From a virus, in IMG/VR virus record IMGVR_UViG_3300027833_000015, positions 89,884 through 153,883 of that record: a DNA stretch of 64,000 nucleotides, one strand, 5' to 3'. The position numbers were made by a program, and so were the translations under genes. Within the stretch, counting starts at the first letter, position 1. Every line of letters starts with the position of its first letter. A model generated the notes under the pieces. It was not told where the DNA came from, searched no databases, and saw only the letters and a list, made by a program, of their open reading frames with translations. This document shows positions 1 to 64,000 of this stretch, in pieces.

Positions 1-133
1 ACTGAGTAAGCAACGCAATGTAGATTGCCCTCTCCCACGGTAACATATTATCCAACTCCGTCAAACTATAATTATGGTGTTGCATCAAAGCGAAATTGGT
101 CTTGTAATGGTTTACAAGGTTATCATGAGACAG
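1..133 (-). CDS. Partial baseplate hub assembly protein, gp51-like (runs off left edge)
   Basis: An open frame on the minus strand runs off the left edge. Its residues (NHYKTNFALMQHHNYS, then LTELDNMLPWERAIYIALL) resemble the small gp51-type baseplate hub assembly proteins that lie next to gp26 in marine T4-like phages; this match is from memory. It follows gp26 directly. The start is unclear: no ATG lies before the Met at 85, and an in-frame stop bounds the frame upstream, so a rare start near 133 (CTG) or the ATG at 85 must be used. The coding character is fairly clear, the name less so. Confidence 0.5.
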   Translation of the reverse strand, partial: MSHDNLVNHYKTNFALMQHHNYSLTELDNMLPWERAIYIALLTQ

Positions 134-138
134 GGTTA

Positions 139-888
139 TTAGAAAAAATCAGATAACCCTTTCAACTCTACAGCGTTTTTGCTTCCACATTTAGTACACT
201 CGAATTCCGCATTGTGTTTCAATGCAGGCATATTTTCTAAAAAGTCTGTCATCACCTTTAACTGATTCGCTGTCATATTATCGACAAACGCGATCATGTC
301 TTCTAAGGATTCGTTTTTCGAATCAATTCTTTCGTCCTGTGTCAGAACAGCACCGATACAACTCGCCAGCAGTTCAATTACATTGGTGGACTTTTTCTCT
401 TCTGCTTGAGAGACGCCCTCGCGTATCATAGTCTCATACGTGGGATACTTCATCTCCACAGATATTTCTGGTGTTATAACGACAACATTACCACCATCAG
501 CAGCAGAGACAGATAACTGGTCGAGGTCTATCGTGTATTCATTTTGCTCACCACAAGTTGTTCGCTTTGGGTTTATACCATCAATCAATGAAGTGCACGA
601 GATCATTATCGTGGATGTTTCCCCTACAGACTTTGACCGTAGTTGGGTAAACATAAACTCGATGTCGAACGTGGCGAGTTGCTCTACATTTAAGTTTGCC
701 TTTGGATCCACGCATGCGTTCAGAGTATCTGCCATGGCAGACAAACACATATGCATATCCTTTGACTCAAACGCTTGTAGTAATATCTTCTCTTCTTTGA
801 CCAAGTATGGTCGGTATTTGACACGCTGCCCAGTTGAGGGGATTGTCATATTAAAATTCAGCGTTTCGTTAATCTTGGGTAATGCCAT
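139..888 (-). CDS. 26: Baseplate hub subunit, T4 gp26 family
   Basis: A 249-residue protein of the T4 baseplate protein family (gp26-type). The N-terminus (ALPKINETLNFNMTIPSTG) and the segment near residue 22 (KYRPYLVKEEKILLQAFES) are typical of this family, as is the acidic C-terminal half ending in a CxxC pair (ECTKCGS) near residue 230, suggesting a small metal-binding knuckle. The product would be part of the central hub of the tail baseplate. It sits downstream of a gp19-family tail protein and upstream of a gp51-like fragment, the tail-gene grouping expected for T4-like phages. Confidence 0.8.
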   Translation of the reverse strand: MALPKINETLNFNMTIPSTGQRVKYRPYLVKEEKILLQAFESKDMHMCLSAMADTLNACVDPKANLNVEQLATFDIEFMFTQLRSKSVGETSTIMISCTSLIDGINPKRTTCGEQNEYTIDLDQLSVSAADGGNVVVITPEISVEMKYPTYETMIREGVSQAEEKKSTNVIELLASCIGAVLTQDERIDSKNESLEDMIAFVDNMTANQLKVMTDFLENMPALKHNAEFECTKCGSKNAVELKGLSDFF

Positions 889-933
889 TATATTAAACTC
901 CAGTTCAATTGTGTAATAAAGTATGTATGTATA

Positions 934-1524
934 TCAAAGCAAATCAAATCGATCGATTTGATCCTGCTTCTTCACAAGGTAATTTGAGTATGTAAAGTTT
1001 ACAGTCAATTCCATTCCTGCTGTCTGTGCTTGATTATTTAGGTCTATCTCCGACATAGATATTGGATATGCCTTTATCAACTCCGTTTCGAATACGACAG
1101 AACCTGTCTTGTCCTTATTCAGTTGGTATATGGTGACACTCTTCGCATAGTTTTCGTGGAACCCTGCCTCGAATGGTGGTGTTGGTGTTACTATACAATC
1201 CATCCACTCTTGGAAATATGTGCGAGCAGAATAGTCATTAGTCATATAGAAGGTTAGGTTGACCTCTTGGAAGTTGAATCCGTTGGCGACCTTGATCTGT
1301 TCCATACCGATCACCCTCTCCGCTGTGGTGATATTCTTTCCAGGAATTTTAGCAGCAGTACAAAGGTCACTCAGGTCTCGTCTGTCGACCAAATCATTTG
1401 CTGTGCCGCCAGCAGGTTTTACTGTACCCGAAAGTGTAGGGAGCAGTATTTTATATCGGTTTGACGATGCAAGTCCACCACTGGCGTCTATAACTCCCCT
1501 CAGTCTGTCTGTACTAAATCTCAT
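934..1524 (-). CDS. Tail tube protein, gp19 family
   Basis: A 196-residue protein with the layout of the T4 gp19 tail tube family: an N-terminal strand region (NRYKILLPTLSG), a central segment reading FNFQEVNLTFYMTNDYSAR followed by a tryptophan-containing helix, and a C-terminal strand pair (ISMSEIDLNNQ, then MELTVNFTYSNY). gp19 subunits stack in rings to form the inner tube of the contractile tail; gp54, the tube initiator, shares the fold, so this could be either. The start ATG overlaps the stop of the upstream gene (ATGA), which fixes the start. Confidence 0.72.
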   Translation of the reverse strand: MRFSTDRLRGVIDASGGLASSNRYKILLPTLSGTVKPAGGTANDLVDRRDLSDLCTAAKIPGKNITTAERVIGMEQIKVANGFNFQEVNLTFYMTNDYSARTYFQEWMDCIVTPTPPFEAGFHENYAKSVTIYQLNKDKTGSVVFETELIKAYPISMSEIDLNNQAQTAGMELTVNFTYSNYLVKKQDQIDRFDLL

Positions 1525-2126
1525 ATTGGTTTCCTTGCCATTATCCTGCTCTCTTTATGCACTTTGCTTTCAGTTGCCTTCCTAAAGTATGCTGTTGGGA
1601 GATGCACTGCAACTTCCCATTCATTGGCAGGTACATTAGCAACCCTTCCTATCATATTCGAATACCGATACCGTTTGATGCAGGGTCTGTGTGCCTTCAG
1701 AAACGTCTTGCCTTGCAGATAGTCATAGTTGATCTTGAGTCTTGTCTTTGGTCCAAAATTATCTAACTGCGTAGTCGCTCGAGGTAGAAGGTTGTAGTAC
1801 AACCGTTGCCTCAAGTCTATCGGGAGATAGTGCAGGTTGAGTCCAAGAAACCCTTCCTTGTATAATTCCAACATTATAACCAGAGGGAACCTGTCGTAGT
1901 ATCTCAATGTCATTATGTTCTTCGGTTTATAGAAGAACATGTACATCCTACCGATGAAGTAAGTTGCCGCCACTGGCATCTGCGTCTTTATCTTGTTTCG
2001 GTTGACGTCCAGACCATTTATCTCATCCATCTTATCAAAGAACCAATCACGGGATGCCTTTGTGTTAGCATCCAGACCTTCTGCTTCGAGTTGTTGCTTG
2101 TATATTTCGAATTGGTTCTCATCCAT
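1521..2126 (-). CDS. Conserved virion-associated protein of T4-like marine phages
   Basis: A 201-residue protein with an acidic N-terminus, a hydrophobic aromatic core (YFIGRMYMFFYKPKN) and a conserved central block (GFLGLNLHYLPIDLRQRL) that I recognise from hypothetical structural proteins in cyanophages and other marine T4-like phages. No enzymatic motif is visible. It opens the three-gene tail/baseplate operon and is preceded by a perfect TATAAATA late promoter just upstream of the ATG, so it is made late and probably belongs to the tail or tail-assembly machinery. The exact role is unknown. Confidence 0.7.
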   Translation of the reverse strand: MDENQFEIYKQQLEAEGLDANTKASRDWFFDKMDEINGLDVNRNKIKTQMPVAATYFIGRMYMFFYKPKNIMTLRYYDRFPLVIMLELYKEGFLGLNLHYLPIDLRQRLYYNLLPRATTQLDNFGPKTRLKINYDYLQGKTFLKAHRPCIKRYRYSNMIGRVANVPANEWEVAVHLPTAYFRKATESKVHKESRIMARKPI

Positions 2127-2132
2127 ACTGTT

Positions 2133-2140
2133 TATTTATA
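2133..2140 (-). promoter_or_regulatory. T4-type late promoter
   Basis: On the minus strand this reads TATAAATA, the exact T4 late consensus recognised by the gp55 sigma factor with the gp33 coactivator and sliding clamp. It lies 7 bases upstream of the ATG at 2126 and would drive the virion protein, the tail tube protein, gp26 and the gp51-like gene. Confidence 0.8.
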
Positions 2141-2165
2141 TAGATCGGAAGACTGTTTTTGAGGA

Positions 2166-2192
2166 ATAAAAAAAGCACCCCGCAGGGTGCTT
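2166..2192 (-). terminator. Rho-independent terminator after gp32
   Basis: Read on the minus strand, an AAGCACCC/GGGTGCTT stem with a four-base loop is followed by a run of seven T residues. It lies about 25 bases after the gp32 stop and separates the early gp32 unit from the late tail operon. A very similar GCACCC hairpin ends the only plus-strand gene (46511-46536). Confidence 0.9.
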
Positions 2193-2215
2193 GCATAATC
2201 GAACAGATCTAGATG

Positions 2216-3130
2216 TTAGTCAGCGTTGGCCAACTTCTGGAAGTATGAGAAAGCATCCTCATCACCACCGTCGCCTGCTTCTTCAGCAGTGGCAGCAGCA
2301 CTTACAGCAACCTCTGGTTCACGAGCAGTCGGGGCAGAAGGTGCCTCTTCAACTTTATCGATAGCAACGTCACCAGCAATTGTGGTTGGTGCAGTCTGTC
2401 CTAACACTTCAAACAGTTTAGTCTGTAGTGCGTCGAAAGACTTGTAGTTTGCTGGATCGATATACTGGTTGATATCGTGCAGACCATTCATAGTGGTTTG
2501 CAGTTCAGTTTCATTACCACCGTGGAGTTCAGATGCTGCCTTGAACTCAGAACGATCGTAGTTGCGGTATCCCTCAACCTGACGGATCTTCAACTGGAAG
2601 TCAGCACCGTTCCAAAGATCGAAAGGATCTACAGGAGTTTCTCCTGGGAACTGAGGTGACATCATGTCTTGGATCTTATCAAAGATCTTCTTACCGAACT
2701 GATACATGAAGACTTTGCCTTCGTTCTCAGGGGCAGATGGATCTGATACAACAAGGATGTTGCAGACGTAGTGAAGTCGACGCTTCTGTTTACGAACAGT
2801 CTCGCGGTCTTCCTCGTTGCCAGAGTTCCACAGTTTGGTGTTGTACTCGCCAAGAGGGTCTTGGTTGCCGAGGGAAGTCAGTGACTTCTCGATGTACCAC
2901 TTACCAGTTGGTCCTTTGAAACCGTGGTCCCAGTATCGTACCCAAGGCACTTCGTTTTCAGAAGGGAGGAATCGGATGACAGCATAACCATTCTGCGCTT
3001 TGTCTACAGTTGGTTTCCAGATGTCTGGGTTGTCTTTGCGATCGGTTTTATCACCGCCACCTGCTTCTTGTGCAGCAGAGACGAGTTTGTTGATGTCATA
3101 ACGACGTGATTTTAATTTACTAATATCCAT
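2216..3130 (-). CDS. 32: Single-stranded DNA-binding protein gp32, zinc-less variant
   Basis: A 304-residue T4 gp32 homologue that coats single-stranded DNA in replication, recombination and repair. The N-terminal basic LAST-like segment (MDISKLKSRRYDINKLVSA), the core block AVIRFLPSENEVPWVRY, the GKWYIE strand, the signature APENEGKVFMYQFGKKI and the acidic alanine-rich tail are all present. In T4 the loop after GKWYIE carries three zinc-ligand cysteines; here those positions read Lys-Ser and Asp-Pro-Leu-Gly-Glu, so the zinc subdomain ligands are gone. The gene has its own strong sigma70 promoter (3217-3245), a leader hairpin and a terminator, so it is a single-gene transcription unit. Confidence 0.92.
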   Translation of the reverse strand: MDISKLKSRRYDINKLVSAAQEAGGGDKTDRKDNPDIWKPTVDKAQNGYAVIRFLPSENEVPWVRYWDHGFKGPTGKWYIEKSLTSLGNQDPLGEYNTKLWNSGNEEDRETVRKQKRRLHYVCNILVVSDPSAPENEGKVFMYQFGKKIFDKIQDMMSPQFPGETPVDPFDLWNGADFQLKIRQVEGYRNYDRSEFKAASELHGGNETELQTTMNGLHDINQYIDPANYKSFDALQTKLFEVLGQTAPTTIAGDVAIDKVEEAPSAPTAREPEVAVSAAATAEEAGDGGDEDAFSYFQKLANAD

Positions 3131-3190
3131 ATTGGATCCTTATATTGCTGAAGTATGATTGTATTCGCCCGACAGTATTAGTCGAACATG

Positions 3191-3209
3191 CTTGGCAGTA
3201 TGCGCCAAG
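3191..3209 (-). promoter_or_regulatory. Leader hairpin of gp32 mRNA
   Basis: A 6-bp inverted repeat (CTTGGC/GCCAAG) with a seven-base loop lies in the roughly 80-base untranslated leader between the promoter and the gp32 start. T4 gp32 represses its own translation by binding a structured leader; this element is a candidate for such a control site, by inference only. Confidence 0.45.
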
Positions 3210-3216
3210 AGTATCT

Positions 3217-3245
3217 ATAATAACCGAACGGGATTGATATGTCAA
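3217..3245 (-). promoter_or_regulatory. Strong sigma70 promoter of gp32
   Basis: On the minus strand a consensus TTGACA (3240-3245) and TATTAT (3217-3222) are separated by exactly 17 bp. It is placed to transcribe gp32 from about 85 bases upstream of its start. It differs in sequence from the repeated accessory-gene cassettes. Confidence 0.75.
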
Positions 3246-3255
3246 CAGATGATTA

Positions 3256-3501
3256 TTATTCAAATGGCAACTCTGCTGATTTCTCTAAAAAGTTTAGACT
3301 CATCGCTTCTGCTTCCAACTTTGCCTTGATGACAGTTGATACATACTTGCGAGCATCTTCCACTTCGATCTTATTTTCTTCACAGCAATGAATGACCGCA
3401 TCGATGTACGACAGTCGGTGTTCTTGAACTGCTACTTCAACAAGTTTGCTGAACTTTGACTTGGTCAAGAACTCAAGAGCAGGATTGACTTCTTCAGTCA
3501 T
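3256..3501 (-). CDS. 33: Late promoter transcription accessory protein gp33
   Basis: An 81-residue gp33-like coactivator, which links the late sigma factor and RNA polymerase to the sliding clamp on late promoters. The central segment (SYIDAVIHCCEENKIEVED) matches the conserved helix of gp33 proteins, and the C-terminus ends in the short hydrophobic-acidic tail (ELPFE) expected for the clamp-binding motif. I chose the ATG at 3501, preceded by GGAG at good spacing; a longer frame from a TTG at 3531 lacks this. The start overlaps the end of the upstream small gene by 8 bases. Its presence agrees with the TATAAATA late promoters found in the window. Confidence 0.82.
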   Translation of the reverse strand: MTEEVNPALEFLTKSKFSKLVEVAVQEHRLSYIDAVIHCCEENKIEVEDARKYVSTVIKAKLEAEAMSLNFLEKSAELPFE

Positions 3502-3670
3502 CTGCTTCTCCGTCTTTCTGCTCGGGTGCAACCGTAATGACCTGTGAATCTTTTTGCAGATCTTGAATCATTTTCGATACTTGACCGTATGGTTGCGACA
3601 TAAGATAGTCGACTATACTGTTGAACATTGGGCGGGATAAACCAACCAGTGTGTTTTCTTCGCTTTCCAT
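3494..3670 (-). CDS. Small conserved protein upstream of gp33
   Basis: A 58-residue frame beginning MESEENTLVGLSRPMFNSIV and ending in an acidic tail. It runs from an ATG at 3670 to a TGA overlapping the gp33 start by 8 bases, so the two are probably translationally coupled. No domain is recognised. The tight placement and acidic composition support a real early gene. Confidence 0.6.
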   Translation of the reverse strand: MESEENTLVGLSRPMFNSIVDYLMSQPYGQVSKMIQDLQKDSQVITVAPEQKDGEADD

Positions 3671-3678
3671 ATTATCTC

Positions 3679-4254
3679 CTAATTGTACTCAGCGGCAAGT
3701 TCTTCTGTCCAGACTTCGTCGAGGTCAGGGTAGAACATACCCAGTGTGCGCTTGACAGACCCATCAGGGTTGTACGCATTCACGATTGATATGATGTTCA
3801 TAGTTCCTTCTCTATTTGCACCATACTTGTGGTCAAGGTAGATACCGTCCTTGATGTATATTGCGAGGTTCTTTACATATGCCTCTGCGACCTGATACTC
3901 ACGACGAGCGTTTGTATCTTTTGAATCTTTCTGGTCACGCATTGCTCGCAGTTTATCTCGCCAATCTTTGAGTATCACCTTGGTGTTATTATAACTCAGC
4001 GGATGTGCGTCATCGAGAGCAGCAACGTCAGGGTGGCAGTTAGGTGCCTTGCCTGCATTCTTCTTCTCTCGTGCTGCTGCCAACCTTGCAACTGCTGCTG
4101 CTTTCTGCTCAGGGGACATCGGTTTACGAGTCCTCTTCACTTTGGTTGGTTTACGAGGAGCAACACCCATTTGTTCGAGCATTGCTACTTGTTTCTCTTC
4201 CTTCTTCTTGGCGCGTTTCTGCGCTGGAGTCAGGAGGTGGTCCATATCACTCAT
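3679..4254 (-). CDS. Lysine-rich protein of unknown function
   Basis: A 191-residue protein with a highly basic first half rich in Lys, Arg and Ala (KKKEEKQVAMLEQ, KVKRTRKPMSPEQKAAA), suggesting a flexible nucleic-acid-binding arm, followed by a more globular C-terminal half (WRDKLRAMRDQKDSKD, then a YxxxxAYVKNLAIYIKDGIY helix region). The ATG at 4254 overlaps the stop of the upstream gene (TAATG), so I prefer it to the longer frame. I do not recognise the family beyond noting such proteins occur near gp32/gp33 in marine T4-like phages. Confidence 0.65.
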   Translation of the reverse strand: MSDMDHLLTPAQKRAKKKEEKQVAMLEQMGVAPRKPTKVKRTRKPMSPEQKAAAVARLAAAREKKNAGKAPNCHPDVAALDDAHPLSYNNTKVILKDWRDKLRAMRDQKDSKDTNARREYQVAEAYVKNLAIYIKDGIYLDHKYGANREGTMNIISIVNAYNPDGSVKRTLGMFYPDLDEVWTEELAAEYN

Positions 4255-4523
4255 TATGATTTCCCGTTGTATTCGGTCAATGTGCTCAGGTTGAAAGACC
4301 TCCAACCAGCAGCATCAATATCCCAGCAGACAACAAGGTCATCGGAGTTTGAAGGTGGGTTGGGAGAAGTCTCTTTGTGCTGGAGAGGAGAGATGAATGT
4401 GTTTAACAATGTCCCGTTCATCTCACGGAGTTCACCGTTCTTCTTTTCAAATTTAAAATTGACTGGACCCAGTTTCATTTGGGCAATGACAGTTTCTTTC
4501 TTTGGTATAAGTTGTTTCTTCAT
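4254..4523 (-). CDS. SH3-like WYL_2/DUF2693-type small protein
   Basis: An 89-residue protein whose segments LREMNGTLLNTFI and VVCWDIDAAGWRSFNLSTL match the small beta-barrel family formerly called DUF2693, common in tailed phages. The conserved pattern is a strand with Asn-Gly-Thr-Leu and a later Trp-Asp-x-(7)-Trp-Arg-Ser-Phe. The function of the family is unknown. It overlaps both neighbours by ATGA and TAATG junctions, placing it in the gp33 early operon. Confidence 0.75.
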   Translation of the reverse strand: MKKQLIPKKETVIAQMKLGPVNFKFEKKNGELREMNGTLLNTFISPLQHKETSPNPPSNSDDLVVCWDIDAAGWRSFNLSTLTEYNGKS

Positions 4524-4678
4524 GATACGTCCTTCGTCTCAATGTTCCATTTACGATCAGGATACTCGCGCTCGAGTCTCTCGACCATCTCTAAGGCAGC
4601 AGAGTATGTACTCGCTTGCCTTTTGTACGGGGACTCTTCTTGTCCTTCGTAGGTGATCAGTATTACTTCAGTTGCCAT
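4520..4678 (-). CDS. Small protein of unknown function
   Basis: A 52-residue frame (MATEVILITYEGQEESPYK...) whose TGA overlaps the ATG of the next gene. The N-terminus looks like a beta strand followed by a helix with Glu/Arg pairs. The overlap and continuous operon support it as coding. No family recognised. Confidence 0.6.
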   Translation of the reverse strand: MATEVILITYEGQEESPYKRQASTYSAALEMVERLEREYPDRKWNIETKDVS

Positions 4679-4709
4679 GTTATTCCTCGAGTGCAGACTC
4701 TATTATCGT

Positions 4710-4943
4710 TCAAACGGATTCAGATGTCAAGCGACTGCGTGGAGTGATCGGCATGCTCCTCAAACGATACTCCCCGACGCTTGTTGCAAATATAGCATTG
4801 TCTTCATCAGTCCACTCTATTTTTACCTTCTCGGTGAGAGAGACTTCTGAGTGATTGAAGAGAAACTCTTCCTTCGCCTGTTGTAATGTGGCAAACCAAA
4901 TGCTGTCATCGGGACTGTCGACAAAATACACTTTATCTCTCAT
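4710..4943 (-). CDS. Small protein of unknown function
   Basis: A 77-residue protein (MRDKVYFVDSPDDSIWFATL...). A GAGG ribosome-binding site precedes the ATG, which lies three bases after the upstream stop. The alternating hydrophobic pattern suggests a small alpha/beta fold. No recognisable family. Confidence 0.65.
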   Translation of the reverse strand: MRDKVYFVDSPDDSIWFATLQQAKEEFLFNHSEVSLTEKVKIEWTDEDNAIFATSVGEYRLRSMPITPRSRLTSESV

Positions 4944-4946
4944 GGT

Positions 4947-5195
4947 CTATGCCTCCAGTGTTTTCTCTGACATATAGAAACCACCATTGCGAAAACGGAA
5001 GTATGCTGATTTCACGTGCTGATCGTTTTTATCCAGTGTGAGTTGCATCTCTCCAAGATGTTCCGTACCCAACTCTGCCATGTGGGCATACCTGCGATGC
5101 AGTTCACGCATTGCACCCTCAAGGGTGGCGTGTATGGTTTGAAGGTAATCGCCTTCATAATCAACATTTTCTTCTATAACAAATACAGTGTTCAT
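4947..5195 (-). CDS. Small protein of unknown function
   Basis: An 82-residue protein (MNTVFVIEENVDYEGDYLQT...) preceded by an AAGGAAG ribosome-binding site. It contains a helix (LEGAMRELHRRYAHMAEL) and strands near the C-terminus. Part of a run of short early genes transcribed from the promoter cassette at 5467-5550. Confidence 0.65.
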   Translation of the reverse strand: MNTVFVIEENVDYEGDYLQTIHATLEGAMRELHRRYAHMAELGTEHLGEMQLTLDKNDQHVKSAYFRFRNGGFYMSEKTLEA

Positions 5196-5197
5196 TT

Positions 5198-5452
5198 CTA
5201 TCTTCCTTGCTTTGAAAGTTGTTCAACGTCTGACTCGTCTTCGGCAAAAATGCTTTCGAGTTTCCTTTGTGCGTCCTCGGCAGCAGCACGCTCTATCTGG
5301 AGTTTCCTTTGTGCTTGCTTCTGCATAGACTCGATGATACGCTGCTGGTCATCGCAAAGTTCGCGCAGTGCTTCGAGTTCTTGACGTGCCTGTTTCTTGG
5401 CATCGTCTGCGCCTTGGAGGTATGCTTGACTCATTTTATCTGCTACTGACAT
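5198..5452 (-). CDS. Coiled-coil small protein
   Basis: An 84-residue, almost wholly helical protein, rich in Ala, Gln, Glu and Lys with heptad-like hydrophobic spacing from about residue 15 to 70, so probably a coiled coil. It is the first gene after the promoter cassette at 5467-5550 and has a good ribosome-binding site. Function unknown. Confidence 0.65.
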   Translation of the reverse strand: MSVADKMSQAYLQGADDAKKQARQELEALRELCDDQQRIIESMQKQAQRKLQIERAAAEDAQRKLESIFAEDESDVEQLSKQGR

Positions 5453-5466
5453 AATCTCTTCCTTTT

Positions 5467-5550
5467 GGTTTCTCTCTCAACTTGCAACCATTATACCGCG
5501 ATGAGGGTACAAAGGCAAAGTCTAAAAAAGTGAATAGAATCAACAACTTA
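5467..5550 (-). promoter_or_regulatory. Early promoter cassette 1
   Basis: One of 14 repeated intergenic elements, all read on the minus strand. The -35 is TTGCCT (5513-5518), the spacer 17 bp and the -10 TATAAT (5490-5495). The upstream end contains the stop codon of the preceding gene followed by TTGTTGATTCTATTC, and the downstream end the conserved GTTGAGAGAGAAACC leader. Drives the gene at 5198-5452. Confidence 0.88.
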
Positions 5551-5766
5551 GACAACAACCCTGAACCATGGTTGGTTACGGTTGCGAGCAGTATTGACCG
5601 CCACGAACCCCAGATCAGCGAAGTCGTACAATTCGTCTTTGATCTTCTGGAGATTTTCGCTGGTGGTATCGATGTTCGCCAACACTGCGATGCTATGTGC
5701 ATTCAAAGACGAGTTGGACTCGCTCAGTGCTTTCAGGATACCATATGCTGTTACTTCGTTTTTCAT
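5548..5766 (-). CDS. Small winged-helix-like protein
   Basis: A 72-residue protein (MKNEVTAYGILKALSESNS...). The pattern of an N-terminal helix, a helix pair (HSIAVLANIDTTSENLQKIK) and a C-terminal strand hairpin (LGFVAVNTARNRNQPWFRV) resembles a MarR/ArsR-like winged helix and could bind DNA; this is a fold guess. The ATG at 5766 has GAGGAAG at good spacing. Its stop lies inside cassette 1. A similar-looking small protein follows another cassette at 50993-51247. Confidence 0.6.
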   Translation of the reverse strand: MKNEVTAYGILKALSESNSSLNAHSIAVLANIDTTSENLQKIKDELYDFADLGFVAVNTARNRNQPWFRVVV

Positions 5767-5782
5767 ACTCACTTCCTCTTGT

Positions 5783-5863
5783 GTTCTCTCTCAACTGCAA
5801 CCATTATAGCGCGATGAGGGTACAAAGACAAAGTCTGAAAAACTGAATAGAATCAACAACTTA
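5783..5863 (-). promoter_or_regulatory. Early promoter cassette 2
   Basis: Repeat family member with -35 TTGTCT (5826-5831), 17-bp spacer and -10 TATAAT (5803-5808). It drives 5548-5766 and contains the stop of the glycan gene 5861-6487 at its upstream end. Confidence 0.88.
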
Positions 5864-6487
5864 CGTTGATGTGACGAATTCCACATTGGAGGGTGTGGGT
5901 ATTTTGGTGTTGGGGTGCTTGTGATATAGGACGAATTTGGTGTCCTTGAACTCATTGAATATCCCCGTCCAGATCGGACGCCAGATATCAAGCAGTCTGT
6001 GGTTGTTGATACCACTACGGTCACTGTTCAGGACAACGTCCGTGTACGAGCGCATGTTGTGGTCAAAGATCGAGTCGAATCCATACATGTGGATCTCGTC
6101 GGGTTGATGCCGTGTGGCGGCATAGTGAGTTGCGAGGTGTCCGCAATTGAAGTTTGTTGCACCGAGGTCGCCTTCGCCTGCATAAGAAGGAACTGTTGTA
6201 TAGAATTCCCTGATGTGCGATGCATGCTTCATGGCAAATACTGGGCGAGATTCCATAAACATCTTCGGGCGAGTGCCACAGATCCAGTGAAATCCATTCA
6301 GATCAATCGAACCTTCTTCGAGAGCAAAGCACATCTTGAAGTCAACAATGCAGGTGGCATAAGGTCGGACAACTTCGAACGGTGGCATGTTACACACAAT
6401 CAACTTGTCTGCGCGTTCGTACCGAATTGCTTCTGGCATCATCTGTGCCATGTCACCGTTGCCGAGTATGTGTAACTTCTTTGTCAT
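5861..6487 (-). CDS. Rossmann-like protein of glycan cluster, MptE/DUF115- or sialyltransferase-like
   Basis: A 208-residue protein starting with a nucleotide-binding-type strand and glycine loop (KLHILGNGDMAQMM). The later block TNFNCGHLATHYAATRHQ followed by DEIHMYGFDS resembles the glycine/serine-rich motif and Gly-x-Asp-Ser of 6-hydroxymethylpterin diphosphokinase MptE-like and phage sialyltransferase-like domains. It is the last gene of an operon of glycosyltransferases joined by ATGA overlaps, which supports a role in making or transferring a sugar. The substrate cannot be read from sequence. Confidence 0.55.
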   Translation of the reverse strand: MTKKLHILGNGDMAQMMPEAIRYERADKLIVCNMPPFEVVRPYATCIVDFKMCFALEEGSIDLNGFHWICGTRPKMFMESRPVFAMKHASHIREFYTTVPSYAGEGDLGATNFNCGHLATHYAATRHQPDEIHMYGFDSIFDHNMRSYTDVVLNSDRSGINNHRLLDIWRPIWTGIFNEFKDTKFVLYHKHPNTKIPTPSNVEFVTST

Positions 6488-7131
6488 AGTTTCATCTGTT
6501 TACGAATTTCTAGATTACCTTTCTCACCAGTCCAATGCATTATGACTGGATTGTTTGGAACGTTATTATCTATATGGTCTATTCTAAGCACATTAAACCT
6601 ATGGGGGACGTCTGCTATCATCATCACCTTACGCATAGCGTCACCACCTATCATAGCATGCAGAACTTCTTGGTCTCCGCGATGCTCCTTCTTCCCAGCA
6701 ACATTCATCCACTGGCGTAGAACTGGGGGTCTTCCTTCAAACGCAATAACTCCAGTGTTGTACCAGTCGCCTTTCTCTGGTCTGCGCAAACTCCAAGGGT
6801 GATCTTTTATCATTGCCAGTTTGTTGTGGACAACATAGTTGAATATTTCTTTGGGGTCTGACATTACTTGGCAGTCTGTGTCTAACCAACAAACTCTGTT
6901 AAACTCTTGGTCTGACGCTTCAAGCATTGCTTCTATCTTCGAGAACCAACCATTTGATTTACAGGCGATAATACGATGAGCAAAACTAGACACGCTCTTC
7001 AGCATCTCTTCGCTCATACCAAAGTCGGCAATGATTAACGGAGTCTTGCTGTGCTTTGAATAGTTATCGATGAACCAAGGCAATTGCCACTCAGTGTTCT
7101 TATCACAACCTGTTAGGTAACATGCGGTCAT
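6484..7131 (-). CDS. GT-A glycosyltransferase (GT8-like)
   Basis: A 215-residue GT-A type glycosyltransferase. A metal-binding DxD motif lies in the strand CWLDTDCQVM near residue 82; the acceptor-site block YNTGVIAFEGRPP follows near residue 125 and a His-containing C-terminal block (PVIMHWTGEKGN) near residue 198, all typical of GT8-like enzymes. It should transfer a sugar from a nucleotide donor. Its start overlaps the stop of the next GT gene (ATGA), in one operon with three GT25-type enzymes. Confidence 0.75.
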   Translation of the reverse strand: MTACYLTGCDKNTEWQLPWFIDNYSKHSKTPLIIADFGMSEEMLKSVSSFAHRIIACKSNGWFSKIEAMLEASDQEFNRVCWLDTDCQVMSDPKEIFNYVVHNKLAMIKDHPWSLRRPEKGDWYNTGVIAFEGRPPVLRQWMNVAGKKEHRGDQEVLHAMIGGDAMRKVMMIADVPHRFNVLRIDHIDNNVPNNPVIMHWTGEKGNLEIRKQMKL

Positions 7132-7772
7132 AGTATCCTATAGGTCTCCCCGTAGTTATGTTTCGCTATGCATCCTGCTGTGGTCTGCATGGTGCTAAAA
7201 TCATCTCTCGCCTCAACTGGCCAAGGATAATACTCTTCGACAAAATCAAAGTTGCTATTGCATATGAATAGGTCTGTAGTTTGACCCAGAGTTTTCGCCT
7301 TCTCTATCAGAACCTTTGCTGCTTTAGGTTTTACGATATATGCGTGTGCTCCAGGAAGGTACTGTTTCGAGACGAGAGTATTGACACCAAGTATCGGAGG
7401 AGTAATAAACTTGCCATAACTTGGTGCACCCAGAGATAGCACTCCTTTGAAGTTAAGCGTGGTCGGGAGAAAGTTTGTGAAGACAGCATCGTGTTCAAGA
7501 ACAAAAACATCGACGTTTTGTTCTACAGAGTATTGCCAAAGTTTGTGATGTGAAAGGAAAGCAGAAAGGCATGGTTCTAATCGGGAATACACTTCCCTAA
7601 ATCCGTTGGTCTCTATTCCGAGGTTTTTGGCGATAGAAAGTGGATCATCTTTCGGAGTGTACGCTGGTGAAACTTCTACTTCTACACCATATTTTTTACC
7701 AGACCGCACACACCTCTGTGCGACTTGTACCGACTCTTCCATTCCAGTGATCGTTATAACAAATGCTTTCAT
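7128..7772 (-). CDS. Glycosyltransferase family 25 (LPS-type)
   Basis: A 214-residue GT25 enzyme, a family known for galactosyl/glucosyl transfer in lipooligosaccharide synthesis. Visible signatures are CLSAFLSHHKLWQ (residues 68-80), the strand with VLEHDAVFTNF near residue 93, and PGAHAYIVKPKAAKVLIEKA near residue 140. A CTATATAA box lies about 30 bases upstream of its start, so this may head its own transcript. The acceptor could be a cell-surface glycan, a virion protein or modified DNA. Confidence 0.8.
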   Translation of the reverse strand: MKAFVITITGMEESVQVAQRCVRSGKKYGVEVEVSPAYTPKDDPLSIAKNLGIETNGFREVYSRLEPCLSAFLSHHKLWQYSVEQNVDVFVLEHDAVFTNFLPTTLNFKGVLSLGAPSYGKFITPPILGVNTLVSKQYLPGAHAYIVKPKAAKVLIEKAKTLGQTTDLFICNSNFDFVEEYYPWPVEARDDFSTMQTTAGCIAKHNYGETYRIL

Positions 7773-7799
7773 AACTTATGTCTTTTCTTCGGTTTACAA

Positions 7800-7807
7800 T
7801 TATATAG
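7800..7807 (-). promoter_or_regulatory. Candidate CTATATAA promoter box
   Basis: CTATATAA on the minus strand, in the 128-bp gap before the GT25 gene at 7128-7772. The same octamer precedes genes at 15449, 16087 and 19471. It may be a variant late or middle promoter. The same gap holds an AGAGGAA/TTCCTCT inverted repeat at about 7872-7891 just after the upstream gene. Confidence 0.4.
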
Positions 7808-7900
7808 TTGTGCTGCTGTTGTCTGATTACACGGAGACAAACGGAGACCAATCATGGAACCCAATACGTTAAGAGGAATATACTTTCCTCTCCATGTGCC

Positions 7901-8629
7901 CTAGTTTGTTGTAGTAGAAATTATCTTCCTGGCATAAGTTGCATATGGATACAACACTTTTAGTTCGGGAAATAACTGTCGGCACATAACAGCATCATTT
8001 GGCCACATCCCTATGCGTTGAACTTCAGCAAGAAGTTTCTTTGCGAGTGCGGGTCTGATGAGATACGCACTGTTGCCAGCAAGTCCCATTGGAAAAGGTG
8101 GTTCTGTCGGTTCGTCGATGATGGGTACTCGGTGAATCCCGTCCCCACACGCTGCGACTTTTGCATGGAACAATTGTCCCTTGCGAGTATTGCCCCTCGG
8201 GTCATTTAACCCGACAGCACCCCATTTTGTATCTTCCATGATAACAGATATATCTATATCACGGATGAATTCTGCATCGTGCTCGAGTACCATGATTGGT
8301 TCGTTGGACTCAGCACATAATTTCCATAGACGGTAATGACTCAGCGCACACGCTACGACCTTGTTCTGGTCTGCTGCTTGGTAAGTCCTCTTGTGCAACC
8401 CAGTGTACAAGCAGTATCCGTCATCTTCTGTTCGGGTTGGCCATGACCATGCTATCTGTTTCCCGAACACATCCTGTATATGTTTATATATGTCTATTGG
8501 TTGCGTTGCCTCAAATGTATTAAACTTGACTGCTTGGGCGATCCAACAATTTCCACTAGATTGCGTGGCGTGACTTCCCAGCAAAGATAGAGGATGGTCT
8601 GACATTGTTATGATGTGTGCGTTTATCAT
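7901..8629 (-). CDS. Glycosyltransferase family 25-like
   Basis: A 242-residue GT25-type protein. It shows VVACALSHYRLWKLCAE near residue 90, VLEHDAEFIRD near residue 115 and GLAGNSAYLIRPALAKKLL near residue 190, the same three blocks as its two neighbours in the cluster. The ATG follows the upstream stop with no gap. The three GT25 genes are clearly divergent paralogues, suggesting stepwise building of an oligosaccharide. Confidence 0.75.
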   Translation of the reverse strand: MINAHIITMSDHPLSLLGSHATQSSGNCWIAQAVKFNTFEATQPIDIYKHIQDVFGKQIAWSWPTRTEDDGYCLYTGLHKRTYQAADQNKVVACALSHYRLWKLCAESNEPIMVLEHDAEFIRDIDISVIMEDTKWGAVGLNDPRGNTRKGQLFHAKVAACGDGIHRVPIIDEPTEPPFPMGLAGNSAYLIRPALAKKLLAEVQRIGMWPNDAVMCRQLFPELKVLYPYATYARKIISTTTN

Positions 8630-9313
8630 TTAGAATCCGTGGGATGTCTTCAGGTTCTTGCTATTAAACTTCACGGGAGCAGGAGAAATATAATCCATAC
8701 TCACGTTCATACTATTTATGAAGAAATCAGACTGGTCGATTCCGTGAGTTTCTAATGCATCCAATAACCTTCTAGCACCTTTCGGTGTGAGCGCATACGC
8801 AGCAGTTCCAGGTGCCATGTCGCTAAATTTAAAAACATTGTCTTTGTAATATTTTAGTGGGTACGATATCGGAAACTTTCCTGCGCCTACAGGAAATTCA
8901 TATCCCAAGAATTGTCTCAGCGCGAGTGGACTTGGTGCTTTGAACACGTGGTCGCAGTTTAGCAGAAGATATTCCGAGAATTTGATTTTGGGTGGAGGAG
9001 ACACGCATATAGAATCGTGTTCGAAGAAACACATTCTCTTCTTGCCTCCAGCGACTTCTTGCCAGAAGTTAATGTGGTTGGTGAAGCAACTCATCTTGGT
9101 GTCGAATATTGCTTTGTCCTGTTTCTTAAAACCATCCAGTCTACCATTGGGGACGGGAGGTTTGTTATAGTGTTCGCTTTGAGAAACTGTCTTCGGTGTT
9201 ACACCTGCGTGGAGTTCAACGTCCCAACCGTGGGAAATAAAACTCTTCAGCGAGTCATTTGCTTGCTGAGTAGATTCTGCATGACCTTCGATGTATATGA
9301 TACGACCTTTCAC
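8630..9313 (-). CDS. Glycosyltransferase family 25-like
   Basis: A 227-residue GT25-type protein with MSCFTNHINFWQEVAGG near residue 73, CFFEHDSICVSPP near residue 95 and PGTAAYALTPKGARRLLDAL near residue 168. It begins with GTG overlapping the stop of the methyltransferase gene (GTGA). The acidic DxD position reads Glu-His-Asp, as in the other family members here. Confidence 0.72.
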   Translation of the reverse strand: MKGRIIYIEGHAESTQQANDSLKSFISHGWDVELHAGVTPKTVSQSEHYNKPPVPNGRLDGFKKQDKAIFDTKMSCFTNHINFWQEVAGGKKRMCFFEHDSICVSPPPKIKFSEYLLLNCDHVFKAPSPLALRQFLGYEFPVGAGKFPISYPLKYYKDNVFKFSDMAPGTAAYALTPKGARRLLDALETHGIDQSDFFINSMNVSMDYISPAPVKFNSKNLKTSHGF

Positions 9314-9861
9314 TTTCGCACCACCACAGTGGACTTCATAAAATACAAAGACTTATCGACGCCAACCTGTTGCGCCATAGACAGGAACTGAGAACTGCTT
9401 CTATCGTTTGGGTGATCTATGGCATGCTTCACCATGTCTGCGTTTCCAGATCTATGCTTCAATAGGACTTCTTCGAACCCAGCATTTTCAGTCAGACAGA
9501 GAAGTCCTTCTGGGGTAAACCTAAAGAAGTCTCCTGGCCAGTCATGAACCTGATACATGAAAGGGGATGACGCGATGAGCATGCCACCTTTATTGAGAAC
9601 TCGGTACGCTTCCTCTACGCACAACCATGGTTTCTTGCAGTGTTCGAGAACCTGATTCATTATAACGCAATCGAAAGACTCGTCTTCGTACGGAAGATCA
9701 TCTGCGCTGACTTCAGGGAATTGCGAGATAGTAACCTCATCAAACTTGGACAACCATTCTTTGGTCTGACCGCTGATCTCGAGGACGGAGTTGTTCGGGT
9801 ATTGGTTGTTTTCGAGAAACGACCCAACAACCCGCATGTACTCGAGTCGAGTCGCTTTCAT
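9310..9861 (-). CDS. Class I SAM-dependent methyltransferase
   Basis: A 183-residue methyltransferase of the Methyltransf_11 type. Motif I is abbreviated (NSVLEISGQT), followed by LPYEDESFDCVIMNQVLEH and the post-motif block AYRVLNKGGMLIASSP. The ATG at 9861 overlaps the stop of the next methyltransferase gene (ATGA). In this operon it probably methylates a sugar or sugar precursor, or another cluster product. Confidence 0.75.
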   Translation of the reverse strand: MKATRLEYMRVVGSFLENNQYPNNSVLEISGQTKEWLSKFDEVTISQFPEVSADDLPYEDESFDCVIMNQVLEHCKKPWLCVEEAYRVLNKGGMLIASSPFMYQVHDWPGDFFRFTPEGLLCLTENAGFEEVLLKHRSGNADMVKHAIDHPNDRSSSQFLSMAQQVGVDKSLYFMKSTVVVRK

Positions 9862-10439
9862 GCAATTCTCTCGATGACAGTACATCCACACTTTCCGAGA
9901 GGAAGATCAGCAACAACCTTCCATGTGTTGGGTTGCACCTTTTCGATAAACTGGGTCACAACCATGAACAGTTCCCTGCCCTTTTGGTTCACGTCATGGA
10001 ATGCAATCCTTTTTGAAACACTGCTGGCGTGAAGCATGAGTTCGTTCATCAGATAAACTGGATCGTGTAGACTGTCGATGTGCAGAAAGTCGCAGGGAGT
10101 AACGGAAGCGGTGTCTGTTGAACTCATCTCAAGTAGCGTGACCGTCTTACCAGAAGACTCTGCATAATCGTCGACAAACTTCTGCACAGATTGCCGATAC
10201 TTGTTGTATGAAATGTCAACACCGACAACTTCTTCTACGCCATCCAGCGCGAGGAACATGGCGAATGTACCGCCTTGCCATACGCCCAACTCTTTCACAA
10301 CGGCACAACCAGTGGCATACTCTGCGAGCATTTTGTCACGATCGTTTTCATATACGTTGTGGGACATACAGTGTTGTAGTCTGACTTCGAAGCAATCTTC
10401 GAGGGTCTTGCACTTTGAATAATCTAATGGTGCTGCCAT
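9858..10439 (-). CDS. SAM-dependent methyltransferase-like (class I, CmcI/methyltransf_24 type)
   Basis: A 193-residue protein with the SAM-binding block VVKELGVWQGGTFAMFLAL near residue 48, VVGVDISYNKYRQ near residue 70, FLHIDSLHDPVYL near residue 119 and RIAFHDVNQKGRE near residue 144. This arrangement is that of Methyltransf_24 and cephalosporin hydroxylase-like sugar O-methyltransferases. Interestingly CmcI-type methyltransferases work with carbamoyltransferases in cephamycin synthesis, and a CmcH-like gene lies next but one upstream. Confidence 0.7.
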   Translation of the reverse strand: MAAPLDYSKCKTLEDCFEVRLQHCMSHNVYENDRDKMLAEYATGCAVVKELGVWQGGTFAMFLALDGVEEVVGVDISYNKYRQSVQKFVDDYAESSGKTVTLLEMSSTDTASVTPCDFLHIDSLHDPVYLMNELMLHASSVSKRIAFHDVNQKGRELFMVVTQFIEKVQPNTWKVVADLPLGKCGCTVIERIA

Positions 10440-10447
10440 GGTAGTAC

Positions 10448-11233
10448 CTATATTTGACTCATTAATGTATCGACGTCTTCACCGCGATCAGGCAGTTTGT
10501 TCTTGAGGAAGAAGTGTACGAAATATGCATTAACTATGCTTTTTTCAGTCACACCATTATATAGTGCGTTGAATTTCCACTCCATATCCTGCACCTGCAA
10601 TGGGACTTTCTTCACCCACCAGTTGAGCAGGGTCTGGTCGGTCGACCATTTCCACGCACCGTCACCGTCTACAAATCGTTTGAACTCGACTCGGTTCAAG
10701 AACTCTCGAGCGTTCTGTCCTTTGAAGTGTTTGACGATTGACTTGTTCATAACAATCATGCCCATGTTATAGAACTTCGCGCCAAGGGTGTTCCATTGCC
10801 AATCAACGTCAGACAAATTGCTATACTGCATGCGCGAGTAGTTGTATATCTTCTGCGCGTACTCGGGTGTGATCGGCATTTCTCTTTCAGCACAAGCACC
10901 GAAGTCGTATGCATAACTATCAAAGTGCTCGAAGATGTTTGGCGCGTCTGGACGAATGTAGATGTCTGCGTCGATTATCGCAATGTCGTCGAATCGATAG
11001 AAGTAATCGAATGCGTTTTCTTTTTCAAAGATGGGGAGATACCCACCGTATTTCTTGTAGGATTCAGTAGACCTATTCGTGGCGAATATGTCGGGGCATA
11101 TCCGAAGGATAGGTTGACGTTGTACGATGTGTTCGATGCCATACTTCTTGCAGTAGTTGGCAACAGAATCTATGCAGTGTTCGTAGAGTTTAGACTTTGG
11201 TCCAACCGCGACTTGATATATCATTTGCTTCAT
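10448..11233 (-). CDS. GT-A glycosyltransferase
   Basis: A 261-residue glycosyltransferase with an N-terminal strand (QMIYQVAVGPKS), a DxD-type motif in AIIDADIYIRPDAPNIFE near residue 85, FYNMGMIVMNKS near residue 152 and STDQTLLNWWVKK near residue 197. These features fit a GT8-like or phage-type GT-A fold. The gene lies between the carbamoyltransferase and methyltransferase genes in the same operon. Confidence 0.7.
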   Translation of the reverse strand: MKQMIYQVAVGPKSKLYEHCIDSVANYCKKYGIEHIVQRQPILRICPDIFATNRSTESYKKYGGYLPIFEKENAFDYFYRFDDIAIIDADIYIRPDAPNIFEHFDSYAYDFGACAEREMPITPEYAQKIYNYSRMQYSNLSDVDWQWNTLGAKFYNMGMIVMNKSIVKHFKGQNAREFLNRVEFKRFVDGDGAWKWSTDQTLLNWWVKKVPLQVQDMEWKFNALYNGVTEKSIVNAYFVHFFLKNKLPDRGEDVDTLMSQI

Positions 11234-11242
11234 TTACTTCCC

Positions 11243-12781
11243 TCAAGATGTCCATACATTGACACCGTATCTCATAGTGAAATCTTTTGCATCGTGCTCA
11301 TCGTTTACCATGGGCATCCCGCGTATGTTCAGAGAAGTATTTAGCAACATCGGAACACCTGTCCTTTTGTAGTAGCATTCGATGACTTGACGAAAGACGG
11401 ACTGACAATCCTTCGGGACTAACTGTACCCTGCCTGTACCATCAACGTGGGTGACGGATTTATAGTCGTGCTTGGCAATTGCGCAGTATTGCATCCACTG
11501 ATTCATCGGTCCAGAGAAATATTCTTCTGCGTGTTCCTCGAGTATAGCAGGAGCAAACGGACGAAACTCTTGTCTCCGTTTGATTCTATTCACAGTCCCT
11601 TGTACGTCATACCGCACATCTGCTATCAGGGATCGGTTGCCGTATGCGCGTGTGCTGAACTCTGCGCGACCGTTGGCGATACCACAGACTTTATTCTTCA
11701 TCAGGTCATCAACAACTTTCTCTGGGTCAAGATCGCCTTCAATATTGTATCCCAGAAACGGACTCGTCCAGTTGAGTCGGTCAATGCCAGTGTCTTGCAT
11801 CAACTTCCAACCTGCTGCTCCCAAAGAGGCACCGCCATCTCCAGGGTTCACGTCAACCCACACATCATCAAACAACTCTTGTACGCGAGTGTTCGCCACG
11901 ATGTTTTGCGCAACGCCACCAGAGTAACACAGGTGTGTGCCGTACTTTCTCGCTTCACGCATTATATCAAGGATCATTTCCTCAACTGCGTACTGTAGTG
12001 ATGCTGCTGCATCTGGTATACTTTTACATTCTCTAATCAGCATGCTGACAATGGCGCGGAGTGGTTGCAGTTTAAACGCATACATCCGCTGCCAGTCTAT
12101 TTCTATTTTTTCTGTTGGATCTATGCCAACGGTGCATTCGAACATGTCATACACTTTCTCCCAATGAGTCGGTTCACCATAACTGGCGAGACCCATGACC
12201 ACATACTCATCCTCATTTGCCTTGAGGTTCATTTCAGGAATTTCGGTAGTGAAGAATGCGTAGAGATATCCAATTGATTTCGGAAATGTCATTTGCCAGA
12301 CAAGTTTGAGATCGGAGTTGTATATTGCAGCAGAACGATATTCTCCGACACCATCGATAACCACGGTGACGCAATCACTTCGCTTGAAGTGCTCGGGTCT
12401 GGTCATAAAGGCACCACAACCGTGGGACATATGGTGTTCGTTGGAAACTACGTTGGTTATGCTTCGGTGAAAATTCCAAGGCATGGTCTGACTGAGGACT
12501 TCGCCTGTCCACTTGTGGTGTTCCTTAACGAAACCTCTCCTGAATTCCTCACGTTTCTCCCAATCATCATTGAGTACCACCCAAATATTTGGATCTAGGT
12601 CAGCAATGATTTCGGTTCCACAGGTATCGATCCACTGTTGGGTGGGAATTAACCAGTCGTGTTTTTTCTTCGTGTAGCGTTCAGAAAGCGAGGCAAATTC
12701 TATATTGCCCTTATCATCTATGCATGTAACTCCTGCATCGTGTAGAGTAAATCCACCGACGCCCACATACTTCTTGCCCAT
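11243..12781 (-). CDS. Carbamoyltransferase, NodU/CmcH/TobZ family
   Basis: A 512-residue carbamoyltransferase, which makes carbamoyl-adenylate from carbamoyl phosphate and ATP and passes the carbamoyl group to a hydroxyl. The N-terminal domain has EHHMSHGCGAF near residue 116 (metal-binding His pair), VTVVIDGVGEYRSAAIYN near residue 140 and LCYSGGVAQNIVANTR near residue 284; the C-terminal YrdC-like domain has GRAEFSTRAYGNRSLIADVR and QEFRPFAPAILEE. Family members modify Nod factors, antibiotics and, in some phages, hydroxymethylated DNA bases. The TAATG overlap fixes the upstream junction with the holin-like gene. Confidence 0.9.
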   Translation of the reverse strand: MGKKYVGVGGFTLHDAGVTCIDDKGNIEFASLSERYTKKKHDWLIPTQQWIDTCGTEIIADLDPNIWVVLNDDWEKREEFRRGFVKEHHKWTGEVLSQTMPWNFHRSITNVVSNEHHMSHGCGAFMTRPEHFKRSDCVTVVIDGVGEYRSAAIYNSDLKLVWQMTFPKSIGYLYAFFTTEIPEMNLKANEDEYVVMGLASYGEPTHWEKVYDMFECTVGIDPTEKIEIDWQRMYAFKLQPLRAIVSMLIRECKSIPDAAASLQYAVEEMILDIMREARKYGTHLCYSGGVAQNIVANTRVQELFDDVWVDVNPGDGGASLGAAGWKLMQDTGIDRLNWTSPFLGYNIEGDLDPEKVVDDLMKNKVCGIANGRAEFSTRAYGNRSLIADVRYDVQGTVNRIKRRQEFRPFAPAILEEHAEEYFSGPMNQWMQYCAIAKHDYKSVTHVDGTGRVQLVPKDCQSVFRQVIECYYKRTGVPMLLNTSLNIRGMPMVNDEHDAKDFTMRYGVNVWTS

Positions 12782-13152
12782 TACTTATCACCATCTCCGC
12801 TTGATCGAGTGTACAGACCAAACCATGCTGCACCTGCTCCGACAACTGTACTTATAAGACCTGCTTGGGCGAGGTCTGGAGAGTCGAGTTCCATGAACCA
12901 CATTGTAGAGAAGTATAACAGAACCATATACACGGAGATGAATGCTCGCGGAAATAGACGCCATGCGTCGATAGTCTTTGCTGCGTGTACCCATTTCTGC
13001 CATGGGTTGATCGCATGTTCCATTTTCAGTTCGCGGATCTGATCTTTGAGATCGGAGTTCTCATGTAAGATCGCCATGAACCTGTCGAGGTCAACTTCGA
13101 CCTCGTTGCGATCAAAGTCGCCATGGAAATGCTGTTTCTTATCAGGCACCAA
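12781..13152 (-). CDS. Holin-like membrane protein
   Basis: A 123-residue protein with a polar, helical N-terminus (DLDRFMAILHENSDLKDQIR) and two membrane segments (about residues 69-89 and 96-116) joined by a short acidic loop, ending in a charged tail. This is the usual shape of holins and it lies directly after lysozyme. The start is a GTG overlapping the lysozyme stop by 11 bases with GGAG at good spacing. A holin makes the inner membrane permeable at lysis; assignment rests on topology and position. Confidence 0.65.
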   Translation of the reverse strand: MVPDKKQHFHGDFDRNEVEVDLDRFMAILHENSDLKDQIRELKMEHAINPWQKWVHAAKTIDAWRLFPRAFISVYMVLLYFSTMWFMELDSPDLAQAGLISTVVGAGAAWFGLYTRSSGDGDK

Positions 13153-13606
13153 GGTACTCCATTCGAATCATCAGGCGTTCTGCTCTCTGACCAACCTGCT
13201 TGTACCAGCGAGAGTCCCTTCCCTCTTTCCCTGCTTCGTTCCAGTCTTGTCGAGCGATTGCTGCGTTCATCTTCCTGAACTTTGACAACCGTGTGCGTCC
13301 GAGGTTGAACATCATGTTGACAAGTATTGCCTTTAGTTCACCGCTGAACTCCCACCACTCTGAACCATACAGCGCAGCACATTCCATCTCTGCTTCACCG
13401 ATGTCATGATCGAAACACTCATCAACCCTGTCTGCGTCGACGTCTGTTCCTGCTGGCCAGTTGTACTCTGGGTCTGTCTCAAGCACAAGGTGTCCGATAC
13501 CAAACGTCTTGTGACCCAGCGAGTCGATGTATATCTCTTCAACTCTACCTTCGTCCCACTCAAGGTCTTGTCGGAGTTTTGTCATATTAATTGTTGGGCA
13601 TGTCAT
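13142..13606 (-). CDS. e: Endolysin, T4 lysozyme type (GH24)
   Basis: A 154-residue muramidase like T4 e lysozyme. The catalytic triad is recognisable: Glu in LEWDEGR, Asp in EEIYIDSLG and Thr in HKTFGIGHL; further on come the conserved VNMMFNLGRTRLSKF and SRWYKQVGQRAERLM blocks. It cleaves the peptidoglycan glycan chain at lysis. There is no signal peptide, consistent with holin-dependent release; the holin-like gene follows immediately. The start overlaps the PhoH stop (TAATG). Confidence 0.92.
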   Translation of the reverse strand: MTCPTINMTKLRQDLEWDEGRVEEIYIDSLGHKTFGIGHLVLETDPEYNWPAGTDVDADRVDECFDHDIGEAEMECAALYGSEWWEFSGELKAILVNMMFNLGRTRLSKFRKMNAAIARQDWNEAGKEGRDSRWYKQVGQRAERLMIRMEYLGA

Positions 13607-14316
13607 TATTTCGATTCCTTTGCAAGCATCTCTTTCGTCATTATATAGTCACGAACGAAGTCCGACCGTATAATGTCCTGCCAACCAAACTCTACGATAG
13701 TGAAGTTCTTCATGACTTCGAGTATGCGTAGAAATTGATGTATACCGTTCTTGTCTCCCTGCTTGACAAAGTCAGACTGGTAGTAGTCACCTGCAAACAT
13801 AATCCTTGAGTCTATACCAATCCTTGTTACGACTGAGTCGAGTTCATGGAATGTTAAGTTCTGCATTTCGTCAACGACTATGATAGCATTGTCGAATGTT
13901 GTACCACGGATAAAGGATGTAGAGTGAAACTCAATTATGCCTTGCTCGACCAATTGATTGTACGACCCACCCTGCCCGAACATATCGTTTGTTAGTGACA
14001 TGTATGGAGTGATGAATGGTAGGAGTTTCTCTTCTGCTGTTCCAGGGAGGAAACCTACTTCTCTTGTTGGTACCACTGATCGTATAATGTGAATCTTCTC
14101 CCAAGGAGTAGACTTATCCATTACGTCTTGTAGAGCAAGGTACAATGCAGTGAACGTCTTACCTGTTCCTGCTGAACCACTCAGTACCAAATGGTCGCCT
14201 TCTTTCCATGCGTCCCTTGCCTTCTTTTGATTATCTGTTAGTGCTTCAAACGTACCAAGGTCTTCGATCTTTAACCTACGAGGAGAGTCGTGGCGATGTC
14301 TCTTTGTTGATTGCAT
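13606..14316 (-). CDS. phoH: PhoH-like ATPase
   Basis: A 236-residue PhoH family P-loop NTPase. Walker A is GSAGTGKTFTA near residue 48, the segment RSVVPTREVGFLPGTAEEKL near residue 80 is a family signature and Walker B/motif II reads AIIVVDEMQNL near residue 145. PhoH genes are very common in marine phages; the role is unclear, with RNA-helicase-like activity proposed. Here it precedes the lysis genes in one operon. Confidence 0.9.
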   Translation of the reverse strand: MQSTKRHRHDSPRRLKIEDLGTFEALTDNQKKARDAWKEGDHLVLSGSAGTGKTFTALYLALQDVMDKSTPWEKIHIIRSVVPTREVGFLPGTAEEKLLPFITPYMSLTNDMFGQGGSYNQLVEQGIIEFHSTSFIRGTTFDNAIIVVDEMQNLTFHELDSVVTRIGIDSRIMFAGDYYQSDFVKQGDKNGIHQFLRILEVMKNFTIVEFGWQDIIRSDFVRDYIMTKEMLAKESK

Positions 14317-14318
14317 TG

Positions 14319-14552
14319 TCAGACCTTTATTGTGTTGCCGCGACCAGAATACTTCTTGGTCTGTTTAAGAATATCCTTCCATCCATCAGAAGTTTGTTTG
14401 AGAGTACCACCAACATGTGTTACTAACATAGGGGATCTCTTGTGCAGTATTTCTACTTCACCTGTATCAATCTTTTCTTTTATAGAAGAATACGAACACA
14501 GAAGTTCCTTCTCTTCTCCAGTCTCTATAACTCGAACATCATACAATGGCAT
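14319..14552 (-). CDS. FmdB-like small protein lacking zinc cysteines
   Basis: A 77-residue protein beginning MPLYDVRVIETGEEKEL and ending in a DGWKDILKQ helix, the layout of FmdB-type small regulatory proteins found in marine T4-like phages. The usual paired cysteines are absent (only one Cys, near residue 19). It lies just upstream of phoH. Confidence 0.65.
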   Translation of the reverse strand: MPLYDVRVIETGEEKELLCSYSSIKEKIDTGEVEILHKRSPMLVTHVGGTLKQTSDGWKDILKQTKKYSGRGNTIKV

Positions 14553-14671
14553 TAAAACAACTCCGATTAAATTTAAAGGTACACCTATAGTTAGTACAAA
14601 CGTTATCTGTAGTATAAGTATTAGTGTGTTGAGAAAGAGTAGAATGTAGCAGGAGGCAGACGATGTTCTTT

Positions 14672-14699
14672 ATTATAAGCATCTCGAGTGAGAAAGCAA
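14672..14699 (-). promoter_or_regulatory. Candidate sigma70 promoter upstream of the FmdB/phoH/lysis operon
   Basis: On the minus strand TTGCTT (14694-14699) and TATAAT (14672-14677) are 16 bp apart. It lies about 120 bases upstream of the 14319-14552 gene, after the strong terminator at 14730-14782. The 14553-14729 gap holds no convincing gene. Confidence 0.55.
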
Positions 14700-14729
14700 C
14701 ACCTTTTGTAAATTATTTTAAAATAGATA

Positions 14730-14782
14730 AAAAGAGGTGACGTAACCCTGTCCGAAGACAGGGCACGAGATGCGATCACCTC
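14730..14782 (-). terminator. Long two-tier hairpin terminator
   Basis: Read on the minus strand, an outer stem GAGGTGA/TCACCTC encloses an inner stem CCCTGTC/GACAGGG capped by a TTCG tetraloop, and five T residues follow. It begins two bases after the TAG of the 14783-14962 gene. The size is unusual for a simple terminator, so a second role as a processed RNA end is possible. Confidence 0.85.
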
Positions 14783-14962
14783 CTAATTACTTATCCGATT
14801 AGATTGGAGTTCGAGTTCATTGATGTAGTCATCAAGGAATGCTCGTTTCTTTTCCACCTTATGGGCAAGTTCCTCCTTGCCCTTTCTCGTTAGTTTATGA
14901 ACATAATTCGATAATTCTGCGCTATCCTTGCGCAAACGTTCAAGTTGGTTTGATGTTACCAT
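14783..14962 (-). CDS. Small helical protein
   Basis: A 59-residue, strongly helical and charged protein (MVTSNQLERLRKDSAELSNY...), probably a coiled coil. It ends just before the long terminator. Small helical proteins of this kind occur near phoH in marine T4-like phages; no function known. Confidence 0.65.
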   Translation of the reverse strand: MVTSNQLERLRKDSAELSNYVHKLTRKGKEELAHKVEKKRAFLDDYINELELQSNRISN

Positions 14963-14999
14963 AGGCGACTCCGATCTTAAGATAAGTGTTAAGGACGTG

Positions 15000-15449
15000 T
15001 CATAACAAATTAGGGATTGCCTCCTTCACTCTTTTTACTGTCAACCCTTTGCATGGAGTTTTCTTCGCGACCATGTCGACCAGAATTTCAGCATCTTTTG
15101 GGTGGACAGATTCTAGCATGCCAATAAAGATAGACTCTCTGCGCATAGCATTCATTTGATCTGCTTTGAGTCCCTTGACAAAATATGTTAATTTCATGTT
15201 CTGCTTGTGCCAACTGGAAGGTGCAGTCTCAGCAACCGATGGAGTAAATGGGGGTCTACTATCGGGGAGAAGAAACTGTATCTTTTCGTCGAACACACAA
15301 CGAACGTAATCTGCGAATGAGGTGTATGTTGTAAGGTAGTATCTGATCAGTTCTACCTTCTTAGCAGGTTTGGTTTCACTGCTAATTGATTCAATTATTT
15401 CATACAGTTCAAATCTCTTTGACCTGCCTTGTTGTGTTTCGGTTATCAT
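15000..15449 (-). CDS. Conserved phage protein, DUF6433-like
   Basis: A 149-residue helical protein (RFELYEIIESISSETKPAKK, then YYLTTYTSFADYVRC) with a C-terminal block PCKGLTVKRVKEAIPNL. The layout fits the DUF6433 family of T4-like phages, known only as conserved. A CTATATAA box lies about 20 bases upstream of the ATG. Confidence 0.65.
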   Translation of the reverse strand: MITETQQGRSKRFELYEIIESISSETKPAKKVELIRYYLTTYTSFADYVRCVFDEKIQFLLPDSRPPFTPSVAETAPSSWHKQNMKLTYFVKGLKADQMNAMRRESIFIGMLESVHPKDAEILVDMVAKKTPCKGLTVKRVKEAIPNLL

Positions 15450-15467
15450 AAAAGTTTCCTCATAGTT

Positions 15468-15475
15468 TTATATAG
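15468..15475 (-). promoter_or_regulatory. Candidate CTATATAA promoter box
   Basis: CTATATAA on the minus strand, preceded by GTC and placed about 20 bases before the start of the DUF6433-like gene. One of four such boxes. Confidence 0.4.
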
Positions 15476-15539
15476 GACTGGCGGCACGGTTTTCGGTGAA
15501 TCATATACGTCATTATACCTATAGGTTTATCATTTCAAA

Positions 15540-15965
15540 CTATGCTTTCTTATTGACAGAAAGATGCGTTCGATTGATTCTACAGTTGATGATGCCGTTG
15601 TAATAATCATCGTTGTGTAAGACCCCACGGTCGAACTGCTCCTTCGTTTCATAATAAGCACAGTCTCCTTTGGTTGCACATAAGCGAATAATCTCTCGCT
15701 TGAATGCATCTGCGCCATACTGCTCACGCAACTCTTGAACCTTGACTGAACTTCCGAAGTAGTCTTTCCAGTCTGATTCGACCCGAGTGTGCTTCCTGCG
15801 CTTACGGGTCTTGGTGATTGGCAGTGTCTTCTTTCTGTGGAAGAACTTCTTGCCGACATACTTCATGTCAGTGTTCAGTTCCGTTATGACATAGACGAAA
15901 CCAACCCAGTGTTCAAGGGACTCGTACTCTGGCGCAAATTCCTCGCCTTCATAGATCCAGTTCAT
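15540..15965 (-). CDS. SegE-like GIY-YIG endonuclease domain protein
   Basis: A 141-residue protein with a GIY-YIG-type beginning (VGFVYVITELNTDMKYVGKK) followed by basic residues and WKDYFGSSVKVQELREQYG, and a C-terminal Tyr-Tyr-Glu-containing block. This is the SegE-like GIY-YIG family, related to T4 homing endonucleases. It may be a mobile element or a conserved structural/repair nuclease. The ATG at 15965 overlaps the stop of the zinc-ribbon gene (ATGA). Confidence 0.75.
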   Translation of the reverse strand: MNWIYEGEEFAPEYESLEHWVGFVYVITELNTDMKYVGKKFFHRKKTLPITKTRKRRKHTRVESDWKDYFGSSVKVQELREQYGADAFKREIIRLCATKGDCAYYETKEQFDRGVLHNDDYYNGIINCRINRTHLSVNKKA

Positions 15966-16087
15966 TGGGCAATAATTGGAGTGCCACACATCGGGCAATA
16001 CTCGGGTTCAGTCCCGTCCATCGAATCAACAATCACTTCGGTGACGGATTCGCAGAGGTCGCACTCTATATTATAGTGGTCATCCAT
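15962..16087 (-). CDS. Tiny zinc-ribbon protein
   Basis: A 41-residue protein with two CxxC knuckles (ECDLCES near residue 9 and YCPMCGTP near residue 31), a classic zinc ribbon. It overlaps the SegE-like gene by ATGA and lies after a CTATATAA box. It could act as a nucleic-acid-binding partner of the nuclease. Confidence 0.7.
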   Translation of the reverse strand: MDDHYNIECDLCESVTEVIVDSMDGTEPEYCPMCGTPIIAQ

Positions 16088-16113
16088 TATCATAACTCTT
16101 TTCGTTCATAGTA

Positions 16114-16121
16114 TTATATAG
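16114..16121 (-). promoter_or_regulatory. Candidate CTATATAA promoter box
   Basis: CTATATAATA on the minus strand, about 27 bases upstream of the zinc-ribbon/SegE-like pair and just after the nrdB stop. Confidence 0.4.
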
Positions 16122-16125
16122 GCAG

Positions 16126-17106
16126 TCACTTAACTGCCCCCCAGACGTTCTTCCAGTCTCCGCTTATCGCGCCACGAGCATAGTCTGTAGACCTGTTCTC
16201 GAAGAAGTTGGTATGTGTTGGTGCGTTGATCATTTCTTCAACCCAGAGCAGTGGATTCTTCTTAACTTTAAAGATCCCCTTCATACCCAAACTGATTAGT
16301 CGACGGTCAGCGATGTAGCGGATATACTTCTTCACTTCTTCTGATGTCAACCCTTCCATTGGACCCATTGCAAACGCAAGGTCGATAAACTTGTCTTCCA
16401 GTTCTACCATGCGCTCAGCAATTGCGTAGATCTTTCCTTTCAGGTCATCGTTCCATATCTCTAGGTTTTCTTCGATGTATGTGCGAAACAGTTTGATCAT
16501 TGACTCAGCGTGCATAGTTTCGTCGACGATAGACCAAGTGACAATCTGTCCCATGCCTTTCATCTTACCATGACGCGGAAAGTTCAGCAACATGATGAAC
16601 GAGGAGAACAACTGCATACCTTCAGTGAATGCGGAGAACGCTGCTATGTTAGTGGCCACTGTTTCTTTCGTGCCGTCATTGGCAGACAGATCCATGAAGT
16701 AGTCGTGCTTCTCGCGCATTGCCTCATACTCGAAGAATTCGTTGTACGTTGACTCGGGCATACCCAGAGTTTCGATTAGGTGCGAGTATGCAGCAACGTG
16801 CAGTGCTTCGCGTGCAGCGAAACCCATAAGCATCATGCGTACTTCAGGTTGTGGGAAGTGTGGCAGGTAGTTGTTGACATAACCACCAGCAACGTCGATG
16901 TCACCCTGCGTGAAGAAGCGAAATATGTTTGTCAGGAAACCCTTCTCTTCTGGAGTAACCTTACGCTGCCAGTCCTTGACATCTTCTGCCATAGCGACTT
17001 CTGTGTGCAACCAATGCGACTGCTCATGCTTCAACCAAGCATCATATGCCCATGGGTAATTGAATGGTTTGAAATATTCTCTTTCGTCTGTCAACTTTAA
17101 CTTCAT
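16126..17106 (-). CDS. nrdB: Ribonucleotide reductase class Ia, small subunit NrdB
   Basis: A 326-residue R2 subunit that holds the di-iron centre and tyrosyl radical used to start deoxynucleotide synthesis. Iron ligands and the radical tyrosine are visible in REALHVAAYSHLIETLG (Glu, His and Tyr at the E-xx-H-xxx-Y spacing), FTEGMQLFSSF and VDETMHAESM. The C-terminus is long enough to contact NrdA. It overlaps the 2OG oxygenase gene by ATGA and belongs to the nrdA-oxygenase-nrdB operon. Confidence 0.94.
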   Translation of the reverse strand: MKLKLTDEREYFKPFNYPWAYDAWLKHEQSHWLHTEVAMAEDVKDWQRKVTPEEKGFLTNIFRFFTQGDIDVAGGYVNNYLPHFPQPEVRMMLMGFAAREALHVAAYSHLIETLGMPESTYNEFFEYEAMREKHDYFMDLSANDGTKETVATNIAAFSAFTEGMQLFSSFIMLLNFPRHGKMKGMGQIVTWSIVDETMHAESMIKLFRTYIEENLEIWNDDLKGKIYAIAERMVELEDKFIDLAFAMGPMEGLTSEEVKKYIRYIADRRLISLGMKGIFKVKKNPLLWVEEMINAPTHTNFFENRSTDYARGAISGDWKNVWGAVK

Positions 17107-17666
17107 TCTCTTTCTTCCTTGCTTTTATCTGAAAACCATGCGACTAATACTAATCGCTCTCCTTCGTATACTTTTGAAACTCCGTGTTTCAGGTCTGGAC
17201 CATAAATCAAACTCTCGCCTACGGTCACTGGTAGAACATCTGGGGTTATCTCCCGTCCATAGGGTGGGTGTGTTTCTTCGCCTCCGTTTCTGACGCAGTA
17301 CTCGTTTGATGGTCTTGCTCTTTGGTCGTATCTTTCCATGACAAGAGAGTGGCCACCAACAAGATCGACATCGTCGAGGAGGGTGACTATGGTAAGGTCT
17401 GTGTTGTTATCATGGTGCATTCTCGTAAACGATCCTTTTACATATCGCAGAAAGTATACACCAATACAATGTTTGTGTTTAGAATATTTCATCAAAGTGT
17501 CTAAGAAACCAAACTCGAACTCATCACTAACCTTGAGATCTGCCCTTTCCATATCAAAAAGGTTATACATCTGAAACAATTTAAAGAAATCGAGACTTGC
17601 TGCCAAGTCCCTTGCATCATTCAGTTCTTCCTCAGAAAGAACATTGTCCATTATATATCCTGACAT
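17103..17666 (-). CDS. 2OG-Fe(II) dioxygenase, prolyl hydroxylase type
   Basis: A 187-residue oxygenase between nrdA and nrdB. The iron-binding facial triad is visible as HHDNNTDLTIV (His-x-Asp near residue 91) and DLKHGVSKV (His), with the 2-oxoglutarate-binding Arg in GERLVLVAWF. Such enzymes are frequent in marine T4-like phages. The ATG at 17666 has GAGG upstream and lies just after the nrdA stop; the longer frame would overlap nrdA. Substrate unknown: a protein residue or a nucleobase are both possible. Confidence 0.82.
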   Translation of the reverse strand: MSGYIMDNVLSEEELNDARDLAASLDFFKLFQMYNLFDMERADLKVSDEFEFGFLDTLMKYSKHKHCIGVYFLRYVKGSFTRMHHDNNTDLTIVTLLDDVDLVGGHSLVMERYDQRARPSNEYCVRNGGEETHPPYGREITPDVLPVTVGESLIYGPDLKHGVSKVYEGERLVLVAWFSDKSKEERE

Positions 17667-17668
17667 AC

Positions 17669-19471
17669 CTATCCCTCGCAGGCGCGACACTCGCTGTCAT
17701 CAATAACAGCAGCGAGGTCGATCTCTTTGATCACGTCACGTTCGATACGCGCACTTACTTTGTCTGCCTTGCCGAGTTTCTCAGAACGACAGTAGTACAT
17801 GGTCTTCACTCCGCGCTTCCACGCAAGGAAGTGTACCGTGTGAATGTATATGATGTTTGCATCTGGACGGAAGAACACATTGAGCGATTGTGCTTGATCG
17901 ACGTGTGCTTGTCGGTCTGCTGCATGGTCGATAATCCAACGCTGATCTATTTCCATAGCAGTTTTGAACACATCCTTCTCCTCTGGTTGCAACCAACGCA
18001 GATGTTGAACCGAACCATCGTTGGCGATAATGCTTGACCAAATTTCATCAGCATCCAGTTTGGTCGCCCCGAGTTCGATCTTGCGATCAATCAACTCAAC
18101 AAGGTGCTTATTCTTATTTAGAAATGCTCCTGAGAGGGTGTCCTGCCTGTATGCATTGGCGCGATATGGTTCAATGCTAGGCGAGGTGTTGCCCATGATG
18201 ATGCTGCTGGATGCGTTTGGTGCGATCGCCATTGTGTGACTAAATCGTTGCCCTGTGCCTTCAGCGTCAGGTGCTTCACCACGTTCCGTGCCCAACTGAA
18301 TGCTCGCCTCTGTCACTTTAGTCTTGATGTGAGAGAAGATGCGGTTGTTCAGTACCTTCGCCATAGCGCACTCGAATGGCATCGACTTCTTCTGGAGGTA
18401 TGCGTGGAAACCCAGCGCACCGATACCGATTGACCGTTCGCGCATAGCAGAGAACCTTGCTCGCTTCACTGTATCTGGCGCGTTGTCGATGAAGAACTGT
18501 AGCACGTTGTCAAGCATCTCTGCCATGTCACGCAGGAACATCGTGTTCTTGCTCCATGAGTCGTAGTGCTCAAGGTTGACAGATGACAAGCAACATACAG
18601 CAGTCCGTTCTTCGTTTGTTGGCAGGATGATCTCCGAACACAGGTTAGACTGGTGAATCTTCAGACCCAAGTCTTTCTGGAACTGAGGCATTGCTCGATT
18701 GCTTGTGTCGATATAGTGGATGTACGGTTCACCCGTTTCCATACGCAGTTCAAGTATCTTCTGCCATAGTTCTTTTGCTGAGACTGTTTCGCGAATCTCT
18801 CCGCTTGATGGGTCGGTCAGGTTCCAACCGTCATCTGCATCTTCGTCTTGCATACAGCGTTCGATAATCTCCATGAACCTATCGGAGATATTGATGCCGT
18901 GGTGCAGATTCAAGCATCGACGATTGGGGTCACCTGTCGGTTTACGCATCTCGAGGAACTCTATTACATCTGGATGACTGATGTCAAGATAAGCAGCGTA
19001 TGACCCTCGTCTTGTTTTACCTTGCCTGTACGCGAGCGAGGAGGCGTCGTATGTCTTGAGGTGTGGAATGACGCCAGTTGACTTGTCGTCTGAAGAACGG
19101 ATACCAAACCCAATACCAACACCACCACCAAACATAGACAACCAGTTTGTCTCGGATAGATTGTCGACTAATCCTTCAGCAGTATCTTCGATGTAGTTTA
19201 GGAAGCAAGAGATTGGCATCCCTTTGTTGGTGCGTCCGTATGCGAGGATTGGAGTTGAGTACGACAACCAGTGCTTTGAGGCATACTCGTAGAGTCTTTG
19301 CGCGTGTTCAGGATTGGAAGAGAAGGTCTTTGAAACAAAAGCGAATCTTTGTTGCGGAGAAGATTCATCTTCTCGCATATACGATTCTTTTAGTCTTGCC
19401 AGACCGAGAGGGTCAAAAAGTTCGTCACGTGTTATATCAATCTCGATACCGAGATAAGTTTCTTTAGGCAC
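17669..19471 (-). CDS. nrdA: Ribonucleotide reductase class Ia, large subunit NrdA
   Basis: A 600-residue catalytic subunit, shorter than the roughly 760 residues of the bacterial enzyme because the N-terminal ATP-cone is missing, so dATP feedback inhibition is probably absent. Active-site elements are present: MPISCFLNYIED (reducible Cys), QSNLCSEIILP (Asn-x-Cys-x-Glu with the thiyl-radical Cys), TAVCCLSSVNL (partner Cys), KTMYYCRSEKL (radical-transfer Tyr pair) and a C-terminal CRACEG swivel pair. The start is a GTG with AAGGAA upstream and a CTATATAA box before it. Confidence 0.94.
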   Translation of the reverse strand: MPKETYLGIEIDITRDELFDPLGLARLKESYMREDESSPQQRFAFVSKTFSSNPEHAQRLYEYASKHWLSYSTPILAYGRTNKGMPISCFLNYIEDTAEGLVDNLSETNWLSMFGGGVGIGFGIRSSDDKSTGVIPHLKTYDASSLAYRQGKTRRGSYAAYLDISHPDVIEFLEMRKPTGDPNRRCLNLHHGINISDRFMEIIERCMQDEDADDGWNLTDPSSGEIRETVSAKELWQKILELRMETGEPYIHYIDTSNRAMPQFQKDLGLKIHQSNLCSEIILPTNEERTAVCCLSSVNLEHYDSWSKNTMFLRDMAEMLDNVLQFFIDNAPDTVKRARFSAMRERSIGIGALGFHAYLQKKSMPFECAMAKVLNNRIFSHIKTKVTEASIQLGTERGEAPDAEGTGQRFSHTMAIAPNASSSIIMGNTSPSIEPYRANAYRQDTLSGAFLNKNKHLVELIDRKIELGATKLDADEIWSSIIANDGSVQHLRWLQPEEKDVFKTAMEIDQRWIIDHAADRQAHVDQAQSLNVFFRPDANIIYIHTVHFLAWKRGVKTMYYCRSEKLGKADKVSARIERDVIKEIDLAAVIDDSECRACEG

Positions 19472-19507
19472 TGGGCATATTCCTTATATAATTCTCTGGG
19501 GGTAGAG

Positions 19508-19515
19508 TTATATAG
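19508..19515 (-). promoter_or_regulatory. Candidate CTATATAA promoter box before nrdA
   Basis: CTATATAA on the minus strand about 37 bases upstream of the nrdA GTG. A perfect inverted repeat CCCTAAAA/TTTTAGGG lies at 19543-19561, between the head-protein operon and nrdA; it lacks a T-run on the minus strand, so it could be an operator or weak terminator. Confidence 0.4.
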
Positions 19516-19576
19516 GCGTATGCTCAGTGGTAAAATATAGTACCCTAAAAATATTTTAGGGTAGTATTAACTGACG

Positions 19577-21187
19577 TTATGACCACTTATAATCAGACGC
19601 TTTGTAGGTCTTGCTGAACTTGGCAAAGTCTTTCTTGATGTATCCTTTGTCTTGTTCTTTGCCTACGAGGTGACGTCCGCGCTTGGAGTCAAGGTAGTCT
19701 CTGACGTGAGTATCTTGTCCACCAGTATGCTTCTTGACATCAGCGTGGGTCTTCGCATATCCTGCTTTGGTCTTCGTTTCGTTACCGCCATGCTTGACGT
19801 TATGAGAAGTGTTGTAGTATCCACCACCTTCGTTTCCGCTCTTGACAGCAAGACCTTCTTGCATAGTCTTCTTGACGATCTTACCCACTGCCTTGTTGTT
19901 ACCCTTGGCGCGTTTCGGGTCTTTAGATGCCTTGTTGTTGTAGCGAGTCAGAAGATCTGTGCTCAACTCATCAACCTGCTCGACAGATTCTTTGCGCACT
20001 CGATCATACAAGTCGCCATTCCACTTCCAGTCTTTCTTATTGAAAGACTTTTTCTTCTTTTCCTTTTGATATTCTGCACTAGACAATTTATTAGTCTTAC
20101 CAGCATTAGCACGTCCAGATTCTTCAACCTGCTCGACAGATTCTTTATGACTCAGGCGTGGTTTCTTTCGGGTATCTTTACGACCCTTCATGAAGTCTGC
20201 TTTGGACTTAACCTGCTTGACAGAAGAGTCGCGACTTGTGCTCTGGCCATCGGTAGGATTGATCGTTGATTCTTTCTGTGCGCGTTTGAGTTGTATCTGT
20301 TGTGAACGATCAGCACCGTCCATACGGTTGCTGTGCTTATCCATTGCCTTGGTGAATCGTGCTGCTTGCTTTTGAGTTGCTACACCACTTGCGCTCTTAC
20401 GAACAGTGGCGATAGTTTTGTCCATTGTCTTACGCAGGTTCCTTCCACTTGTGGCATTCTTCCTGTCATAACGCTTCAGGAGTTTATTGCTCAACTCATC
20501 AACCTGCTCGACAGATTCGTTTTTCTTTGCGTAACGTGCTTTTTTGACAAGCGCAAACCCTTTAGTTCTATGGCGCAACTTATCGAGTTTAGTCAGACCA
20601 CCTTTCTTATTGATATTATTTGCTGCCCTTGACATACCAAATTCACGGTTCATAGATTTGTGAGAAAGAGTATCAGACCTAGAGTTTTGATCCTTATTCG
20701 CTTTCTTCAAATATGATATGCTGGTCGCTTTAGAGAGTTCATCAACTTGCTCGACAGATTCTTTGACTGGTTTGCGATTGAGGATATGTCTGCTGAATGA
20801 ATCTTTGGAAATATTCTTATGAGCGGCATCTGCTGCTTTAGGATCTCTGCCATGCTTGACGACGATAGTTTCTTTCTTACCGTTCTTCTGTATACCAGTG
20901 CTGTGGGTAGAATACTCGTACTCTTGCTTCGCTGGTTTTGCTTTCGCTAATGCTGCTTTCTTCGCTTTCTTTTTTGCATTCGCTGCTATTTTGAGATAGT
21001 TGGAAGGGATCTTTGCTTCATCGACTTCAACTTCTTCTTTCTGTTGAATCCTTTTCTTGCCCATGATCTCGATGTAACGTCGAGTGACGGGAGCACGCTT
21101 CTTCTTTGAACCCATGTCAACGGTGTCTTGTGGAATACCAGCATCACCTGCTGTCATTGTTTCTGAGAAGTCACTAAACTTTTTCAT
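19577..21187 (-). CDS. Lysine-rich, capsid-targeted repeat protein A
   Basis: A 536-residue, very basic protein. It begins MKKFSDFSE, like the capsid-targeting peptide of T4 internal proteins (Met-Lys-Thr-Tyr-Gln-Glu-Phe-Ile-Ala-Glu), which is cut after Glu by the prohead protease. Four good copies of ESVEQVDE/ESVEQVEE occur near residues 142, 225, 350 and 403, three followed by Leu-Ser and a Tyr/Lys helix (for example LLKRYDRKNA). Between them are Lys/Ser/Asn-rich, low-complexity stretches. It is probably packaged with DNA inside the head and may be processed into basic peptides. Confidence 0.7.
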   Translation of the reverse strand: MKKFSDFSETMTAGDAGIPQDTVDMGSKKKRAPVTRRYIEIMGKKRIQQKEEVEVDEAKIPSNYLKIAANAKKKAKKAALAKAKPAKQEYEYSTHSTGIQKNGKKETIVVKHGRDPKAADAAHKNISKDSFSRHILNRKPVKESVEQVDELSKATSISYLKKANKDQNSRSDTLSHKSMNREFGMSRAANNINKKGGLTKLDKLRHRTKGFALVKKARYAKKNESVEQVDELSNKLLKRYDRKNATSGRNLRKTMDKTIATVRKSASGVATQKQAARFTKAMDKHSNRMDGADRSQQIQLKRAQKESTINPTDGQSTSRDSSVKQVKSKADFMKGRKDTRKKPRLSHKESVEQVEESGRANAGKTNKLSSAEYQKEKKKKSFNKKDWKWNGDLYDRVRKESVEQVDELSTDLLTRYNNKASKDPKRAKGNNKAVGKIVKKTMQEGLAVKSGNEGGGYYNTSHNVKHGGNETKTKAGYAKTHADVKKHTGGQDTHVRDYLDSKRGRHLVGKEQDKGYIKKDFAKFSKTYKASDYKWS

Positions 21188-21244
21188 TACTCTATCCTAG
21201 TATTAAACTTATGCATCTATTTAGTCCAGCAGAGATCTGTGTCT

Positions 21245-21772
21245 CTACTTTCTTTCCAAGTAGAACACTGATTGTTGCGGAGTGGATTTTACTATTATCT
21301 TGAATTTCTTTCCGAAGAATTTCTTCGACATGCGGAGATAGAGTTTCTCTCTACTCGCCAGTGTCTTTGGGTTTGATCCTTTCGGTTTCTCTGCACCGAA
21401 CGAAACATATTTTGGATTTTCTTTCTTTATGAAGTCATCGCATATCTTCATAACAGTAGAGAATATCTTCAGAGCATCTCCACCGCCAGTAACATCATAT
21501 GATGCTTTTCCGAGGGTAGTGTATTCCTTGCCGAATTTCGTCAAGACCTGCTTCGACCTTCGACTAAATCCGAGATCCCACATATAATAATCATCATCGT
21601 CTGCGTTTTCAGAACCGACTATATCGACATCGAGTCGACTTCTTTCTGTCTTTCCGTCTTTGCCTGTGAATTCAGAATCGAACCCGTATGAGTATTCGTC
21701 TTCGGCAACCTTCCTGCCAGTGAACTTATATGAGGAATCAAACGCTTCGTTGAATTGTGAGAATGTTTTCAT
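21245..21772 (-). CDS. Capsid-targeted protein, GNAT-like fold possible
   Basis: A 175-residue protein starting MKTFSQFNEA, very close to the T4 internal-protein targeting peptide with a predicted cut after Glu9. The rest has strands (YSYGFDSEFTGKDGK), a glycine turn and a helix-strand block (FSTVMKICDDFIKKENPKY, then VSFGAEKP) ending in FYLERK, reminiscent of small phage proteins of unknown function in cyanophages. A catalytic motif is not clear. It is probably injected with the DNA. Confidence 0.65.
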   Translation of the reverse strand: MKTFSQFNEAFDSSYKFTGRKVAEDEYSYGFDSEFTGKDGKTERSRLDVDIVGSENADDDDYYMWDLGFSRRSKQVLTKFGKEYTTLGKASYDVTGGGDALKIFSTVMKICDDFIKKENPKYVSFGAEKPKGSNPKTLASREKLYLRMSKKFFGKKFKIIVKSTPQQSVFYLERK

Positions 21773-22356
21773 TATACCTTTCCGTATGAAAACATTATGG
21801 GCATCTGCTTGATGCCGACTGCCTTTGCAATTCCAAGTCTATGATTGCCTTCCCCCAGAAGAACTTCAACGTCACCGTTCTTTCTTCGGTCGATGGAAAC
21901 ATAACCGTGTTCTTTGATTCCGTTCTTCTTGATGTCAGCAGTCAGTTTCTTCATCTCTGCTTCGGTGTTCTTACCAGTGTATCCACCAATCATCTTGCGG
22001 TCGTATTCTCTTATCTTCCACAACTCGCTTACGTCAATCATCGGTGTAAAGTTATCAGCAACCTTTAGGTTACCATTCGCAAATATCTTGATGATGTTCT
22101 CAAGTGTTACCTTACCACCACATGCTTTTTTCAGTTCGCCTTGTGAACGGACATACTCAGAAAACCCTTCTTGTTTCTGCCCACTGTACTTCCGTGGTCT
22201 GTATTGTTTGTACGGACTCTTTGGTTTGGCATACTTTGCGAGGACAGCATCCGACTTCTTCATCACCTTATTGATTTCTGCCTGAGAGACAGGTTCAAAG
22301 TCTGCGAGTAAGTCGTCGAGGAAACCCTCTTCGATAAACTGGGAAAATGATTTCAT
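21772..22356 (-). CDS. Capsid-targeted ParB/Srx-like protein
   Basis: A 194-residue protein starting MKSFSQFIEEG (targeting peptide) and carrying a ParB N-terminal-like domain in its C-terminal half: PMIDVSELWKIREYDR, a helix KKLTADIKKNGIKEHG and the core motif VLLGEGNHRLGIAKAVG. ParB/sulfiredoxin-fold proteins bind nucleotides and can act as CTPases, nucleases or modifying enzymes. A packaged copy would enter the host with the DNA. Overlaps: TAATG downstream, ATGA upstream. Confidence 0.7.
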   Translation of the reverse strand: MKSFSQFIEEGFLDDLLADFEPVSQAEINKVMKKSDAVLAKYAKPKSPYKQYRPRKYSGQKQEGFSEYVRSQGELKKACGGKVTLENIIKIFANGNLKVADNFTPMIDVSELWKIREYDRKMIGGYTGKNTEAEMKKLTADIKKNGIKEHGYVSIDRRKNGDVEVLLGEGNHRLGIAKAVGIKQMPIMFSYGKV

Positions 22357-22934
22357 CGTCTCAGTTCTTCACTGGCGACGTAGATCTTTTGGTTAGTGCG
22401 AATATGCACTGCTTCGAATATGTCCAACCCGAGAATGTTGTCGAGTGGATATGCATTATCAAGCACACGGACTTTATCACCTGCCTTGCAGACTTCTTCG
22501 CACGTGCTCGCGAGGACTTTGGGTTCAGCGAGTGTATACATGCCACTGGAGAGCATCCCGTCCTTGGCGCAAAACCAAGAGGTGTGTTCTACCAAGTCCA
22601 GTGTCGAGTCTAGGTCACACGCCTCTACAATTCTCTCCACCCCTGCTTCCCCAAGGTCAAGGTGTTCTTTTATGAGGTAGAGTGCGGACGCATAGGAGGC
22701 GAGTTTGGATTTGCCTCCAGGGACTTTGGCGAGTAATTTCTTGAGGTTGAAGACCAGACGGTGGAATAAGTTGTATGCACTTTTCTCGTCATTGCCTTCG
22801 GGCGAGCGGAGTTTCTTTCCGTCTTTGTCTATAAGACCCATCTTGAATGCATTGCTATCTTCGAAACTGGTTGTCAGCAAACGCAAGAAGCGCAGCGTGT
22901 AGACCAAATCAGCAGTTTTAGAAAGTATACCCAT
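22353..22934 (-). CDS. Conserved T4-like marine phage protein
   Basis: A 193-residue protein with a strongly conserved-looking N-terminus (MGILSKTADLVYTLRFLRLL, then TTSFEDSNAFKMG) and a block VPGGKSKLASYASALYLIKE. I recognise the sequence type from cyanophages, where it is uncharacterised and probably virion-associated. It has no capsid-targeting peptide although its neighbours do. Confidence 0.65.
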   Translation of the reverse strand: MGILSKTADLVYTLRFLRLLTTSFEDSNAFKMGLIDKDGKKLRSPEGNDEKSAYNLFHRLVFNLKKLLAKVPGGKSKLASYASALYLIKEHLDLGEAGVERIVEACDLDSTLDLVEHTSWFCAKDGMLSSGMYTLAEPKVLASTCEEVCKAGDKVRVLDNAYPLDNILGLDIFEAVHIRTNQKIYVASEELRR

Positions 22935-23299
22935 TAAATTGTTTCCAGTCTGGCGACCACTACAGGGTCTCCTATAATTCCTTCAAGATCGCCTTCTTTC
23001 AATGCAACAAGGTGTTCAAGAAATGGTTTTATCACACTGAGATTGTCTGGACCCAACTTGAACAGCAGCATAAGTATTGCTGGTTCATTACCAAACACAT
23101 TCAATAATATGATAACATGATTCAGTATCAATCGTTCACAGAGTTCACCGCCTCTGGTGTATCTGTTTATCAATCTCTTGATGTACTTAAAACGATTAAG
23201 TTCTTCGTAAAAATCTTCCGCATCTATCGCGCGAGGACTATAATAATTATTCGCAGCGTAGATGAGGAAGATTTCATCGTTTAGTTCTTTGACGATCAT
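22934..23299 (-). CDS. Conserved helical phage protein
   Basis: A 121-residue, largely helical protein with a hydrophobic centre (LILNHVIILLNVFGNEPAIL) and the recognisable marine T4-like phage pattern of RFKYIKRLINRYTRGGEL. It pairs with the preceding gene by a TAATG overlap; the pair is probably co-translated. Function unknown. Confidence 0.65.
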   Translation of the reverse strand: MIVKELNDEIFLIYAANNYYSPRAIDAEDFYEELNRFKYIKRLINRYTRGGELCERLILNHVIILLNVFGNEPAILMLLFKLGPDNLSVIKPFLEHLVALKEGDLEGIIGDPVVVARLETI

Positions 23300-23335
23300 G
23301 CAGATTCCTCTATAGTATAGAGTTATCTATAACTT

Positions 23336-23674
23336 CTATTCGGAACGCAGTTCCAAGTCAGCAATCATGTTCACCTTAGTCATCCTTCGATCAAGTTCGA
23401 TATCCAGAGTTCGACCATAGTGTTCAATCTGCGACTTATTCATACGCATCAGAGTAGCAGCACTCTTTCGATCATCCTTGACCACTTCAACTTTATCAGA
23501 ATGGTGCTCTGCTTCCACTTTATCCATCTCGTCTTCGATATCAACCAGACTCATAGTCTGATGGTGGATGATACCTAGATCTTCGCTGTCACTCTTCATG
23601 AACTTGACAACAAAGGTGATGACGATACATGCTATTGCTCCGAGAGCAAGAACCTGTGGTGATAATAAATCCAT
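23336..23674 (-). CDS. Membrane-anchored protein of unknown function
   Basis: A 112-residue protein with an N-terminal membrane segment (about residues 7-25, LALGAIACIVITFVVKF) followed by an acidic, helical cytoplasmic-type tail. No signal cleavage site is evident, so it is likely anchored. It lies between head-protein genes; a role at the membrane during DNA entry or lysis is possible but not shown. Confidence 0.6.
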   Translation of the reverse strand: MDLLSPQVLALGAIACIVITFVVKFMKSDSEDLGIIHHQTMSLVDIEDEMDKVEAEHHSDKVEVVKDDRKSAATLMRMNKSQIEHYGRTLDIELDRRMTKVNMIADLELRSE

Positions 23675-23695
23675 AATAATTTCCTTAGTTTACGT

Positions 23696-25165
23696 TTAAT
23701 CGTGATGAGTTTTTTGACCAAGATTATCTTTTGTGTACCCTGTTGCCTTCATGTGCGCCTTATATGCTTTGTGGGAGTCACTACCCTTTCCACCAAGATG
23801 CTTCTTGACAAAATCACCGTGAAACCCCTTCTTGCTACCCGACACCATGCCATTATCGTGGTTATTAGCATCTGCTGAGTGTTGCTTTACAGCGGATGCA
23901 GCGGATGCACCGTGAACCTTTTTAATTCGGTTCAGAGTCGCCTTTGCCGCATGTCCTGCGCGTTCTGGGTCGGGGTGACCCATATCTGGATCTGAGTTAC
24001 CATGGTGCTCAAAATGCTTTGCTGCAAGATGCCCCAAATCACTATTACTAGACTCCAGAATTTGACGAAGTTCTTCGATCTCCGTCTTCAGTGCATCAAC
24101 TTCTTCAGTTACTTTTTTTTTAACAGGATTGACAACTGCCTTGTCGCCATTCTTGAGTTGATCAGAATTACCACGTGCTGGAGATGCTTTAGTAGCACGA
24201 CCTGCTTTGGATACATCCTTGTGTCCCTGCTCTTCTTTGTCTTCGATGTCTTTCTCAGACTTCTTGTGCATAGCAATGAAGTCTTTTGACTTGTTAGACT
24301 CTTTATCAGCAATGCCTTCAGGGTTAGTTGCGCCCTTGGTGTGCTCGTCTGATTTCTCATCAAGACCTTGAAGGATAACAGCGAGGTCTTGCAACCATGC
24401 AGACTCTTCAACAGATTCTTTTCGAGTCGCTGGAACCTTTGCATACTTGCCTTTGATCTTGTCACCTGCCCAACCAGATCCAGTAACACGCTTGTCGAAT
24501 TTTGCGTGAGAAGAGGCAGGTGGTTTCTTACCGCCATGATCAAACTTTGACATATGGTCTGTTGTTTGAGCGTCTGCTTTTTTCTTATATCGGGTCAACA
24601 GTTTCTTTGATAGTTCGTCCAGTTGCTCTTCGCACAGTCCATCGACAATATCTTCAACAGATTCTTTTCGAGTCGCTGGAACCTTTGCATACTTGCCTTT
24701 GATCTTGTCACCTGCCCAACCAGATCCAGTAACACGCTTGTCGAATTTTGCGTGGGATCCTGCTGGTGGTTTCTTACCGCCATGGTCGTACTTTGACATA
24801 TGATCTGTTGTTTGAGCGTCTGCTTTTTTCTTGTATCGGGTCAACAGTTTCTTCGATAGTTCGTCCAGTTGCTCTTCGTCCAGACTCCCGACAAAATCTT
24901 CAACAGATTCTTTCTTGACGCTTGGCAGGTCAGAGGCATCAGGGTTAGACTTGTCGCCTTTGCGCACTGGTGCTTTCTTGTTATGAGCAGCAGGTGCTTC
25001 TTCAACAACGTCTGCTTTGTTCTTCTTATTGCGGAGGTCAGCAAGGTCGTCGCCTTCGATGTCACCATCGTTATCGACGTCGAGTGCTTTCTGCTTGTCA
25101 GAAAGTTTCTTCTCTTGTACTTCCTGGAACGCAGTCCAGATTGCTTCGATTTCTTTAATGTCCAT
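23696..25165 (-). CDS. Lysine-rich repeat protein B with tandem duplication and EF-hand-like loop
   Basis: A 489-residue, highly charged protein. Near residue 29 is an EF-hand-like loop (DVDNDGDIEGDDLADLR). It contains two tandem 82-residue copies of a module with EEQLDELSKKLLTRYKKKAD followed by a Gly/Lys-rich stretch, encoded by a 246-bp direct repeat, then a third ESVEES start. The C-terminal part is His/Lys/Gly rich (HKAYKAHMKATGYTKDN). It shares the Glu-Gln-x-Asp-Glu-Leu-Ser motif with proteins A and C. A late promoter lies just upstream at 25202-25209. Likely an internal head protein. Confidence 0.68.
   Translation of the reverse strand: MDIKEIEAIWTAFQEVQEKKLSDKQKALDVDNDGDIEGDDLADLRNKKNKADVVEEAPAAHNKKAPVRKGDKSNPDASDLPSVKKESVEDFVGSLDEEQLDELSKKLLTRYKKKADAQTTDHMSKYDHGGKKPPAGSHAKFDKRVTGSGWAGDKIKGKYAKVPATRKESVEDIVDGLCEEQLDELSKKLLTRYKKKADAQTTDHMSKFDHGGKKPPASSHAKFDKRVTGSGWAGDKIKGKYAKVPATRKESVEESAWLQDLAVILQGLDEKSDEHTKGATNPEGIADKESNKSKDFIAMHKKSEKDIEDKEEQGHKDVSKAGRATKASPARGNSDQLKNGDKAVVNPVKKKVTEEVDALKTEIEELRQILESSNSDLGHLAAKHFEHHGNSDPDMGHPDPERAGHAAKATLNRIKKVHGASAASAVKQHSADANNHDNGMVSGSKKGFHGDFVKKHLGGKGSDSHKAYKAHMKATGYTKDNLGQKTHHD
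24405..24896 (-). repeat. 246-bp tandem duplication inside repeat protein B
   Basis: Two adjacent, in-frame units of about 246 bp (24405-24650 and 24651-24896), nearly identical, followed by the start of a third. The high nucleotide identity points to a recent duplication. Confidence 0.85.
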
Positions 25166-25181
25166 CTTGATACCTATTGTA

Positions 25182-25535
25182 TTATTCGTTTGAGTCGGTT
25201 CTATTTATACTATCTTCATAGTACACTATTATACTTTGTTGCTGCTCGATGTATCTTCTTATTTCTGCCATGTTTAGTGACAAATTCTCATAGTCAGGAA
25301 CCGAGATAGCGATATAGACGTTGTCACCAGTTTCTTTCCTAAACTCCACCTTGAACTGTTCTTCGTTCTGAGGAGTAACAACGCGCCACTCTATGTCTTG
25401 CATTACGACAGCACGTGGACGACCCTTTGGTTCTATAACCTGATCGACATATTCAATTTTAGTTATTGTCTTTCCAGCACATCCGCTAATTAGCAGTAAT
25501 AGACTCAAGGTTATCAAATACCTTACGTGTACCAT
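25182..25535 (-). CDS. Outer-membrane spanin-like lipoprotein (o-spanin)
   Basis: A 117-residue protein with a lipoprotein signal: hydrophobic segment and lipobox LLLLISGCAGK, Cys at residue 19. The rest is a short soluble domain. It overlaps by 50 bases in another frame the inner-membrane spanin-like gene, the classic Rz/Rz1 arrangement. Together they would fuse inner and outer membranes at lysis, which implies a Gram-negative host. Confidence 0.75.
   Translation of the reverse strand: MVHVRYLITLSLLLLISGCAGKTITKIEYVDQVIEPKGRPRAVVMQDIEWRVVTPQNEEQFKVEFRKETGDNVYIAISVPDYENLSLNMAEIRRYIEQQQSIIVYYEDSINRTDSNE
25202..25209 (-). promoter_or_regulatory. T4-type late promoter
   Basis: Exact TATAAATA on the minus strand inside the end of the spanin gene, about 37 bases upstream of repeat protein B. 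Confidence 0.7.
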
Positions 25536-25866
25536 TGTTTATAATCCTTTCTATCATTTCAGGTTTCCGTGTAGCAAGATTAGTCAGTTGATGATCCCTG
25601 AATATCTGCAACACCTCTTCGCGTTTCTCTTCAGCACTAAGCATGTTGGCAGAAAGTTCAACGTTCAACTCTGCCTGTGCTCTTGCTTGCTCGAGCAACT
25701 GCCCAACAGCAGCAGCGTTAGCAATTGCTGTTTCTTCAAGCACAGCGTTCTCTGCTATAAGGTTGTCTATCTTCTTGACCTGCCACCACACAATACCAGA
25801 AACACCACCAACTATAGTGGTGATGACAACTGCTATGATTGCATACTTCTGTACTGCACCAAACAT
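25486..25866 (-). CDS. Inner-membrane spanin-like protein (i-spanin)
   Basis: A 126-residue protein with a short cytoplasmic N-terminus, one membrane segment (IIAVVITTIVGGVSGIVWW, residues 9-27), a periplasmic coiled coil (IDNLIAENAVLEETAIANA on) and a C-terminal block KPEMIERIINNGTRKVFDN. This is the topology of Rz-type i-spanins and the partner lipoprotein gene overlaps its 3' end. The ATG is one base after the stop of repeat protein C. Confidence 0.75.
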   Translation of the reverse strand: MFGAVQKYAIIAVVITTIVGGVSGIVWWQVKKIDNLIAENAVLEETAIANAAAVGQLLEQARAQAELNVELSANMLSAEEKREEVLQIFRDHQLTNLATRKPEMIERIINNGTRKVFDNLESITAN

Positions 25867-25867
25867 T

Positions 25868-28843
25868 TTACTTCATTCCTCTCAGTGCTTTGGTCATCAA
25901 CACGACGAACTTACGCTTGTCGACAGGTTTCTGTATAGCATCATGCTTCTTCAGAAGAGCATCGATCTTACCTTTGCTCAACGCCACAGTACGAGTTGGC
26001 GAGACGAGAACATCGCCAGTTTTGTCGCCATGGTTCATAGAGTCTTGCGCGATACGGAGTTGCATGATGATGTTACGATCAGAAGCATCAGCAGAACCTT
26101 TGTGGGTTTTGCCCTTGGCAGTCTTTGTAGTAGTCTTCGCCTTTGGTGCTGCTTTCTTCGCTTTCTTCTCTGCTGCAACTGCTGCTTGTGCCTTTGCTTT
26201 CAGAGCGCGGAACTCTGGACCACGTGGTATGTTCTTTGGACCACCAACCATATCTTGCATCTTCTTGACTACAACATCAGACAGTGCTTCGTTGACTTTG
26301 CCCCAGTTACCTGAGATTGAATCTGTCATAGTATCTTCTCCAAGTGATTTCTTTTTCTTCCTCAGCGCGACCAGTTTTTCGAGGTAGTGCTTACGCTGCC
26401 AGTGCTGGTCTGCTTGTGTTGGGTTCATTGGTCGTCTTTTGTGATCTGCCTGACCCTGTTTGATTTCTTGGGTAGTGTCTTTGATTTCACGGTTGACCTC
26501 TTTCATAGACCACTTTGGGTTTATATTGAGGACTAACTTTCTGCCTTCTTCAACTTGCCTGAAAGATTCGTTTTTCTGTTCTTTCTTTGCGTCATCGTAT
26601 GCGCGTCTTGCTACCTGTTTGATTATCTTGCCTATGGCATGTGTAGTTTGACGTTGCGTTGAAGACATATCGTCCCCGTACACTATTTTGCCCTGCTCCT
26701 TCGCCTTTTTTTCTCCCTTGTTAAAACGAGGGTTTTGGCCAAGATTCCTCTTCTCTCCACTGGCCATTGTTCTTATATAACCTTTCTGTAGAGTTCCGAG
26801 TTTCGCTGCCACCTTTGCATCAACTGTCTTGAAAACATACTTATCAAGTTTGTCTCGACCACCTTGTTTAAATGCAGCAACGCCATCTTTCCTGACGAAG
26901 ACGACAGACCTGACGATCTTATCAAACTCGGGGTCTGCTTCCATTGCCATACGAATTTGATCTTCTAGTGCTTTGTCTTTCGCTTTTCTCTTATTTTTCT
27001 TGGTTGGTATTGCGGCACCGACAGCAACAATAAAATCACGAATATCGTTCAACACGCCTTCATCAACTTGCTCGACAGATTCCATTCGACCTTGTACCTT
27101 ATTCGTTGTATAACTACCAACCTTGGTAGTCTTATTTGCGTTGTCAGCATACTTCTTTGCTGCTGATGCTGATTTGAAATTCTTTGAAGACGAATCTGCT
27201 TTGCCTTTCTCGTCGCGGAACTGGACGGAGAAATATGCTTCTTCAACTTGCTCAACAGATTCTTTGACACCCTTATACTTCTTTATTCCTTTTGCTACTT
27301 CCTTCTTCGCAGCGGTTTTACTAGAAATCCTCTCGATTTGTTGTATTGCACTTTGGTAAAAATTACTATCATATCTACTGAGAGTTTTTGGGAGTCCTCC
27401 AGATTTCTTGAGGTAGTGGTTTATGGTGTCTTTTGCATCATCAAGTAGTTCTGGTTCTTTCTCTTTTCGCGCTTGCGAACGATCCGCATCGTTCTGTTTA
27501 CGGATACGCATAACGGACGACCTTGTTGGTCCCCAAGTATTGAGACCGTGCACGCCACCGCCACGCGTGGACTCATCAACTTGCTGGACTGCTTCCCTGA
27601 TGCTGACGTTTGGTGCAGGGTGTACGCTCGCAGACGGGTGGATCTCGATGAACTTTTCTCTGCCCGTCTCCATGTCCATTATCCTGCCTACAAAATCTTC
27701 GTCATTGTTATCTCTACCCAGTTCAACATAGACAAAATACTTCTTTCCAACCAGTTCGACGGAAAGTCTTACGATCTTCTTCTTCTTTGACTTCGCCAGT
27801 TTGAATATGTTAGTCACGACTCGTTTTACTTTTGCTGGTAAGTCGTCTTTGGACAGATAATTAGAAGATGCTTCGAGAACCTGCTGGTATGACTCAGTAG
27901 ATGCGACCTTCGCTGTACCAGTCTGCTTCTTGAGTCCTAACTTGATTCCTTTCTCTCGCTTGGCGCGGAGTTTAGAATCGCCTCTGGTCTTTGCATCGTC
28001 AGACTGATGCATAGACTTCGACAAGTAGTTGTGGACTTTGTCGTTTGACAACTCATCCAACTTGCTTGATTCTTTAGGGACACAATTCGGTACGGTCTTA
28101 CCACCTTTCTTCTTGGTGCCTACCTGCTTGTGCGAGTCCCAACATGCTTCTGTTTGGACATCTTGGTGTGCGGGAACCATCTTGACACCAGTAGTGCCAT
28201 CTGGTTTCTTGAATTTTACTGGTTTCTTTGCAGAAGAATTTGGGTCACCTGCGTCTTCAGATACCCGATCATTCTCGCGCTCTTGCTTCTTGGCGAGTCG
28301 AACCTTTTGATTCGCGTGTCGCAGTTTCATTCTTGCTGAGTCCTTTTCTGATTTGGCGTTTTCGACAGATTCCTTTTGCAGTTCCGAACTTTGCATTCTA
28401 TGCGATACGAGCGAGGAATTATCTGCGAGACTAACACCATGAATGCCTTTCTTAGCAAGACCAGTCGCAGTACGATTGACTTTAACTTTCTTTCCATGTA
28501 ACTCATGACCTTTCTTGTTCACTACACGAGTTGATCCCATCGGGTGTGGGTTCTTTGCTTCATCAACTTGCTCGACAGATTCGTTCTTGCTGTGTGTCCA
28601 ACCTCTTGCCTTCAATACAAGGTGGGTCGCTTTGCTATCTGCGCGCTTCGTCTCGCCTGTGTCTGGATGGAACATATCATGGGGTACAAACTCGTCAGCA
28701 GACTCATACCTGTTCGAGTGCTTGCTGTAACCACGCTTGTCGTCTTTCTTACGGTCGCGTTGGACAGTTGCCTTGTTGAAAGTTCTCATGTGTTTCGCAA
28801 CTGGGTTGCCTTTGTTTGACGGTGGTGTGCTTTTATCTTTCAT
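25868..28843 (-). CDS. Giant lysine-rich repeat protein C (internal head protein candidate)
   Basis: A 991-residue, very basic protein built of short domains separated by ESVEQVDE-type motifs (near residues 89, 159, 259, 530 and 590, with degenerate copies near 320, 415, 760 and 845). Between them are distinct modules: a Cys block with KGGKTVPNCVPKESS near 245; a strand-rich module KKIVRLSVELVGKKYFVYVE near 340; AYFSVQFRDEKGK near 540; and a conserved block after 590. The upstream 28840-29028 frame holds the capsid-targeting peptide, and a 41-bp repeat at the junction suggests the two were once one gene. Confidence 0.7.
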   Translation of the reverse strand: MKDKSTPPSNKGNPVAKHMRTFNKATVQRDRKKDDKRGYSKHSNRYESADEFVPHDMFHPDTGETKRADSKATHLVLKARGWTHSKNESVEQVDEAKNPHPMGSTRVVNKKGHELHGKKVKVNRTATGLAKKGIHGVSLADNSSLVSHRMQSSELQKESVENAKSEKDSARMKLRHANQKVRLAKKQERENDRVSEDAGDPNSSAKKPVKFKKPDGTTGVKMVPAHQDVQTEACWDSHKQVGTKKKGGKTVPNCVPKESSKLDELSNDKVHNYLSKSMHQSDDAKTRGDSKLRAKREKGIKLGLKKQTGTAKVASTESYQQVLEASSNYLSKDDLPAKVKRVVTNIFKLAKSKKKKIVRLSVELVGKKYFVYVELGRDNNDEDFVGRIMDMETGREKFIEIHPSASVHPAPNVSIREAVQQVDESTRGGGVHGLNTWGPTRSSVMRIRKQNDADRSQARKEKEPELLDDAKDTINHYLKKSGGLPKTLSRYDSNFYQSAIQQIERISSKTAAKKEVAKGIKKYKGVKESVEQVEEAYFSVQFRDEKGKADSSSKNFKSASAAKKYADNANKTTKVGSYTTNKVQGRMESVEQVDEGVLNDIRDFIVAVGAAIPTKKNKRKAKDKALEDQIRMAMEADPEFDKIVRSVVFVRKDGVAAFKQGGRDKLDKYVFKTVDAKVAAKLGTLQKGYIRTMASGEKRNLGQNPRFNKGEKKAKEQGKIVYGDDMSSTQRQTTHAIGKIIKQVARRAYDDAKKEQKNESFRQVEEGRKLVLNINPKWSMKEVNREIKDTTQEIKQGQADHKRRPMNPTQADQHWQRKHYLEKLVALRKKKKSLGEDTMTDSISGNWGKVNEALSDVVVKKMQDMVGGPKNIPRGPEFRALKAKAQAAVAAEKKAKKAAPKAKTTTKTAKGKTHKGSADASDRNIIMQLRIAQDSMNHGDKTGDVLVSPTRTVALSKGKIDALLKKHDAIQKPVDKRKFVVLMTKALRGMK

Positions 28844-28856
28844 GGGTTGCCTTTGT
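28802..28856 (-). repeat. Direct repeat (14 bp, period 41) at the split start of protein C
   Basis: ACAAAGGCAACCCA occurs at 28856-28843 and again at 28815-28802 on the minus strand. The first copy ends the small upstream frame in Lys-Gly-Asn-Pro-stop, the second continues protein C in Lys-Gly-Asn-Pro-Val. Removing one 41-base unit would join both into one frame. Confidence 0.75.
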
Positions 28857-29028
28857 AATTTAGTGTAACTTCTTTACCCTGATATGTTGCTTCGGTGAAC
28901 TCTTTAAACGACTTCATGCCCGTCTCATTTGGCGTCAACTTCTTTGCTCGACGAACAGAGGCATCCGTGCCCCACTCATGCTTACATGGATCATACTGAT
29001 CTGATTTCTTGTCCGTCTTTTTTCGCAT
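28840..29028 (-). CDS. Short frame carrying a capsid-targeting peptide, upstream of protein C
   Basis: A 62-residue frame. Its first part (KHEWGTDASVRRAKKLTPNE) looks like a C-terminal module seen in marine phage internal proteins, and from Met38 it reads MKSFKEFTEATYQGK, a capsid-targeting peptide with a likely cut after Glu. It ends at TGA overlapping the protein C start (ATGA). Translation may begin at 29028 or at the ATG at 28917. It may be the detached N-terminus of protein C. Confidence 0.6.
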   Translation of the reverse strand: MRKKTDKKSDQYDPCKHEWGTDASVRRAKKLTPNETGMKSFKEFTEATYQGKEVTLNYKGNP

Positions 29029-29178
29029 TTATCTTAACTTCTTCAACTCAAGTTCGTGGTGCTTGACTTTCTTCTTATCGAAGAACCGTGTACCCTTCAA
29101 GGCATGCAGTTTCATAAGAGCATCTTGATGAAACTTCTTATCTTCTTTGCCCTCATTAAACTCTCTGAACCTTATCAT
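29029..29178 (-). CDS. Small basic capsid-targeted protein
   Basis: A 49-residue protein starting MIRFREFNEGK, another capsid-targeting-like peptide, followed by a Lys/His-rich helix (KLHALKGTRFFDKKKVKHHE). The stop is directly followed by the next ATG. A TATAAATA late promoter lies about 25 bases upstream. Probably a small DNA-condensing internal protein. Confidence 0.65.
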   Translation of the reverse strand: MIRFREFNEGKEDKKFHQDALMKLHALKGTRFFDKKKVKHHELELKKLR

Positions 29179-29202
29179 ACTACACCTTTATTGTTGTGGT
29201 TG

Positions 29203-29210
29203 TATTTATA
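29203..29210 (-). promoter_or_regulatory. T4-type late promoter
   Basis: Exact TATAAATA on the minus strand (within TATATATAAATA), about 25 bases upstream of the 29029-29178 gene; it heads the repeat protein C/spanin operon. Confidence 0.8.
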
Positions 29211-29214
29211 TATA

Positions 29215-29391
29215 CTAATCATCAACATACTGTTCTGGGAATTGTGCTCGATGAGCGAGATTCATGAGTTCCTCAGTAGTAAATTGTTGTACGGGTGTGT
29301 CATCGGGATAGGAAACGACGGTCATATCATTCAAACCGAACGCTGCGCTTCCTATTATTACCCATCCAAAACCTGCTGGTCTAGTTATCAT
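29215..29391 (-). CDS. Small virion-associated protein
   Basis: A 58-residue protein (MITRPAGFGWVIIGSAAFGL...) whose ATG overlaps the stop of the adhesin-like gene (ATGA). A glycine-rich hydrophobic N-terminus and acidic C-terminus are visible. It may be a chaperone or partner of the upstream fibre-like protein. No family recognised. Confidence 0.55.
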   Translation of the reverse strand: MITRPAGFGWVIIGSAAFGLNDMTVVSYPDDTPVQQFTTEELMNLAHRAQFPEQYVDD

Positions 29392-30485
29392 GCTGTGCCT
29401 CCGTCGGCAATAATCCAACCATAAGTGTCCACCAGCGTCTGTCGCGCTGCTGCTGCTGCGCCACCAGCAGTATATGTACTGCCACCAAACTTTACGTTAT
29501 CTACATCAAACGGTGCTTGCGCTGCCCATGCAATTAACAAGGCATCGTATGTTGCGGTCGACATTTTTGCGGGTGCATCAAGAAAGCGATTGTCGAGAGA
29601 ATTAGAACTATTTAAAGATGATATATCCCATGTCTCTATTCCAGAAAGGTCGACAATATTGTCGAGATCTCTAAACATACTATTCATAGACTCTGCACTC
29701 GATGTATCAAGATTCGACACATCTACAGTAGTTAATGCTGACGGTGCGAGCGAGGATCTAAAGAATGCGTTAAAATTTGTGATGCCACTTGTGTCAAATC
29801 CAGAACCAGAAAAGTCGACATTGACTAACAGAGGGCAGTCGCGTAAAAATTCTTGCATTTTGTTTCCAACCATATTCATCGTAGTTGAACCTACGGTGAA
29901 GTCTGTTAGGTTACTGCAACCCTTGAATCCTCTTTTCAGGTTTCTCCAGTTTACATTACCCAACTGAAGAACCTTCTTGATTTTATCTTTGCTTACGGCA
30001 TTGCCACCAAATCCGAGTCCTGGAAAACTTCCTGTAATGCGAACAGTATACTCGCCAGCAGTAGCATAAGTGTGTGTAAGACCAGAATCATTGAATGCGG
30101 TTACTGTTGTGTTGGCAGTACCGTCACCCCAATCAATGACTGCATTGACTGTTCCTATATTTCCTCCTATACTGGACATATCACATGGCCATGTAATACT
30201 TTCTCCGTCTGCTGTAGTTTCCCATAAAGTTTTGAATGATAGGTCGGGGTCGACCTCATCATATAATGCGCCTTGAGCATCCCAGAAATTCTTGCTGAGT
30301 TCGCCCATGTCTTCGCTCGTAGAACCCTTCCTTCGAACTCGGGTGTACGTTGAGAATATGCCGTTGACACGAATGCCGCCAGATTGTTTTAACCACAAAG
30401 GGCGCATTCTACTCTTTGGTCCTGGATCTACAGGTGAGTCGTTATACTCCCAATGGGGATTATTTGGGATGTCTCTCCACGCCAT
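29388..30485 (-). CDS. Fibre/adhesin-like protein with PKD-like and BspA-type repeats
   Basis: A 365-residue protein. The N-terminal 75 residues (WRDIPNNPHWEYNDSP, then SGGIRVNGIF) look like a virion attachment module. A PKD-like domain follows (VIDWGDGTANTT, then HTYATAGEYTVRI, residues 115-155), then BspA/DUF285-type leucine-rich repeats (GCSNLTDFTV, NVDFSGSGFDTSGITNF, TTVDVSNLDTSSAESM), residues 185-315. Such domains bind surface molecules, so this is a candidate receptor-binding or head-decorating protein. A late promoter lies about 40 bases upstream. Confidence 0.68.
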   Translation of the reverse strand: MAWRDIPNNPHWEYNDSPVDPGPKSRMRPLWLKQSGGIRVNGIFSTYTRVRRKGSTSEDMGELSKNFWDAQGALYDEVDPDLSFKTLWETTADGESITWPCDMSSIGGNIGTVNAVIDWGDGTANTTVTAFNDSGLTHTYATAGEYTVRITGSFPGLGFGGNAVSKDKIKKVLQLGNVNWRNLKRGFKGCSNLTDFTVGSTTMNMVGNKMQEFLRDCPLLVNVDFSGSGFDTSGITNFNAFFRSSLAPSALTTVDVSNLDTSSAESMNSMFRDLDNIVDLSGIETWDISSLNSSNSLDNRFLDAPAKMSTATYDALLIAWAAQAPFDVDNVKFGGSTYTAGGAAAAARQTLVDTYGWIIADGGTA

Positions 30486-30524
30486 TTACGGTCTATCCTT
30501 GTATTGTGAATGTAATCTTTCAAC

Positions 30525-30532
30525 TATTTATA
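30525..30532 (-). promoter_or_regulatory. T4-type late promoter
   Basis: Exact TATAAATA on the minus strand in the 81-bp gap between two fibre-like genes, about 40 bases upstream of the 29388-30485 gene. Confidence 0.8.
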
Positions 30533-30566
30533 CAATTCACAATTTAGGATAGACACAAGGGGGAGT

Positions 30567-30953
30567 TTAGATTATGAACCAGTTTGTACCATTGCTTACG
30601 ATAGTCACAGACTCCCATTGGGCAGAAAGAACTTTAGTTGCATTACCATCAATCGTCTCTGCTGCATTAGCATCGAGCGTGACTGTGTTGGCAGCAGCAG
30701 TTTTCTTAACTATAAACGTCTTGCCTTGATTAGCAACTGCTGTTGGGAGAACAATTGTAATCGAATTACTTGTTGTGTCCACGATAAAGATGCCATCGTC
30801 GTTTGTCGCAGTGGCATTAGTGATTAAGTTTGTGACAGTATAGAGGGCAAAAATCTGTTCGAAGTTTGAATTCATTTTCATCCCAGCAGACCGAAGAGTG
30901 TCACCGTTTCCGTCGTTTCCAGTTTGACCAAGGTTCAGTAATTGTACGAGCAT
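30567..30953 (-). CDS. Small fibre-like virion protein
   Basis: A 128-residue protein with the N-terminal pattern LLNLGQTGNDGNGDTLRSAG, followed by KMNSNFEQIFAL, seen at the start of marine myovirus fibre or neck-appendage proteins; the rest is beta-rich with Thr/Ala/Asn and ends in a WESVTIVSNGTNWFII strand pair typical of trimeric fibre tips. Probably a short fibre or whisker protein. Confidence 0.65.
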   Translation of the reverse strand: MLVQLLNLGQTGNDGNGDTLRSAGMKMNSNFEQIFALYTVTNLITNATATNDDGIFIVDTTSNSITIVLPTAVANQGKTFIVKKTAAANTVTLDANAAETIDGNATKVLSAQWESVTIVSNGTNWFII

Positions 30954-30971
30954 GGGTATATTCCTAATTGA

Positions 30972-31970
30972 TTATTTGATTCGTGATGCGAATGGGGTTA
31001 TTCTTTTCTTCATCGCTTTCTGAAGACCAGCATTCTTTGATGCGTTTACTGTGGCATATCGTTTCTTGCCGCCACGGACAGGGTTTGGTATAAACTCTGC
31101 GCCAGTTGGTGCAGGGATAAACTCTGCGCTTGACGGTATGTCGCTTCCTTCCTCGACTTTCTCAACTGCGTCCAACCATTTACGCTTAAACGTCTCTTCG
31201 CCCAGTTGGACTATTATATAGTTGCTACCGAGGTGTGTTATAATACCGACTTCGTCAGACTCCCTGACAACCACTTGGTCGCCCAGTTCAAACAGTTCGC
31301 CTTTGACAAACTTCTCTCGAGTCTCTGATACTGGTTCCAGTTCAACGTGCCGACTGAATACTGTATTCTCTTTGAGTCCCATACCTGAGCGCACATCCAT
31401 ATAGAGTTTCTTGGCGTCCTTGTTATTCATGCCACCCAGACCCTGCGAGAAATCAGCAAAGTTGTTGTCAGCAGCATGCTTACGCATCTTAGATGCCGAC
31501 ATACCATCAACTCCATCTGAATCTGGATCACGTTCACCAGCAGAGACGATATTGATTGACTGGAAGTTATAGAAACCGTGGTTGCCCTTCACACCATTGT
31601 ACTTGTCGAGCAAGGTCTTGAACTCACGGACTCGGTCAGAACCAACAACCATAGTGACGGTCTTGAACCCTTGGTCGTAGAGATACGATGCTGCGTCAAA
31701 TGGAGTGCGGACTTTCTTGTTCACGATAATCCTTCGCGCGTGTCTCGGGAACATCTTACGAACGTGCTTGACTTTATCGGTGTATGATAGTGGGTTCTTC
31801 TTGGCGTCTTGCGACTGAGACAAGAATACGAAATATGGGTTCTTACCAGATGCCTTGCCGAGTTTGTCGAGAAGTTTCTCGTGCCCGACAGTCGGTGGGT
31901 TCATACGACCGAATGTGAAGTATGCTGCCTTGCCGTCTTCAATAAGGTAGTCTTTGAATGATATAGGCAT
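30972..31970 (-). CDS. Capsid-targeted NMNAT-like nucleotidyltransferase
   Basis: A 332-residue protein beginning MPISFKDYLIEDG, a capsid-targeting-like peptide. It is followed at once by a nucleotidyltransferase domain: AYFTFGRMNPPTVGHEKLL has the T-x-G-H version of the HxGH motif, VTMVVGSDRVREF is the middle block and GMSASKMRKHA the C-terminal SxxxxR-like motif. The family includes NMN adenylyltransferase and cytidylyltransferases. The last 130 residues include a small beta domain. A packaged enzyme of this kind would act right after injection, perhaps in NAD metabolism. Confidence 0.78.
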   Translation of the reverse strand: MPISFKDYLIEDGKAAYFTFGRMNPPTVGHEKLLDKLGKASGKNPYFVFLSQSQDAKKNPLSYTDKVKHVRKMFPRHARRIIVNKKVRTPFDAASYLYDQGFKTVTMVVGSDRVREFKTLLDKYNGVKGNHGFYNFQSINIVSAGERDPDSDGVDGMSASKMRKHAADNNFADFSQGLGGMNNKDAKKLYMDVRSGMGLKENTVFSRHVELEPVSETREKFVKGELFELGDQVVVRESDEVGIITHLGSNYIIVQLGEETFKRKWLDAVEKVEEGSDIPSSAEFIPAPTGAEFIPNPVRGGKKRYATVNASKNAGLQKAMKKRITPFASRIK

Positions 31971-31971
31971 C

Positions 31972-32358
31972 TTACTTGTCGTCCTTACCTTTGTTTGCTT
32001 TGCGTTCTCTGTCCTGCTTGCGTATCGCTGGAATCATTTTCTTGGCCAGACGCGCAATGACTGCTGACTTCTTTGCCAGACGCTTTTCAATATCAGTCCG
32101 TCGAGAGAAAGACAATTCATCTTTGCCCGCACCCTTGGTCAACTTCTTCATCATTACAATTCTTGCTTGCCTGTTAGCGCGTTTCTTGACAGTGTCCATG
32201 TTAGGCGTTCTGCGCGCAGCACGTTCGCGACCAATCTTCATACGATTCTTCATCTTCTTCATGCGAAGAGATGCTTTGATTCTCTGTGAATGCGTGAGTG
32301 CCTCATCAGTCTGTTCGACCTCTTGACTCTCCATAAACTCTATTAACGACTTCGGCAT
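31972..32358 (-). CDS. Highly basic capsid-targeted protein
   Basis: A 128-residue protein starting MPKSLIEFMESQEVEQTDEA: a targeting-like peptide followed at once by a VEQTDE copy of the repeat motif. The rest is Arg/Lys-rich (KKMKNRMKIGRERAARRTPN, ELSFSRRTDIEKRLAKKS) and matches a small conserved protein I recall next to the NMNAT-like gene in cyanophages. Likely a DNA-binding internal protein. The ATG at 32358 is one base after the upstream stop. Confidence 0.68.
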   Translation of the reverse strand: MPKSLIEFMESQEVEQTDEALTHSQRIKASLRMKKMKNRMKIGRERAARRTPNMDTVKKRANRQARIVMMKKLTKGAGKDELSFSRRTDIEKRLAKKSAVIARLAKKMIPAIRKQDRERKANKGKDDK

Positions 32359-32359
32359 T

Positions 32360-33571
32360 CTACTTCCTGTTAGTATTCTCCCAACCCTTGAGGATATCAG
32401 GAGAGAAATTGTTGTACGAGAATTCCATACGGTTGACCAGTTTGACAGCACCACCACCCAGTTTGTCTATAACGACAAAACCTTCTTGGTCAGTTACTCT
32501 ATAACCTTTCTTGGTCCGTACAAAAGCATCGATTCCCGCTAACTTGCTCATTCTATTTATAAGGATCAATTTCGCTAATACTATTTTCTTTTGCAATTCG
32601 AACATTTGTATTAGTGCAGCAGTGTTACCTTTCGAGAAGAACTTCAACAGCAGGTTCAACTTCTGCTGTTGTGCCTTCTTGCCTTTCTCTGACTTACGCT
32701 TGCTGATCTCTTTGGTGTATTTAGTAGTCAACCAAGATTGTAGTTTGAGGACGTGAATCTTGCTATCAGGCAGAACTGTACCTGCTCGGACAAACGTGTT
32801 GTTGTATTGCTCGATCAATTGGGGCAACTCGGGGTGCGCTTCCAACTCACGGAGCACACCACCTGAAATCTTGCGGAATATCTTTCCTGCGTCCTTGAGG
32901 TATGCGTCCACCTTCTTGGTGTTCTCAGCAGTCATGGTCGCTGTTCCGCTGAAATCGCGCAGCATGGCATCCTGTGACCAAATCTTCTTGGTCTTCTTCA
33001 GACGCTTCACGTCCACGCCATAAGACGCTGACATATTCTCGAATGAGTCGCCTTTGTATGTGGTGTGCCACACGATACCGATCTGCGCATCACGCACTGC
33101 CTTCGCTGCTGCGTCCTTATATGGGATTGCGTACACGAGTGTGTTCGGGTGGAATGTGGTGTATTTCTCACCGTCTATCCGAGTCGCCTCAACATCCGAG
33201 GCACTGAACAGGAAGTCGCCTTGTATGACACCTTTGATGCCAAGTAGTGGTAGCAACTCAAGAGCAGCATTCATCTTCTGGTTGAGGTCACCCGAGGTGT
33301 CTGCATCAACGTCTGCTTTGGTCTTATATACTTTGGGGTTCTTGTTGAAGATACCCTTCTTGGCGACAAAGAATTTGCCATCCGATGGATCTGTTCCAGC
33401 GAATATTGCTGGTGCGCCATCCCACTTCACTGAGACGTCACCTTTGTGTTTCCCGTGAAGCATGTTGCGCAATGAGACCAGACCAGCGATTGCTTGTCGA
33501 GTCCCGTCAACTCCACCATAGAGGACTTTGTCCTCGATGTGGGTCATGTGAGTATTCTTGTCACCTGCCAT
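32360..33571 (-). CDS. Ligase-like nucleotidyltransferase (KxDG motif), DUF6267-like
   Basis: A 403-residue protein with the covalent nucleotidyltransferase signature KGDVSVKWDGAPAIFAG near residue 45: Lys-x-Asp-Gly is the AMP-accepting motif of ATP-dependent ligases and capping enzymes. A second motif GVIQGDFLFSASD near residue 115 matches the Asp/Glu-Gly-Glu/Asp region. The remaining 230 residues, partly Lys-rich, replace a normal OB-fold. It may be a DNA or RNA ligase or a repair enzyme. Its partner NMNAT-like gene lies just downstream. Confidence 0.68.
   Translation of the reverse strand: MAGDKNTHMTHIEDKVLYGGVDGTRQAIAGLVSLRNMLHGKHKGDVSVKWDGAPAIFAGTDPSDGKFFVAKKGIFNKNPKVYKTKADVDADTSGDLNQKMNAALELLPLLGIKGVIQGDFLFSASDVEATRIDGEKYTTFHPNTLVYAIPYKDAAAKAVRDAQIGIVWHTTYKGDSFENMSASYGVDVKRLKKTKKIWSQDAMLRDFSGTATMTAENTKKVDAYLKDAGKIFRKISGGVLRELEAHPELPQLIEQYNNTFVRAGTVLPDSKIHVLKLQSWLTTKYTKEISKRKSEKGKKAQQQKLNLLLKFFSKGNTAALIQMFELQKKIVLAKLILINRMSKLAGIDAFVRTKKGYRVTDQEGFVVIDKLGGGAVKLVNRMEFSYNNFSPDILKGWENTNRK
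32554..32561 (-). promoter_or_regulatory. Internal T4-type late promoter (candidate)
   Basis: Exact TATAAATA on the minus strand inside the ligase-like gene, about 200 bases upstream of the 31972-32358 and NMNAT-like genes. It could supply late transcripts of these internal proteins from within an early-transcribed gene. Confidence 0.45.
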
Positions 33572-33757
33572 CTACATACGCTCTATGATTGCAGCGATCT
33601 CATCGACCACCTTGGTGTCACGGATTGTTGCTTCTGTTTTCTCACGATACTTGACTGCGTTCCATCGCGCCAGTGCCGCTTCATTGTGGGCACGTGACTC
33701 GTATCCTACATCCAGATCGACTCCGAGTGCTTCTGCTTCTTCTAAACTCATTTTCAT
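33572..33757 (-). CDS. Small helical protein
   Basis: A 61-residue helical protein (MKMSLEEAEALGVDLDVGYE...). ATGA overlap with the upstream gene and its stop directly before the ligase-like ATG place it in an early operon driven by cassette 3. No family recognised. Confidence 0.6.
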   Translation of the reverse strand: MKMSLEEAEALGVDLDVGYESRAHNEAALARWNAVKYREKTEATIRDTKVVDEIAAIIERM

Positions 33758-33966
33758 TTCAATTCTCCATTATCATCAAATTCCATCGTACCTTCAACCA
33801 GTCTGCGACATACCTCTTGCGAGACTGCTGTGGTTCGCCTAGACACGGATGCTTTAGTGTCGTGCATCCACCGCATATTCCGCGTTCGCATTTCTGCTTC
33901 ATATGCGTTATCACGCATAGTGGCCAGTTCTTGGTTGCTAATTTCTTTCAGGTTCAACATATTCAT
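33754..33966 (-). CDS. Small helical protein
   Basis: A 70-residue charged helical protein (MNMLNLKEISNQELATMRDN...). First gene after promoter cassette 3, with its start at the cassette edge (alternative Met at residue 3). No family recognised. Confidence 0.6.
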   Translation of the reverse strand: MNMLNLKEISNQELATMRDNAYEAEMRTRNMRWMHDTKASVSRRTTAVSQEVCRRLVEGTMEFDDNGELK

Positions 33967-34047
33967 TTCTCCTCAATTCAGACTATATTATCTCGCAAAT
34001 TGAGTACAAAAGCAAGTTCCGATAAACCTAATAGAATCAATGACTTA
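33966..34047 (-). promoter_or_regulatory. Early promoter cassette 3 (GATAAT subtype)
   Basis: -35 TTGCTT (34010-34015), 17-bp spacer, -10 GATAAT (33987-33992). Belongs to the second cassette subtype, with leader GTCTGAATTGAG. Upstream is a GC-rich structured stretch (34048-34165). Confidence 0.82.
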
Positions 34048-34199
34048 CGGTAGGAGGCGAGAGACGCCCTCTCGCGCCCTCGAGAGGACTCCTTCGAGTC
34101 CCTTCCCCAGCGTATCCGTGACCCTCGAAACGCTCTCTCGCGTCCTCCTCGCGCCTCCCGAGAGGAGAAATGAGGAGAAATAGGGAAACTTGAATGGAA
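34048..34199 (-). other. GC-rich, hairpin-rich segment between cassette boundaries
   Basis: A 150-bp stretch with unusually high GC and several inverted repeats, for example GACTC/GAGTC around GAAG and CCTCTCG/CGAGAGG. It is flanked by two copies of the cassette boundary TTGATTC(T/C)ATTC, the second without a promoter. No convincing start codon is present for the open frame through it. It resembles the stem-loop part of mobile promoter/stem-loop cassettes of T4-type phages. Confidence 0.55.
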
Positions 34200-34219
34200 T
34201 CAACAGGTTATGTTTATGC

Positions 34220-35632
34220 TCAGAATACTTTGACAAAATAACTGGACTGGTCAACGTCCGACTGTGCATAGCGAAATAACTTGGTGGCGACATCGTCTCT
34301 CTTTGTAGCACTGCCTGCCTGTACACGATCAATGAATAGCATACATATCAATTTACTATTTTTGAATTTGTAATCCTTTGCAGCAAGTTCGGCATAGAAG
34401 TCTTCTTCTTTCAGAATCTTCTTTGATAATTTTGATTTGGAGTTGTGTTTTTTATATAAGTCCCACAGCAACTCTTGGTATGCACCATTCTTTTCATTAG
34501 ACTTTATCCATGACACAAGTCCCGACTCAGTATCATAACCATTGTAGATGCCTTTACTACTTCCAAACACTTCACGACAATAGAAGTCAATATTACCACC
34601 GCCAATCTTTCCACCAGCAGCATCACCACCTTTGACTTCCCCTTGCCAAGAAGTCTCACCACTAAATGTACGAAACTGCACATCACCAACATTGGTGTGT
34701 ATGTAGATATCTTGAGAGTTGAAGAACTCGCCCGTCTGCCCGAAAGTGAATCCCTCGTACTTGTAAGACTTCTGTCCAGCACGCGACTTCGGAGTGCCAT
34801 ATTCTTTGACCATTGCCTTTGAATTTTTTCCAACCTTCTTTAGAGAGATACCCAGCAGCGAAACTTTGGTGCCAGATCCCAAATTCCAAACTTTAGCATT
34901 GAGTTCGCCCCAACTGCTTGTGCATCCATCAAGAGGTTTGCTTGTGGGTGGTTCTGTTGATGCCCATATGTCTCCAGGATTCCACTTGTCGTTTGAGAAA
35001 CTTCCAGGTGCCTGCTGGTCTTCAGATTTTTTATCTATCTTATGTGTTGTCTTTTTTGCCTCATAGAGATTCTTCATGAAGGTAGAGTCACGATGAAAGT
35101 ATACTGGTGATGTCATCTTCTTGCCGAATTTTTTAAACAGTTCGTTTGCCGACTTCAGATAAACATCAGTCTCTATCCAATCTGATGGACCATTCTTTTG
35201 ACAATCTTTAAGGGATGCGGATGCTTTAACATACTGTTCACCCTTCTTTAAGTTGGCATCGGACACACAATCGACTTGCTTTTTTGCGACGTTGAAGACA
35301 TATGAGCAATAGTAACATTGAAGAGACTCCGTATATTGGGTGTCTTCTGCACCACCACCAGAACCTGCACCACCACCAAAATCTTTATCTTTGAAAACTT
35401 TATTGTATGAAACAGTAGTGATGACTGATTTTTTCTTGCCAACATAATAGGATAGGGTCTTTGCTTTCTTGTCATATCTAACACCATTGACAACCTTTCC
35501 AGACTTATTCTTACCTATAATAAATGGTCGTTTATCATCTATCTTTCTCTGAAAAATATCAGGTCTCTTGGTTCCAGCATACGGACCACCAGATGCGATT
35601 TTTGTCATATCTCCTGATTTCAATTCTGCCAT
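34220..35632 (-). CDS. Large protein of unknown function
   Basis: A 470-residue protein. Features seen: a basic N-terminus, a Gly-rich linker (FGGGAGSGGGAED) near residue 92, a possible Cys knuckle (LQCYYCSYVFN, and two further Cys), a Lys-rich middle, and blocks WNPGDIWASTEPP and KVSLLGISLKKVGKNSKA near residues 215-270. Related hypothetical proteins occur in marine myoviruses. A role as virion or injected protein is possible. No catalytic motif recognised. Confidence 0.6.
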   Translation of the reverse strand: MAELKSGDMTKIASGGPYAGTKRPDIFQRKIDDKRPFIIGKNKSGKVVNGVRYDKKAKTLSYYVGKKKSVITTVSYNKVFKDKDFGGGAGSGGGAEDTQYTESLQCYYCSYVFNVAKKQVDCVSDANLKKGEQYVKASASLKDCQKNGPSDWIETDVYLKSANELFKKFGKKMTSPVYFHRDSTFMKNLYEAKKTTHKIDKKSEDQQAPGSFSNDKWNPGDIWASTEPPTSKPLDGCTSSWGELNAKVWNLGSGTKVSLLGISLKKVGKNSKAMVKEYGTPKSRAGQKSYKYEGFTFGQTGEFFNSQDIYIHTNVGDVQFRTFSGETSWQGEVKGGDAAGGKIGGGNIDFYCREVFGSSKGIYNGYDTESGLVSWIKSNEKNGAYQELLWDLYKKHNSKSKLSKKILKEEDFYAELAAKDYKFKNSKLICMLFIDRVQAGSATKRDDVATKLFRYAQSDVDQSSYFVKVF

Positions 35633-35701
35633 GTTATACTCCTCATAATACCCGTCGATTGAGCAGAATGCTCCTCGTCATAGGAAATCTTATCTATAAC
35701 C

Positions 35702-36370
35702 TCACTTCTTGCGTCTTGCGATCACGATCAATCCAAACAATGCAGAACCAAACATCCATACTGCTGCGGGAATAGGAACTGCGCTGACATAAGAATAATC
35801 CACTTGGACATATGGTGAGTCACCGAATGCCATACAGTCGCTCCCCGATGAACACCCAGTGAATAAACTATCTGATTCAACACAGTTGCTATAGTTCCAC
35901 CACCCACACTGAGCGTCTACACCATCTGAAAAGTCAATGAACACAGTGCTGTTCTCCATAAAGAGCGATGTTTGTAGTGCGTCAAGGGCAAAATCTATCT
36001 TGTACCTGTATGCATTAGTATTGTTAAACCCTTTCATTTGAATGTCGTATGCACCCATAGGTGTTATACGATTGAAGTCAATGCTGTCGCCACCACCGAT
36101 ATTGATGGAGGCGAATTCTGTTTCTGTGTGGTCGAAGTCGCCTTGAAGGGTGAGCGTAAAATTGCTGGTGCTGCCAACTTTATGATCACCAGTGTTGAAG
36201 TCGAAATTGAAATGTTGTCCGTCAACCGTTTGATTTTGCGATTGAGACAGAGTCGTTTGTGTTGGATCATCAAACATGGTCGGTGTAGTGATACACAGAG
36301 TTGACCCGAAAGTGTTTCCCGAAATGGCAAGCAATATGCCTAATATTAGTATTTTATCGTACATCATCAT
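35702..36370 (-). CDS. Exported PEP-CTERM-type surface protein
   Basis: A 222-residue exported protein. It has an N-terminal signal peptide (ILILGILLAISGNTFGS) and a C-terminal sorting signal: VPIPAAVWMFGSALFGLIVI followed by Ala-Arg-Arg-Lys-Lys, the V-P-x-P plus membrane helix plus basic tail of PEP-CTERM (VPLPA/VPEP) proteins processed by bacterial exosortases. The middle is Ser/Thr/Asn/Gly-rich beta structure. A TATAAATA late promoter lies just upstream. It implies a host with an exosortase system. Confidence 0.8.
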   Translation of the reverse strand: MMMYDKILILGILLAISGNTFGSTLCITTPTMFDDPTQTTLSQSQNQTVDGQHFNFDFNTGDHKVGSTSNFTLTLQGDFDHTETEFASINIGGGDSIDFNRITPMGAYDIQMKGFNNTNAYRYKIDFALDALQTSLFMENSTVFIDFSDGVDAQCGWWNYSNCVESDSLFTGCSSGSDCMAFGDSPYVQVDYSYVSAVPIPAAVWMFGSALFGLIVIARRKK

Positions 36371-36392
36371 TCCCCTTTGGTTGATTCACATC

Positions 36393-36400
36393 TATTTATA
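36393..36400 (-). promoter_or_regulatory. T4-type late promoter of the PEP-CTERM gene
   Basis: Exact TATAAATA on the minus strand, about 23 bases upstream of the PEP-CTERM start and overlapping the end of the metallopeptidase gene. Confidence 0.82.
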
Positions 36401-36842
36401 CAATACCCATGCGCTGCTCCCAAACATATGTCAACCATGCGTCATATATGGGTTGCTCTACTGATGCTGCTTCGACTTCCCATGGTGCTTCTGATTCGTT
36501 TTGTGGGTCATACCTGAACAACCTGCCATGCCAGTTGCACTCATCGTCCTCTCCACCCAAGGACAATTCTCTTCGTAGAAACTGCCTTGCGTGGACGAGT
36601 TCGTGCGCCACGGTCTTCATCTTATCAATCTTGCTGACCTTGCGGTCTGACATCTTCGAGGCAATATGAATTTCTGCTTCCTTGCCATCACCCCAACACA
36701 ATCCATAACTATCATTCTCGAGGGTTTGATAATATGACAAGTGGATCTCACCACGGAGTTTGTCAATTCCTAACCGTTGGGCAGCAAAGAAAGTAAACCT
36801 CTCCAAATAGAGAGGTGTTCGGTTGCAGAAGTCAATGTTCAT
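36396..36842 (-). CDS. HExxH metallopeptidase (SprT-like)
   Basis: A 148-residue protein with a zinc-protease motif MKTVAHELVHARQFLRRE (HELVH) near residue 80 and a downstream Glu/His-containing segment (GGEDDECNWHG). N-terminus MNIDFCNRTPLYLERF. The fold suggests a SprT-like or related small zincin; it has no signal peptide. The ATG at 36842 overlaps the upstream stop (ATGA). Confidence 0.7.
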   Translation of the reverse strand: MNIDFCNRTPLYLERFTFFAAQRLGIDKLRGEIHLSYYQTLENDSYGLCWGDGKEAEIHIASKMSDRKVSKIDKMKTVAHELVHARQFLRRELSLGGEDDECNWHGRLFRYDPQNESEAPWEVEAASVEQPIYDAWLTYVWEQRMGIV

Positions 36843-37198
36843 TGTTGACCAGATCTCAACCAGTCTTGCATGCTCTGACCCAGTTTCCACGCCTGATAGT
36901 CTATGGCATTGCCGAGTTGATTCTCTACCGTGGTCGCAGCATCGTTGCCTGCACGTGAGACCAATCTCTCTATCATGTTTGGTGCCGCTGGACCTTGCTT
37001 CAATCTCCAGCATCGGGGAACGTACAACGTGTCACCCTGCATGATGGGTTCACAATAGGACGACTCAACCTCGACCACCTTCGTGTCCGCTGGGATGGTG
37101 ATGGTGCGTGTCTGCTCTGCGTCTGCATCACTACTAACAAACATTGCCAGCAGTAGTGCACCACAAACAGCAACGGGTATGTATCTTGTTGGACTCAT
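36839..37198 (-). CDS. Exported protein of unknown function
   Basis: A 119-residue protein with a signal peptide (IPVAVCGALLLAMFVSSDAD, then Ala-Glu) and a short mature part with two Cys and a helical C-terminus. Likely periplasmic. Lies between the metallopeptidase and a basic small protein, all in the cassette 4 operon. Confidence 0.65.
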   Translation of the reverse strand: MSPTRYIPVAVCGALLLAMFVSSDADAEQTRTITIPADTKVVEVESSYCEPIMQGDTLYVPRCWRLKQGPAAPNMIERLVSRAGNDAATTVENQLGNAIDYQAWKLGQSMQDWLRSGQQ

Positions 37199-37199
37199 A

Positions 37200-37481
37200 T
37201 TACAATCCTCCTAATTTTAGGTATTTAAGGTGAGTGGGTAGTGCAAAGGCACCACTCCACGTGCGTTGTGCAGCGCGACGCTGCTTGATTTTTCTGCGCA
37301 GGATATTCCTACGCAGGTTGGCGAAACTTCTGTTATTACTTATAACAGTGCGCTCGAATTTTGTGTTGAGAACTGGTGAGTTCCCAGCGTACTGGCATGA
37401 AGCGTCCAGCAGACGCCAGTCCCACTGAGCGGGATTGCGTGCTTCACTACGGTCTTGCAACTGTTCGATTGTAATGCTCAT
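37200..37481 (-). CDS. Small basic protein
   Basis: A 93-residue protein (MSITIEQLQDRSEARNPAQW...) with an Arg/Lys-rich stretch (LRRNILRRKIKQRRAAQRTW) near residue 56. First gene after promoter cassette 4. No family recognised. Confidence 0.6.
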   Translation of the reverse strand: MSITIEQLQDRSEARNPAQWDWRLLDASCQYAGNSPVLNTKFERTVISNNRSFANLRRNILRRKIKQRRAAQRTWSGAFALPTHLKYLKLGGL

Positions 37482-37495
37482 ATCTACTTCCTTCT

Positions 37496-37578
37496 GGTTT
37501 CACTCAATTCAGACTATATTATCGCGCAATCGAGGTACAAGGACAAGTTCGTAGAACCTGAATAGAATCAACAACCTA
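37496..37578 (-). promoter_or_regulatory. Early promoter cassette 4 (GATAAT subtype)
   Basis: -35 TTGTCC (37541-37546), 17-bp spacer, -10 GATAAT (37518-37523). The HNH gene stop lies at its upstream end. Confidence 0.85.
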
Positions 37579-38034
37579 CACAGTTTTCTTCTTCTTGTGT
37601 GCTTGGTATGCTGCCTGATTCTGTTTCGCAGTCGTGTATTCTAGGTTGCTTGGGTGGTGGTTGTGCTGGTCGTGATCTTTGTGATTCACCTGAAACGAGA
37701 ATCTCATTTGTTTTTTGACCGAGACAGGCGTCCGCTTCCATTCTTTCTCAGTTACACCATCTGGTACGGGCATCGATTTTCGGTTGTATGTGTCACAAAC
37801 TGCGATATGCAACAAGACTGTGCGACTTTTCCTCATTGTGCCACCTATCCTCGAGTGGGGGTTGATTATAGTTTGCATCAAACCGAGGGTCGGATAAGAG
37901 TGATTCGGACCATCTTTGGGACGATAGTTGGGTTTCAACATCCTCCCCGTCTTCTTGTTGTAGACATTACCTTCCTCGCACATAACATAATCGGGGAAGG
38001 ACTCGTTGTTGTATAGGACTGTTTTGTATGTCAT
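37576..38034 (-). CDS. HNH homing-type endonuclease
   Basis: A 152-residue protein with a NUMOD4-like start (FPDYVMCEEGNVYNKKTGR), a middle with RTVLLHIAVCDTYN and the HNH core FQVNHKDHDQHNHHPSNLEY, followed by a TTAKQNQAAYQ tail. This is typical of freestanding HNH homing endonucleases in phages. The ATG at 38034 lies two bases after the upstream stop. Confidence 0.82.
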   Translation of the reverse strand: MTYKTVLYNNESFPDYVMCEEGNVYNKKTGRMLKPNYRPKDGPNHSYPTLGLMQTIINPHSRIGGTMRKSRTVLLHIAVCDTYNRKSMPVPDGVTEKEWKRTPVSVKKQMRFSFQVNHKDHDQHNHHPSNLEYTTAKQNQAAYQAHKKKKTV

Positions 38035-38036
38035 AA

Positions 38037-38429
38037 TTAGATCCCTGCCCAGCATAAACTCAGTTCCTCGTCATCAACGTGACCCCGAGCAAAGTTCAGT
38101 GCTGGAGCATGCCAAGACGCTGCCTTGAGGATGTCACCGACCTTGAATCCTTTGGTCTCTTTCCTCACGATGAACCCAACCACTGACTGGCGAATTCCCT
38201 CGCTCCGAATGACCTTGATGTAGTTTCGACCATCTTTGAAGATAATAGTGTACCTGTCGTGGCAGTCTTCATCTGCCTTGCTCTCCGACTGTTCAGACGT
38301 CAGCGCATAGTCGCTCACCTCTACCAGCAGCGAGTCACGCATCTTCTCTGACGTCTGCTCAGTCCACCGCGCATAGTCACTTTCTAGTATTTCTTTGACT
38401 CTTGCCTTGCCTGCTTCTATATCACACAT
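38037..38429 (-). CDS. Small phage protein of unknown function
   Basis: A 130-residue protein whose C-terminal half (IIFKDGRNYIKVIR, VVGFIVRKETKGFKVGDILK, then ASWHAPALNFARG) matches a short domain common in phage early proteins that I recall as uncharacterised. First gene after cassette 5. Confidence 0.62.
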   Translation of the reverse strand: MCDIEAGKARVKEILESDYARWTEQTSEKMRDSLLVEVSDYALTSEQSESKADEDCHDRYTIIFKDGRNYIKVIRSEGIRQSVVGFIVRKETKGFKVGDILKAASWHAPALNFARGHVDDEELSLCWAGI

Positions 38430-38444
38430 ATCTACTTCCTTCTC

Positions 38445-38526
38445 GTTTCACTCAACTCAGACTATATTATCGCATAATCAGGGTACAAAGACAAAGTCTC
38501 AAATACCCTGTGGAATCAACAACTTA
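38445..38526 (-). promoter_or_regulatory. Early promoter cassette 5 (GATAAT subtype)
   Basis: -35 TTGTCT (38489-38494), 17-bp spacer, -10 GATAAT (38466-38471); leader GTCTGAGTTGAG. Confidence 0.85.
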
Positions 38527-38850
38527 GTGAAAGTTGCCCTCTAGACAGTGTCGCATCTCGTGACCGAGACTATTCATATAAGTGTTAGAGTGTGAGTCAC
38601 GATAAACGTGGATTTCACAAACAGTACCCTTCATAGAGAATAAGGCATACCCGTCGATTGTCTCACCTTTGGGATACTGATTTCTTGGAGTCTGTCGTGC
38701 GTTATAGGACTCAAGCAATTCTTGGCGGTCATCGTATTTAATCACGGTGATCTGCATTTCCTGCTCTGATTTATCAAAGTCCTGCTTTGCTTGTGCACCA
38801 GCAGACGCTGCTATCGTGCTCAAAAGTAAAATCGCTGCTATAATTTTCAT
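38524..38850 (-). CDS. Exported zincin-like protein
   Basis: A 108-residue protein with a signal peptide (MKIIAAILLLSTIAASAGAQ) and a C-terminal LGHEMRHCLEG segment, an HExxH zinc-protease-type motif, with Cys residues nearby. Probably acts in the periplasm. Own promoter cassette 6 upstream and cassette 5 downstream. Confidence 0.65.
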   Translation of the reverse strand: MKIIAAILLLSTIAASAGAQAKQDFDKSEQEMQITVIKYDDRQELLESYNARQTPRNQYPKGETIDGYALFSMKGTVCEIHVYRDSHSNTYMNSLGHEMRHCLEGNFH

Positions 38851-38864
38851 CTTTATTTTCCTTT

Positions 38865-38948
38865 GGTTTCTCTCTCAACTTGCAACCATTATAGCGCGAC
38901 CAAGAGACAAAGACAAAGTCTGAAAAAGTGAATAGAATCAATAACTTA
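38865..38948 (-). promoter_or_regulatory. Early promoter cassette 6
   Basis: -35 TTGTCT (38911-38916), 17-bp spacer, -10 TATAAT (38888-38893). Separates the early exported zincin gene from the late fibre genes upstream. Confidence 0.86.
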
Positions 38949-38961
38949 CGGAAAGTGGTGT

Positions 38962-39393
38962 TTACAGGAGTGCGGGCATCAGTTTCAAGAGACCAGATTC
39001 CTGCTTTGTGAGACCACTGATTCCTGTCTCGATGACCACAGCACTGGAAGATACCTGTAATCTTAGAAATGCGTCGAACCCTTCTGACTGAGTATATAAT
39101 GAAGTGCCTGTTACTCGAGGAAACAGGTTTCCGAGGAGAACAATTTCCCCGTTGGCATCAGGCATCTTTATTCGCCAACCAAGATCGTTGCGACAGAAGA
39201 AGTATGAAGCAATGGACTGACCTGGACCGATGTTATCGCCCCCAGTGGTGTCGAAGGCAGCAGGATACTTGGCATTGTCGCCATCTCTTACCCACGTCTT
39301 CCACGCACTATACAGGTCTTCTCTTGCGTTAAAAGTACCAACGCTCGGAAATTGTATTGTCAGTTCTGTACCATTAAATATTGCTGAAGGCAC
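38962..39393 (-). CDS. Conserved tail-fibre-associated protein
   Basis: A 143-residue protein with the pattern DLYSAWKTWVRDGDNAKYP, then AFDTTGGDNIGPGQSIASYF and FFCRNDLGWRIKMP, which I recognise from small virion/fibre proteins of many marine phages. Likely part of the adhesin complex. A TATAAATA at 39488-39495, within the upstream gene, may drive it. Confidence 0.68.
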   Translation of the reverse strand: MPSAIFNGTELTIQFPSVGTFNAREDLYSAWKTWVRDGDNAKYPAAFDTTGGDNIGPGQSIASYFFCRNDLGWRIKMPDANGEIVLLGNLFPRVTGTSLYTQSEGFDAFLRLQVSSSAVVIETGISGLTKQESGLLKLMPALL

Positions 39394-39402
39394 GGTTATC
39401 CC

Positions 39403-42246
39403 TTATGGGTTTGTGTAGTTACGATCAAACCGCTGCTGTATTGGCAGACTTACGTTTGATGTGGTATCAACATTCGATAGTTTTAAGTATTTATAATCGA
39501 TGCTAACCAGTACAATATCAACAGAAGATATACCAAGCAGGTCAAAAGATTCTGAAGTTGTAGAATTTTCAACCGCACCAACCTCAACACCAGTGGAACT
39601 ATCATAGACCCTGACTTCTGTGTTGACCTGTAGAGTGTTGAGTGTTAACACAACTGGGTTTAAAATATTGATTATGCCATCCTCGGTTGCAAAGCATTTG
39701 TCAATGACTAAGTTTGTGCCATTTGAGTTTGTCCAGTTTAAAGTGCCTGTTCCGCGCCATTCAAGATGTAAACTACTCAAAGGATTGAATGTTAGATTAT
39801 CTCCAGATAAGTTTAATGTGCCAGATGCATTTGCGATACGGATGGTAAGAGAGTCATTGGCAAATGTAGAATTTGCCAGAGTATCTAACTGCGCTTGCAT
39901 ATTTTCTTCTGTACCGTTTGTTATAACGTGTGTCGGTGACGCACCTCTGTTAAACACTTCTTCCATTTTATCATCGGACAAAAACTTCGTCCATGATGCC
40001 CAATATGCAAAGTATGTATCCTCTTGATAAGCAAATGCTACGTCAGTGCCACCCACCTCTAAGTTACCTTGTGCTGCCCCGAACACAATATCTCCAGAGT
40101 GACCATCAAGGTCGGTTGCTGCCATTGGGTTTCCTTGTGATGCGGTTTGACGGACACCATCAATATAAAGCATAAAATTTCGGTCGGTCGATGTGTTGTA
40201 GTCAAACTTAAATGCAATATGGTAAGACCTATTGGGTTCTAAGGAAAAATCACTAAACGCTTGTATATTATCATCGCCAGTATCTGCCAACTGAGCAATG
40301 AGGACATTACCCACCCCCACAAAAAAAGCAAGGTTGTTTATCGAACCACCTTCCTCATAAGCACAAGACAATTGTTTCTGTATTCCACCCAATCGAATCC
40401 AACCACCCATTGTCCTTGTCGTTTCTGCTTGGTTATTCATAAAGTCAGAGTTTGGGACTTCTCTTTTTCCATTTTGATTGCGCCAAGAAAGTGTAGTTCC
40501 ATCCACTAGAGGAACGGAAGCAAACCCATTTACTCCTGTTGGGGTTACTGTCATATTATTAGTACTGATAGAATCGTCATAGTCACCATCTAATTTCCAA
40601 AGGTGATCTGGTTCACTCTGTTCGATAACGAAAGCATAAGATGCTAGTCCAACGCTTATCGGTAACAGATTACTAGATCTACCAAAACTTGTGACCCACA
40701 GGTACGCTTGTCCTTGTATAAGGGATATAAGATCAGTACCATCAAACGTAATCTGTGTGTCAGACCAACTGGTGACAGTCTGTGTAACACTAGATGAACG
40801 ATCTGAAGAGTTTGATATATAAACACCTCCACTACCTTGATTAGGACCAAACCTCGCCCCTTGAATAGTAAGACCAGTTTGTGTAAGCGAAATGGTTTCG
40901 TCATTTATACTATTGACTGATGGTGGAAATGAATATGATCCATAAAGACTCGTTAATGATAAGACTGAAAACTGAGATTGATCTGCGTTGAGTGCCCCAG
41001 CAACTGCTGATGGGTTTGTTAATATTTGCATTGAATTATTTTGTTCGATTGGAACAATGTCTCCGACCGTCACCGCACAAACTCCAGACCCTGCTGCTCT
41101 ATGATAGACACCAGCACATGCAGTAGTCGATGCAACGTTGTTCGACCTCACTTTTATCAGTGGATATGCCCTTTGTGGACTATCTGGGGCATCTTGGTGG
41201 AAGGTGGAAAAAACCAGACAGAAATCAGTTTCACCCAAAAGAGTTATATCACTACTATTATTGGTCGCAGAAAACCTAGAAGAATCTATATAATCGACAG
41301 TGTCAAATGTAAAATTGCCACTTTTATTATAGTCACCAGAAGTCGCCCCCAACATTGCAACATCTCCTGCGCTGGGTATTTTCCAAAAATGTATAGTCGC
41401 GTTATCTGCAGGTATGACGAAAGTGGCAGTCCACGGGATTGCACATTTTAATTCTATTGAAGAGTTCGCAGGAAGGTCTACTATCCCTTGCCATGTCAAA
41501 GCGGCACTCTGCGTTCCATCAGCACCACGAACATAAGAATAACTTTGTGATGCAGCAATCTCGGTTCCATTATTTGTAAGTCTGCCCACAACGTCTTCGC
41601 GACCCGTTCCTGTTTGCGAACACTGAAGAGAATAGGTTATATAATATCTTCCTGCGTCTGCTATTGTAATAGCATTTCCCACTCTAGAAAACGCAGCATC
41701 TTCTAGAAGGTTTGAGTTAAAAGCAATCGTACTTTCTGTTAGATTCAAGTTTTGTGATGCGGTTGCTTTGTATAAACCCAAGTTATCCAAATCATCTATC
41801 TGTAAAACGATAACAGAACCAAAACCCGAAACACGGTTGCAAGGACTTACGGTACTGTCATCACTTCTATAAAACCTTGTCGTGAATGTTGCTGTGCTAG
41901 CAACATCGATGAGCATTGAACTGCCCATATAAACTTCTTGTTGTCCAGTTGTCTTTCGGATGTAGTCTTGACAGAATCCACCATTTCCTTGTGCGCCAGT
42001 TACAATCAACTCTCCCTGTATTTCAAACCTGTCATTATTGGTTATGTCATTGGTCAAGAATGACTCAGAATATAAGACCAAGTATTTTCCTGATGAGAGG
42101 GTAAAGACTCCACTGTTGTAAGTTGCAGCAGAACCTTGAATGACAGATTCATTGTCCCACTCAAGATCAACAGGTACTCCCCCATTTGGAAGTACGGTAG
42201 TATTATCTGAGAAGTTACTTCTAATGTAGATGTCACCGATTGCCAT
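39403..42246 (-). CDS. Large tail fibre/adhesin with LamG-like domain
   Basis: A 947-residue beta-rich fibre. Order: an N-terminal C1q/TNF-like jelly-roll region (residues 20-150, with YNSGVFTLSSGKYLVLY), a second similar region (170-270), IPT-like strands near 450-520, a LamG/concanavalin-like domain (about 540-760, with MGGWIRLGGIQKQ and FMLYIDGVRQTA), and a C-terminal domain shared with the next gene, ending RFDRNYTNP. It is probably a host-recognition fibre. Confidence 0.75.
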   Translation of the reverse strand: MAIGDIYIRSNFSDNTTVLPNGGVPVDLEWDNESVIQGSAATYNSGVFTLSSGKYLVLYSESFLTNDITNNDRFEIQGELIVTGAQGNGGFCQDYIRKTTGQQEVYMGSSMLIDVASTATFTTRFYRSDDSTVSPCNRVSGFGSVIVLQIDDLDNLGLYKATASQNLNLTESTIAFNSNLLEDAAFSRVGNAITIADAGRYYITYSLQCSQTGTGREDVVGRLTNNGTEIAASQSYSYVRGADGTQSAALTWQGIVDLPANSSIELKCAIPWTATFVIPADNATIHFWKIPSAGDVAMLGATSGDYNKSGNFTFDTVDYIDSSRFSATNNSSDITLLGETDFCLVFSTFHQDAPDSPQRAYPLIKVRSNNVASTTACAGVYHRAAGSGVCAVTVGDIVPIEQNNSMQILTNPSAVAGALNADQSQFSVLSLTSLYGSYSFPPSVNSINDETISLTQTGLTIQGARFGPNQGSGGVYISNSSDRSSSVTQTVTSWSDTQITFDGTDLISLIQGQAYLWVTSFGRSSNLLPISVGLASYAFVIEQSEPDHLWKLDGDYDDSISTNNMTVTPTGVNGFASVPLVDGTTLSWRNQNGKREVPNSDFMNNQAETTRTMGGWIRLGGIQKQLSCAYEEGGSINNLAFFVGVGNVLIAQLADTGDDNIQAFSDFSLEPNRSYHIAFKFDYNTSTDRNFMLYIDGVRQTASQGNPMAATDLDGHSGDIVFGAAQGNLEVGGTDVAFAYQEDTYFAYWASWTKFLSDDKMEEVFNRGASPTHVITNGTEENMQAQLDTLANSTFANDSLTIRIANASGTLNLSGDNLTFNPLSSLHLEWRGTGTLNWTNSNGTNLVIDKCFATEDGIINILNPVVLTLNTLQVNTEVRVYDSSTGVEVGAVENSTTSESFDLLGISSVDIVLVSIDYKYLKLSNVDTTSNVSLPIQQRFDRNYTNP
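39488..39495 (-). promoter_or_regulatory. Internal T4-type late promoter (candidate)
   Basis: Exact TATAAATA on the minus strand near the 3' end of the large fibre gene, about 95 bases upstream of the 38962-39393 start. Confidence 0.5.
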
Positions 42247-43466
42247 TATGGATTCTCGTAATTTCTGTCAAATATCTGGGTAACAGGCAGGTCCACATCA
42301 CCAGATGTCATATCAATGGAGTCGACCCGTATATACTCATAACCAATATTATGTAACACAACGTCGACACTCGAAGACTGAATGGAAAGAGAAAAACTTG
42401 TACCTGAATCTTCCACGCCTCCCAATTCTGCCATTGTTCCTGCATCATAAACCCTCACTTCTGTGTTGGGCACGAGAGGGGATATTGTCAAAACTGCTGG
42501 GTTCACGATTGTGACTGTGCCGCCATTGGGGGTAGAAAAAATAGAAGCATTGGAACCATTTGTATTAACATATGTTAGCGTCCCAGTACCCATCCACTGT
42601 AAGTGTACTGATGCAAGTGGGTCGTGGGTTATATTATCTGCCACGAGAGAAAGGTCGCCACCATTATCTCGTACACGAATATTCAATGGTTCGTCTGGTC
42701 TGACTGTACCTGATAACGCATCTAAATCTTCTTGATCTGCAACAGTGACTCTTGGCAACACTCCTTTTTCGAAGAGTTCTGTTCGGATAACACTTTCGCT
42801 CAAAGTTACATCAGAGAATGAAACCCAGTAATTATGTCTAAGACCCTCAGTGGCATTCAAAACAGTGTTCGCACCACCCACCTGCGTAGTGGAACCATCA
42901 GGTGTTTGACCGAAAAATCCTGCACTTCTTGCAGATAGTGAAGCGATTGATGGAGTCCCACTTGCTGGATTAGATACTGACTGTCGCACACCATCGATAT
43001 ACAACGCAAAAATATTTTCAAATGCACTACCACTAAAGACTGCGCATAAATGATATATCCTTTCTGGTTTTAACGCCCTGTCAGAATATGCCTGATATGT
43101 TACATCGTTTTCATGGATATCGAGCATGAGTTTATTTCCTGCCCACATGGTGAGATTAAATTGATTCCCTGTCAATCCTTCCCGATAGATATTTTTAGGT
43201 GGAAGTTGGATAGCACCAACGCGCAACCAACCACAAATGATCTTTCTAGACATCGCTCCATCGATATTGTCTTCTTGTAGAAGGGCAATACTATCATCCA
43301 CACTATTCATAAAAGCAGATTCAGTAACACCCTCACAGATTTCTGAGTTTGCAGAGATAGAAGTTCCTATCCCTAAATTAGTGCCAACTTCATCGGTGAA
43401 TGTCGCCCCAGACATTCTCCATATATGCTGGGGCGACAATGCAACAATATCATCAAGATATGCCAT
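42246..43466 (-). CDS. LamG-domain fibre protein, paralogue of the large fibre
   Basis: A 406-residue protein with a LamG-like domain (about residues 20-220; ICGWLRVGAIQLPP and FALYIDGVRQSVS) and a C-terminal beta domain closely related to the end of the large fibre (LNIRVRDNGGDLSLVADNIT, LQWMGTGTLTYVNTNGSN, EVRVYDAG), ending IFDRNYENP. The start overlaps the fibre upstream neighbour (TAATG). Confidence 0.75.
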   Translation of the reverse strand: MAYLDDIVALSPQHIWRMSGATFTDEVGTNLGIGTSISANSEICEGVTESAFMNSVDDSIALLQEDNIDGAMSRKIICGWLRVGAIQLPPKNIYREGLTGNQFNLTMWAGNKLMLDIHENDVTYQAYSDRALKPERIYHLCAVFSGSAFENIFALYIDGVRQSVSNPASGTPSIASLSARSAGFFGQTPDGSTTQVGGANTVLNATEGLRHNYWVSFSDVTLSESVIRTELFEKGVLPRVTVADQEDLDALSGTVRPDEPLNIRVRDNGGDLSLVADNITHDPLASVHLQWMGTGTLTYVNTNGSNASIFSTPNGGTVTIVNPAVLTISPLVPNTEVRVYDAGTMAELGGVEDSGTSFSLSIQSSSVDVVLHNIGYEYIRVDSIDMTSGDVDLPVTQIFDRNYENP

Positions 43467-43472
43467 TAAGGA

Positions 43473-44798
43473 TTATTCTACACCAGCATTACTATAGTTT
43501 CTTTCCAGCGTAGATACAAGCGATATGTTCTGACCAACAGAACGACCAATAGTACCTGTAGCAAGTACATACTGCGCAGTTCCTTCGCCAATCGCAACTA
43601 CCGTAACATCAGCGTCGGTTCCTGAGGAACGACCGCCTTGGACGTTTCCGTCGTAGTCAAAGTCAAATCCAATAGAAGAATTCCCAGAAACGTCTCCGCT
43701 TATAGGATTGCCGCTGTTATCATTAACCAGAAGGGCACTAGCAGAACCAAAGGTGCTTGTGAAGAACACGCGATAGATCGCAGCAGGATCATCCGACAAG
43801 TTGCTGTTAAAGTTCAAAGAACCAGCAGCAACGAATGGGAACTGGATTTCATTACCAGATTCATCGGTGAAGATGATTCTGTTGGTATCGTTTGCTTGGA
43901 AGTTATCAATGTAAACACCCTGGGATGTTTTAAGTGTATCACCAACAAAACCCAAGAGGGCATCTGCCAGTTCGCCAACTTCACTACCATCACCGTCATC
44001 AATATCACCAGACAGACGTAGTTGTCTCTGAATGAATGCATATATCTGTTCTGCTGTACCACTGTTGCCATCGATGACAACATCAAATTCGTAGTTGACT
44101 CCACCGATATCTCTTTCAGCAGAACCATAAACGATGGACATGCCAGTGTAAGGTAGAGCAGAATCAATAGCAGAATCCGCAACAGTGATCTTTAAATCCG
44201 CTGCTTCAGATAGTGGGAATCGATATGCAATGTAACTAATGTTCGTCAGACCAATGGAGGTCGACGTTGAAATACCGTACAACTTGCCCTGAATACGAAT
44301 ATACAGTGTCAATACCTGTGAGCGGTTATCAAAAGCACCGTTGCTTCCATCACCAAAGGTTTGAATACCCTGATTGATTACTCCAGGAAAATCGAAAGAA
44401 GTTTTTGCAGACTGGTTGGCAAAAGCATAATAGGCAGTGTCGGAAGGATCAATGGCACCCAGAGATACAATACCAACATACTCTCGCAATACAGCATTGC
44501 TCGCGTCCAGTTCTCTCCAACCACAAGAACGCAACAAGTTGCGCGTGGTGTCGTTAGCAGGTTTCCATCCTTTACGGAATTCGAACTGCTCGGGGGTCAA
44601 TGATTCCATTGGGAATTCATATGGGATTAAAGATGCATCTGTTTTCCATTCTTCTTTGAAGAAAGAATATAATGCCTGTCCTGTTATACCATCATCACTC
44701 AGGTTTCCCGTAACATTCAATGTGAATGTCAAAGAAGAAGAGTCAATTGTTATTTCAACTCCCTGTGAAATGTCATCTGGATCTACTATTAGTGCCAT
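43473..44798 (-). CDS. Virion structural protein (fibre-associated)
   Basis: A 441-residue beta-rich protein. Its middle has FFKEEWKTDASLIPYEFPME and GWKPANDTTRNLLRSCGWRE, a pattern known in marine phage structural proteins. It ends TLERNYSNAGVE, a C-terminal tail similar to the RNYxNP ends of the next two fibre proteins. Probably part of the same adhesin complex. Confidence 0.7.
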   Translation of the reverse strand: MALIVDPDDISQGVEITIDSSSLTFTLNVTGNLSDDGITGQALYSFFKEEWKTDASLIPYEFPMESLTPEQFEFRKGWKPANDTTRNLLRSCGWRELDASNAVLREYVGIVSLGAIDPSDTAYYAFANQSAKTSFDFPGVINQGIQTFGDGSNGAFDNRSQVLTLYIRIQGKLYGISTSTSIGLTNISYIAYRFPLSEAADLKITVADSAIDSALPYTGMSIVYGSAERDIGGVNYEFDVVIDGNSGTAEQIYAFIQRQLRLSGDIDDGDGSEVGELADALLGFVGDTLKTSQGVYIDNFQANDTNRIIFTDESGNEIQFPFVAAGSLNFNSNLSDDPAAIYRVFFTSTFGSASALLVNDNSGNPISGDVSGNSSIGFDFDYDGNVQGGRSSGTDADVTVVAIGEGTAQYVLATGTIGRSVGQNISLVSTLERNYSNAGVE

Positions 44799-44822
44799 CG
44801 CTTTATGCCTCTGTTATTATTT

Positions 44823-45902
44823 CTAAGTGTAAATTACGTTGATTAAATTTCCATCGTTATTATATATAAAAGTCTTAGTCTCTATCACGCCATACCTGTT
44901 ACTATATTGTTGATATAATTGTCCATCATCATTATATGTAAAAGTTTTGAAACTCACACCATCATAATCTATCCGTATCAAGACGCCATCGTCGTCGTAT
45001 GTGTTCACTGGATTTATTGGGTCTGCTTGAAGATGATGATCGAACACATATATCCCACCATCTGAACCCAGTGTCGCAGAATTATCCGCATCACTAGAAA
45101 CATACATCTCACCAGAACCAGAACCACCACCACCACTATTTGGCGAATAGTTGCTACCACCACCACCAAGACTCGACAACCTGCGCAGTCTTACATCCAC
45201 CATCTTGATGAATTCTTTATAGTGGTCTCGCATCTCGGGGAACGTATTGAAATCATGGTTCTCAATATTGTAGTTCATTGTCTTCTCATTGAGATCTGAC
45301 AATTCCTTCAATGCTGCGGTGTACTCAGACATATTGTCTTTGGGCATGTCTGCCTCAGTTTCATCGTCAACATCGTCGACGACATCTGGTGTTTCTTCAA
45401 TCTCCTCTAATTTACCGATCGCTTCATCGAGATACGCTTGGATCTCTTCATTCTTCTTGATGAATGCTTCATTCTGACTTGCGCTGATTACATCCCTGAA
45501 GATAACAGGGTTGTCGGTGGGAATCGGTTCATCTACAATCTCTCCCAATTCCTTTGTCATGTCGGAGATCATGCTGAAGATATGATCTTTGTAATCGCCA
45601 GACATGGCGACCTCGGCAATAGTCTTCTCCTTTTCTATTATGACAGGAAGACCATCATCCAACAACTCCTCAGCAGCACCTTCCAAGAGATCTGCAATCA
45701 AACCACCGCAATTGATATCAATGTCGACTAATGGTTTCTTCTGGACTATCTCCGCTTTCTTCTGGATAGGTTTTATTTCTTCAACTATCACAGGTTGTGT
45801 TTCTTCAAATGCACTTTCCATATTCCCGAGCATCTCTGAGAGATCGAGTTCGATGCTATTGATCAAGGGTTTTTTGTCTTTGTCCAACATATACAGGTCC
45901 AT
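44823..45902 (-). CDS. Elongated virion protein with glycine linker and YD-like repeats
   Basis: A 359-residue protein: an acidic helical N-terminal 230 residues, a Gly/Ser linker (SLGGGGSNYSPNSGGGGSG), a short beta region and a C-terminal run of YD-like strand repeats (TFTYNDDGQLYQQ, TFIYNNDGNLINV). The form suggests a connector or fibre. A perfect late promoter precedes it. Confidence 0.65.
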   Translation of the reverse strand: MDLYMLDKDKKPLINSIELDLSEMLGNMESAFEETQPVIVEEIKPIQKKAEIVQKKPLVDIDINCGGLIADLLEGAAEELLDDGLPVIIEKEKTIAEVAMSGDYKDHIFSMISDMTKELGEIVDEPIPTDNPVIFRDVISASQNEAFIKKNEEIQAYLDEAIGKLEEIEETPDVVDDVDDETEADMPKDNMSEYTAALKELSDLNEKTMNYNIENHDFNTFPEMRDHYKEFIKMVDVRLRRLSSLGGGGSNYSPNSGGGGSGSGEMYVSSDADNSATLGSDGGIYVFDHHLQADPINPVNTYDDDGVLIRIDYDGVSFKTFTYNDDGQLYQQYSNRYGVIETKTFIYNNDGNLINVIYT

Positions 45903-45943
45903 CTGTTAATCGTTTCATCATCTTTTATGAGACTTTGAACACA

Positions 45944-45951
45944 TATTTATA
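45944..45951 (-). promoter_or_regulatory. T4-type late promoter of the fibre operon
   Basis: Exact TATAAATA on the minus strand (within TATATAAATA), about 43 bases upstream of the 44823-45902 start; likely drives all four fibre genes. The 45903-46073 gap also serves the divergent plus-strand gene and otherwise shows nothing clear. Confidence 0.82.
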
Positions 45952-46073
45952 TACATCATAAGAGTATAAAATTACACTTTCACAGCATATTTTCATCTAA
46001 ATACTAATGTGAGTTGATGTATCAACTTTATAATTCCTTTGTATATGCAACACAGGCACAAAGGAGGTTATTC

Positions 46074-46490
46074 ATGAACGACGAAAGAATATCTGAAGTC
46101 GAAACGAAACTGTACACTCACGAGGGGAGAATCAATCATGCAGAAGCAGATGTCAGGCACATTGTTGGGAACATTGATAGAATCGAAGAGCATATGCTCA
46201 GAGGTGCTACAAAATCAATCAACTACATGCCAATCATCAGTGGTGTTGTTGGTCTCTTGGGGGTCATGGGTACAGCAGTCTTCGGTATCATGAACTATGT
46301 CGATCTCCAACTTGTACATGTGCAGGATAAGAAGAGAGGGATGGAAGTCAGGGTTATGCAAAACTCTGAGCACATCAAAGATCTGACTGAAGTTGTATTG
46401 GATAGGTTGGGACGCTTGGAAGAGCGTCAGTCGACAATTGAGGGAGATGTTACCGAGCATGATCAAGATCAAAACGGTCATATCGATTAA
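46074..46490 (+). CDS. Coiled-coil membrane protein, only plus-strand gene (holin/XhlA-like?)
   Basis: A 138-residue protein with an N-terminal coiled coil (ISEVETKLYTHEGRINHAE), one membrane segment near residues 54-74 (IISGVVGLLGVMGTAVFGIM) and a second coiled coil after it (LTEVVLDRLGRLEERQSTIE). The ATG has AAAGGAGG at ideal spacing; the upstream frame is discarded. A strong terminator follows. The topology recalls XhlA/hemolysin-type accessory proteins or antiholins. It is the sole gene read opposite to all others, divergent from the fibre operon. Confidence 0.75.
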   Translation: MNDERISEVETKLYTHEGRINHAEADVRHIVGNIDRIEEHMLRGATKSINYMPIISGVVGLLGVMGTAVFGIMNYVDLQLVHVQDKKRGMEVRVMQNSEHIKDLTEVVLDRLGRLEERQSTIEGDVTEHDQDQNGHID

Positions 46491-46510
46491 CACAATCTTC
46501 AATACGTGCA

Positions 46511-46536
46511 GAGCACCCTTCGGGGTGCTTTTTTTA
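46511..46536 (+). terminator. Rho-independent terminator of the plus-strand gene
   Basis: GCACCC-TTCG-GGGTGC stem-loop followed by seven T residues, about 20 bases after the stop. The T-run borders the end of the convergent minus-strand gene. Nearly the same stem as the gp32 terminator. Confidence 0.92.
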
Positions 46537-46776
46537 TTCCAAGTTTATTTTTCGATGCTGATAGTCGACATTGTCAAGGTTGACCACATCGGAGTTGAAT
46601 GCATCAACCATGAGGTTCATGTTCACTTCGAGTTCGTCAATTGAATCGCCAAATGCAGTAGCAGGGTCTACACTATACAAGGTGATGTCTCCGTCCTCGT
46701 TATAATAAACCTCACGGATCTCATATCCTCTATCCGCGCTTGTGGGTCTGAATGTTACTCTATAGTTCCAAGACAT
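46534..46776 (-). CDS. Small acidic protein
   Basis: An 80-residue protein (MSWNYRVTFRPTSADRGYEI...) beginning with strands and ending in a helix. The ATG at 46776 overlaps the nuclease stop by 17 bases, with GGAG upstream. Such small acidic proteins are common beside phage nucleases; no function known. Confidence 0.62.
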   Translation of the reverse strand: MSWNYRVTFRPTSADRGYEIREVYYNEDGDITLYSVDPATAFGDSIDELEVNMNLMVDAFNSDVVNLDNVDYQHRKINLE

Positions 46777-47506
46777 TCTCTGCGCTCCCGTGCTTTTCCT
46801 CATATGCATCCCTTAACTCTACAAAACCACCAATCCATTCGTCACGGTGCTCAACGAACACCTGCGAGTCTCCTTCTGAAGATGTGATAACAGTGACCAA
46901 CTTCGTGATGGGTTGACCTGTCATCTCTTCAAACATAACAGCGTATGCTGACTCCTGCTTAAAGTAGTTATATATCTGCGAGCGCGTCTTGCGCTTGTTG
47001 GATGTCTTCCAGTCAATGACTGCCAACTCACCGTCGAACTCAGCGATCATGTCAACCGTTCCTGCTGTACGCAGATGGTCAGAGTACATTCGACCTTCGT
47101 TGACACGGATGTTGTCGATAGACTTATCCGCAACGTCGCGCAGTCTCTTGTACATGTCATAGGCGTGAGGCATAACACCTTCGGGCAGTTTCATACCCAA
47201 GGAGGATTCCTCGACAACGATGCCATCGTTGGAGCAATAGTCCTCGATCAGTTTGTGTACAGAGGTGCCACGTGTAGACGCAGCGGTGGAGACACGCTGT
47301 GCCTCTTCTGCTCCGACTCGTCGACGCCATGCGTGGAGTCCTGCCTGCAACTTCTTACAGGAGGATGTGATGGTTGTCACCGAGGGATACGGACACGCAA
47401 TGGCACCATCTTCACGGACATAACAACGTGTTCCACCAACGTTGACTTGCTTGACCTTGGGGAGACCCACGAGGTCGAGTTTGAACTGCTTGTTTAATTT
47501 ACTCAT
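46760..47506 (-). CDS. PD-(D/E)XK exonuclease, RecB/Cas4 type
   Basis: A 248-residue nuclease with the PD-(D/E)XK core AGTVDMIAEFDGELAVIDWKT (Asp, then Asp-x-Lys) near residue 150, the His-containing N-terminal helix TRGTSVHKLIEDY near residue 86 and the QESAYAVMFEEM helix. Similar genes in marine T4-like phages are annotated as exonucleases acting on DNA. The ATG at 47506 is preceded by a TATAATATA stretch that could serve as a promoter. Confidence 0.8.
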   Translation of the reverse strand: MSKLNKQFKLDLVGLPKVKQVNVGGTRCYVREDGAIACPYPSVTTITSSCKKLQAGLHAWRRRVGAEEAQRVSTAASTRGTSVHKLIEDYCSNDGIVVEESSLGMKLPEGVMPHAYDMYKRLRDVADKSIDNIRVNEGRMYSDHLRTAGTVDMIAEFDGELAVIDWKTSNKRKTRSQIYNYFKQESAYAVMFEEMTGQPITKLVTVITSSEGDSQVFVEHRDEWIGGFVELRDAYEEKHGSAENVLEL

Positions 47507-47524
47507 GCTATATATTATACTCAA

Positions 47525-47869
47525 CTAGATTAGTTCGTCAACTGCACCTTCGCCAACATAGATACTCTTCATGTTGTCGGTTTGACAGATAATGGTCTTC
47601 ACTTTCTTGTACACTGGTTTGTTTGCCTTCTTCCACTCTTTTGCAAGCACACCACCCTGACCAAAGTCAGCAACAGCAAGAGCATATCGCCCATTGGCAG
47701 TCTTCAGCATGTGCAGTTGAACTGGGTCGCCTCCCTGCTCGAATGTCCAGATGAATAACATCTGATCAAGTGGGTCGAACCCTGCCATTGCATCTTGTTC
47801 GAGGAAATTAGATATGTCCTCGACGCACTGCAACGTGCATGGGTGTAAGTCTTCAACTCGTTCTTTCAT
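47525..47869 (-). CDS. Conserved protein of unknown function
   Basis: A 114-residue protein (MKERVEDLHPCTLQCVEDIS...). The ATG at 47869 has an AGGAG site and lies 22 bases after the deaminase stop. A Gly-rich turn (ADFGQGGVLAKEW) is seen. It resembles a small phage protein of unknown role next to dCMP deaminase genes. Confidence 0.62.
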   Translation of the reverse strand: MKERVEDLHPCTLQCVEDISNFLEQDAMAGFDPLDQMLFIWTFEQGGDPVQLHMLKTANGRYALAVADFGQGGVLAKEWKKANKPVYKKVKTIICQTDNMKSIYVGEGAVDELI

Positions 47870-47891
47870 TGGTGTGCTCCTGTTGTTTGAT

Positions 47892-48362
47892 CTATTTAGT
47901 TCTGCGACATGCAGTATCTTCTGGATACGGTTTGACATATATCGCCCTGACGCTACATTTGCTCAGCAGATCCAACCCACAACCCTGATGCCCTCTGAAT
48001 TGTTCGGAGTAAAACACTCGAGCAATACCGCTGGCAGCAATCAGTCTGGCACACTTGATGCAGGGAGAGTGAGTCACGAACATCCAAGTTCCTTCACTGG
48101 ACGAACCACTCCTCGACATCTTACAGATGGCATTCTCCTCAGCGTGCAGGACTTCCTCCTTGGTCTTCGTCTCACCGTCCACTTTGCGTTCGCAGACGTT
48201 TGACAGACCAGCAGGCATCCCATTGTACCCGACAGAAACGATTGCTCCTGTGCTCGGGTCGACAATGATCGCTCCAACCTTCAACCGTTTGGCGGTGGAG
48301 CATTGCGCAAAGTTCCGCGCTGTATCCATGTACGCTCGGCACACTTCCTTCTTCATCTTCAT
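47892..48362 (-). CDS. cd: dCMP deaminase (zinc cytidine deaminase family)
   Basis: A 156-residue deaminase with the zinc-binding HAEENAIC motif near residue 73 and SPCIKCARLI near residue 98, plus the substrate-binding VGYNGMPAG loop. It converts dCMP to dUMP, supplying the thymidylate pathway. The size and the residues between the two motifs fit the phage T4 cd type. ATGA overlap with the upstream gene. Confidence 0.88.
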   Translation of the reverse strand: MKMKKEVCRAYMDTARNFAQCSTAKRLKVGAIIVDPSTGAIVSVGYNGMPAGLSNVCERKVDGETKTKEEVLHAEENAICKMSRSGSSSEGTWMFVTHSPCIKCARLIAASGIARVFYSEQFRGHQGCGLDLLSKCSVRAIYVKPYPEDTACRRTK

Positions 48363-48673
48363 CGTCGCATCCTTGCTATTTCTATTATTTCTTGATTATT
48401 TAAGACTGGAACCGCATTGCTCTTGTGCATGCAACTGATACCTTTGATCAGTGTACCTGTGTACGCATGTTTCTCTGGAGCACTACACACCCCACGCTGA
48501 TCTGAATCAGCGGACTTGTACTGTGACGTGTCACCTCTCAGTGGACGCACAGGAGCATCAGGCATGGGTTTGAATTCTTGAGTCGGGTGCTTCTGGAATC
48601 GCTCGCCTCCGAGCATCTTCTTCTTCTTGACCTTCCGACCGTTGAAGTCGTGGGATGTCGAATAATATTTCAT
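48359..48673 (-). CDS. Conserved small marine phage protein
   Basis: A 104-residue basic protein (MKYYSTSHDFNGRKVKKKKM...) with a conserved end YTGTLIKGISCMHKSNAVPV. I recognise this C-terminal pattern in other marine phages; no function known. The ATG at 48673 overlaps the stop of the small membrane protein (TGATG). Confidence 0.68.
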   Translation of the reverse strand: MKYYSTSHDFNGRKVKKKKMLGGERFQKHPTQEFKPMPDAPVRPLRGDTSQYKSADSDQRGVCSAPEKHAYTGTLIKGISCMHKSNAVPVLNNQEIIEIARMRR

Positions 48674-48780
48674 CAACCAATCCCCAGCGCGATTGACAGA
48701 AGTAGAATGCCCCAACCGATGAGAGGAGCGAGAATTATCAATCCCCCAATTAGAAATATTGCACCCACTAAACATTTCAT
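48673..48780 (-). CDS. Tiny hydrophobic membrane protein
   Basis: A 35-residue, almost wholly hydrophobic protein (MKCLVGAIFLIGGLIILAPL...) from an ATG with GAGAAGG upstream, overlapping its neighbours at both ends (ATGA and TGATG). It would be a single membrane-spanning peptide. Confidence 0.65.
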   Translation of the reverse strand: MKCLVGAIFLIGGLIILAPLIGWGILLLSIALGIG

Positions 48781-49037
48781 AAACAACCTTCTCTCTCAAT
48801 TAACGAACAACCATTATCATTCTCCACTGCTTCAAACTGCAAGAAGTCTAGATCAAAGAAGAATGATGTATACTTGCCCACTGTGTCAGGCACTGCTTCC
48901 ACGAACGTGTATACAGCAGTCCCGTTGTATGACCAAAACACCCACGTGTCAGTTGGTCCATTATCAACCAGATGACCTTCGGTCTCAATCTCGTCAGAGA
49001 ATCCACCGAACACTCGCACCAACTGCTTCTTAATCAT
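48777..49037 (-). CDS. Small protein of unknown function
   Basis: An 86-residue acidic protein with several aromatic strands (YNGTAVYTFVEAVPD, YTSFFFDLDFLQFEA). ATGA overlaps on both sides. No family recognised. Confidence 0.62.
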   Translation of the reverse strand: MIKKQLVRVFGGFSDEIETEGHLVDNGPTDTWVFWSYNGTAVYTFVEAVPDTVGKYTSFFFDLDFLQFEAVENDNGCSLIEREGCL

Positions 49038-49591
49038 GACTGCTCCAATGCTTTTTTGACTTGCGCATAGTCGGGGAAATAGTCGCGCTGTTCGATATTT
49101 GTTGTCTCGAGTTCTACTATTAACATCAATCGCTCAGACCCGAAATTGAAGACTGTATGTTCCACCCTAGTATTGAGTAGATACAGGGTGTCCTGATCAT
49201 ACTTCAATTGGTATGATTCGTTGCTGCTCGAAACCCACGCACAGAAACTTTCTGTTGAGTGTAGGTTGCATTCAGACAACATCAGGTTTATTCCACACCC
49301 TCTGTTGGTATCTTTGTGCTTTGGGTAATATGTGTTGGGTTGCATCTTCGCGACCCCAATTGTCAGTATCGGGAAATCTGCGTCGATGTTTCTCAGTGTT
49401 TGAGATATATTCAGACAAGTTTCTATGTCAATATGCAGTGCTTCCCACCAGTAGTATTTGAACCACTGCTCAGGAGTTGAGTGCTTGATAGCACGAAGTG
49501 CCATCTTCCGCAGGGCAGCGTTTGGTGCCCTGTTAGCAACCCAATCTTGTAGGTCACTGTTGACCTGCACAAAGCAATCTGATTCAATCAT
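49034..49591 (-). CDS. 2OG-Fe(II) oxygenase or aspartyl beta-hydroxylase-like protein
   Basis: A 185-residue cupin-type oxygenase. The candidate iron ligands are in YYPKHKDTNRGCGIN (His-x-Asp near residue 92) and LNTRVEHTVFN (His), with an Arg in GSERLMLIVEL as the 2-oxoglutarate-binding residue. It is one of four probable 2OG oxygenases in the window. TAATG overlap with the upstream gene. Substrate unknown. Confidence 0.7.
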   Translation of the reverse strand: MIESDCFVQVNSDLQDWVANRAPNAALRKMALRAIKHSTPEQWFKYYWWEALHIDIETCLNISQTLRNIDADFPILTIGVAKMQPNTYYPKHKDTNRGCGINLMLSECNLHSTESFCAWVSSSNESYQLKYDQDTLYLLNTRVEHTVFNFGSERLMLIVELETTNIEQRDYFPDYAQVKKALEQS

Positions 49592-49803
49592 TAGTCAATC
49601 CATGGTCCAAGAGAGACCAGTCGACGATAGACGGGAAACCCATTGACTGCGATAGACCTCGGACAAACCTTTGCCCACTCGTCTGCTTCCTGCCAATCCT
49701 TTCCAGTCGCATAGACAAGGGTCTGCCATTGAGCATCTAGTGCGGTATGGCATTGAGCATCTCCAACTCGCTCTTGCATCAGATATATCACCTCATCTTT
49801 CAT
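49591..49803 (-). CDS. Small protein of unknown function
   Basis: A 70-residue protein (MKDEVIYLMQERVGDAQCHT...) with TAATG and ATGA junctions and a good GGAGG ribosome-binding site. No domain recognised. Confidence 0.6.
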   Translation of the reverse strand: MKDEVIYLMQERVGDAQCHTALDAQWQTLVYATGKDWQEADEWAKVCPRSIAVNGFPVYRRLVSLGPWID

Positions 49804-50039
49804 ATGGTGCCTCCATATTCTGCTTTGTTCTTTGCATTGTCCGTGTGCATCAGTAGTCCACGTGCTTCCTCAACGCTATCGTACTGCTGATAGAATTCAG
49901 TCTGCTTCTTTTCTTCCATGACCACCCAGTGGTCATCCGAACTTGAGAACACGTTGACATCATCGTTGTCTGTATCGACATCCACAAACTGGATCGATGT
50001 GGTGGTCTTCGTGATCTTGTATCGCGTTATTCCTGCCAT
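49800..50039 (-). CDS. Small acidic protein
   Basis: A 79-residue acidic protein with two early strands and a C-terminal helix (YDSVEEARGLLMHTDNAKN). It lies in the same operon as the acetyltransferase-like gene. Confidence 0.6.
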   Translation of the reverse strand: MAGITRYKITKTTTSIQFVDVDTDNDDVNVFSSSDDHWVVMEEKKQTEFYQQYDSVEEARGLLMHTDNAKNKAEYGGTI

Positions 50040-50040
50040 G

Positions 50041-50613
50041 CTACGCTCCTGTGTATTCAGCGACGAGTCGCCAGTTGTTGTATTCTGAATCGCTCCAGAT
50101 GTTGACTAGATTGTCATCTGCGTTGAGTTCTTCTTGGAACTCGTCGAATGTAACATCACGCAAACAGCGTGGTTTTCTCGAGGTGTGGCGATATGCCATC
50201 AGTCGAATACCTTTGGTATCAAACATCCTGTTCCATATAGACTGACCACCACGGGACTGGACTGACCCAGAAATAATATTAATGCCTGTTGCTCGCATCA
50301 CTGCGCGGTACAATTTCGGTGCCAGTCCATATCCGTTGTACAATCCACCAATCTCAACCATGGTGACTGAGTAGAACTGTCTACGCTCATAGTCGCCATA
50401 CTCTTCTTCGAGGGTCAATGACAGAACCATATCGCCTTTGTTGCCGCTGTCGTCTCGGATATATCCCGACACAAACATCTCACGACCAATGTGACATGCA
50501 AACAATTCAATCTTACCCACTTTGGCGATTCGGGAAATGCCTTCATCCCGATCGATTCTGCTCATATTTGTTTTGCCTAATCGCCCAGTCTTGGTGATGC
50601 TACATTTTTCCAT
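50041..50613 (-). CDS. GNAT-like acetyltransferase
   Basis: A 190-residue protein with a GNAT-type core: strands before VEIGGLYNGYGLAPKLYRAV (acetyl-CoA-binding pattern Gly-x-Gly-x-Ala) near residue 90, followed by INIISGSVQSRGGQSIWNRM. Similar phage proteins of the same form are uncharacterised N-acetyltransferases, possibly modifying host proteins. The start overlaps the end of the upstream gene by 14 bases. Confidence 0.6.
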   Translation of the reverse strand: MEKCSITKTGRLGKTNMSRIDRDEGISRIAKVGKIELFACHIGREMFVSGYIRDDSGNKGDMVLSLTLEEEYGDYERRQFYSVTMVEIGGLYNGYGLAPKLYRAVMRATGINIISGSVQSRGGQSIWNRMFDTKGIRLMAYRHTSRKPRCLRDVTFDEFQEELNADDNLVNIWSDSEYNNWRLVAEYTGA

Positions 50614-50797
50614 TTACGAGTGCCTCTCCGTTTGAACCCAATGTCATAGAAGTGACTTCTTCTACATCCAAGATCATGCGGAGGTCGTCATACATATAAC
50701 GAACACGGGCGATTGCGGCATCGACAGTGACGGCATCCACTATAGTTGACAACTTGATGCAAAATTCGTCATGATATGTAACCTTATATTCATTCAT
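50600..50797 (-). CDS. Small protein of unknown function
   Basis: A 65-residue protein (MNEYKVTYHDEFCIKLSTIV...) alternating strands and helices. It starts two bases after the small membrane protein stop. No family recognised. Confidence 0.6.
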   Translation of the reverse strand: MNEYKVTYHDEFCIKLSTIVDAVTVDAAIARVRYMYDDLRMILDVEEVTSMTLGSNGEALVNGKM

Positions 50798-50799
50798 CT

Positions 50800-50910
50800 C
50801 TAAAACCCCAAAGTAGCAGCGACGAGGTATAGTGGTACAAGCACGCTGGCAAGTACACCGAGAATAACAGCGTGGTATTTCAAGTCGCTCATACGTTCTT
50901 TCATTTTCAT
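50800..50910 (-). CDS. Tiny membrane protein
   Basis: A 36-residue protein (MKMKERMSDLKYHAVILGVL...) with one membrane segment in the C-terminal half (VILGVLASVLVPLYLVA). First gene after promoter cassette 7, with a GAGGAA site. Confidence 0.62.
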   Translation of the reverse strand: MKMKERMSDLKYHAVILGVLASVLVPLYLVAATLGF

Positions 50911-50919
50911 ATTCCTCTT

Positions 50920-51000
50920 GGTTTCTCTCTCAACTTGCAACCATTATATCATTATCAAGGTACAAGGACAAGTTCTAAAAAAGTGAATAGAATCAAGCAC
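50920..51000 (-). promoter_or_regulatory. Early promoter cassette 7
   Basis: -35 TTGTCC (50966-50971), 17-bp spacer, -10 TATAAT (50943-50948). Confidence 0.86.
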
Positions 51001-51247
51001 TTGCGAATGCTAGTGCATCGACAGCAGCACGCATCACGACAAACTGTCCACAGAGTTTTCCCTCAACAACAACACCGTCAACATAGATGTAAGACTTTGA
51101 CTGGAGTGCTGAGAGATACCCAGCGACTTGGTTCACTGACAGCGACTCGACCATCGGTGCAACTTCATTACCGAAACCGAAGTCTCCACCGTTTTCGTTT
51201 TGGTTATCGATACACGCTTGGAGGACTAACTGTTCGTTCTTGTTCAT
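50993..51247 (-). CDS. Small winged-helix-like protein
   Basis: An 84-residue protein (MNKNEQLVLQACIDNQNENG...) with a helix, a helix pair (VNQVAGYLSALQSKSYIYVD) and a C-terminal beta hairpin: a possible MarR-like winged helix, similar in shape to the 5548-5766 protein. Its stop is inside cassette 7. Confidence 0.58.
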   Translation of the reverse strand: MNKNEQLVLQACIDNQNENGGDFGFGNEVAPMVESLSVNQVAGYLSALQSKSYIYVDGVVVEGKLCGQFVVMRAAVDALAFASA

Positions 51248-51263
51248 TTCTGTATTCCCTTTG

Positions 51264-51346
51264 ATTTCTCTCTCAACTTGCAACCATTATATCGTTATCA
51301 AGGTACAAGGACAAGTTCTAAAAAAGTGAATAGAATCAACAACTTA
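51264..51346 (-). promoter_or_regulatory. Early promoter cassette 8
   Basis: -35 TTGTCC (about 51310-51315), 17-bp spacer, -10 TATAAT (51287-51292). Nearly identical to cassette 7. Confidence 0.86.
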
Positions 51347-51847
51347 CGATAACTGACTCATCGCTTGCTGTATCAGGAGTGGATCTGCTTTGGTCAACAG
51401 ACTCAGGGAATACTGCTTCTCCACCCGATACAACTTCCAGAACGCAGGGTCTTGAACCTTGATGTCAGCGGTGTTGTGTATCAGGTCGGCAACCTTGATG
51501 GTCTGTGACTCCGCTGGACCACGAGCATAGTGCTCAGCATCCATACGCTTCCTCAGAGCGCGATTCCCGTCCTCGGGGACGCTGACATCGGTCAGGAAGC
51601 GAACATACTCTCCAACGACCTCTCCGAACCTCCTCACGACCTCCTCCAGCGTGACAGGAGTGTCCTCCACAACGTCATGGAGGAGTGCCGCCATCAGCAT
51701 CTCCTCGGAGTGCTCGACCGTGGAGACGACTCTCGCGACCTCTATGGGGTGGGAGATATATGGTTTGTTATTATATTTCCGCTTCTGACCAAGGTGCGCT
51801 CGAGTGGCGAACCTCAGTGCGGAGTTTATTCTGAATCTATCGTACAT
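51344..51847 (-). CDS. HD-domain (p)ppGpp hydrolase-like protein (RSH/MESH1 type)
   Basis: A 167-residue HD hydrolase. The order of motifs KPYISHPIEVARVV (His), AALLHDVVEDTPVTLEE (His-Asp plus the Glu-Asp pair typical of SpoT/MESH1 hydrolases) and TIKVADLIHN (Asp) corresponds to the hydrolase half of RelA/SpoT proteins. No synthetase domain is present. Such a small enzyme could remove the stringent alarmone of the host during infection. It sits alone between cassettes 8 and 9. Confidence 0.8.
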   Translation of the reverse strand: MYDRFRINSALRFATRAHLGQKRKYNNKPYISHPIEVARVVSTVEHSEEMLMAALLHDVVEDTPVTLEEVVRRFGEVVGEYVRFLTDVSVPEDGNRALRKRMDAEHYARGPAESQTIKVADLIHNTADIKVQDPAFWKLYRVEKQYSLSLLTKADPLLIQQAMSQLS

Positions 51848-51855
51848 ACATATTC

Positions 51856-51931
51856 CTCTCAATTGCAACCATTATAGCGTGTCGCATATACAAGAACAAG
51901 TTCTGAAAACCTGAATAGAATCAATGACTTA
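51856..51931 (-). promoter_or_regulatory. Early promoter cassette 9
   Basis: -35 TTGTTC (51894-51899), 17-bp spacer, -10 TATAAT (51871-51876). Slightly diverged spacer (TTGTATATGCGACACGC). Confidence 0.84.
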
Positions 51932-51934
51932 CGG

Positions 51935-52066
51935 TTACGGGATTTCTATACTGTGTCTTTGGAGACTGGTGGGTTTGGGCACACCATTTGTCGCCCATGC
52001 CATGATGGTGAGACTCAGTGGTATCATTATCGCTGCTGCGATGACTATCCTTTTTGTTTCGTTCAT
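51935..52066 (-). CDS. Tiny membrane protein
   Basis: A 43-residue protein (MNETKRIVIAAAIMIPLSLT...) with one membrane segment, residues 7-25. The ATG overlaps the oxygenase stop (ATGA), and its TAA lies just before cassette 9. Longer frames in this region are not supported. Confidence 0.58.
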   Translation of the reverse strand: MNETKRIVIAAAIMIPLSLTIMAWATNGVPKPTSLQRHSIEIP

Positions 52067-52641
52067 AGGTAATTCCACGATATTGCGATTCTGCTTCTCT
52101 CGGGTGGCACACGCTCTTGTCTTCGTACCATGTGTTCTAACCATGGTGGCCAAACGTTCATCTGACCAGTCTCGGGTTGATGCGGAAACTGCACCTTGTC
52201 CGTCGGCACCCATGGTTCACCCAATTGAACATGAACAAATGCAGGGTGTCTGTACATTATCACAGCAGAGTCTTCATCTGCATATGGATAATATGTACCT
52301 GCTACCATGGAATGAGGATGACAGTGAAGTCCATGGTCATCGTTTTCATTGTATACAGAATACCAATACTTGACTCTGCCAAACATCATTTCACTAGGAG
52401 CATTGCGCGACTCAAGAAACTGTTTTGATGCCATGAGCATACATTCTTCCATTTCTTTGCAAAACGGTTGACCCTGTGCCATAGAGTCATTAAATCTCTG
52501 GTCATGAAATGAGGTGTAGTGGTTGTAGTCGTCCAGTCTGTCTCGAACATAATCTTCGATTGCCATGTGAGGCAGGTCTGCGACACTGAACTGCATAGGC
52601 GTGGCGAATAGTGACAGGTTCTTCGTTTCAGATAAACTCAA
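52063..52641 (-). CDS. Putative 2OG-Fe(II) oxygenase (TIGR02466 type)
   Basis: A 192-residue oxygenase with LHCHPHSMVAGTYYP near residue 104 (iron-binding His and the conserved Ser/Tyr-Tyr), the PPWLEHMV block (His) near residue 165, and SRIAISWNYL at the end (Arg for 2-oxoglutarate). This matches the TIGR02466/PF13759 family common in marine phages. ATGA overlap with the upstream RHH gene. Confidence 0.82.
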   Translation of the reverse strand: MSLSETKNLSLFATPMQFSVADLPHMAIEDYVRDRLDDYNHYTSFHDQRFNDSMAQGQPFCKEMEECMLMASKQFLESRNAPSEMMFGRVKYWYSVYNENDDHGLHCHPHSMVAGTYYPYADEDSAVIMYRHPAFVHVQLGEPWVPTDKVQFPHQPETGQMNVWPPWLEHMVRRQERVPPERSRIAISWNYL

Positions 52642-52877
52642 AAGTCTTCGCCCCGACGATACTGGTTGCGGATGTCTGCCAATGGATCAAAGTCAGCGTT
52701 CTCTTTGGTCTTCTCTGCTGCTTCCTCTTCACCGTTCACGACACGCTCCATATAACCCAACAGGAGGTTTGCCATTGACACGCCTCGCTCCTTCGCCTTC
52801 TCCTTGAACTGAGCATGGAGATACTCAGGCACACGGATGTTGAACAGTCGTGTGTTACCTTTCTTGTATTCAGACAT
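52638..52877 (-). CDS. Ribbon-helix-helix DNA-binding protein
   Basis: A 79-residue protein with a ribbon-helix-helix motif: strand TRLFNIRVPEYL followed by two helices (HAQFKEKAKERG, MANLLLGYMERVV). RHH proteins bind DNA as dimers and usually repress transcription; this one could regulate early promoters. The C-terminal half is acidic. Confidence 0.75.
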   Translation of the reverse strand: MSEYKKGNTRLFNIRVPEYLHAQFKEKAKERGVSMANLLLGYMERVVNGEEEAAEKTKENADFDPLADIRNQYRRGEDF

Positions 52878-53454
52878 CGGAGGATCCTGTTGCTTTCCAC
52901 CATGATGGTGGATCTCTGTGTGACCAAACCATCTTGAATCTCTGCTGCTTCGTGTGGTAGAAGTCGCGGTATGATTGAATCGGGTCGTCAGTATTTATAC
53001 ACTCAGGTGCAGCACCCATAGCAAGGGGAAACGGAGTGACCTCTGCGCTCGGGTCGATGTTTGCTGGTGGCCAGTACAGATACTTTGCCAGTGCTTGGTA
53101 TGTCTTGTGTGTCTTGGAGTATCGGTGCGTGTACTCTCTGGCGATCGCCTCGAAGAGTTTGAATGACCACTCGTAGTTGCCACGAGTCTCTCTGGACCAG
53201 ATAGTGCATGGGTGGTTGTAGTGACATGCTTTGTACAGCGTATCTTCTCGTTGACTTTGGGCAACGCCATAGACAATCTTCCATGCCTTCTTGTTCCTGC
53301 CCGTCTTTGTCTTGCCAGTATACTCGGCACCATCTACCAGTCGGTGTACTGTAGAAAGCATCTGACCTTCTTCCAGTATCATCTTGATTACATGCGAGTC
53401 ACATAGTGACTGCGCGCATCCAACTGGGTTGTCCTCAATAATAAATCTATTCAC
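52870..53454 (-). CDS. Pyrimidine-dimer-glycosylase-like conserved phage protein
   Basis: A 194-residue protein with the conserved pattern NPVGCAQSLCDSHVIKMILE, then EGQMLSTVHRLVDG, YKACHYNHPCTIWSRET and EYTHRYSKTHKTYQ. The family is common in marine phages and often called pyrimidine dimer DNA glycosylase or endonuclease V-like; the name rests on distant similarity. A TATAAATA at 52992-52999 falls inside this gene. The start is a GTG (53454). Confidence 0.62.
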   Translation of the reverse strand: MNRFIIEDNPVGCAQSLCDSHVIKMILEEGQMLSTVHRLVDGAEYTGKTKTGRNKKAWKIVYGVAQSQREDTLYKACHYNHPCTIWSRETRGNYEWSFKLFEAIAREYTHRYSKTHKTYQALAKYLYWPPANIDPSAEVTPFPLAMGAAPECINTDDPIQSYRDFYHTKQQRFKMVWSHRDPPSWWKATGSSDV

Positions 53455-53457
53455 TCT

Positions 53458-54417
53458 TCACTCCCATGTTCGTTTTTTCATATCAATATCAGCACCTGGA
53501 ATGATGTGTTCATCTTCTTCAACAAACACTTCGTATTCTTGCAGATCTTCGTCATCGGGTATGTCGAGTTCTACTTCCTCGACCACTTCCTGAGGTGTTT
53601 CTATATCAATACTCACAACATTGTCAGGTGCCACTTTGTGGTTGCCGTCTTCGTAGAATATCTTTGACATCCGCTTCTGTCTGAAACCCATGGATGCAGC
53701 AAGTAGCAGTACAACTGCCAGTGGGTCAAAGCATACAATGATCAGTATGATGACTCCGCGCACTGCTTCGTCAAAGTAGTCCTTCGCATTCTCCTCGCCA
53801 TACACCATCTCTGCGATGTACTTGAGTGGTCCAACCTCTACTTCTATGGCAAGTTTCTCCTGCTGTAGTGGTGTCAGTCGTCCCTGTAGTTCCTCGATCT
53901 TCGCATACCCGTCATTAATGGCAGCGTTCATAGCGTCACGTTCGTCGCCCTGCGACTTCCTCGTTGCTACTGCACCGTCTGGACCACGCACCCTGTCATA
54001 CTCCAAGAGGGTGGCGACTGTTCGGTCGAGTTGTTCTATGACAACCGTGGAGTCGCTGATCGTTCGTTCCTCGTTTTGTATCTGTCGCTCGAGGTTTGTT
54101 ATCTGGAGATCATTGATACCACCTGTGGATATGGTATGCTCCAGATGTGCTTTGGATAGAAACCCAAAGATGCCGAGGGAAGTTATCACCATCAGTACCA
54201 ACACAGCGACTGTCAGGTACGACTTCATCAACCACGGTGCTGCCTTCCAGTTAGCATGTAACCATGCAGCAGTCACCAACTTGCCGACTTCGAGTACAGC
54301 ACCCATGATTGCGATAGCAATTGTCGCACCTGCGAATATTGCCATGAGTCCTGCGATGCTATACCATGCTGCGACACCAGCAATAGAGATTGATGTGAGT
54401 AGTGCTAACCAGCGCAT
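53458..54417 (-). CDS. Multi-pass membrane protein with coiled coil
   Basis: A 319-residue protein: three N-terminal membrane segments (residues 5-20, 22-42, 69-88), a long periplasmic or cytoplasmic coiled coil (about residues 105-195, LERQIQNEERTISDSTVVIE), another membrane segment near 220-240 (VIILIIVCFDPLAVVLLLAA) and an acidic tail. Similar proteins occur in cyanophages without known function; a role in membrane remodelling or superinfection exclusion is possible. Confidence 0.68.
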   Translation of the reverse strand: MRWLALLTSISIAGVAAWYSIAGLMAIFAGATIAIAIMGAVLEVGKLVTAAWLHANWKAAPWLMKSYLTVAVLVLMVITSLGIFGFLSKAHLEHTISTGGINDLQITNLERQIQNEERTISDSTVVIEQLDRTVATLLEYDRVRGPDGAVATRKSQGDERDAMNAAINDGYAKIEELQGRLTPLQQEKLAIEVEVGPLKYIAEMVYGEENAKDYFDEAVRGVIILIIVCFDPLAVVLLLAASMGFRQKRMSKIFYEDGNHKVAPDNVVSIDIETPQEVVEEVELDIPDDEDLQEYEVFVEEDEHIIPGADIDMKKRTWE

Positions 54418-54419
54418 TG

Positions 54420-54686
54420 TTAATCCTCAGCAGTCACCACTGCCATTCCGATCTTCTTTAAGTTTTCGTGCTCGCCCGACAATGTGAATATTCTACCGTC
54501 TCCGATGATAACTTTGAGCACCTTCTTGTATACTCGAGCATGGGAATATTTAGGACATTGTTCCATTCTCAGGTGTACTGAGACAACTTCGCCATACAAA
54601 ATATCTGATGAGATTGATGGTTTCCAACATACTCTGCGTCCTGGAACGTCTACTGATGCTGGTATTACTTTCTTTGCTTTGCTCAT
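54420..54686 (-). CDS. Small protein of unknown function
   Basis: An 88-residue protein (MSKAKKVIPASVDVPGRRVC...) with short strands and a central Cys; TAATG overlap with the upstream gene. No family recognised. Confidence 0.6.
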   Translation of the reverse strand: MSKAKKVIPASVDVPGRRVCWKPSISSDILYGEVVSVHLRMEQCPKYSHARVYKKVLKVIIGDGRIFTLSGEHENLKKIGMAVVTAED

Positions 54687-54952
54687 TACATGAATCCTTC
54701 GAGTGAATTATACGACACGCTGTCCCATGGATCAGGCGTGAATGGTTTGATAAAAGTGGTGGGAAGTTCTTCCCTCAATTTCTTAAACTTTCTGCGGGAC
54801 TTGGAGAAGTTTACAATTGGTTTGCTGAACTTCTGCCAGTCTGCGCAGTCTGGTGTTCGTATCGCTACAAGCATTCCTTCATCATTGATGAGGTAATCCA
54901 TGTTGGTGACTTTGTGCGGACATTCGGTCCACTCAGTCACTTCGCGAATCAT
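54686..54952 (-). CDS. Small protein of unknown function
   Basis: An 88-residue protein (MIREVTEWTECPHKVTNMDY...) with a basic middle (KSRRKFKKLREELP). I used the ATG at 54952, which overlaps the upstream stop (ATGA); an ATG at 54958 is also possible. Confidence 0.58.
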   Translation of the reverse strand: MIREVTEWTECPHKVTNMDYLINDEGMLVAIRTPDCADWQKFSKPIVNFSKSRRKFKKLREELPTTFIKPFTPDPWDSVSYNSLEGFM

Positions 54953-55188
54953 TTGCATATTGACGCACCTACACAACGATTGATCTGCTTCTTGTAGAAA
55001 TAGTACAACTTTGGGTTGCCTTCGAGTTCTACCTGACCAGTCATATAGTTGTCCGCATCGATGATAGCAGTGCCATCTGTAACTGCCTCGACCAGAGTTT
55101 CGTATGTTACAGTGTGACTTGGGGTCACACCCTCGAGTTCTTTCTGAGGAATTGCTTCCTTGTAATAGTTGAAATTAAATAACGCCAC
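54949..55188 (-). CDS. Small protein of unknown function
   Basis: A 79-residue protein (MALFNFNYYKEAIPQKELEG...) from a GTG at 55188 preceded by AAGGAG at good spacing; the longer open frame has no such site. It ends in a Lys/Cys-containing tail with an ATGA overlap. Confidence 0.58.
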   Translation of the reverse strand: MALFNFNYYKEAIPQKELEGVTPSHTVTYETLVEAVTDGTAIIDADNYMTGQVELEGNPKLYYFYKKQINRCVGASICK

Positions 55189-55222
55189 AGGACTGTCTCC
55201 TTGTCTGATGCCGATTGATTGT

Positions 55223-55510
55223 TTAGTTGTTTTGAAATTCTTGCTCGAACAAATCGTATTCGTTCTTTGCTGAATCCTTCTCGTTTGCTTCATACACAAC
55301 CGCTCGGGCGACACCTTCGCAGCGACCACAAGCAAGTTTATATCCTGCTGTGAATGCTGACTCCAGAAGTGCAATCACCACATGTGGTTGTTCTATTGTC
55401 ATATGAGAAAGACGGTCGATCATTGACTTCATCTCTCCCCACTGAAGATAATCATCACAATTATCTTTTACCGCATCGATACCATCGATGATTACTTCAC
55501 GTTCGTTCAT
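55223..55510 (-). CDS. Small helical protein
   Basis: A 95-residue helical protein (MNEREVIIDGIDAVKDNCDD...) with a Cys pair (LACGRCEGVARAVVYEANEK) near residue 64. GAGGAA lies before the ATG at 55510. No family recognised. Confidence 0.62.
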   Translation of the reverse strand: MNEREVIIDGIDAVKDNCDDYLQWGEMKSMIDRLSHMTIEQPHVVIALLESAFTAGYKLACGRCEGVARAVVYEANEKDSAKNEYDLFEQEFQNN

Positions 55511-55518
55511 CACATTCC

Positions 55519-55665
55519 TCACTTATCTACTGCCAAATACAAACCGATATTCGCAAAGGCATATCCCGCATAGCACAGTGCCATGGGGACGTTGCCTTTG
55601 AATGATTGCTCCGCGCATATGTAGAAGTATATCACTCCTGTCAACGCTACCAACCACCCACTCAC
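55519..55665 (-). CDS. Tiny membrane protein (GTG start, tentative)
   Basis: A 48-residue hydrophobic frame (VSGWLVALTGVIYFYICAEQ... ending YLAVDK) with two membrane-like segments. The GTG at 55665 lacks a clear ribosome-binding site, but the position between two real genes and the hydrophobic pattern favour coding. Confidence 0.42.
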   Translation of the reverse strand: MSGWLVALTGVIYFYICAEQSFKGNVPMALCYAGYAFANIGLYLAVDK

Positions 55666-55690
55666 TGAAACAAACTCAATGGGGTTTCCA

Positions 55691-55861
55691 TTAGAACGTG
55701 TCTCCTTCTTCTGTCAAATATACAACCGACTCACTCAACTGAGTCTTCAGTTGGACGAGGTCTGCTTCCAGTCTCTCCATCCAAACACCCTGCTCTTGGC
55801 CAGTTTGTTTACCATGCTGGATCAATGATTCCAGTGCTTTGATTTCTTCTTGAATTGTCAT
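55691..55861 (-). CDS. Small coiled-coil protein
   Basis: A 56-residue helical protein (MTIQEEIKALESLIQHGKQT...) with TAATG overlap to the gene upstream. Probably a coiled coil. Confidence 0.6.
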   Translation of the reverse strand: MTIQEEIKALESLIQHGKQTGQEQGVWMERLEADLVQLKTQLSESVVYLTEEGDTF

Positions 55862-56010
55862 TATGCGTCCACCTTCTCAAAGACTTTTGCTTTCAGTTCT
55901 GCAACCTGCTGCATCAATCGGGCGATCTCCCTGTCCTTGATGGCAAGGCGATCTTCGTTCAATTCTATAGTGTTCCGAAGAATACTTTGAATCAGTTGGT
56001 CATTTTTCAT
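55861..56010 (-). CDS. Small coiled-coil protein
   Basis: A 49-residue helical protein (MKNDQLIQSILRNTIELNED...) directly after promoter cassette 10, with GGAAGGAAG upstream of the ATG. The next gene overlaps by TAATG. Confidence 0.62.
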   Translation of the reverse strand: MKNDQLIQSILRNTIELNEDRLAIKDREIARLMQQVAELKAKVFEKVDA

Positions 56011-56023
56011 TTTACTTCCTTCC

Positions 56024-56105
56024 GTTTCTCTCGACTATGGAACTATTATCGCGTATTCAGGGTACAAAGACAAAGTCTAAAAACCTGAATAGAATCAATG
56101 GGTTA
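56024..56105 (-). promoter_or_regulatory. Early promoter cassette 10 (GATAAT subtype)
   Basis: -35 TTGTCT (56068-56073), 17-bp spacer, -10 GATAAT (56045-56050). Confidence 0.85.
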
Positions 56106-56256
56106 TGTTACAAGCACTCGCCAGAAGCAGCAGGACGCCTACAACGACCACTATGGACATCACTCGATCGTGGCGTGTCGCGCACTTGATTCGAGACTGA
56201 CGGATTCGCTCTTCTGATTCCGCACGACATTGTTCCAAAAATGCTTCACTTTTCAT
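56095..56256 (-). CDS. Small membrane protein
   Basis: A 53-residue protein (MKSEAFLEQCRAESEERIRQ...) with a charged helical start and one C-terminal membrane segment (VMSIVVVVGVLLLLASAC). Its TGA is within cassette 10, the ATG after cassette 11. Confidence 0.62.
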   Translation of the reverse strand: MKSEAFLEQCRAESEERIRQSRIKCATRHDRVMSIVVVVGVLLLLASACNITH

Positions 56257-56270
56257 ACTCACTTCCTCTT

Positions 56271-56354
56271 GGTTTCTCTCTCAACTTGCAACCATTATAG
56301 CGCGAGGGAGGCACAAAGGCAAAGTCTAAAAAAGTGAATAGAATCAATGACTTA
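56271..56354 (-). promoter_or_regulatory. Early promoter cassette 11
   Basis: -35 TTGCCT (56317-56322), 17-bp spacer, -10 TATAAT (56294-56299). Lies just after the tRNA gene in the direction of transcription. Confidence 0.86.
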
Positions 56355-56387
56355 CGAGGGGTGATACATGGATACATGTATGGAGGG

Positions 56388-56464
56388 TGGTCGGGGATGG
56401 AGGATTTGAACCTCCGACCTCATGCTCCCAAAGCATGCGCACTACCAAACTGTGCTAATCCCCG
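56388..56464 (-). tRNA. tRNA-Pro(UGG) with encoded CCA
   Basis: A complete cloverleaf on the minus strand. The acceptor stem pairs CGGGGAT with ATCCCCG (7 bp), the T-arm has GGAGG-TTCAAAT-CCTCC, and the anticodon loop CTTTGGGAG presents anticodon TGG, which reads CCA/CCG proline codons. A discriminator A and CCA end (56391-56388) are encoded. It lies between the asparagine-synthetase-like gene and early cassette 11. Confidence 0.93.
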
Positions 56465-56473
56465 TGGTGTTAT

Positions 56474-57874
56474 CTATATGTTTTGTCTCAGGTCGGACTC
56501 AACGGTTGCTTCTTGTGAGGTCGTGTATAGAAGTTTGTCTTCGCCCAAACTGTTGCAACGTCTTGGGGTGGTGAAGTTATATCCATACATATCCAATATC
56601 GCCATTTGTACTGGTGCTTCCATCGCATTAGTCTGCAACCAATCATTCCGACCTTTCATAAACTCGTGGAATATTCTCCTGTCATTGTATATCGAGGAAG
56701 ACATAATATCCATGTTGGCAGAGATGGCACGATTGTATAACCTTGGTGAACAAACCCTCGCCAGAGTATCTACGATCCACTTGTGAGGAACTTCGTGCAG
56801 GCGACACATAACCTTGTCAATGTATTTGTGGAACACTTCCTCGGCATTCTCCTCATCGTTCCGATATGCAGAACCATACATGCCACTCTTGGAGCAGATA
56901 TCCATCTTAACCATATTCTCCATGTGCTGAGTGTTGTCGGAATAGTATTTTAAAATCAATACAAGCACATGGTGGAGTAGGTCTCTCACGAACATCTCAT
57001 TACCATTTGAACCATACATAAGAATATCGGGCAACCTTTCTTGCATCTTAAGATGTTTGTATGTGGGTATGCATGCTTGCTGTCGGCAAGAAGAGTCAAC
57101 CAAATGGTTTAGACATTCCTGATAATCATCTTTTGAATGGTATGTGTAGTGGTGCGTATTAGGAAAGTTGCTTTGTGCTCGCTTCAGATACTCATGCTGG
57201 TTTTTTGATTTGCACGTGTCGAGACCATAGAGCAGTTGAAGGTCTTCGCGAAAAAACAATGACTGCAATGCAGAGTCCAACCCGTCACTGAGCGAGCAGT
57301 ACCGTAGTGGATACTTCTCTTTGATCACTTCTGAGTGATCCTTCATGCATTGGTGTATGTATTCGGTCAGTCCTTCAACGTCTTGCCAGACCTCTTGTGC
57401 GAGGGCATCTTTGGCGTCTTGATGATAATTGTAGAGAGGATTGAATATGACGACGTGATCGTAGAAAGTTGTGCACTCGGCATTAGAATGTTCTTGGTCG
57501 TGTCGATCGCCATAGAGATCTGTCCTAACAAGGTCTGTCTCTTCAATTGTCATATAGGGGAGATGGTTGGTGATTTCTATCCCATATTTTTCAGATATAA
57601 ACAGTTTGTGGTTTTGGAAATAGTCGACTGACAGATCATAATTATTTTTTGTCAGTTTAACTGCAAAGAAGTTTCCATTCGCTTCCCTGAAACTAAAGTT
57701 CGAACAAACTTCTTCTATGTCTCCTTCAATCAAATATCCGCAATAGAGGACAATGTGGTCTGCGAATTTCCATATCTCAACTTTGTCGTCTCGAATAAAA
57801 TACCAGTCGCCATAGTTCTCAACGTGTTGTTGTTTAGTGAACTTGGATTTGTCTTTGCATATAAAAAACTTCAT
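56474..57874 (-). CDS. Asparagine synthetase/beta-lactam synthetase-like adenylating enzyme
   Basis: A 466-residue protein. The ATP-pyrophosphatase P-loop appears as RYCSLSDGLDSALQSLFFRE near residue 197 (Ser-Asp-Gly-Leu-Asp-Ser in place of Ser-Gly-Gly-Leu-Asp-Ser), with a later block DILMYGSNGNEMFVRDLL near residue 288 matching the conserved Gly-x-Gly/Asp region of AsnB-type enzymes. The N-terminal 150 residues resemble a degenerate class II glutaminase domain without the catalytic Cys2. It follows an acyl carrier protein and an oxygenase-like gene, so it may form an amide or cyclise a carrier-bound acid. Confidence 0.72.
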   Translation of the reverse strand: MKFFICKDKSKFTKQQHVENYGDWYFIRDDKVEIWKFADHIVLYCGYLIEGDIEEVCSNFSFREANGNFFAVKLTKNNYDLSVDYFQNHKLFISEKYGIEITNHLPYMTIEETDLVRTDLYGDRHDQEHSNAECTTFYDHVVIFNPLYNYHQDAKDALAQEVWQDVEGLTEYIHQCMKDHSEVIKEKYPLRYCSLSDGLDSALQSLFFREDLQLLYGLDTCKSKNQHEYLKRAQSNFPNTHHYTYHSKDDYQECLNHLVDSSCRQQACIPTYKHLKMQERLPDILMYGSNGNEMFVRDLLHHVLVLILKYYSDNTQHMENMVKMDICSKSGMYGSAYRNDEENAEEVFHKYIDKVMCRLHEVPHKWIVDTLARVCSPRLYNRAISANMDIMSSSIYNDRRIFHEFMKGRNDWLQTNAMEAPVQMAILDMYGYNFTTPRRCNSLGEDKLLYTTSQEATVESDLRQNI

Positions 57875-57878
57875 AGTA

Positions 57879-58562
57879 TCACCAGAAGGTTACTATCTCG
57901 TGCGCGTGTACAGCGCAATGTATCTGGAAGGTTATCCGTGACTCTCCATCGAGGCAGACAACATTGCCAATGGCATGCTGAGTCATACCACCCCAGTGTC
58001 CCAGCATGCCCACGGTGTAGTCCAGATGGCGGTCAACTCCCTGATCGTCCTGCCATTTCAGACCAGTGGGGGTGGATGGTAATACAATCGGAACAACATA
58101 CGAATCTATTTCAATGCCACGCAACTCTTCTATCTTGTATATGTCGCGGTGGTATACGTTCTTCCTCGCCTGATGCGCGTCAAGCGAATCAGAACTCCGC
58201 TCACGTTCATCAAGATTAGCATCGTCCATGTATCCACCTGTGTAGAGTGGACCATTGAATATATGGAATCCAGGATAATTTAGATTGGGACTGAATCGTA
58301 TTGGTCTGGAGTATCGCTCTCCAAGAGTTTCGAAGAGTTTGGCATATAACCATGAGAACTCCTCCATCATAAATGGTTTCGTGCTCTGGAGGACTTGGAC
58401 GCCCCGAGTGGTGGCAATGGCGGCACTCATGGGGAGCATACACATCTCCCTCTTTCCCGCATACATTGGTTCCCAATACTCTTCCAGTCGGTGTAGTGAC
58501 TCCAAGATTTCTTCTATCTCTTCGGGGCACAACCAACTATCAGATAATACAGAGGGATACAT
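57879..58562 (-). CDS. Probable Fe(II)/2OG-type oxygenase next to an acyl carrier protein
   Basis: A 227-residue protein. YHRDIYKIEEL near residue 138 (His-x-Asp), the segment MLGHWGGMTQHAIGNV near residue 186 (His) and SRITFQIHC near residue 210 (Arg) have the order and spacing of the iron- and 2-oxoglutarate-binding residues in jelly-roll dioxygenases. No close family recognised. The ATG directly follows the acyl carrier protein stop with no gap, so the two are probably co-translated; a carrier-bound substrate is a reasonable guess. Confidence 0.55.
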   Translation of the reverse strand: MYPSVLSDSWLCPEEIEEILESLHRLEEYWEPMYAGKREMCMLPMSAAIATTRGVQVLQSTKPFMMEEFSWLYAKLFETLGERYSRPIRFSPNLNYPGFHIFNGPLYTGGYMDDANLDERERSSDSLDAHQARKNVYHRDIYKIEELRGIEIDSYVVPIVLPSTPTGLKWQDDQGVDRHLDYTVGMLGHWGGMTQHAIGNVVCLDGESRITFQIHCAVHAHEIVTFW

Positions 58563-58784
58563 CTATGGGTTGATGATCATCTCGATAAACTCATCCATTC
58601 CTTTCACAGACTCAATGTCGTTGAGTGGGATGGATATGTCGAGTTCGTCTTCTATGTCCATGATGAGATCCATCATAGACAGCGAGTCAATCTCGTTGAA
58701 CTCCTGCTGGGAATTCTCTTCCATGTGTTCATTAATGACCTGCACGATTCTTTCTCGTACAACTCGCTCAATTCTTGTCTTCAT
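58563..58784 (-). CDS. Acyl carrier protein
   Basis: A 73-residue acyl/peptidyl carrier protein. The phosphopantetheine attachment serine is in EIDSLSMMDLIMDIEDEL near residue 33 (Asp-Ser-Leu), followed by the acidic helix and IPLNDIESVKGMDEF helix of the four-helix bundle. It would need a host phosphopantetheinyl transferase. An ACP in a phage early region is unusual; the next two genes encode an oxygenase-like and an AsnB-like enzyme. Confidence 0.85.
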   Translation of the reverse strand: MKTRIERVVRERIVQVINEHMEENSQQEFNEIDSLSMMDLIMDIEDELDISIPLNDIESVKGMDEFIEMIINP

Positions 58785-59038
58785 GAGTGCCTCTCATACA
58801 CATATACATCATACCGAGTGGCATTATTTAGTCCACCCTCTATGTTCCCGCACCAGTCATACTTTGACCCGTCAGCAGGAACTCTTCCTCGTAGCAGTAC
58901 GCGCAGTCGGGTTGGTATGCCCATCTGTTTGTGCTGCTTGTTTGTCCACTTGATCCGTTCTCTCAGTTCCAACACAGCAGGGTCATTCCTGTCATGCGTT
59001 GTCAACCTGTGGGAATCGCTGCGTTTGTTCTCGCTCAT
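58781..59038 (-). CDS. Small basic protein
   Basis: An 85-residue protein (MSENKRSDSHRLTTHDRNDP...) with a C-terminal segment RVPADGSKYDWCGNIEGGLN. ATGA overlaps on both sides. No function recognised. Confidence 0.6.
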   Translation of the reverse strand: MSENKRSDSHRLTTHDRNDPAVLELRERIKWTNKQHKQMGIPTRLRVLLRGRVPADGSKYDWCGNIEGGLNNATRYDVYVYERHS

Positions 59039-60132
59039 AGATCGTCTCTCCACTGCAATGCTATCGGCAATTGCGGTATGTTATCCTTGGACATATTGTG
59101 AAACTTGACAGTCAGCATATTGCCAACCAACAGGTCTCTCTCAATCCACTGGTCATCTTTCTGTTGCATGGTTCCATTTGCTGTGACGTTGAACTTCGCG
59201 CCATCTTCGGTCTCGCATATCCACACGGGAACCTGAAACATCTCATCGCCTCGGATGTAGGGTTTGCCCTCTTCATATCCGACGACCTTGAACTCAGCGT
59301 CATGAAACTCTTTGACCTTGAGTAGTTTGCGAGACCGTTTGTCTGTCCCGTATCCGTCAGTGCCAAAGCGCAACATCGTGCCCTCGTATCCTGCCTCACG
59401 CCATTTCTTGTGAAGCATCGTCACCTCTTCCATATCGTATACATCGTATGTGGGGTTGACAACAATCTTCGGATGGAACTCATGGTATCCTTCCTCAAAG
59501 TCCTTAGTCCTCTCAGAGAAAGATGCATTCTCGTCCACAACATCATAGATGTGGTACTCGACCTGCTCGGACTCGGGAGTCAACTTCTTGATGAGGGATC
59601 CCAATTCCTGTAGCGTCTTGCCATGCAGATACAACTCACCGTCGAGGTGTAGACCCTGACGGTCTGATGCATTGATAGCATCAACGATGTGAGGCAGATT
59701 GATCACCTTGCCCGAGCGAGAGTATAGAACACCATCGACAAACAATGCACGATGACCGTCCAACTTGGGTTGAACGTATGCGGTGTTCCACTCAATGCTC
59801 TCTGGTTTGACCTTATCCAGCGATGTCGCCAGCATGGGTTTCTTCAGACCAAGCGCATTGGTTGCTGGTGCAACTGCTGCCTTCTTTGTCTTGACATACC
59901 CTTTGTCAATCTTACGCTTCGACTTGCTGACGTTCTCGAGCACTGCCTGTTCTTCGGGAGTGGTCTCATTCGACCGTCCGACGTTCTTCCCCTTGGCAGT
60001 GTACTGAGTCGTGACCCAACTTCCACCAAGTTTAGTGACGGAGGAACTGAAGACAACTGCACCTTCAGTCCAACCCTCCCACGAACCAACGGACTTGCCG
60101 TGATTCTTGAACAGTGTGATCTTATTCGCCAT
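59035..60132 (-). CDS. ATP-dependent DNA ligase with WGR-like N-terminus
   Basis: A 365-residue ligase. The adenylation motif is YVQPKLDGHRALFV near residue 118 (Lys-Leu-Asp-Gly), motif III is LHLDGELYLHG, motif IV GYEGTMLRFG and motif V SRKLLKVKEFHD, with an OB-fold domain in the last 90 residues. The N-terminal 75 residues (LFKNHGKSVGSWEGWTEGA...) look like a WGR-type domain. It seals nicks in phage DNA replication and repair. Confidence 0.92.
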   Translation of the reverse strand: MANKITLFKNHGKSVGSWEGWTEGAVVFSSSVTKLGGSWVTTQYTAKGKNVGRSNETTPEEQAVLENVSKSKRKIDKGYVKTKKAAVAPATNALGLKKPMLATSLDKVKPESIEWNTAYVQPKLDGHRALFVDGVLYSRSGKVINLPHIVDAINASDRQGLHLDGELYLHGKTLQELGSLIKKLTPESEQVEYHIYDVVDENASFSERTKDFEEGYHEFHPKIVVNPTYDVYDMEEVTMLHKKWREAGYEGTMLRFGTDGYGTDKRSRKLLKVKEFHDAEFKVVGYEEGKPYIRGDEMFQVPVWICETEDGAKFNVTANGTMQQKDDQWIERDLLVGNMLTVKFHNMSKDNIPQLPIALQWRDDL

Positions 60133-60374
60133 TATTCTCCATCCTCCTCATTCAATTCTTTCTTGTCCTTGAGGTATGACTTCATGCCCTCAAGTCCACC
60201 AAGGCAGGAGATGTCGAGGTTATACTGTGCCTCAATCTTCTCAATCAACCCTTGCTTCTTCTCCAGAACATAGTAGTCCTGTGGGTGCAGGGGAATGCTA
60301 TTCGCCTTGCCTGATTTCGCCCAACGCTCAATGCGCTCTGCTAATGGTGTTGCCACTTGTGATAATGCTGCCAT
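60132..60374 (-). CDS. Small helical protein
   Basis: An 80-residue protein (MAALSQVATPLAERIERWAK...) with a basic N-terminal helix and an acidic end; TAATG overlap with the ligase. It may be a ligase partner. No family recognised. Confidence 0.6.
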   Translation of the reverse strand: MAALSQVATPLAERIERWAKSGKANSIPLHPQDYYVLEKKQGLIEKIEAQYNLDISCLGGLEGMKSYLKDKKELNEEDGE

Positions 60375-60376
60375 GA

Positions 60377-60505
60377 TTATATTCCCATTCCTATGATTGT
60401 TCCTAATGCTACACCGACAATTGCCAGTAATACAAACCCAAATAACTCGTTTTTCCAATCGGTCATACCCTTCACTTTCTTATTCCTTGTTGCCATATCT
60501 TTCAT
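60377..60505 (-). CDS. Tiny membrane protein
   Basis: A 42-residue protein (MKDMATRNKKVKGMTDWKNE...) with a basic start and one membrane segment (LFGFVLLAIVGVALGTIIG). First gene after cassette 12 and upstream of the ligase operon. Confidence 0.62.
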   Translation of the reverse strand: MKDMATRNKKVKGMTDWKNELFGFVLLAIVGVALGTIIGMGI

Positions 60506-60516
60506 TTTTACTTCCT

Positions 60517-60596
60517 CTCTTCTCAACGAACAACTATTATCCTACAATCGAGGGACAAAGACAAAGTCTAAAATCCCTATACAAATCAACAACTTA
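60517..60596 (-). promoter_or_regulatory. Early promoter cassette 12 (GATAAT subtype)
   Basis: -35 TTGTCT (60559-60564), 17-bp spacer, -10 GATAAT (60536-60541). Drives the ligase/ACP operon. Confidence 0.85.
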
Positions 60597-60848
60597 GATC
60601 ATCTCGAGCATGGTCGATGCGAGTATGCTTCCCATGACAGCATTGAGTAGTATCAGTGCGCGATCTTTCCACATGATGGATACCCACAACCAACCTACAC
60701 AGGCAGCGAATCCGAGCATAATATCATACTCACGAAACTCTGGTCCAGCAGCGCGAAACAACACGCTCGTCAGCACCATAGCAGTTGCCACCCACTTGAC
60801 ATACCAGTCCAGTCCACGTTTGTCAGTATCTACATGACTCGTTGACAT
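60594..60848 (-). CDS. Membrane protein of unknown function
   Basis: An 84-residue protein with about three membrane segments (WYVKWVATAMVLTSVLF; YDIMLGFAACVGWLWVSI; LILLNAVMGSILASTML). TAATG overlap upstream. No family recognised. Confidence 0.62.
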   Translation of the reverse strand: MSTSHVDTDKRGLDWYVKWVATAMVLTSVLFRAAGPEFREYDIMLGFAACVGWLWVSIMWKDRALILLNAVMGSILASTMLEMI

Positions 60849-61051
60849 TACTGGAACTCGCTCAGTCGCTCAGCGAACCATTCCTGATTCTCCTCGACTG
60901 CCTTGCGCAACTTCACTAATTCAAACTGCTGGTCTTCGAGCAGTTCCAACATGCGGAGTGCTTCCGAGTATCGGATGACCTCGCCATAATCGCTCTCCAC
61001 GAGTCGTGCGCGGTCTGCTTCGTAGTCTACTTCCAGTGCATATCGTTTCAT
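60848..61051 (-). CDS. Small helical protein
   Basis: A 67-residue helical protein (MKRYALEVDYEADRARLVES...) with Leu/Glu heptads, probably a coiled coil; ATGA overlap with the upstream gene. Confidence 0.6.
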   Translation of the reverse strand: MKRYALEVDYEADRARLVESDYGEVIRYSEALRMLELLEDQQFELVKLRKAVEENQEWFAERLSEFQ

Positions 61052-61212
61052 TTTACTTCTCCCATCTTCGTATCAACTTGTTCACATTTATCTTCGTCCA
61101 CCCAGTACACCACGCACACCTCACCCGAGCACGTCGAGATAGTCTCGAGTGGCAGGTGGGAGAGTGGTCCAAAGAGAACCTGATTGATCAGCAATGCGCA
61201 TATAGCAGTCAT
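61048..61212 (-). CDS. Small Cys-containing protein
   Basis: A 54-residue protein (MTAICALLINQVLFGPLSHL...) with a hydrophobic start and three Cys residues in the second half. Such short proteins occur beside early genes in other phages. TAATG and ATGA junctions support it. Confidence 0.6.
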   Translation of the reverse strand: MTAICALLINQVLFGPLSHLPLETISTCSGEVCVVYWVDEDKCEQVDTKMGEVK

Positions 61213-61367
61213 TATACTCTCCTGTTCAGTTCTTTCTTGACTTCGTCAAGGCGATTGCAGTCAGCAAGACTGACCGTCTTGTGCTCAGGCAGTGCGTCCA
61301 GCATCTTATAGAAGTCGCGGACTTCTGTTCTGAGTCCTTGCTTGGTCATTTCACTTGCTATATTCAT
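61212..61367 (-). CDS. Small helical protein
   Basis: A 51-residue helical protein (MNIASEMTKQGLRTEVRDFY...) from the ATG at 61367. The longer frame overlaps the upstream gene. No family recognised. Confidence 0.58.
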   Translation of the reverse strand: MNIASEMTKQGLRTEVRDFYKMLDALPEHKTVSLADCNRLDEVKKELNRRV

Positions 61368-61369
61368 CT

Positions 61370-61495
61370 CTACCTTTCCTCGTATTCTATAACGCCAAAC
61401 AAAATGTCTACTTCGGTGACCGTATAACCTAATGCTCTGAGTTCCCTGATCTTGCCTTTGATTGCTGTAAGTGTGTTTTCTACTACTGTTAACAT
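61370..61495 (-). CDS. Small protein of unknown function
   Basis: A 41-residue protein (MLTVVENTLTAIKGKIRELR...) directly after cassette 13. No family recognised. Confidence 0.58.
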   Translation of the reverse strand: MLTVVENTLTAIKGKIRELRALGYTVTEVDILFGVIEYEER

Positions 61496-61510
61496 ATCTA
61501 CTTCCTTCTT

Positions 61511-61592
61511 GTTTCACTCAACTCAGACTATATTATCGCACAATCAGGAGGCAAAGACAAGAGGTAAAAACCTGAATAGAATCAATGACTTG
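61511..61592 (-). promoter_or_regulatory. Early promoter cassette 13 (GATAAT subtype)
   Basis: -35 TTGTCT (61555-61560), 17-bp spacer, -10 GATAAT (61532-61537). The DUF551-like gene stop lies inside its upstream end. Confidence 0.85.
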
Positions 61593-61770
61593 GGGGCATC
61601 ACCCAGAAACAACCATCGTGGTTGCAGATCTCGCGCTGCCATTTGTTTCCTCCATACACACCAAGGAATGAGACCCAATTGCGAGAATATTCGCTCTCCT
61701 TGTAATAGAACACCACCTTCTGTCCTTCGGGTGGGATGCTGTCTCTGATGTCGTTCCATTCAATGTTCAT
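61582..61770 (-). CDS. DUF551-like small protein
   Basis: A 62-residue protein with the DUF551 pattern: DSIPPEGQKVVFYYKESEY, then SFLGVYGGNKW and a final CFWVMPPSH. These proteins are widespread in phages and prophages and of unknown function. Confidence 0.68.
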   Translation of the reverse strand: MNIEWNDIRDSIPPEGQKVVFYYKESEYSRNWVSFLGVYGGNKWQREICNHDGCFWVMPPSH

Positions 61771-61988
61771 TGCATATCTCCTTCGAGTGCATGGGGGTTG
61801 CTTCGTGCGCGACTCCGACCCTCTTCATAATACGGACTGTATTCAGGTGCTTTGAGTTTCTGTCCTCGATCATTTCGAATTTCTTCAACACGCTCATCAC
61901 ACTGACGAGCATATGCATGGTATGCTGCAAGTGCGTTTGCTTTCATACACTTCAGTTCTTTGATGCTTTGCACGTTGGATATCTTCAT
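61767..61988 (-). CDS. Small basic protein
   Basis: A 73-residue protein (MKISNVQSIKELKCMKANAL...) with many Arg and Glu residues in the second half. ATGA overlap on both sides. No family recognised. Confidence 0.6.
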   Translation of the reverse strand: MKISNVQSIKELKCMKANALAAYHAYARQCDERVEEIRNDRGQKLKAPEYSPYYEEGRSRARSNPHALEGDMQ

Positions 61989-62161
61989 TTCGCCACCAGT
62001 TTATAACCACTGTATGGGTCATCTCTCTTCAATTCTTCAACCAAAGCAAGTCCTGCTGCTTCGTTGTCTGCCACCTTGATGATGCTCCACTCCCCAACAG
62101 AGGACTGGTACTGACCATATTCATCACGACCCATGACAATGTAGACTTTAGACTGTTTCAT
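61985..62161 (-). CDS. Small protein of unknown function
   Basis: A 58-residue protein (MKQSKVYIVMGRDEYGQYQS...) with a strand-helix pattern, first gene after cassette 14 and with GAAGGAAG upstream. No family recognised. Confidence 0.6.
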   Translation of the reverse strand: MKQSKVYIVMGRDEYGQYQSSVGEWSIIKVADNEAAGLALVEELKRDDPYSGYKLVAK

Positions 62162-62177
62162 TTTCCTTCCTTCTCTC

Positions 62178-62257
62178 TATTCTCTCAACTGCAACCATTA
62201 TAGCACTATGAGGGGACAAAGACAAAGTCTAAAAAACTGAATAGAATCAGGAACTTA
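62178..62257 (-). promoter_or_regulatory. Early promoter cassette 14
   Basis: -35 TTGTCT (62220-62225), 17-bp spacer, -10 TATAAT (62197-62202). A strong hairpin (62270-62289) lies just upstream. Confidence 0.86.
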
Positions 62258-62269
62258 CGAGTGGGGTGT

Positions 62270-62289
62270 CGGAGAGGGGATCCTCTCCG
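62270..62289 (-). terminator. Stem-loop upstream of cassette 14
   Basis: A perfect 8-bp stem CGGAGAGG/CCTCTCCG with a tetraloop, between the MazG-like stop and the cassette. There is no T-run, so it may be a structured element linked to the cassette rather than a plain terminator, as in stem-loop/promoter cassettes of T4-type phages. Confidence 0.6.
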
Positions 62290-62300
62290 AGCATAGGGTG

Positions 62301-63107
62301 TTAGTCTTCCTTGACAAAGACGCCATCTACCATTCGACCCTTGCGGTCTTTGATATCTTCATATGCTACGTTCAGACATTCAGAGATACACACTTCGTTT
62401 CTCTCTGCGATATTGATGAGCACCACCATGATGTCACCTATGTCGTCTTTGATATCATTACCTTTGCACAGGTTGTCGCTCAGTTCCCCACACTCCTGTA
62501 TAAGTTTGCAGAACTGGTCTTTGTCTGTTGATCCATGGATGAGGTTTCTGTCATAGTGCCATTCGATGATATCATTTATCAGTCCATCAGTGTACGAGTC
62601 GCTCCCTGCCGTGCCGTCCATCTCTCCCGCAGTCTCGGTCTCGGTAGAAAAACCATCTGCTCTAACCTCTGAGGCACTCGGTTCGATGCTGTTGAATGGT
62701 CTCTGTGCCTTCATGTCATAATAGGATGGAGTCGCAGACGATGGTGCATCTGTCGGGTAACGATATTGAGATAGGACAGTCTCATCGGTGATCTCTCCTG
62801 TGCCCCAGTCCCATATCTTCACACCCGTCTGTTCTTGGTGTTCTGCTGTGTGGTGAGCAGGGTTGTATGATTCGCGCCATGCCTCTGCGATGGTGTCGGG
62901 ATTGCGTTCTGTTATCTCGAAGAGACGCCCACTCGGATGGGTGAGAGTTCTACGAACTCCCTCATCCACTTCTGCATCCACCCATGCTTGAAGAGTGGTC
63001 ATGGAATCTCGCACAACCGACTCAGGTTCTGATAAGTTGTCATTGCGTTTGGTTGTCACTGGACCGAGTGCCATGGACAGATGGTATAATGCTTCGCGTG
63101 GTGTCAT
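62301..63107 (-). CDS. MazG-like nucleotide pyrophosphohydrolase with long N-terminal extension
   Basis: A 268-residue protein whose C-terminal about 100 residues are MazG-like: FCKLIQECGELSDNL (Glu-x-x-Glu) and IKDDIGDIMVVLINIAERN (Asp-x-x-Asp) form the metal-binding helices that hydrolyse nucleoside triphosphates. The N-terminal 165 residues contain blocks such as MTPREALYHLSMALGPV and an Asp/Thr-rich linker and are not recognised. MazG in phages can lower alarmone or clean up nucleotides. The ATG at 63107 has GGAAG upstream. Confidence 0.78.
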   Translation of the reverse strand: MTPREALYHLSMALGPVTTKRNDNLSEPESVVRDSMTTLQAWVDAEVDEGVRRTLTHPSGRLFEITERNPDTIAEAWRESYNPAHHTAEHQEQTGVKIWDWGTGEITDETVLSQYRYPTDAPSSATPSYYDMKAQRPFNSIEPSASEVRADGFSTETETAGEMDGTAGSDSYTDGLINDIIEWHYDRNLIHGSTDKDQFCKLIQECGELSDNLCKGNDIKDDIGDIMVVLINIAERNEVCISECLNVAYEDIKDRKGRMVDGVFVKED

Positions 63108-63118
63108 ACTGTACTTCC

Positions 63119-63535
63119 TTACTTTTGGTGTTTGTCTGCCCAGAGTGCCATTGCTGCTATCTGGTTCTTGATTGCGTCTGCTCTTGTCCACATATCATCA
63201 CTCGCAACAACTGCGTGGCAATGATACAACGACTGCATAGCGTCCTCTAACACACCGAGGATAGTCTGGAGTCGCGCAACCTCGGCAGGAGGGATGTATA
63301 CATCAAGGTGATCATAGTTCGTCTCATCTCCTCGCAACTCATCGACCAATGCCTTCATATGTTCAACAAAGTCCATAGGTGTTTCAGAGAAGGATGGTTC
63401 GAAGTCATCGCCAAAGATGGAGATAGAGTCGTCCTCTATAAGATCCTTGAATGGGTGTCGTATTCTTTTATTACGAAAGTCTATAATGGATACTACGTTG
63501 GGTGTATCCGAGTCACTCGGTTTTTTCATTATCAT
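63119..63535 (-). CDS. Protein of unknown function
   Basis: A 138-residue protein (MIMKKPSDSDTPNVVSIIDF...) with an acidic centre and a helical C-terminal region (VARLQTILGVLEDAMQSLYH). The start overlaps the end of the upstream gene; ATGs at 63535 and 63529 are both possible. Confidence 0.6.
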   Translation of the reverse strand: MIMKKPSDSDTPNVVSIIDFRNKRIRHPFKDLIEDDSISIFGDDFEPSFSETPMDFVEHMKALVDELRGDETNYDHLDVYIPPAEVARLQTILGVLEDAMQSLYHCHAVVASDDMWTRADAIKNQIAAMALWADKHQK

Positions 63536-63812
63536 ATCCTATGATGTCAATAGCACAAACTTGGTTCAGGTTGATGTATGACTTGCCTTCTTCGGGAACG
63601 GCATGGTCAGGTGTTCTCCAATCAAGAGCATATGCTACGACGAATGTGTACATTGCATTAGAGGGATGACCAATGAAGTGATTCACTGTATGTTCATACA
63701 TCTCAGAATACATTCTGTAGGTAACAACGTCACCACTCGTAAACAGGACTTCGATGTCTCGATAACCTTTTGTCGGTGGAGTGGTCTTAGTCTGTCTTGG
63801 TTTCTGCTCCAT
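63513..63812 (-). CDS. Protein of unknown function
   Basis: A 99-residue protein (MEQKPRQTKTTPPTKGYRDI...) with a basic start and strands (VLFTSGDVVTYRMYSEMYE). An AGGAG site precedes the ATG at 63812. The 63813-63963 stretch upstream shows no clear gene. Confidence 0.6.
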   Translation of the reverse strand: MEQKPRQTKTTPPTKGYRDIEVLFTSGDVVTYRMYSEMYEHTVNHFIGHPSNAMYTFVVAYALDWRTPDHAVPEEGKSYINLNQVCAIDIIGYDNEKTE

Positions 63813-63963
63813 GAGCAATCTCCTGTCTGTATGGTGGTATCGGTTATAACCAACACCATTAGTCTGCAACTACAACTGTATTTAGGTGTAAGGTTATCCT
63901 GATCGCATTTTTACGAGCGAGAAATTTTTTCATAATTACGTTTCGGAATGAGTGGAGGTAGAG

Positions 63964-63997
63964 TAGTGGCGCATAGTGGCGCATAGTGGCGCATAGT
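63964..63997. repeat. 10-bp tandem repeat at the right edge
   Basis: TAGTGGCGCA is repeated three times head to tail plus four further bases, at the window edge. It is not inside a clear coding frame. Confidence 0.85.
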
Positions 63998-64000
63998 CGG

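Follow-up and report, generated by a model that had tools for sequence, protein, structure and literature searches.

Carboxylate adenylation followed by amide formation is the established chemistry of AsnB, beta-lactam synthetase and CmoY. In beta-lactam synthetase and CarA, the glutaminase domain has no activity. Related enzymes and carrier proteins have been reported from phages. CmoY of Synechococcus phage S-B43 is an AsnB homologue that ligates 5-carboxymethylcytosine in DNA to glycine (PMC12783734), acyl carrier proteins (ACPs) of unclear role occur in several phage isolates (PMC5463345, PMC10152775, PMC3037559), and Fe(II)/2OG oxygenases are numerous in cyanophages (PMC3037559).

The window, the whole 64,000-nucleotide stretch of DNA that was analysed (bases 89884-153883 of a virus record totalling 153,883 bases), encodes an ACP, an Fe(II)/2OG oxygenase-like protein and an AsnB-like protein in succession. 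A preliminary description had interpreted this trio as a biosynthetic unit and knew of no described phage system of the kind. The latter statement has to be qualified, as CmoY (PMC12783734) and stand-alone phage ACPs had already been described. Our preferred reading, which we hold at a probability of roughly 60%, is that the AsnB-like protein is a divergent AsnB-fold, ATP-dependent (AMP-forming) amide ligase, carried as phage cargo and newly placed beside the ACP and the oxygenase.

The likeness to described systems is partial. With AsnB (1ct9) and human ASNS, the window family shares the two-domain fold and the order of the SGGxDS, SGEGSDE-like and PFLD-like motifs, whereas it lacks Cys2 and sequence-profile similarity and has a shorter N-terminal domain. 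Beta-lactam synthetase (1jgt/1mc1) and CarA (1q15/1q19) have the AsnB fold predicted for the window family and, as expected for that family too, an inactive glutaminase domain; however, their biosynthetic cluster has no counterpart at this locus, their Tyr/Glu catalytic pair could not be mapped onto the family, and the YGxNG(D/N)E motif is specific to the window family. CmoY is a phage AsnB-type amide ligase that does not depend on glutamine, as proposed here for the window family, yet SpCmoY comprises 271 aa without an N-domain, whereas the window protein comprises 466 aa with one, and CmoY is coupled to CmoX and CmoA, neither of which the window phage has. The window ACP is small and carries an Asp-Ser-Leu site, like those of vB_EliS-R6L (ORF32), R16F (ORF117), P-HM1/P-HM2 and phrog_5934, but its neighbours differ from those reported for known phage ACPs, and P-HM1/P-HM2 also encode an ACP synthase, whereas the window phage encodes none. 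The oxygenase-like protein has the HxD...H...R set of cyanophage Fe(II)/2OG oxygenases; unlike the known phage enzymes, it lies below Pfam detection and belongs to a small family of its own, nearest to phrog_24927.

Gene layout, carrier protein and oxygenase-like protein

The locus is arranged as follows, in the direction of transcription:

60515-60591, minus strand: 77-nt promoter-like repeat (TTGTCT-17-GATAAT), intergenic, upstream of the unit
59035-60132, minus strand: ATP-dependent DNA ligase gene (phrog_114)
58781-59053, minus strand: gene for a 90-aa protein with no assigned function
58563-58784, minus strand: ACP gene (73 aa)
57879-58562, minus strand: Fe(II)/2OG oxygenase-like gene (227 aa)
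56474-57874, minus strand: AsnB-fold ligase-like gene (466 aa)
56388-56464, minus strand: tRNA-Pro (TGG), immediately downstream of the AsnB-like gene
56273-56349, minus strand: 77-nt promoter-like repeat (TTGCCT-17-TATAAT), downstream of the unit

The three genes are adjacent with minimal spacing, as first described, and all lie on the minus strand: the gap is 0 nt between the ACP and oxygenase-like genes and 4 nt between the oxygenase-like and AsnB-like genes. The stop of the 90-aa gene overlaps the start of the ACP gene by 4 nt, and the 90-aa gene also overlaps the DNA ligase gene. Since promoter-like repeats flank this unit and no further copy lies between those at 60515 and 56273, the trio and the DNA ligase gene probably form one shared transcription unit. 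Copies of this intergenic repeat, which is approximately 77 nt long and whose TATAAT/GATAAT box reads on the minus strand, are spread over the window at 5517, 5830, 38915, 50922, 51265, 51850, 56024, 56273, 60515, 61511 and 62176.

The ACP matched PF00550 with 25.6 bits against a cut-off of 20.8, and its attachment site, D33-S34-L35, is intact, with Ser34 lying within NEIDSLSMMDLIMDIEDEL. On this profile match and this site, the earlier assignment as an ACP with an Asp-Ser-Leu site is genuine. Neither a phosphopantetheinyl transferase (PF01648) nor an AMP-binding ACP-loading enzyme (PF00501) was detected in the phage genome; therefore, priming and loading of the ACP would need the host. Two related phages (G052 and G053), whose DNA ligase is approximately 70% identical to that of the window phage, encode an ACP relative with 37% identity over 51 aa. 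There, the ACP gene follows a GNAT-like gene and stands by itself, neighboured by neither an oxygenase nor an AsnB-like gene. The stand-alone ACP of G053 lies at L118 7100-7312, and the preceding GNAT-like gene is homologous to window 50041-50613.

For the oxygenase-like protein, the sole match was phrog_24927 (E 9e-8), to which no function is assigned; neither Pfam nor a PDB profile search gave a match. The family has three further members, which are 25-27% identical to the window protein, and one relative matches WelO5 (E 0.017). H138-x-D140, H196 and R209 are invariant in 4/4 known members of the family, an HxD...H...R arrangement that corresponds to the Fe(II)/2OG oxygenase layout, so that this motif upholds the class first proposed as probable, although a Pfam match is absent. 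Halogenases of that oxygenase family have Gly or Ala in place of the HxD aspartate; a halogenase reading was rejected because the aspartate is retained here. In one contig (L027), the neighbours of the same-family oxygenase are a QueC-like PP-loop protein, a CxxCxxCC protein and a second 2OG oxygenase. Another relative lies on a contig (L025) whose dense cargo region (304-10696) encodes a fatty-acid desaturase, several further oxygenases, a sulfotransferase-like protein and three different PP-loop proteins, one of which may have a GNAT domain. None of the three contigs with oxygenase relatives (L024, L025, L027) carries a member of the AsnB-like family. Further 2OG oxygenase-like proteins are encoded at window 52063-52641 and 17103-17690, the latter between ribonucleotide reductase (RNR)-region genes.

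Fold, motifs and distribution of the AsnB-like family

Sequence comparison alone gave no annotation for the AsnB-like protein. The 466-aa sequence matched no Pfam, PHROG, NCBIfam or PADLOC model, its PDB sequence-profile search gave no match, PF00733 matched none of the 37 family members, and profile comparisons of the family with E. coli AsnB, SpCmoY (hhalign probability 0.5%) and an L025 PP-loop protein showed no similarity. An anti-phage defence protein was considered and rejected because there was no PADLOC match. Scans of viral contigs yielded 62 loci, from which 37 distinct near-full-length sequences were aligned. The AlphaFold model built from this alignment (pLDDT 85.6, pTM 0.89) superseded an earlier, poor one from 10 sequences (pLDDT 59). 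When the model was compared with the PDB by Foldseek, 23 chains matched at E<=1e-3, every one of them an asparagine, beta-lactam or carbapenam synthetase or the hydroxyamidotransferase TsnB9; TM-scores were moderate (0.45-0.57) and the full-length rmsd was high. The next fold class, NAD synthetase, appeared from E 4e-3. In BFVD, asparagine synthases from Achromobacter phage Motura and from giant viruses are among the closest structures. Judged on the predicted model, the comparison is unambiguous, and the protein has the AsnB fold.

The motifs agree with the fold. The PP loop, S196-D/E-G198-x-D200-S201, is invariant in 37/37 aligned sequences, as are D283, Y287-G288-x-N290, E293 and D398, and the order PP loop, YGxNG(D/N)E and NDRR follows that of the AsnB motifs SGGxDS, SGEGSDE and PFLD. 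The AsnB-like identity and Ser-x-Gly-x-Asp-Ser loop noted at the outset are thus confirmed by fold comparison and an invariant loop, although no profile match accompanies them. The N-terminal glutaminase-like domain is degenerate, and the C-terminal domain is a PP-loop synthetase. At residue 2, all 37 sequences have Lys or Arg and none has Cys; therefore, the glutaminase nucleophile (Cys2) is absent from the family. Fold and motifs together suggest ligase activity, in which the C-terminal domain would adenylate a carboxylate and an amine would then attack to form an amide. The amine would not come from glutamine through the protein's own N-terminal domain, because the catalytic cysteine is missing in all relatives. 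Position 424, which is Arg or Lys in 35/36 relatives and Met in the window copy, is probably the catalytic Lys position, being paired by K-x-x-L spacing with the AsnB lysine, K430 of the E. coli sequence numbered from Met1. Degenerate active sites had been named as grounds for abandoning the biosynthetic interpretation; the PP loop and the HxD/H/R set are intact, and the departure concerns Met424 of the window ligase.

Evolutionary constraint on the family is evident. Nine AsnB-like pairs show dN/dS values of 0.09-0.33, indicating purifying selection, and a chance ORF is therefore excluded; for the window copy and its sister, dN/dS is about 0.15 with dS near saturation. Among the 37 distinct relatives, 29 have a gene for a CxxCxxCC protein immediately upstream of the AsnB-like gene, and in 22 the two genes overlap by 4 nt. 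PF03692 matches these neighbours above the cut-off in three contigs, with a weak match in one more. The AsnB-like gene would thus normally be translationally coupled to a protein of metal or Fe-S cluster type. On the family tree, absence of this neighbour requires 3 changes. The window sequence and L005 cluster together (100/99), and the branch of the window copy is longer than its sister's (0.43 vs 0.27). The window gene has lost the CxxCxxCC neighbour and now stands behind the ACP and oxygenase-like genes. A CxxCxxCC protein is still encoded at another place in the window phage (genome bases 1205-1669).

The genomic context of the family is variable. The gene lies in the RNR region (L007 and similar), among neck genes (L002), among other genes (L030-L040) or, in the window phage, between DNA ligase and tRNA-Pro genes. 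In the window phage, the counterparts of the genes that flank the RNR-region and neck-gene copies directly adjoin each other, and no AsnB-like gene separates them. Given this and the variety of places, the gene is probably mobile cargo that has entered the genomes of marine tailed phages at a number of unrelated sites. L004 was rejected as a separate sister locus, being of the L002 type and carrying frameshifts. Searches by tblastn found no isolate relatives for any trio protein or for distant members of the AsnB-like family, and a pattern scan of GTDB genomes, of limited sensitivity, confirmed no bacterial relatives. McjC-type lasso-peptide cyclases are also AsnB homologues and are coupled to a precursor peptide and a B protease; inspection by eye recognised no such genes beside the family.

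Several nearby genes were recorded in passing. In one group, a B12-binding radical SAM-like protein, recognised by eye, is encoded two genes downstream of the AsnB-like gene (L040 10095-11810, L031 10065-11708, L033 10062-11684). In the RNR-region group, genes downstream of it encode small basic proteins that are conserved and share a T-x-S-V-x-G-(A/T)-G-D-(D/N) motif (L011 12031-12198, L072 10610-10921, L073 9519-9665). A fatty-acid-desaturase-like histidine-box protein is encoded a few genes upstream in L018 (7008-7745), with no Pfam match at E 0.01.

Taken as a family, these predicted AsnB-fold, glutaminase-dead amide ligases are new, previously unlabelled and widespread in marine viruses. 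They lie below the reach of profiles, occur in dozens of marine viral contigs and are repeatedly coupled to a cysteine-cluster protein, a pattern that points to an additional amide-forming reaction in ocean phages. CmoY provides a precedent for such ligases bringing new chemistry to phage DNA; without the CmoX/CmoA context, candidate targets of the family are another base, a lipid, a protein or a metabolite.

Competing explanations for the trio

Conservation across phages, proposed in the preliminary description as a check on the trio, failed. The ACP occurs in 0/50 searched contigs, nearly all of which hold AsnB-family relatives. The closest relative by DNA ligase gene, a 99-kb contig (L103) with 87% ligase identity, has homologues of the 90-aa gene upstream of the DNA ligase and of another window gene adjoining its ligase gene; the fetched stretch around it contains no ACP, oxygenase, AsnB-like or tRNA-Pro gene, and no AsnB-family gene occurs anywhere on the contig. 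The trio was therefore rejected as a conserved system, being seen in one genome only among the contigs searched, and is probably a single combination, recently formed. Of the proposed biosynthetic unit, the protein classes and a probable shared transcription unit stand, whereas the combination is confined to one genome.

This outcome bears directly on a carrier-based pathway, in which a host phosphopantetheinyl transferase would prime the phage ACP, a host enzyme would load it, the oxygenase would hydroxylate the bound substrate and the ligase would close an amide or lactam, the product being a small molecule or a lipid or protein modification. The near-absence of spacing and the probable common transcription are consistent with this scheme, as are the intact ACP serine and oxygenase motif, the beta-lactam and carbapenam synthetases among the nearest folds, and the QueC-like PP-loop protein, 2OG oxygenase and CxxCxxCC protein that adjoin the same-family oxygenase in L027. 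However, the ACP is separable in related phages, the phage has no detectable loading enzyme or phosphopantetheinyl transferase, and the window ligase carries Met424. Together with the restriction to one genome, these points make the pathway unlikely, and we give the same low probability to the ACP and oxygenase supplying the ligase in the window phage; they may simply have been inserted together with it. The fuller proposal, that ACP-tethered hydroxylation and amide or lactam formation serve a small molecule or host lipid or protein modification early in infection, is distinctly improbable. Met424 could instead signal a ligase that is decaying or repurposed, with lowered activity, and an ACP with a role of its own, such as a decoy that diverts the partners of the host ACP. 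The longer branch and the lost CxxCxxCC neighbour are compatible with decay, and the stand-alone ACPs of G052/G053 and the described phage ACPs of unclear function (PMC5463345) are compatible with independent action. Nevertheless, the ORF is full length, every other motif is intact, the comparison with the sister copy indicates constraint despite near-saturated dS, and the equivalence of position 424 to the AsnB lysine comes from spacing rather than a solved structure; we therefore consider this explanation rather doubtful.

A role in DNA hypermodification is likewise distinctly improbable. The ligase would either be of CmoY type or belong to the ADDT cluster of the phage, amidating a modified base. 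In its favour, CmoY acts on DNA (PMC12783734), the trio is co-located with a DNA ligase gene, and the window phage has an ADDT cluster (L089 7870-10743, record bases 26870-29743) that encodes a P-loop kinase, an amino acid:DNA transferase (PF18724), a GNAT-like protein and a stand-alone class-II glutamine amidotransferase beginning MCGVIGV. This separate glutaminase was missed by a GATase_6 genome search and found by hmmscan. However, neither the window phage nor any of 20 related contigs (21 records in all) encodes a C5-methyltransferase (PF00145) or CmoA (TIGR00740), and SpCmoY, lacking the N-domain, is not profile-alignable with the family, so a CmoY/5cxmC pathway is disfavoured. ADDT occurs in only 2/33 searched records, the window phage being one; its presence in a single other record argues against this modification as the general target of the AsnB-like family. 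The preferred reading, a divergent amide ligase carried as cargo, accommodates both the constraint on the family and its changing neighbours. Four points weigh against it: the lack of a profile link to AsnB, the moderate TM-scores with high rmsd, Met424 in the window copy, and the failure of the GTDB pattern scan, itself of limited sensitivity, to reveal a bacterial relative that might have indicated a pathway. Elsewhere in the window, a surface-sugar type gene cluster was noted at 5861-12781, with a NodU-family carbamoyltransferase at 11243-12781.
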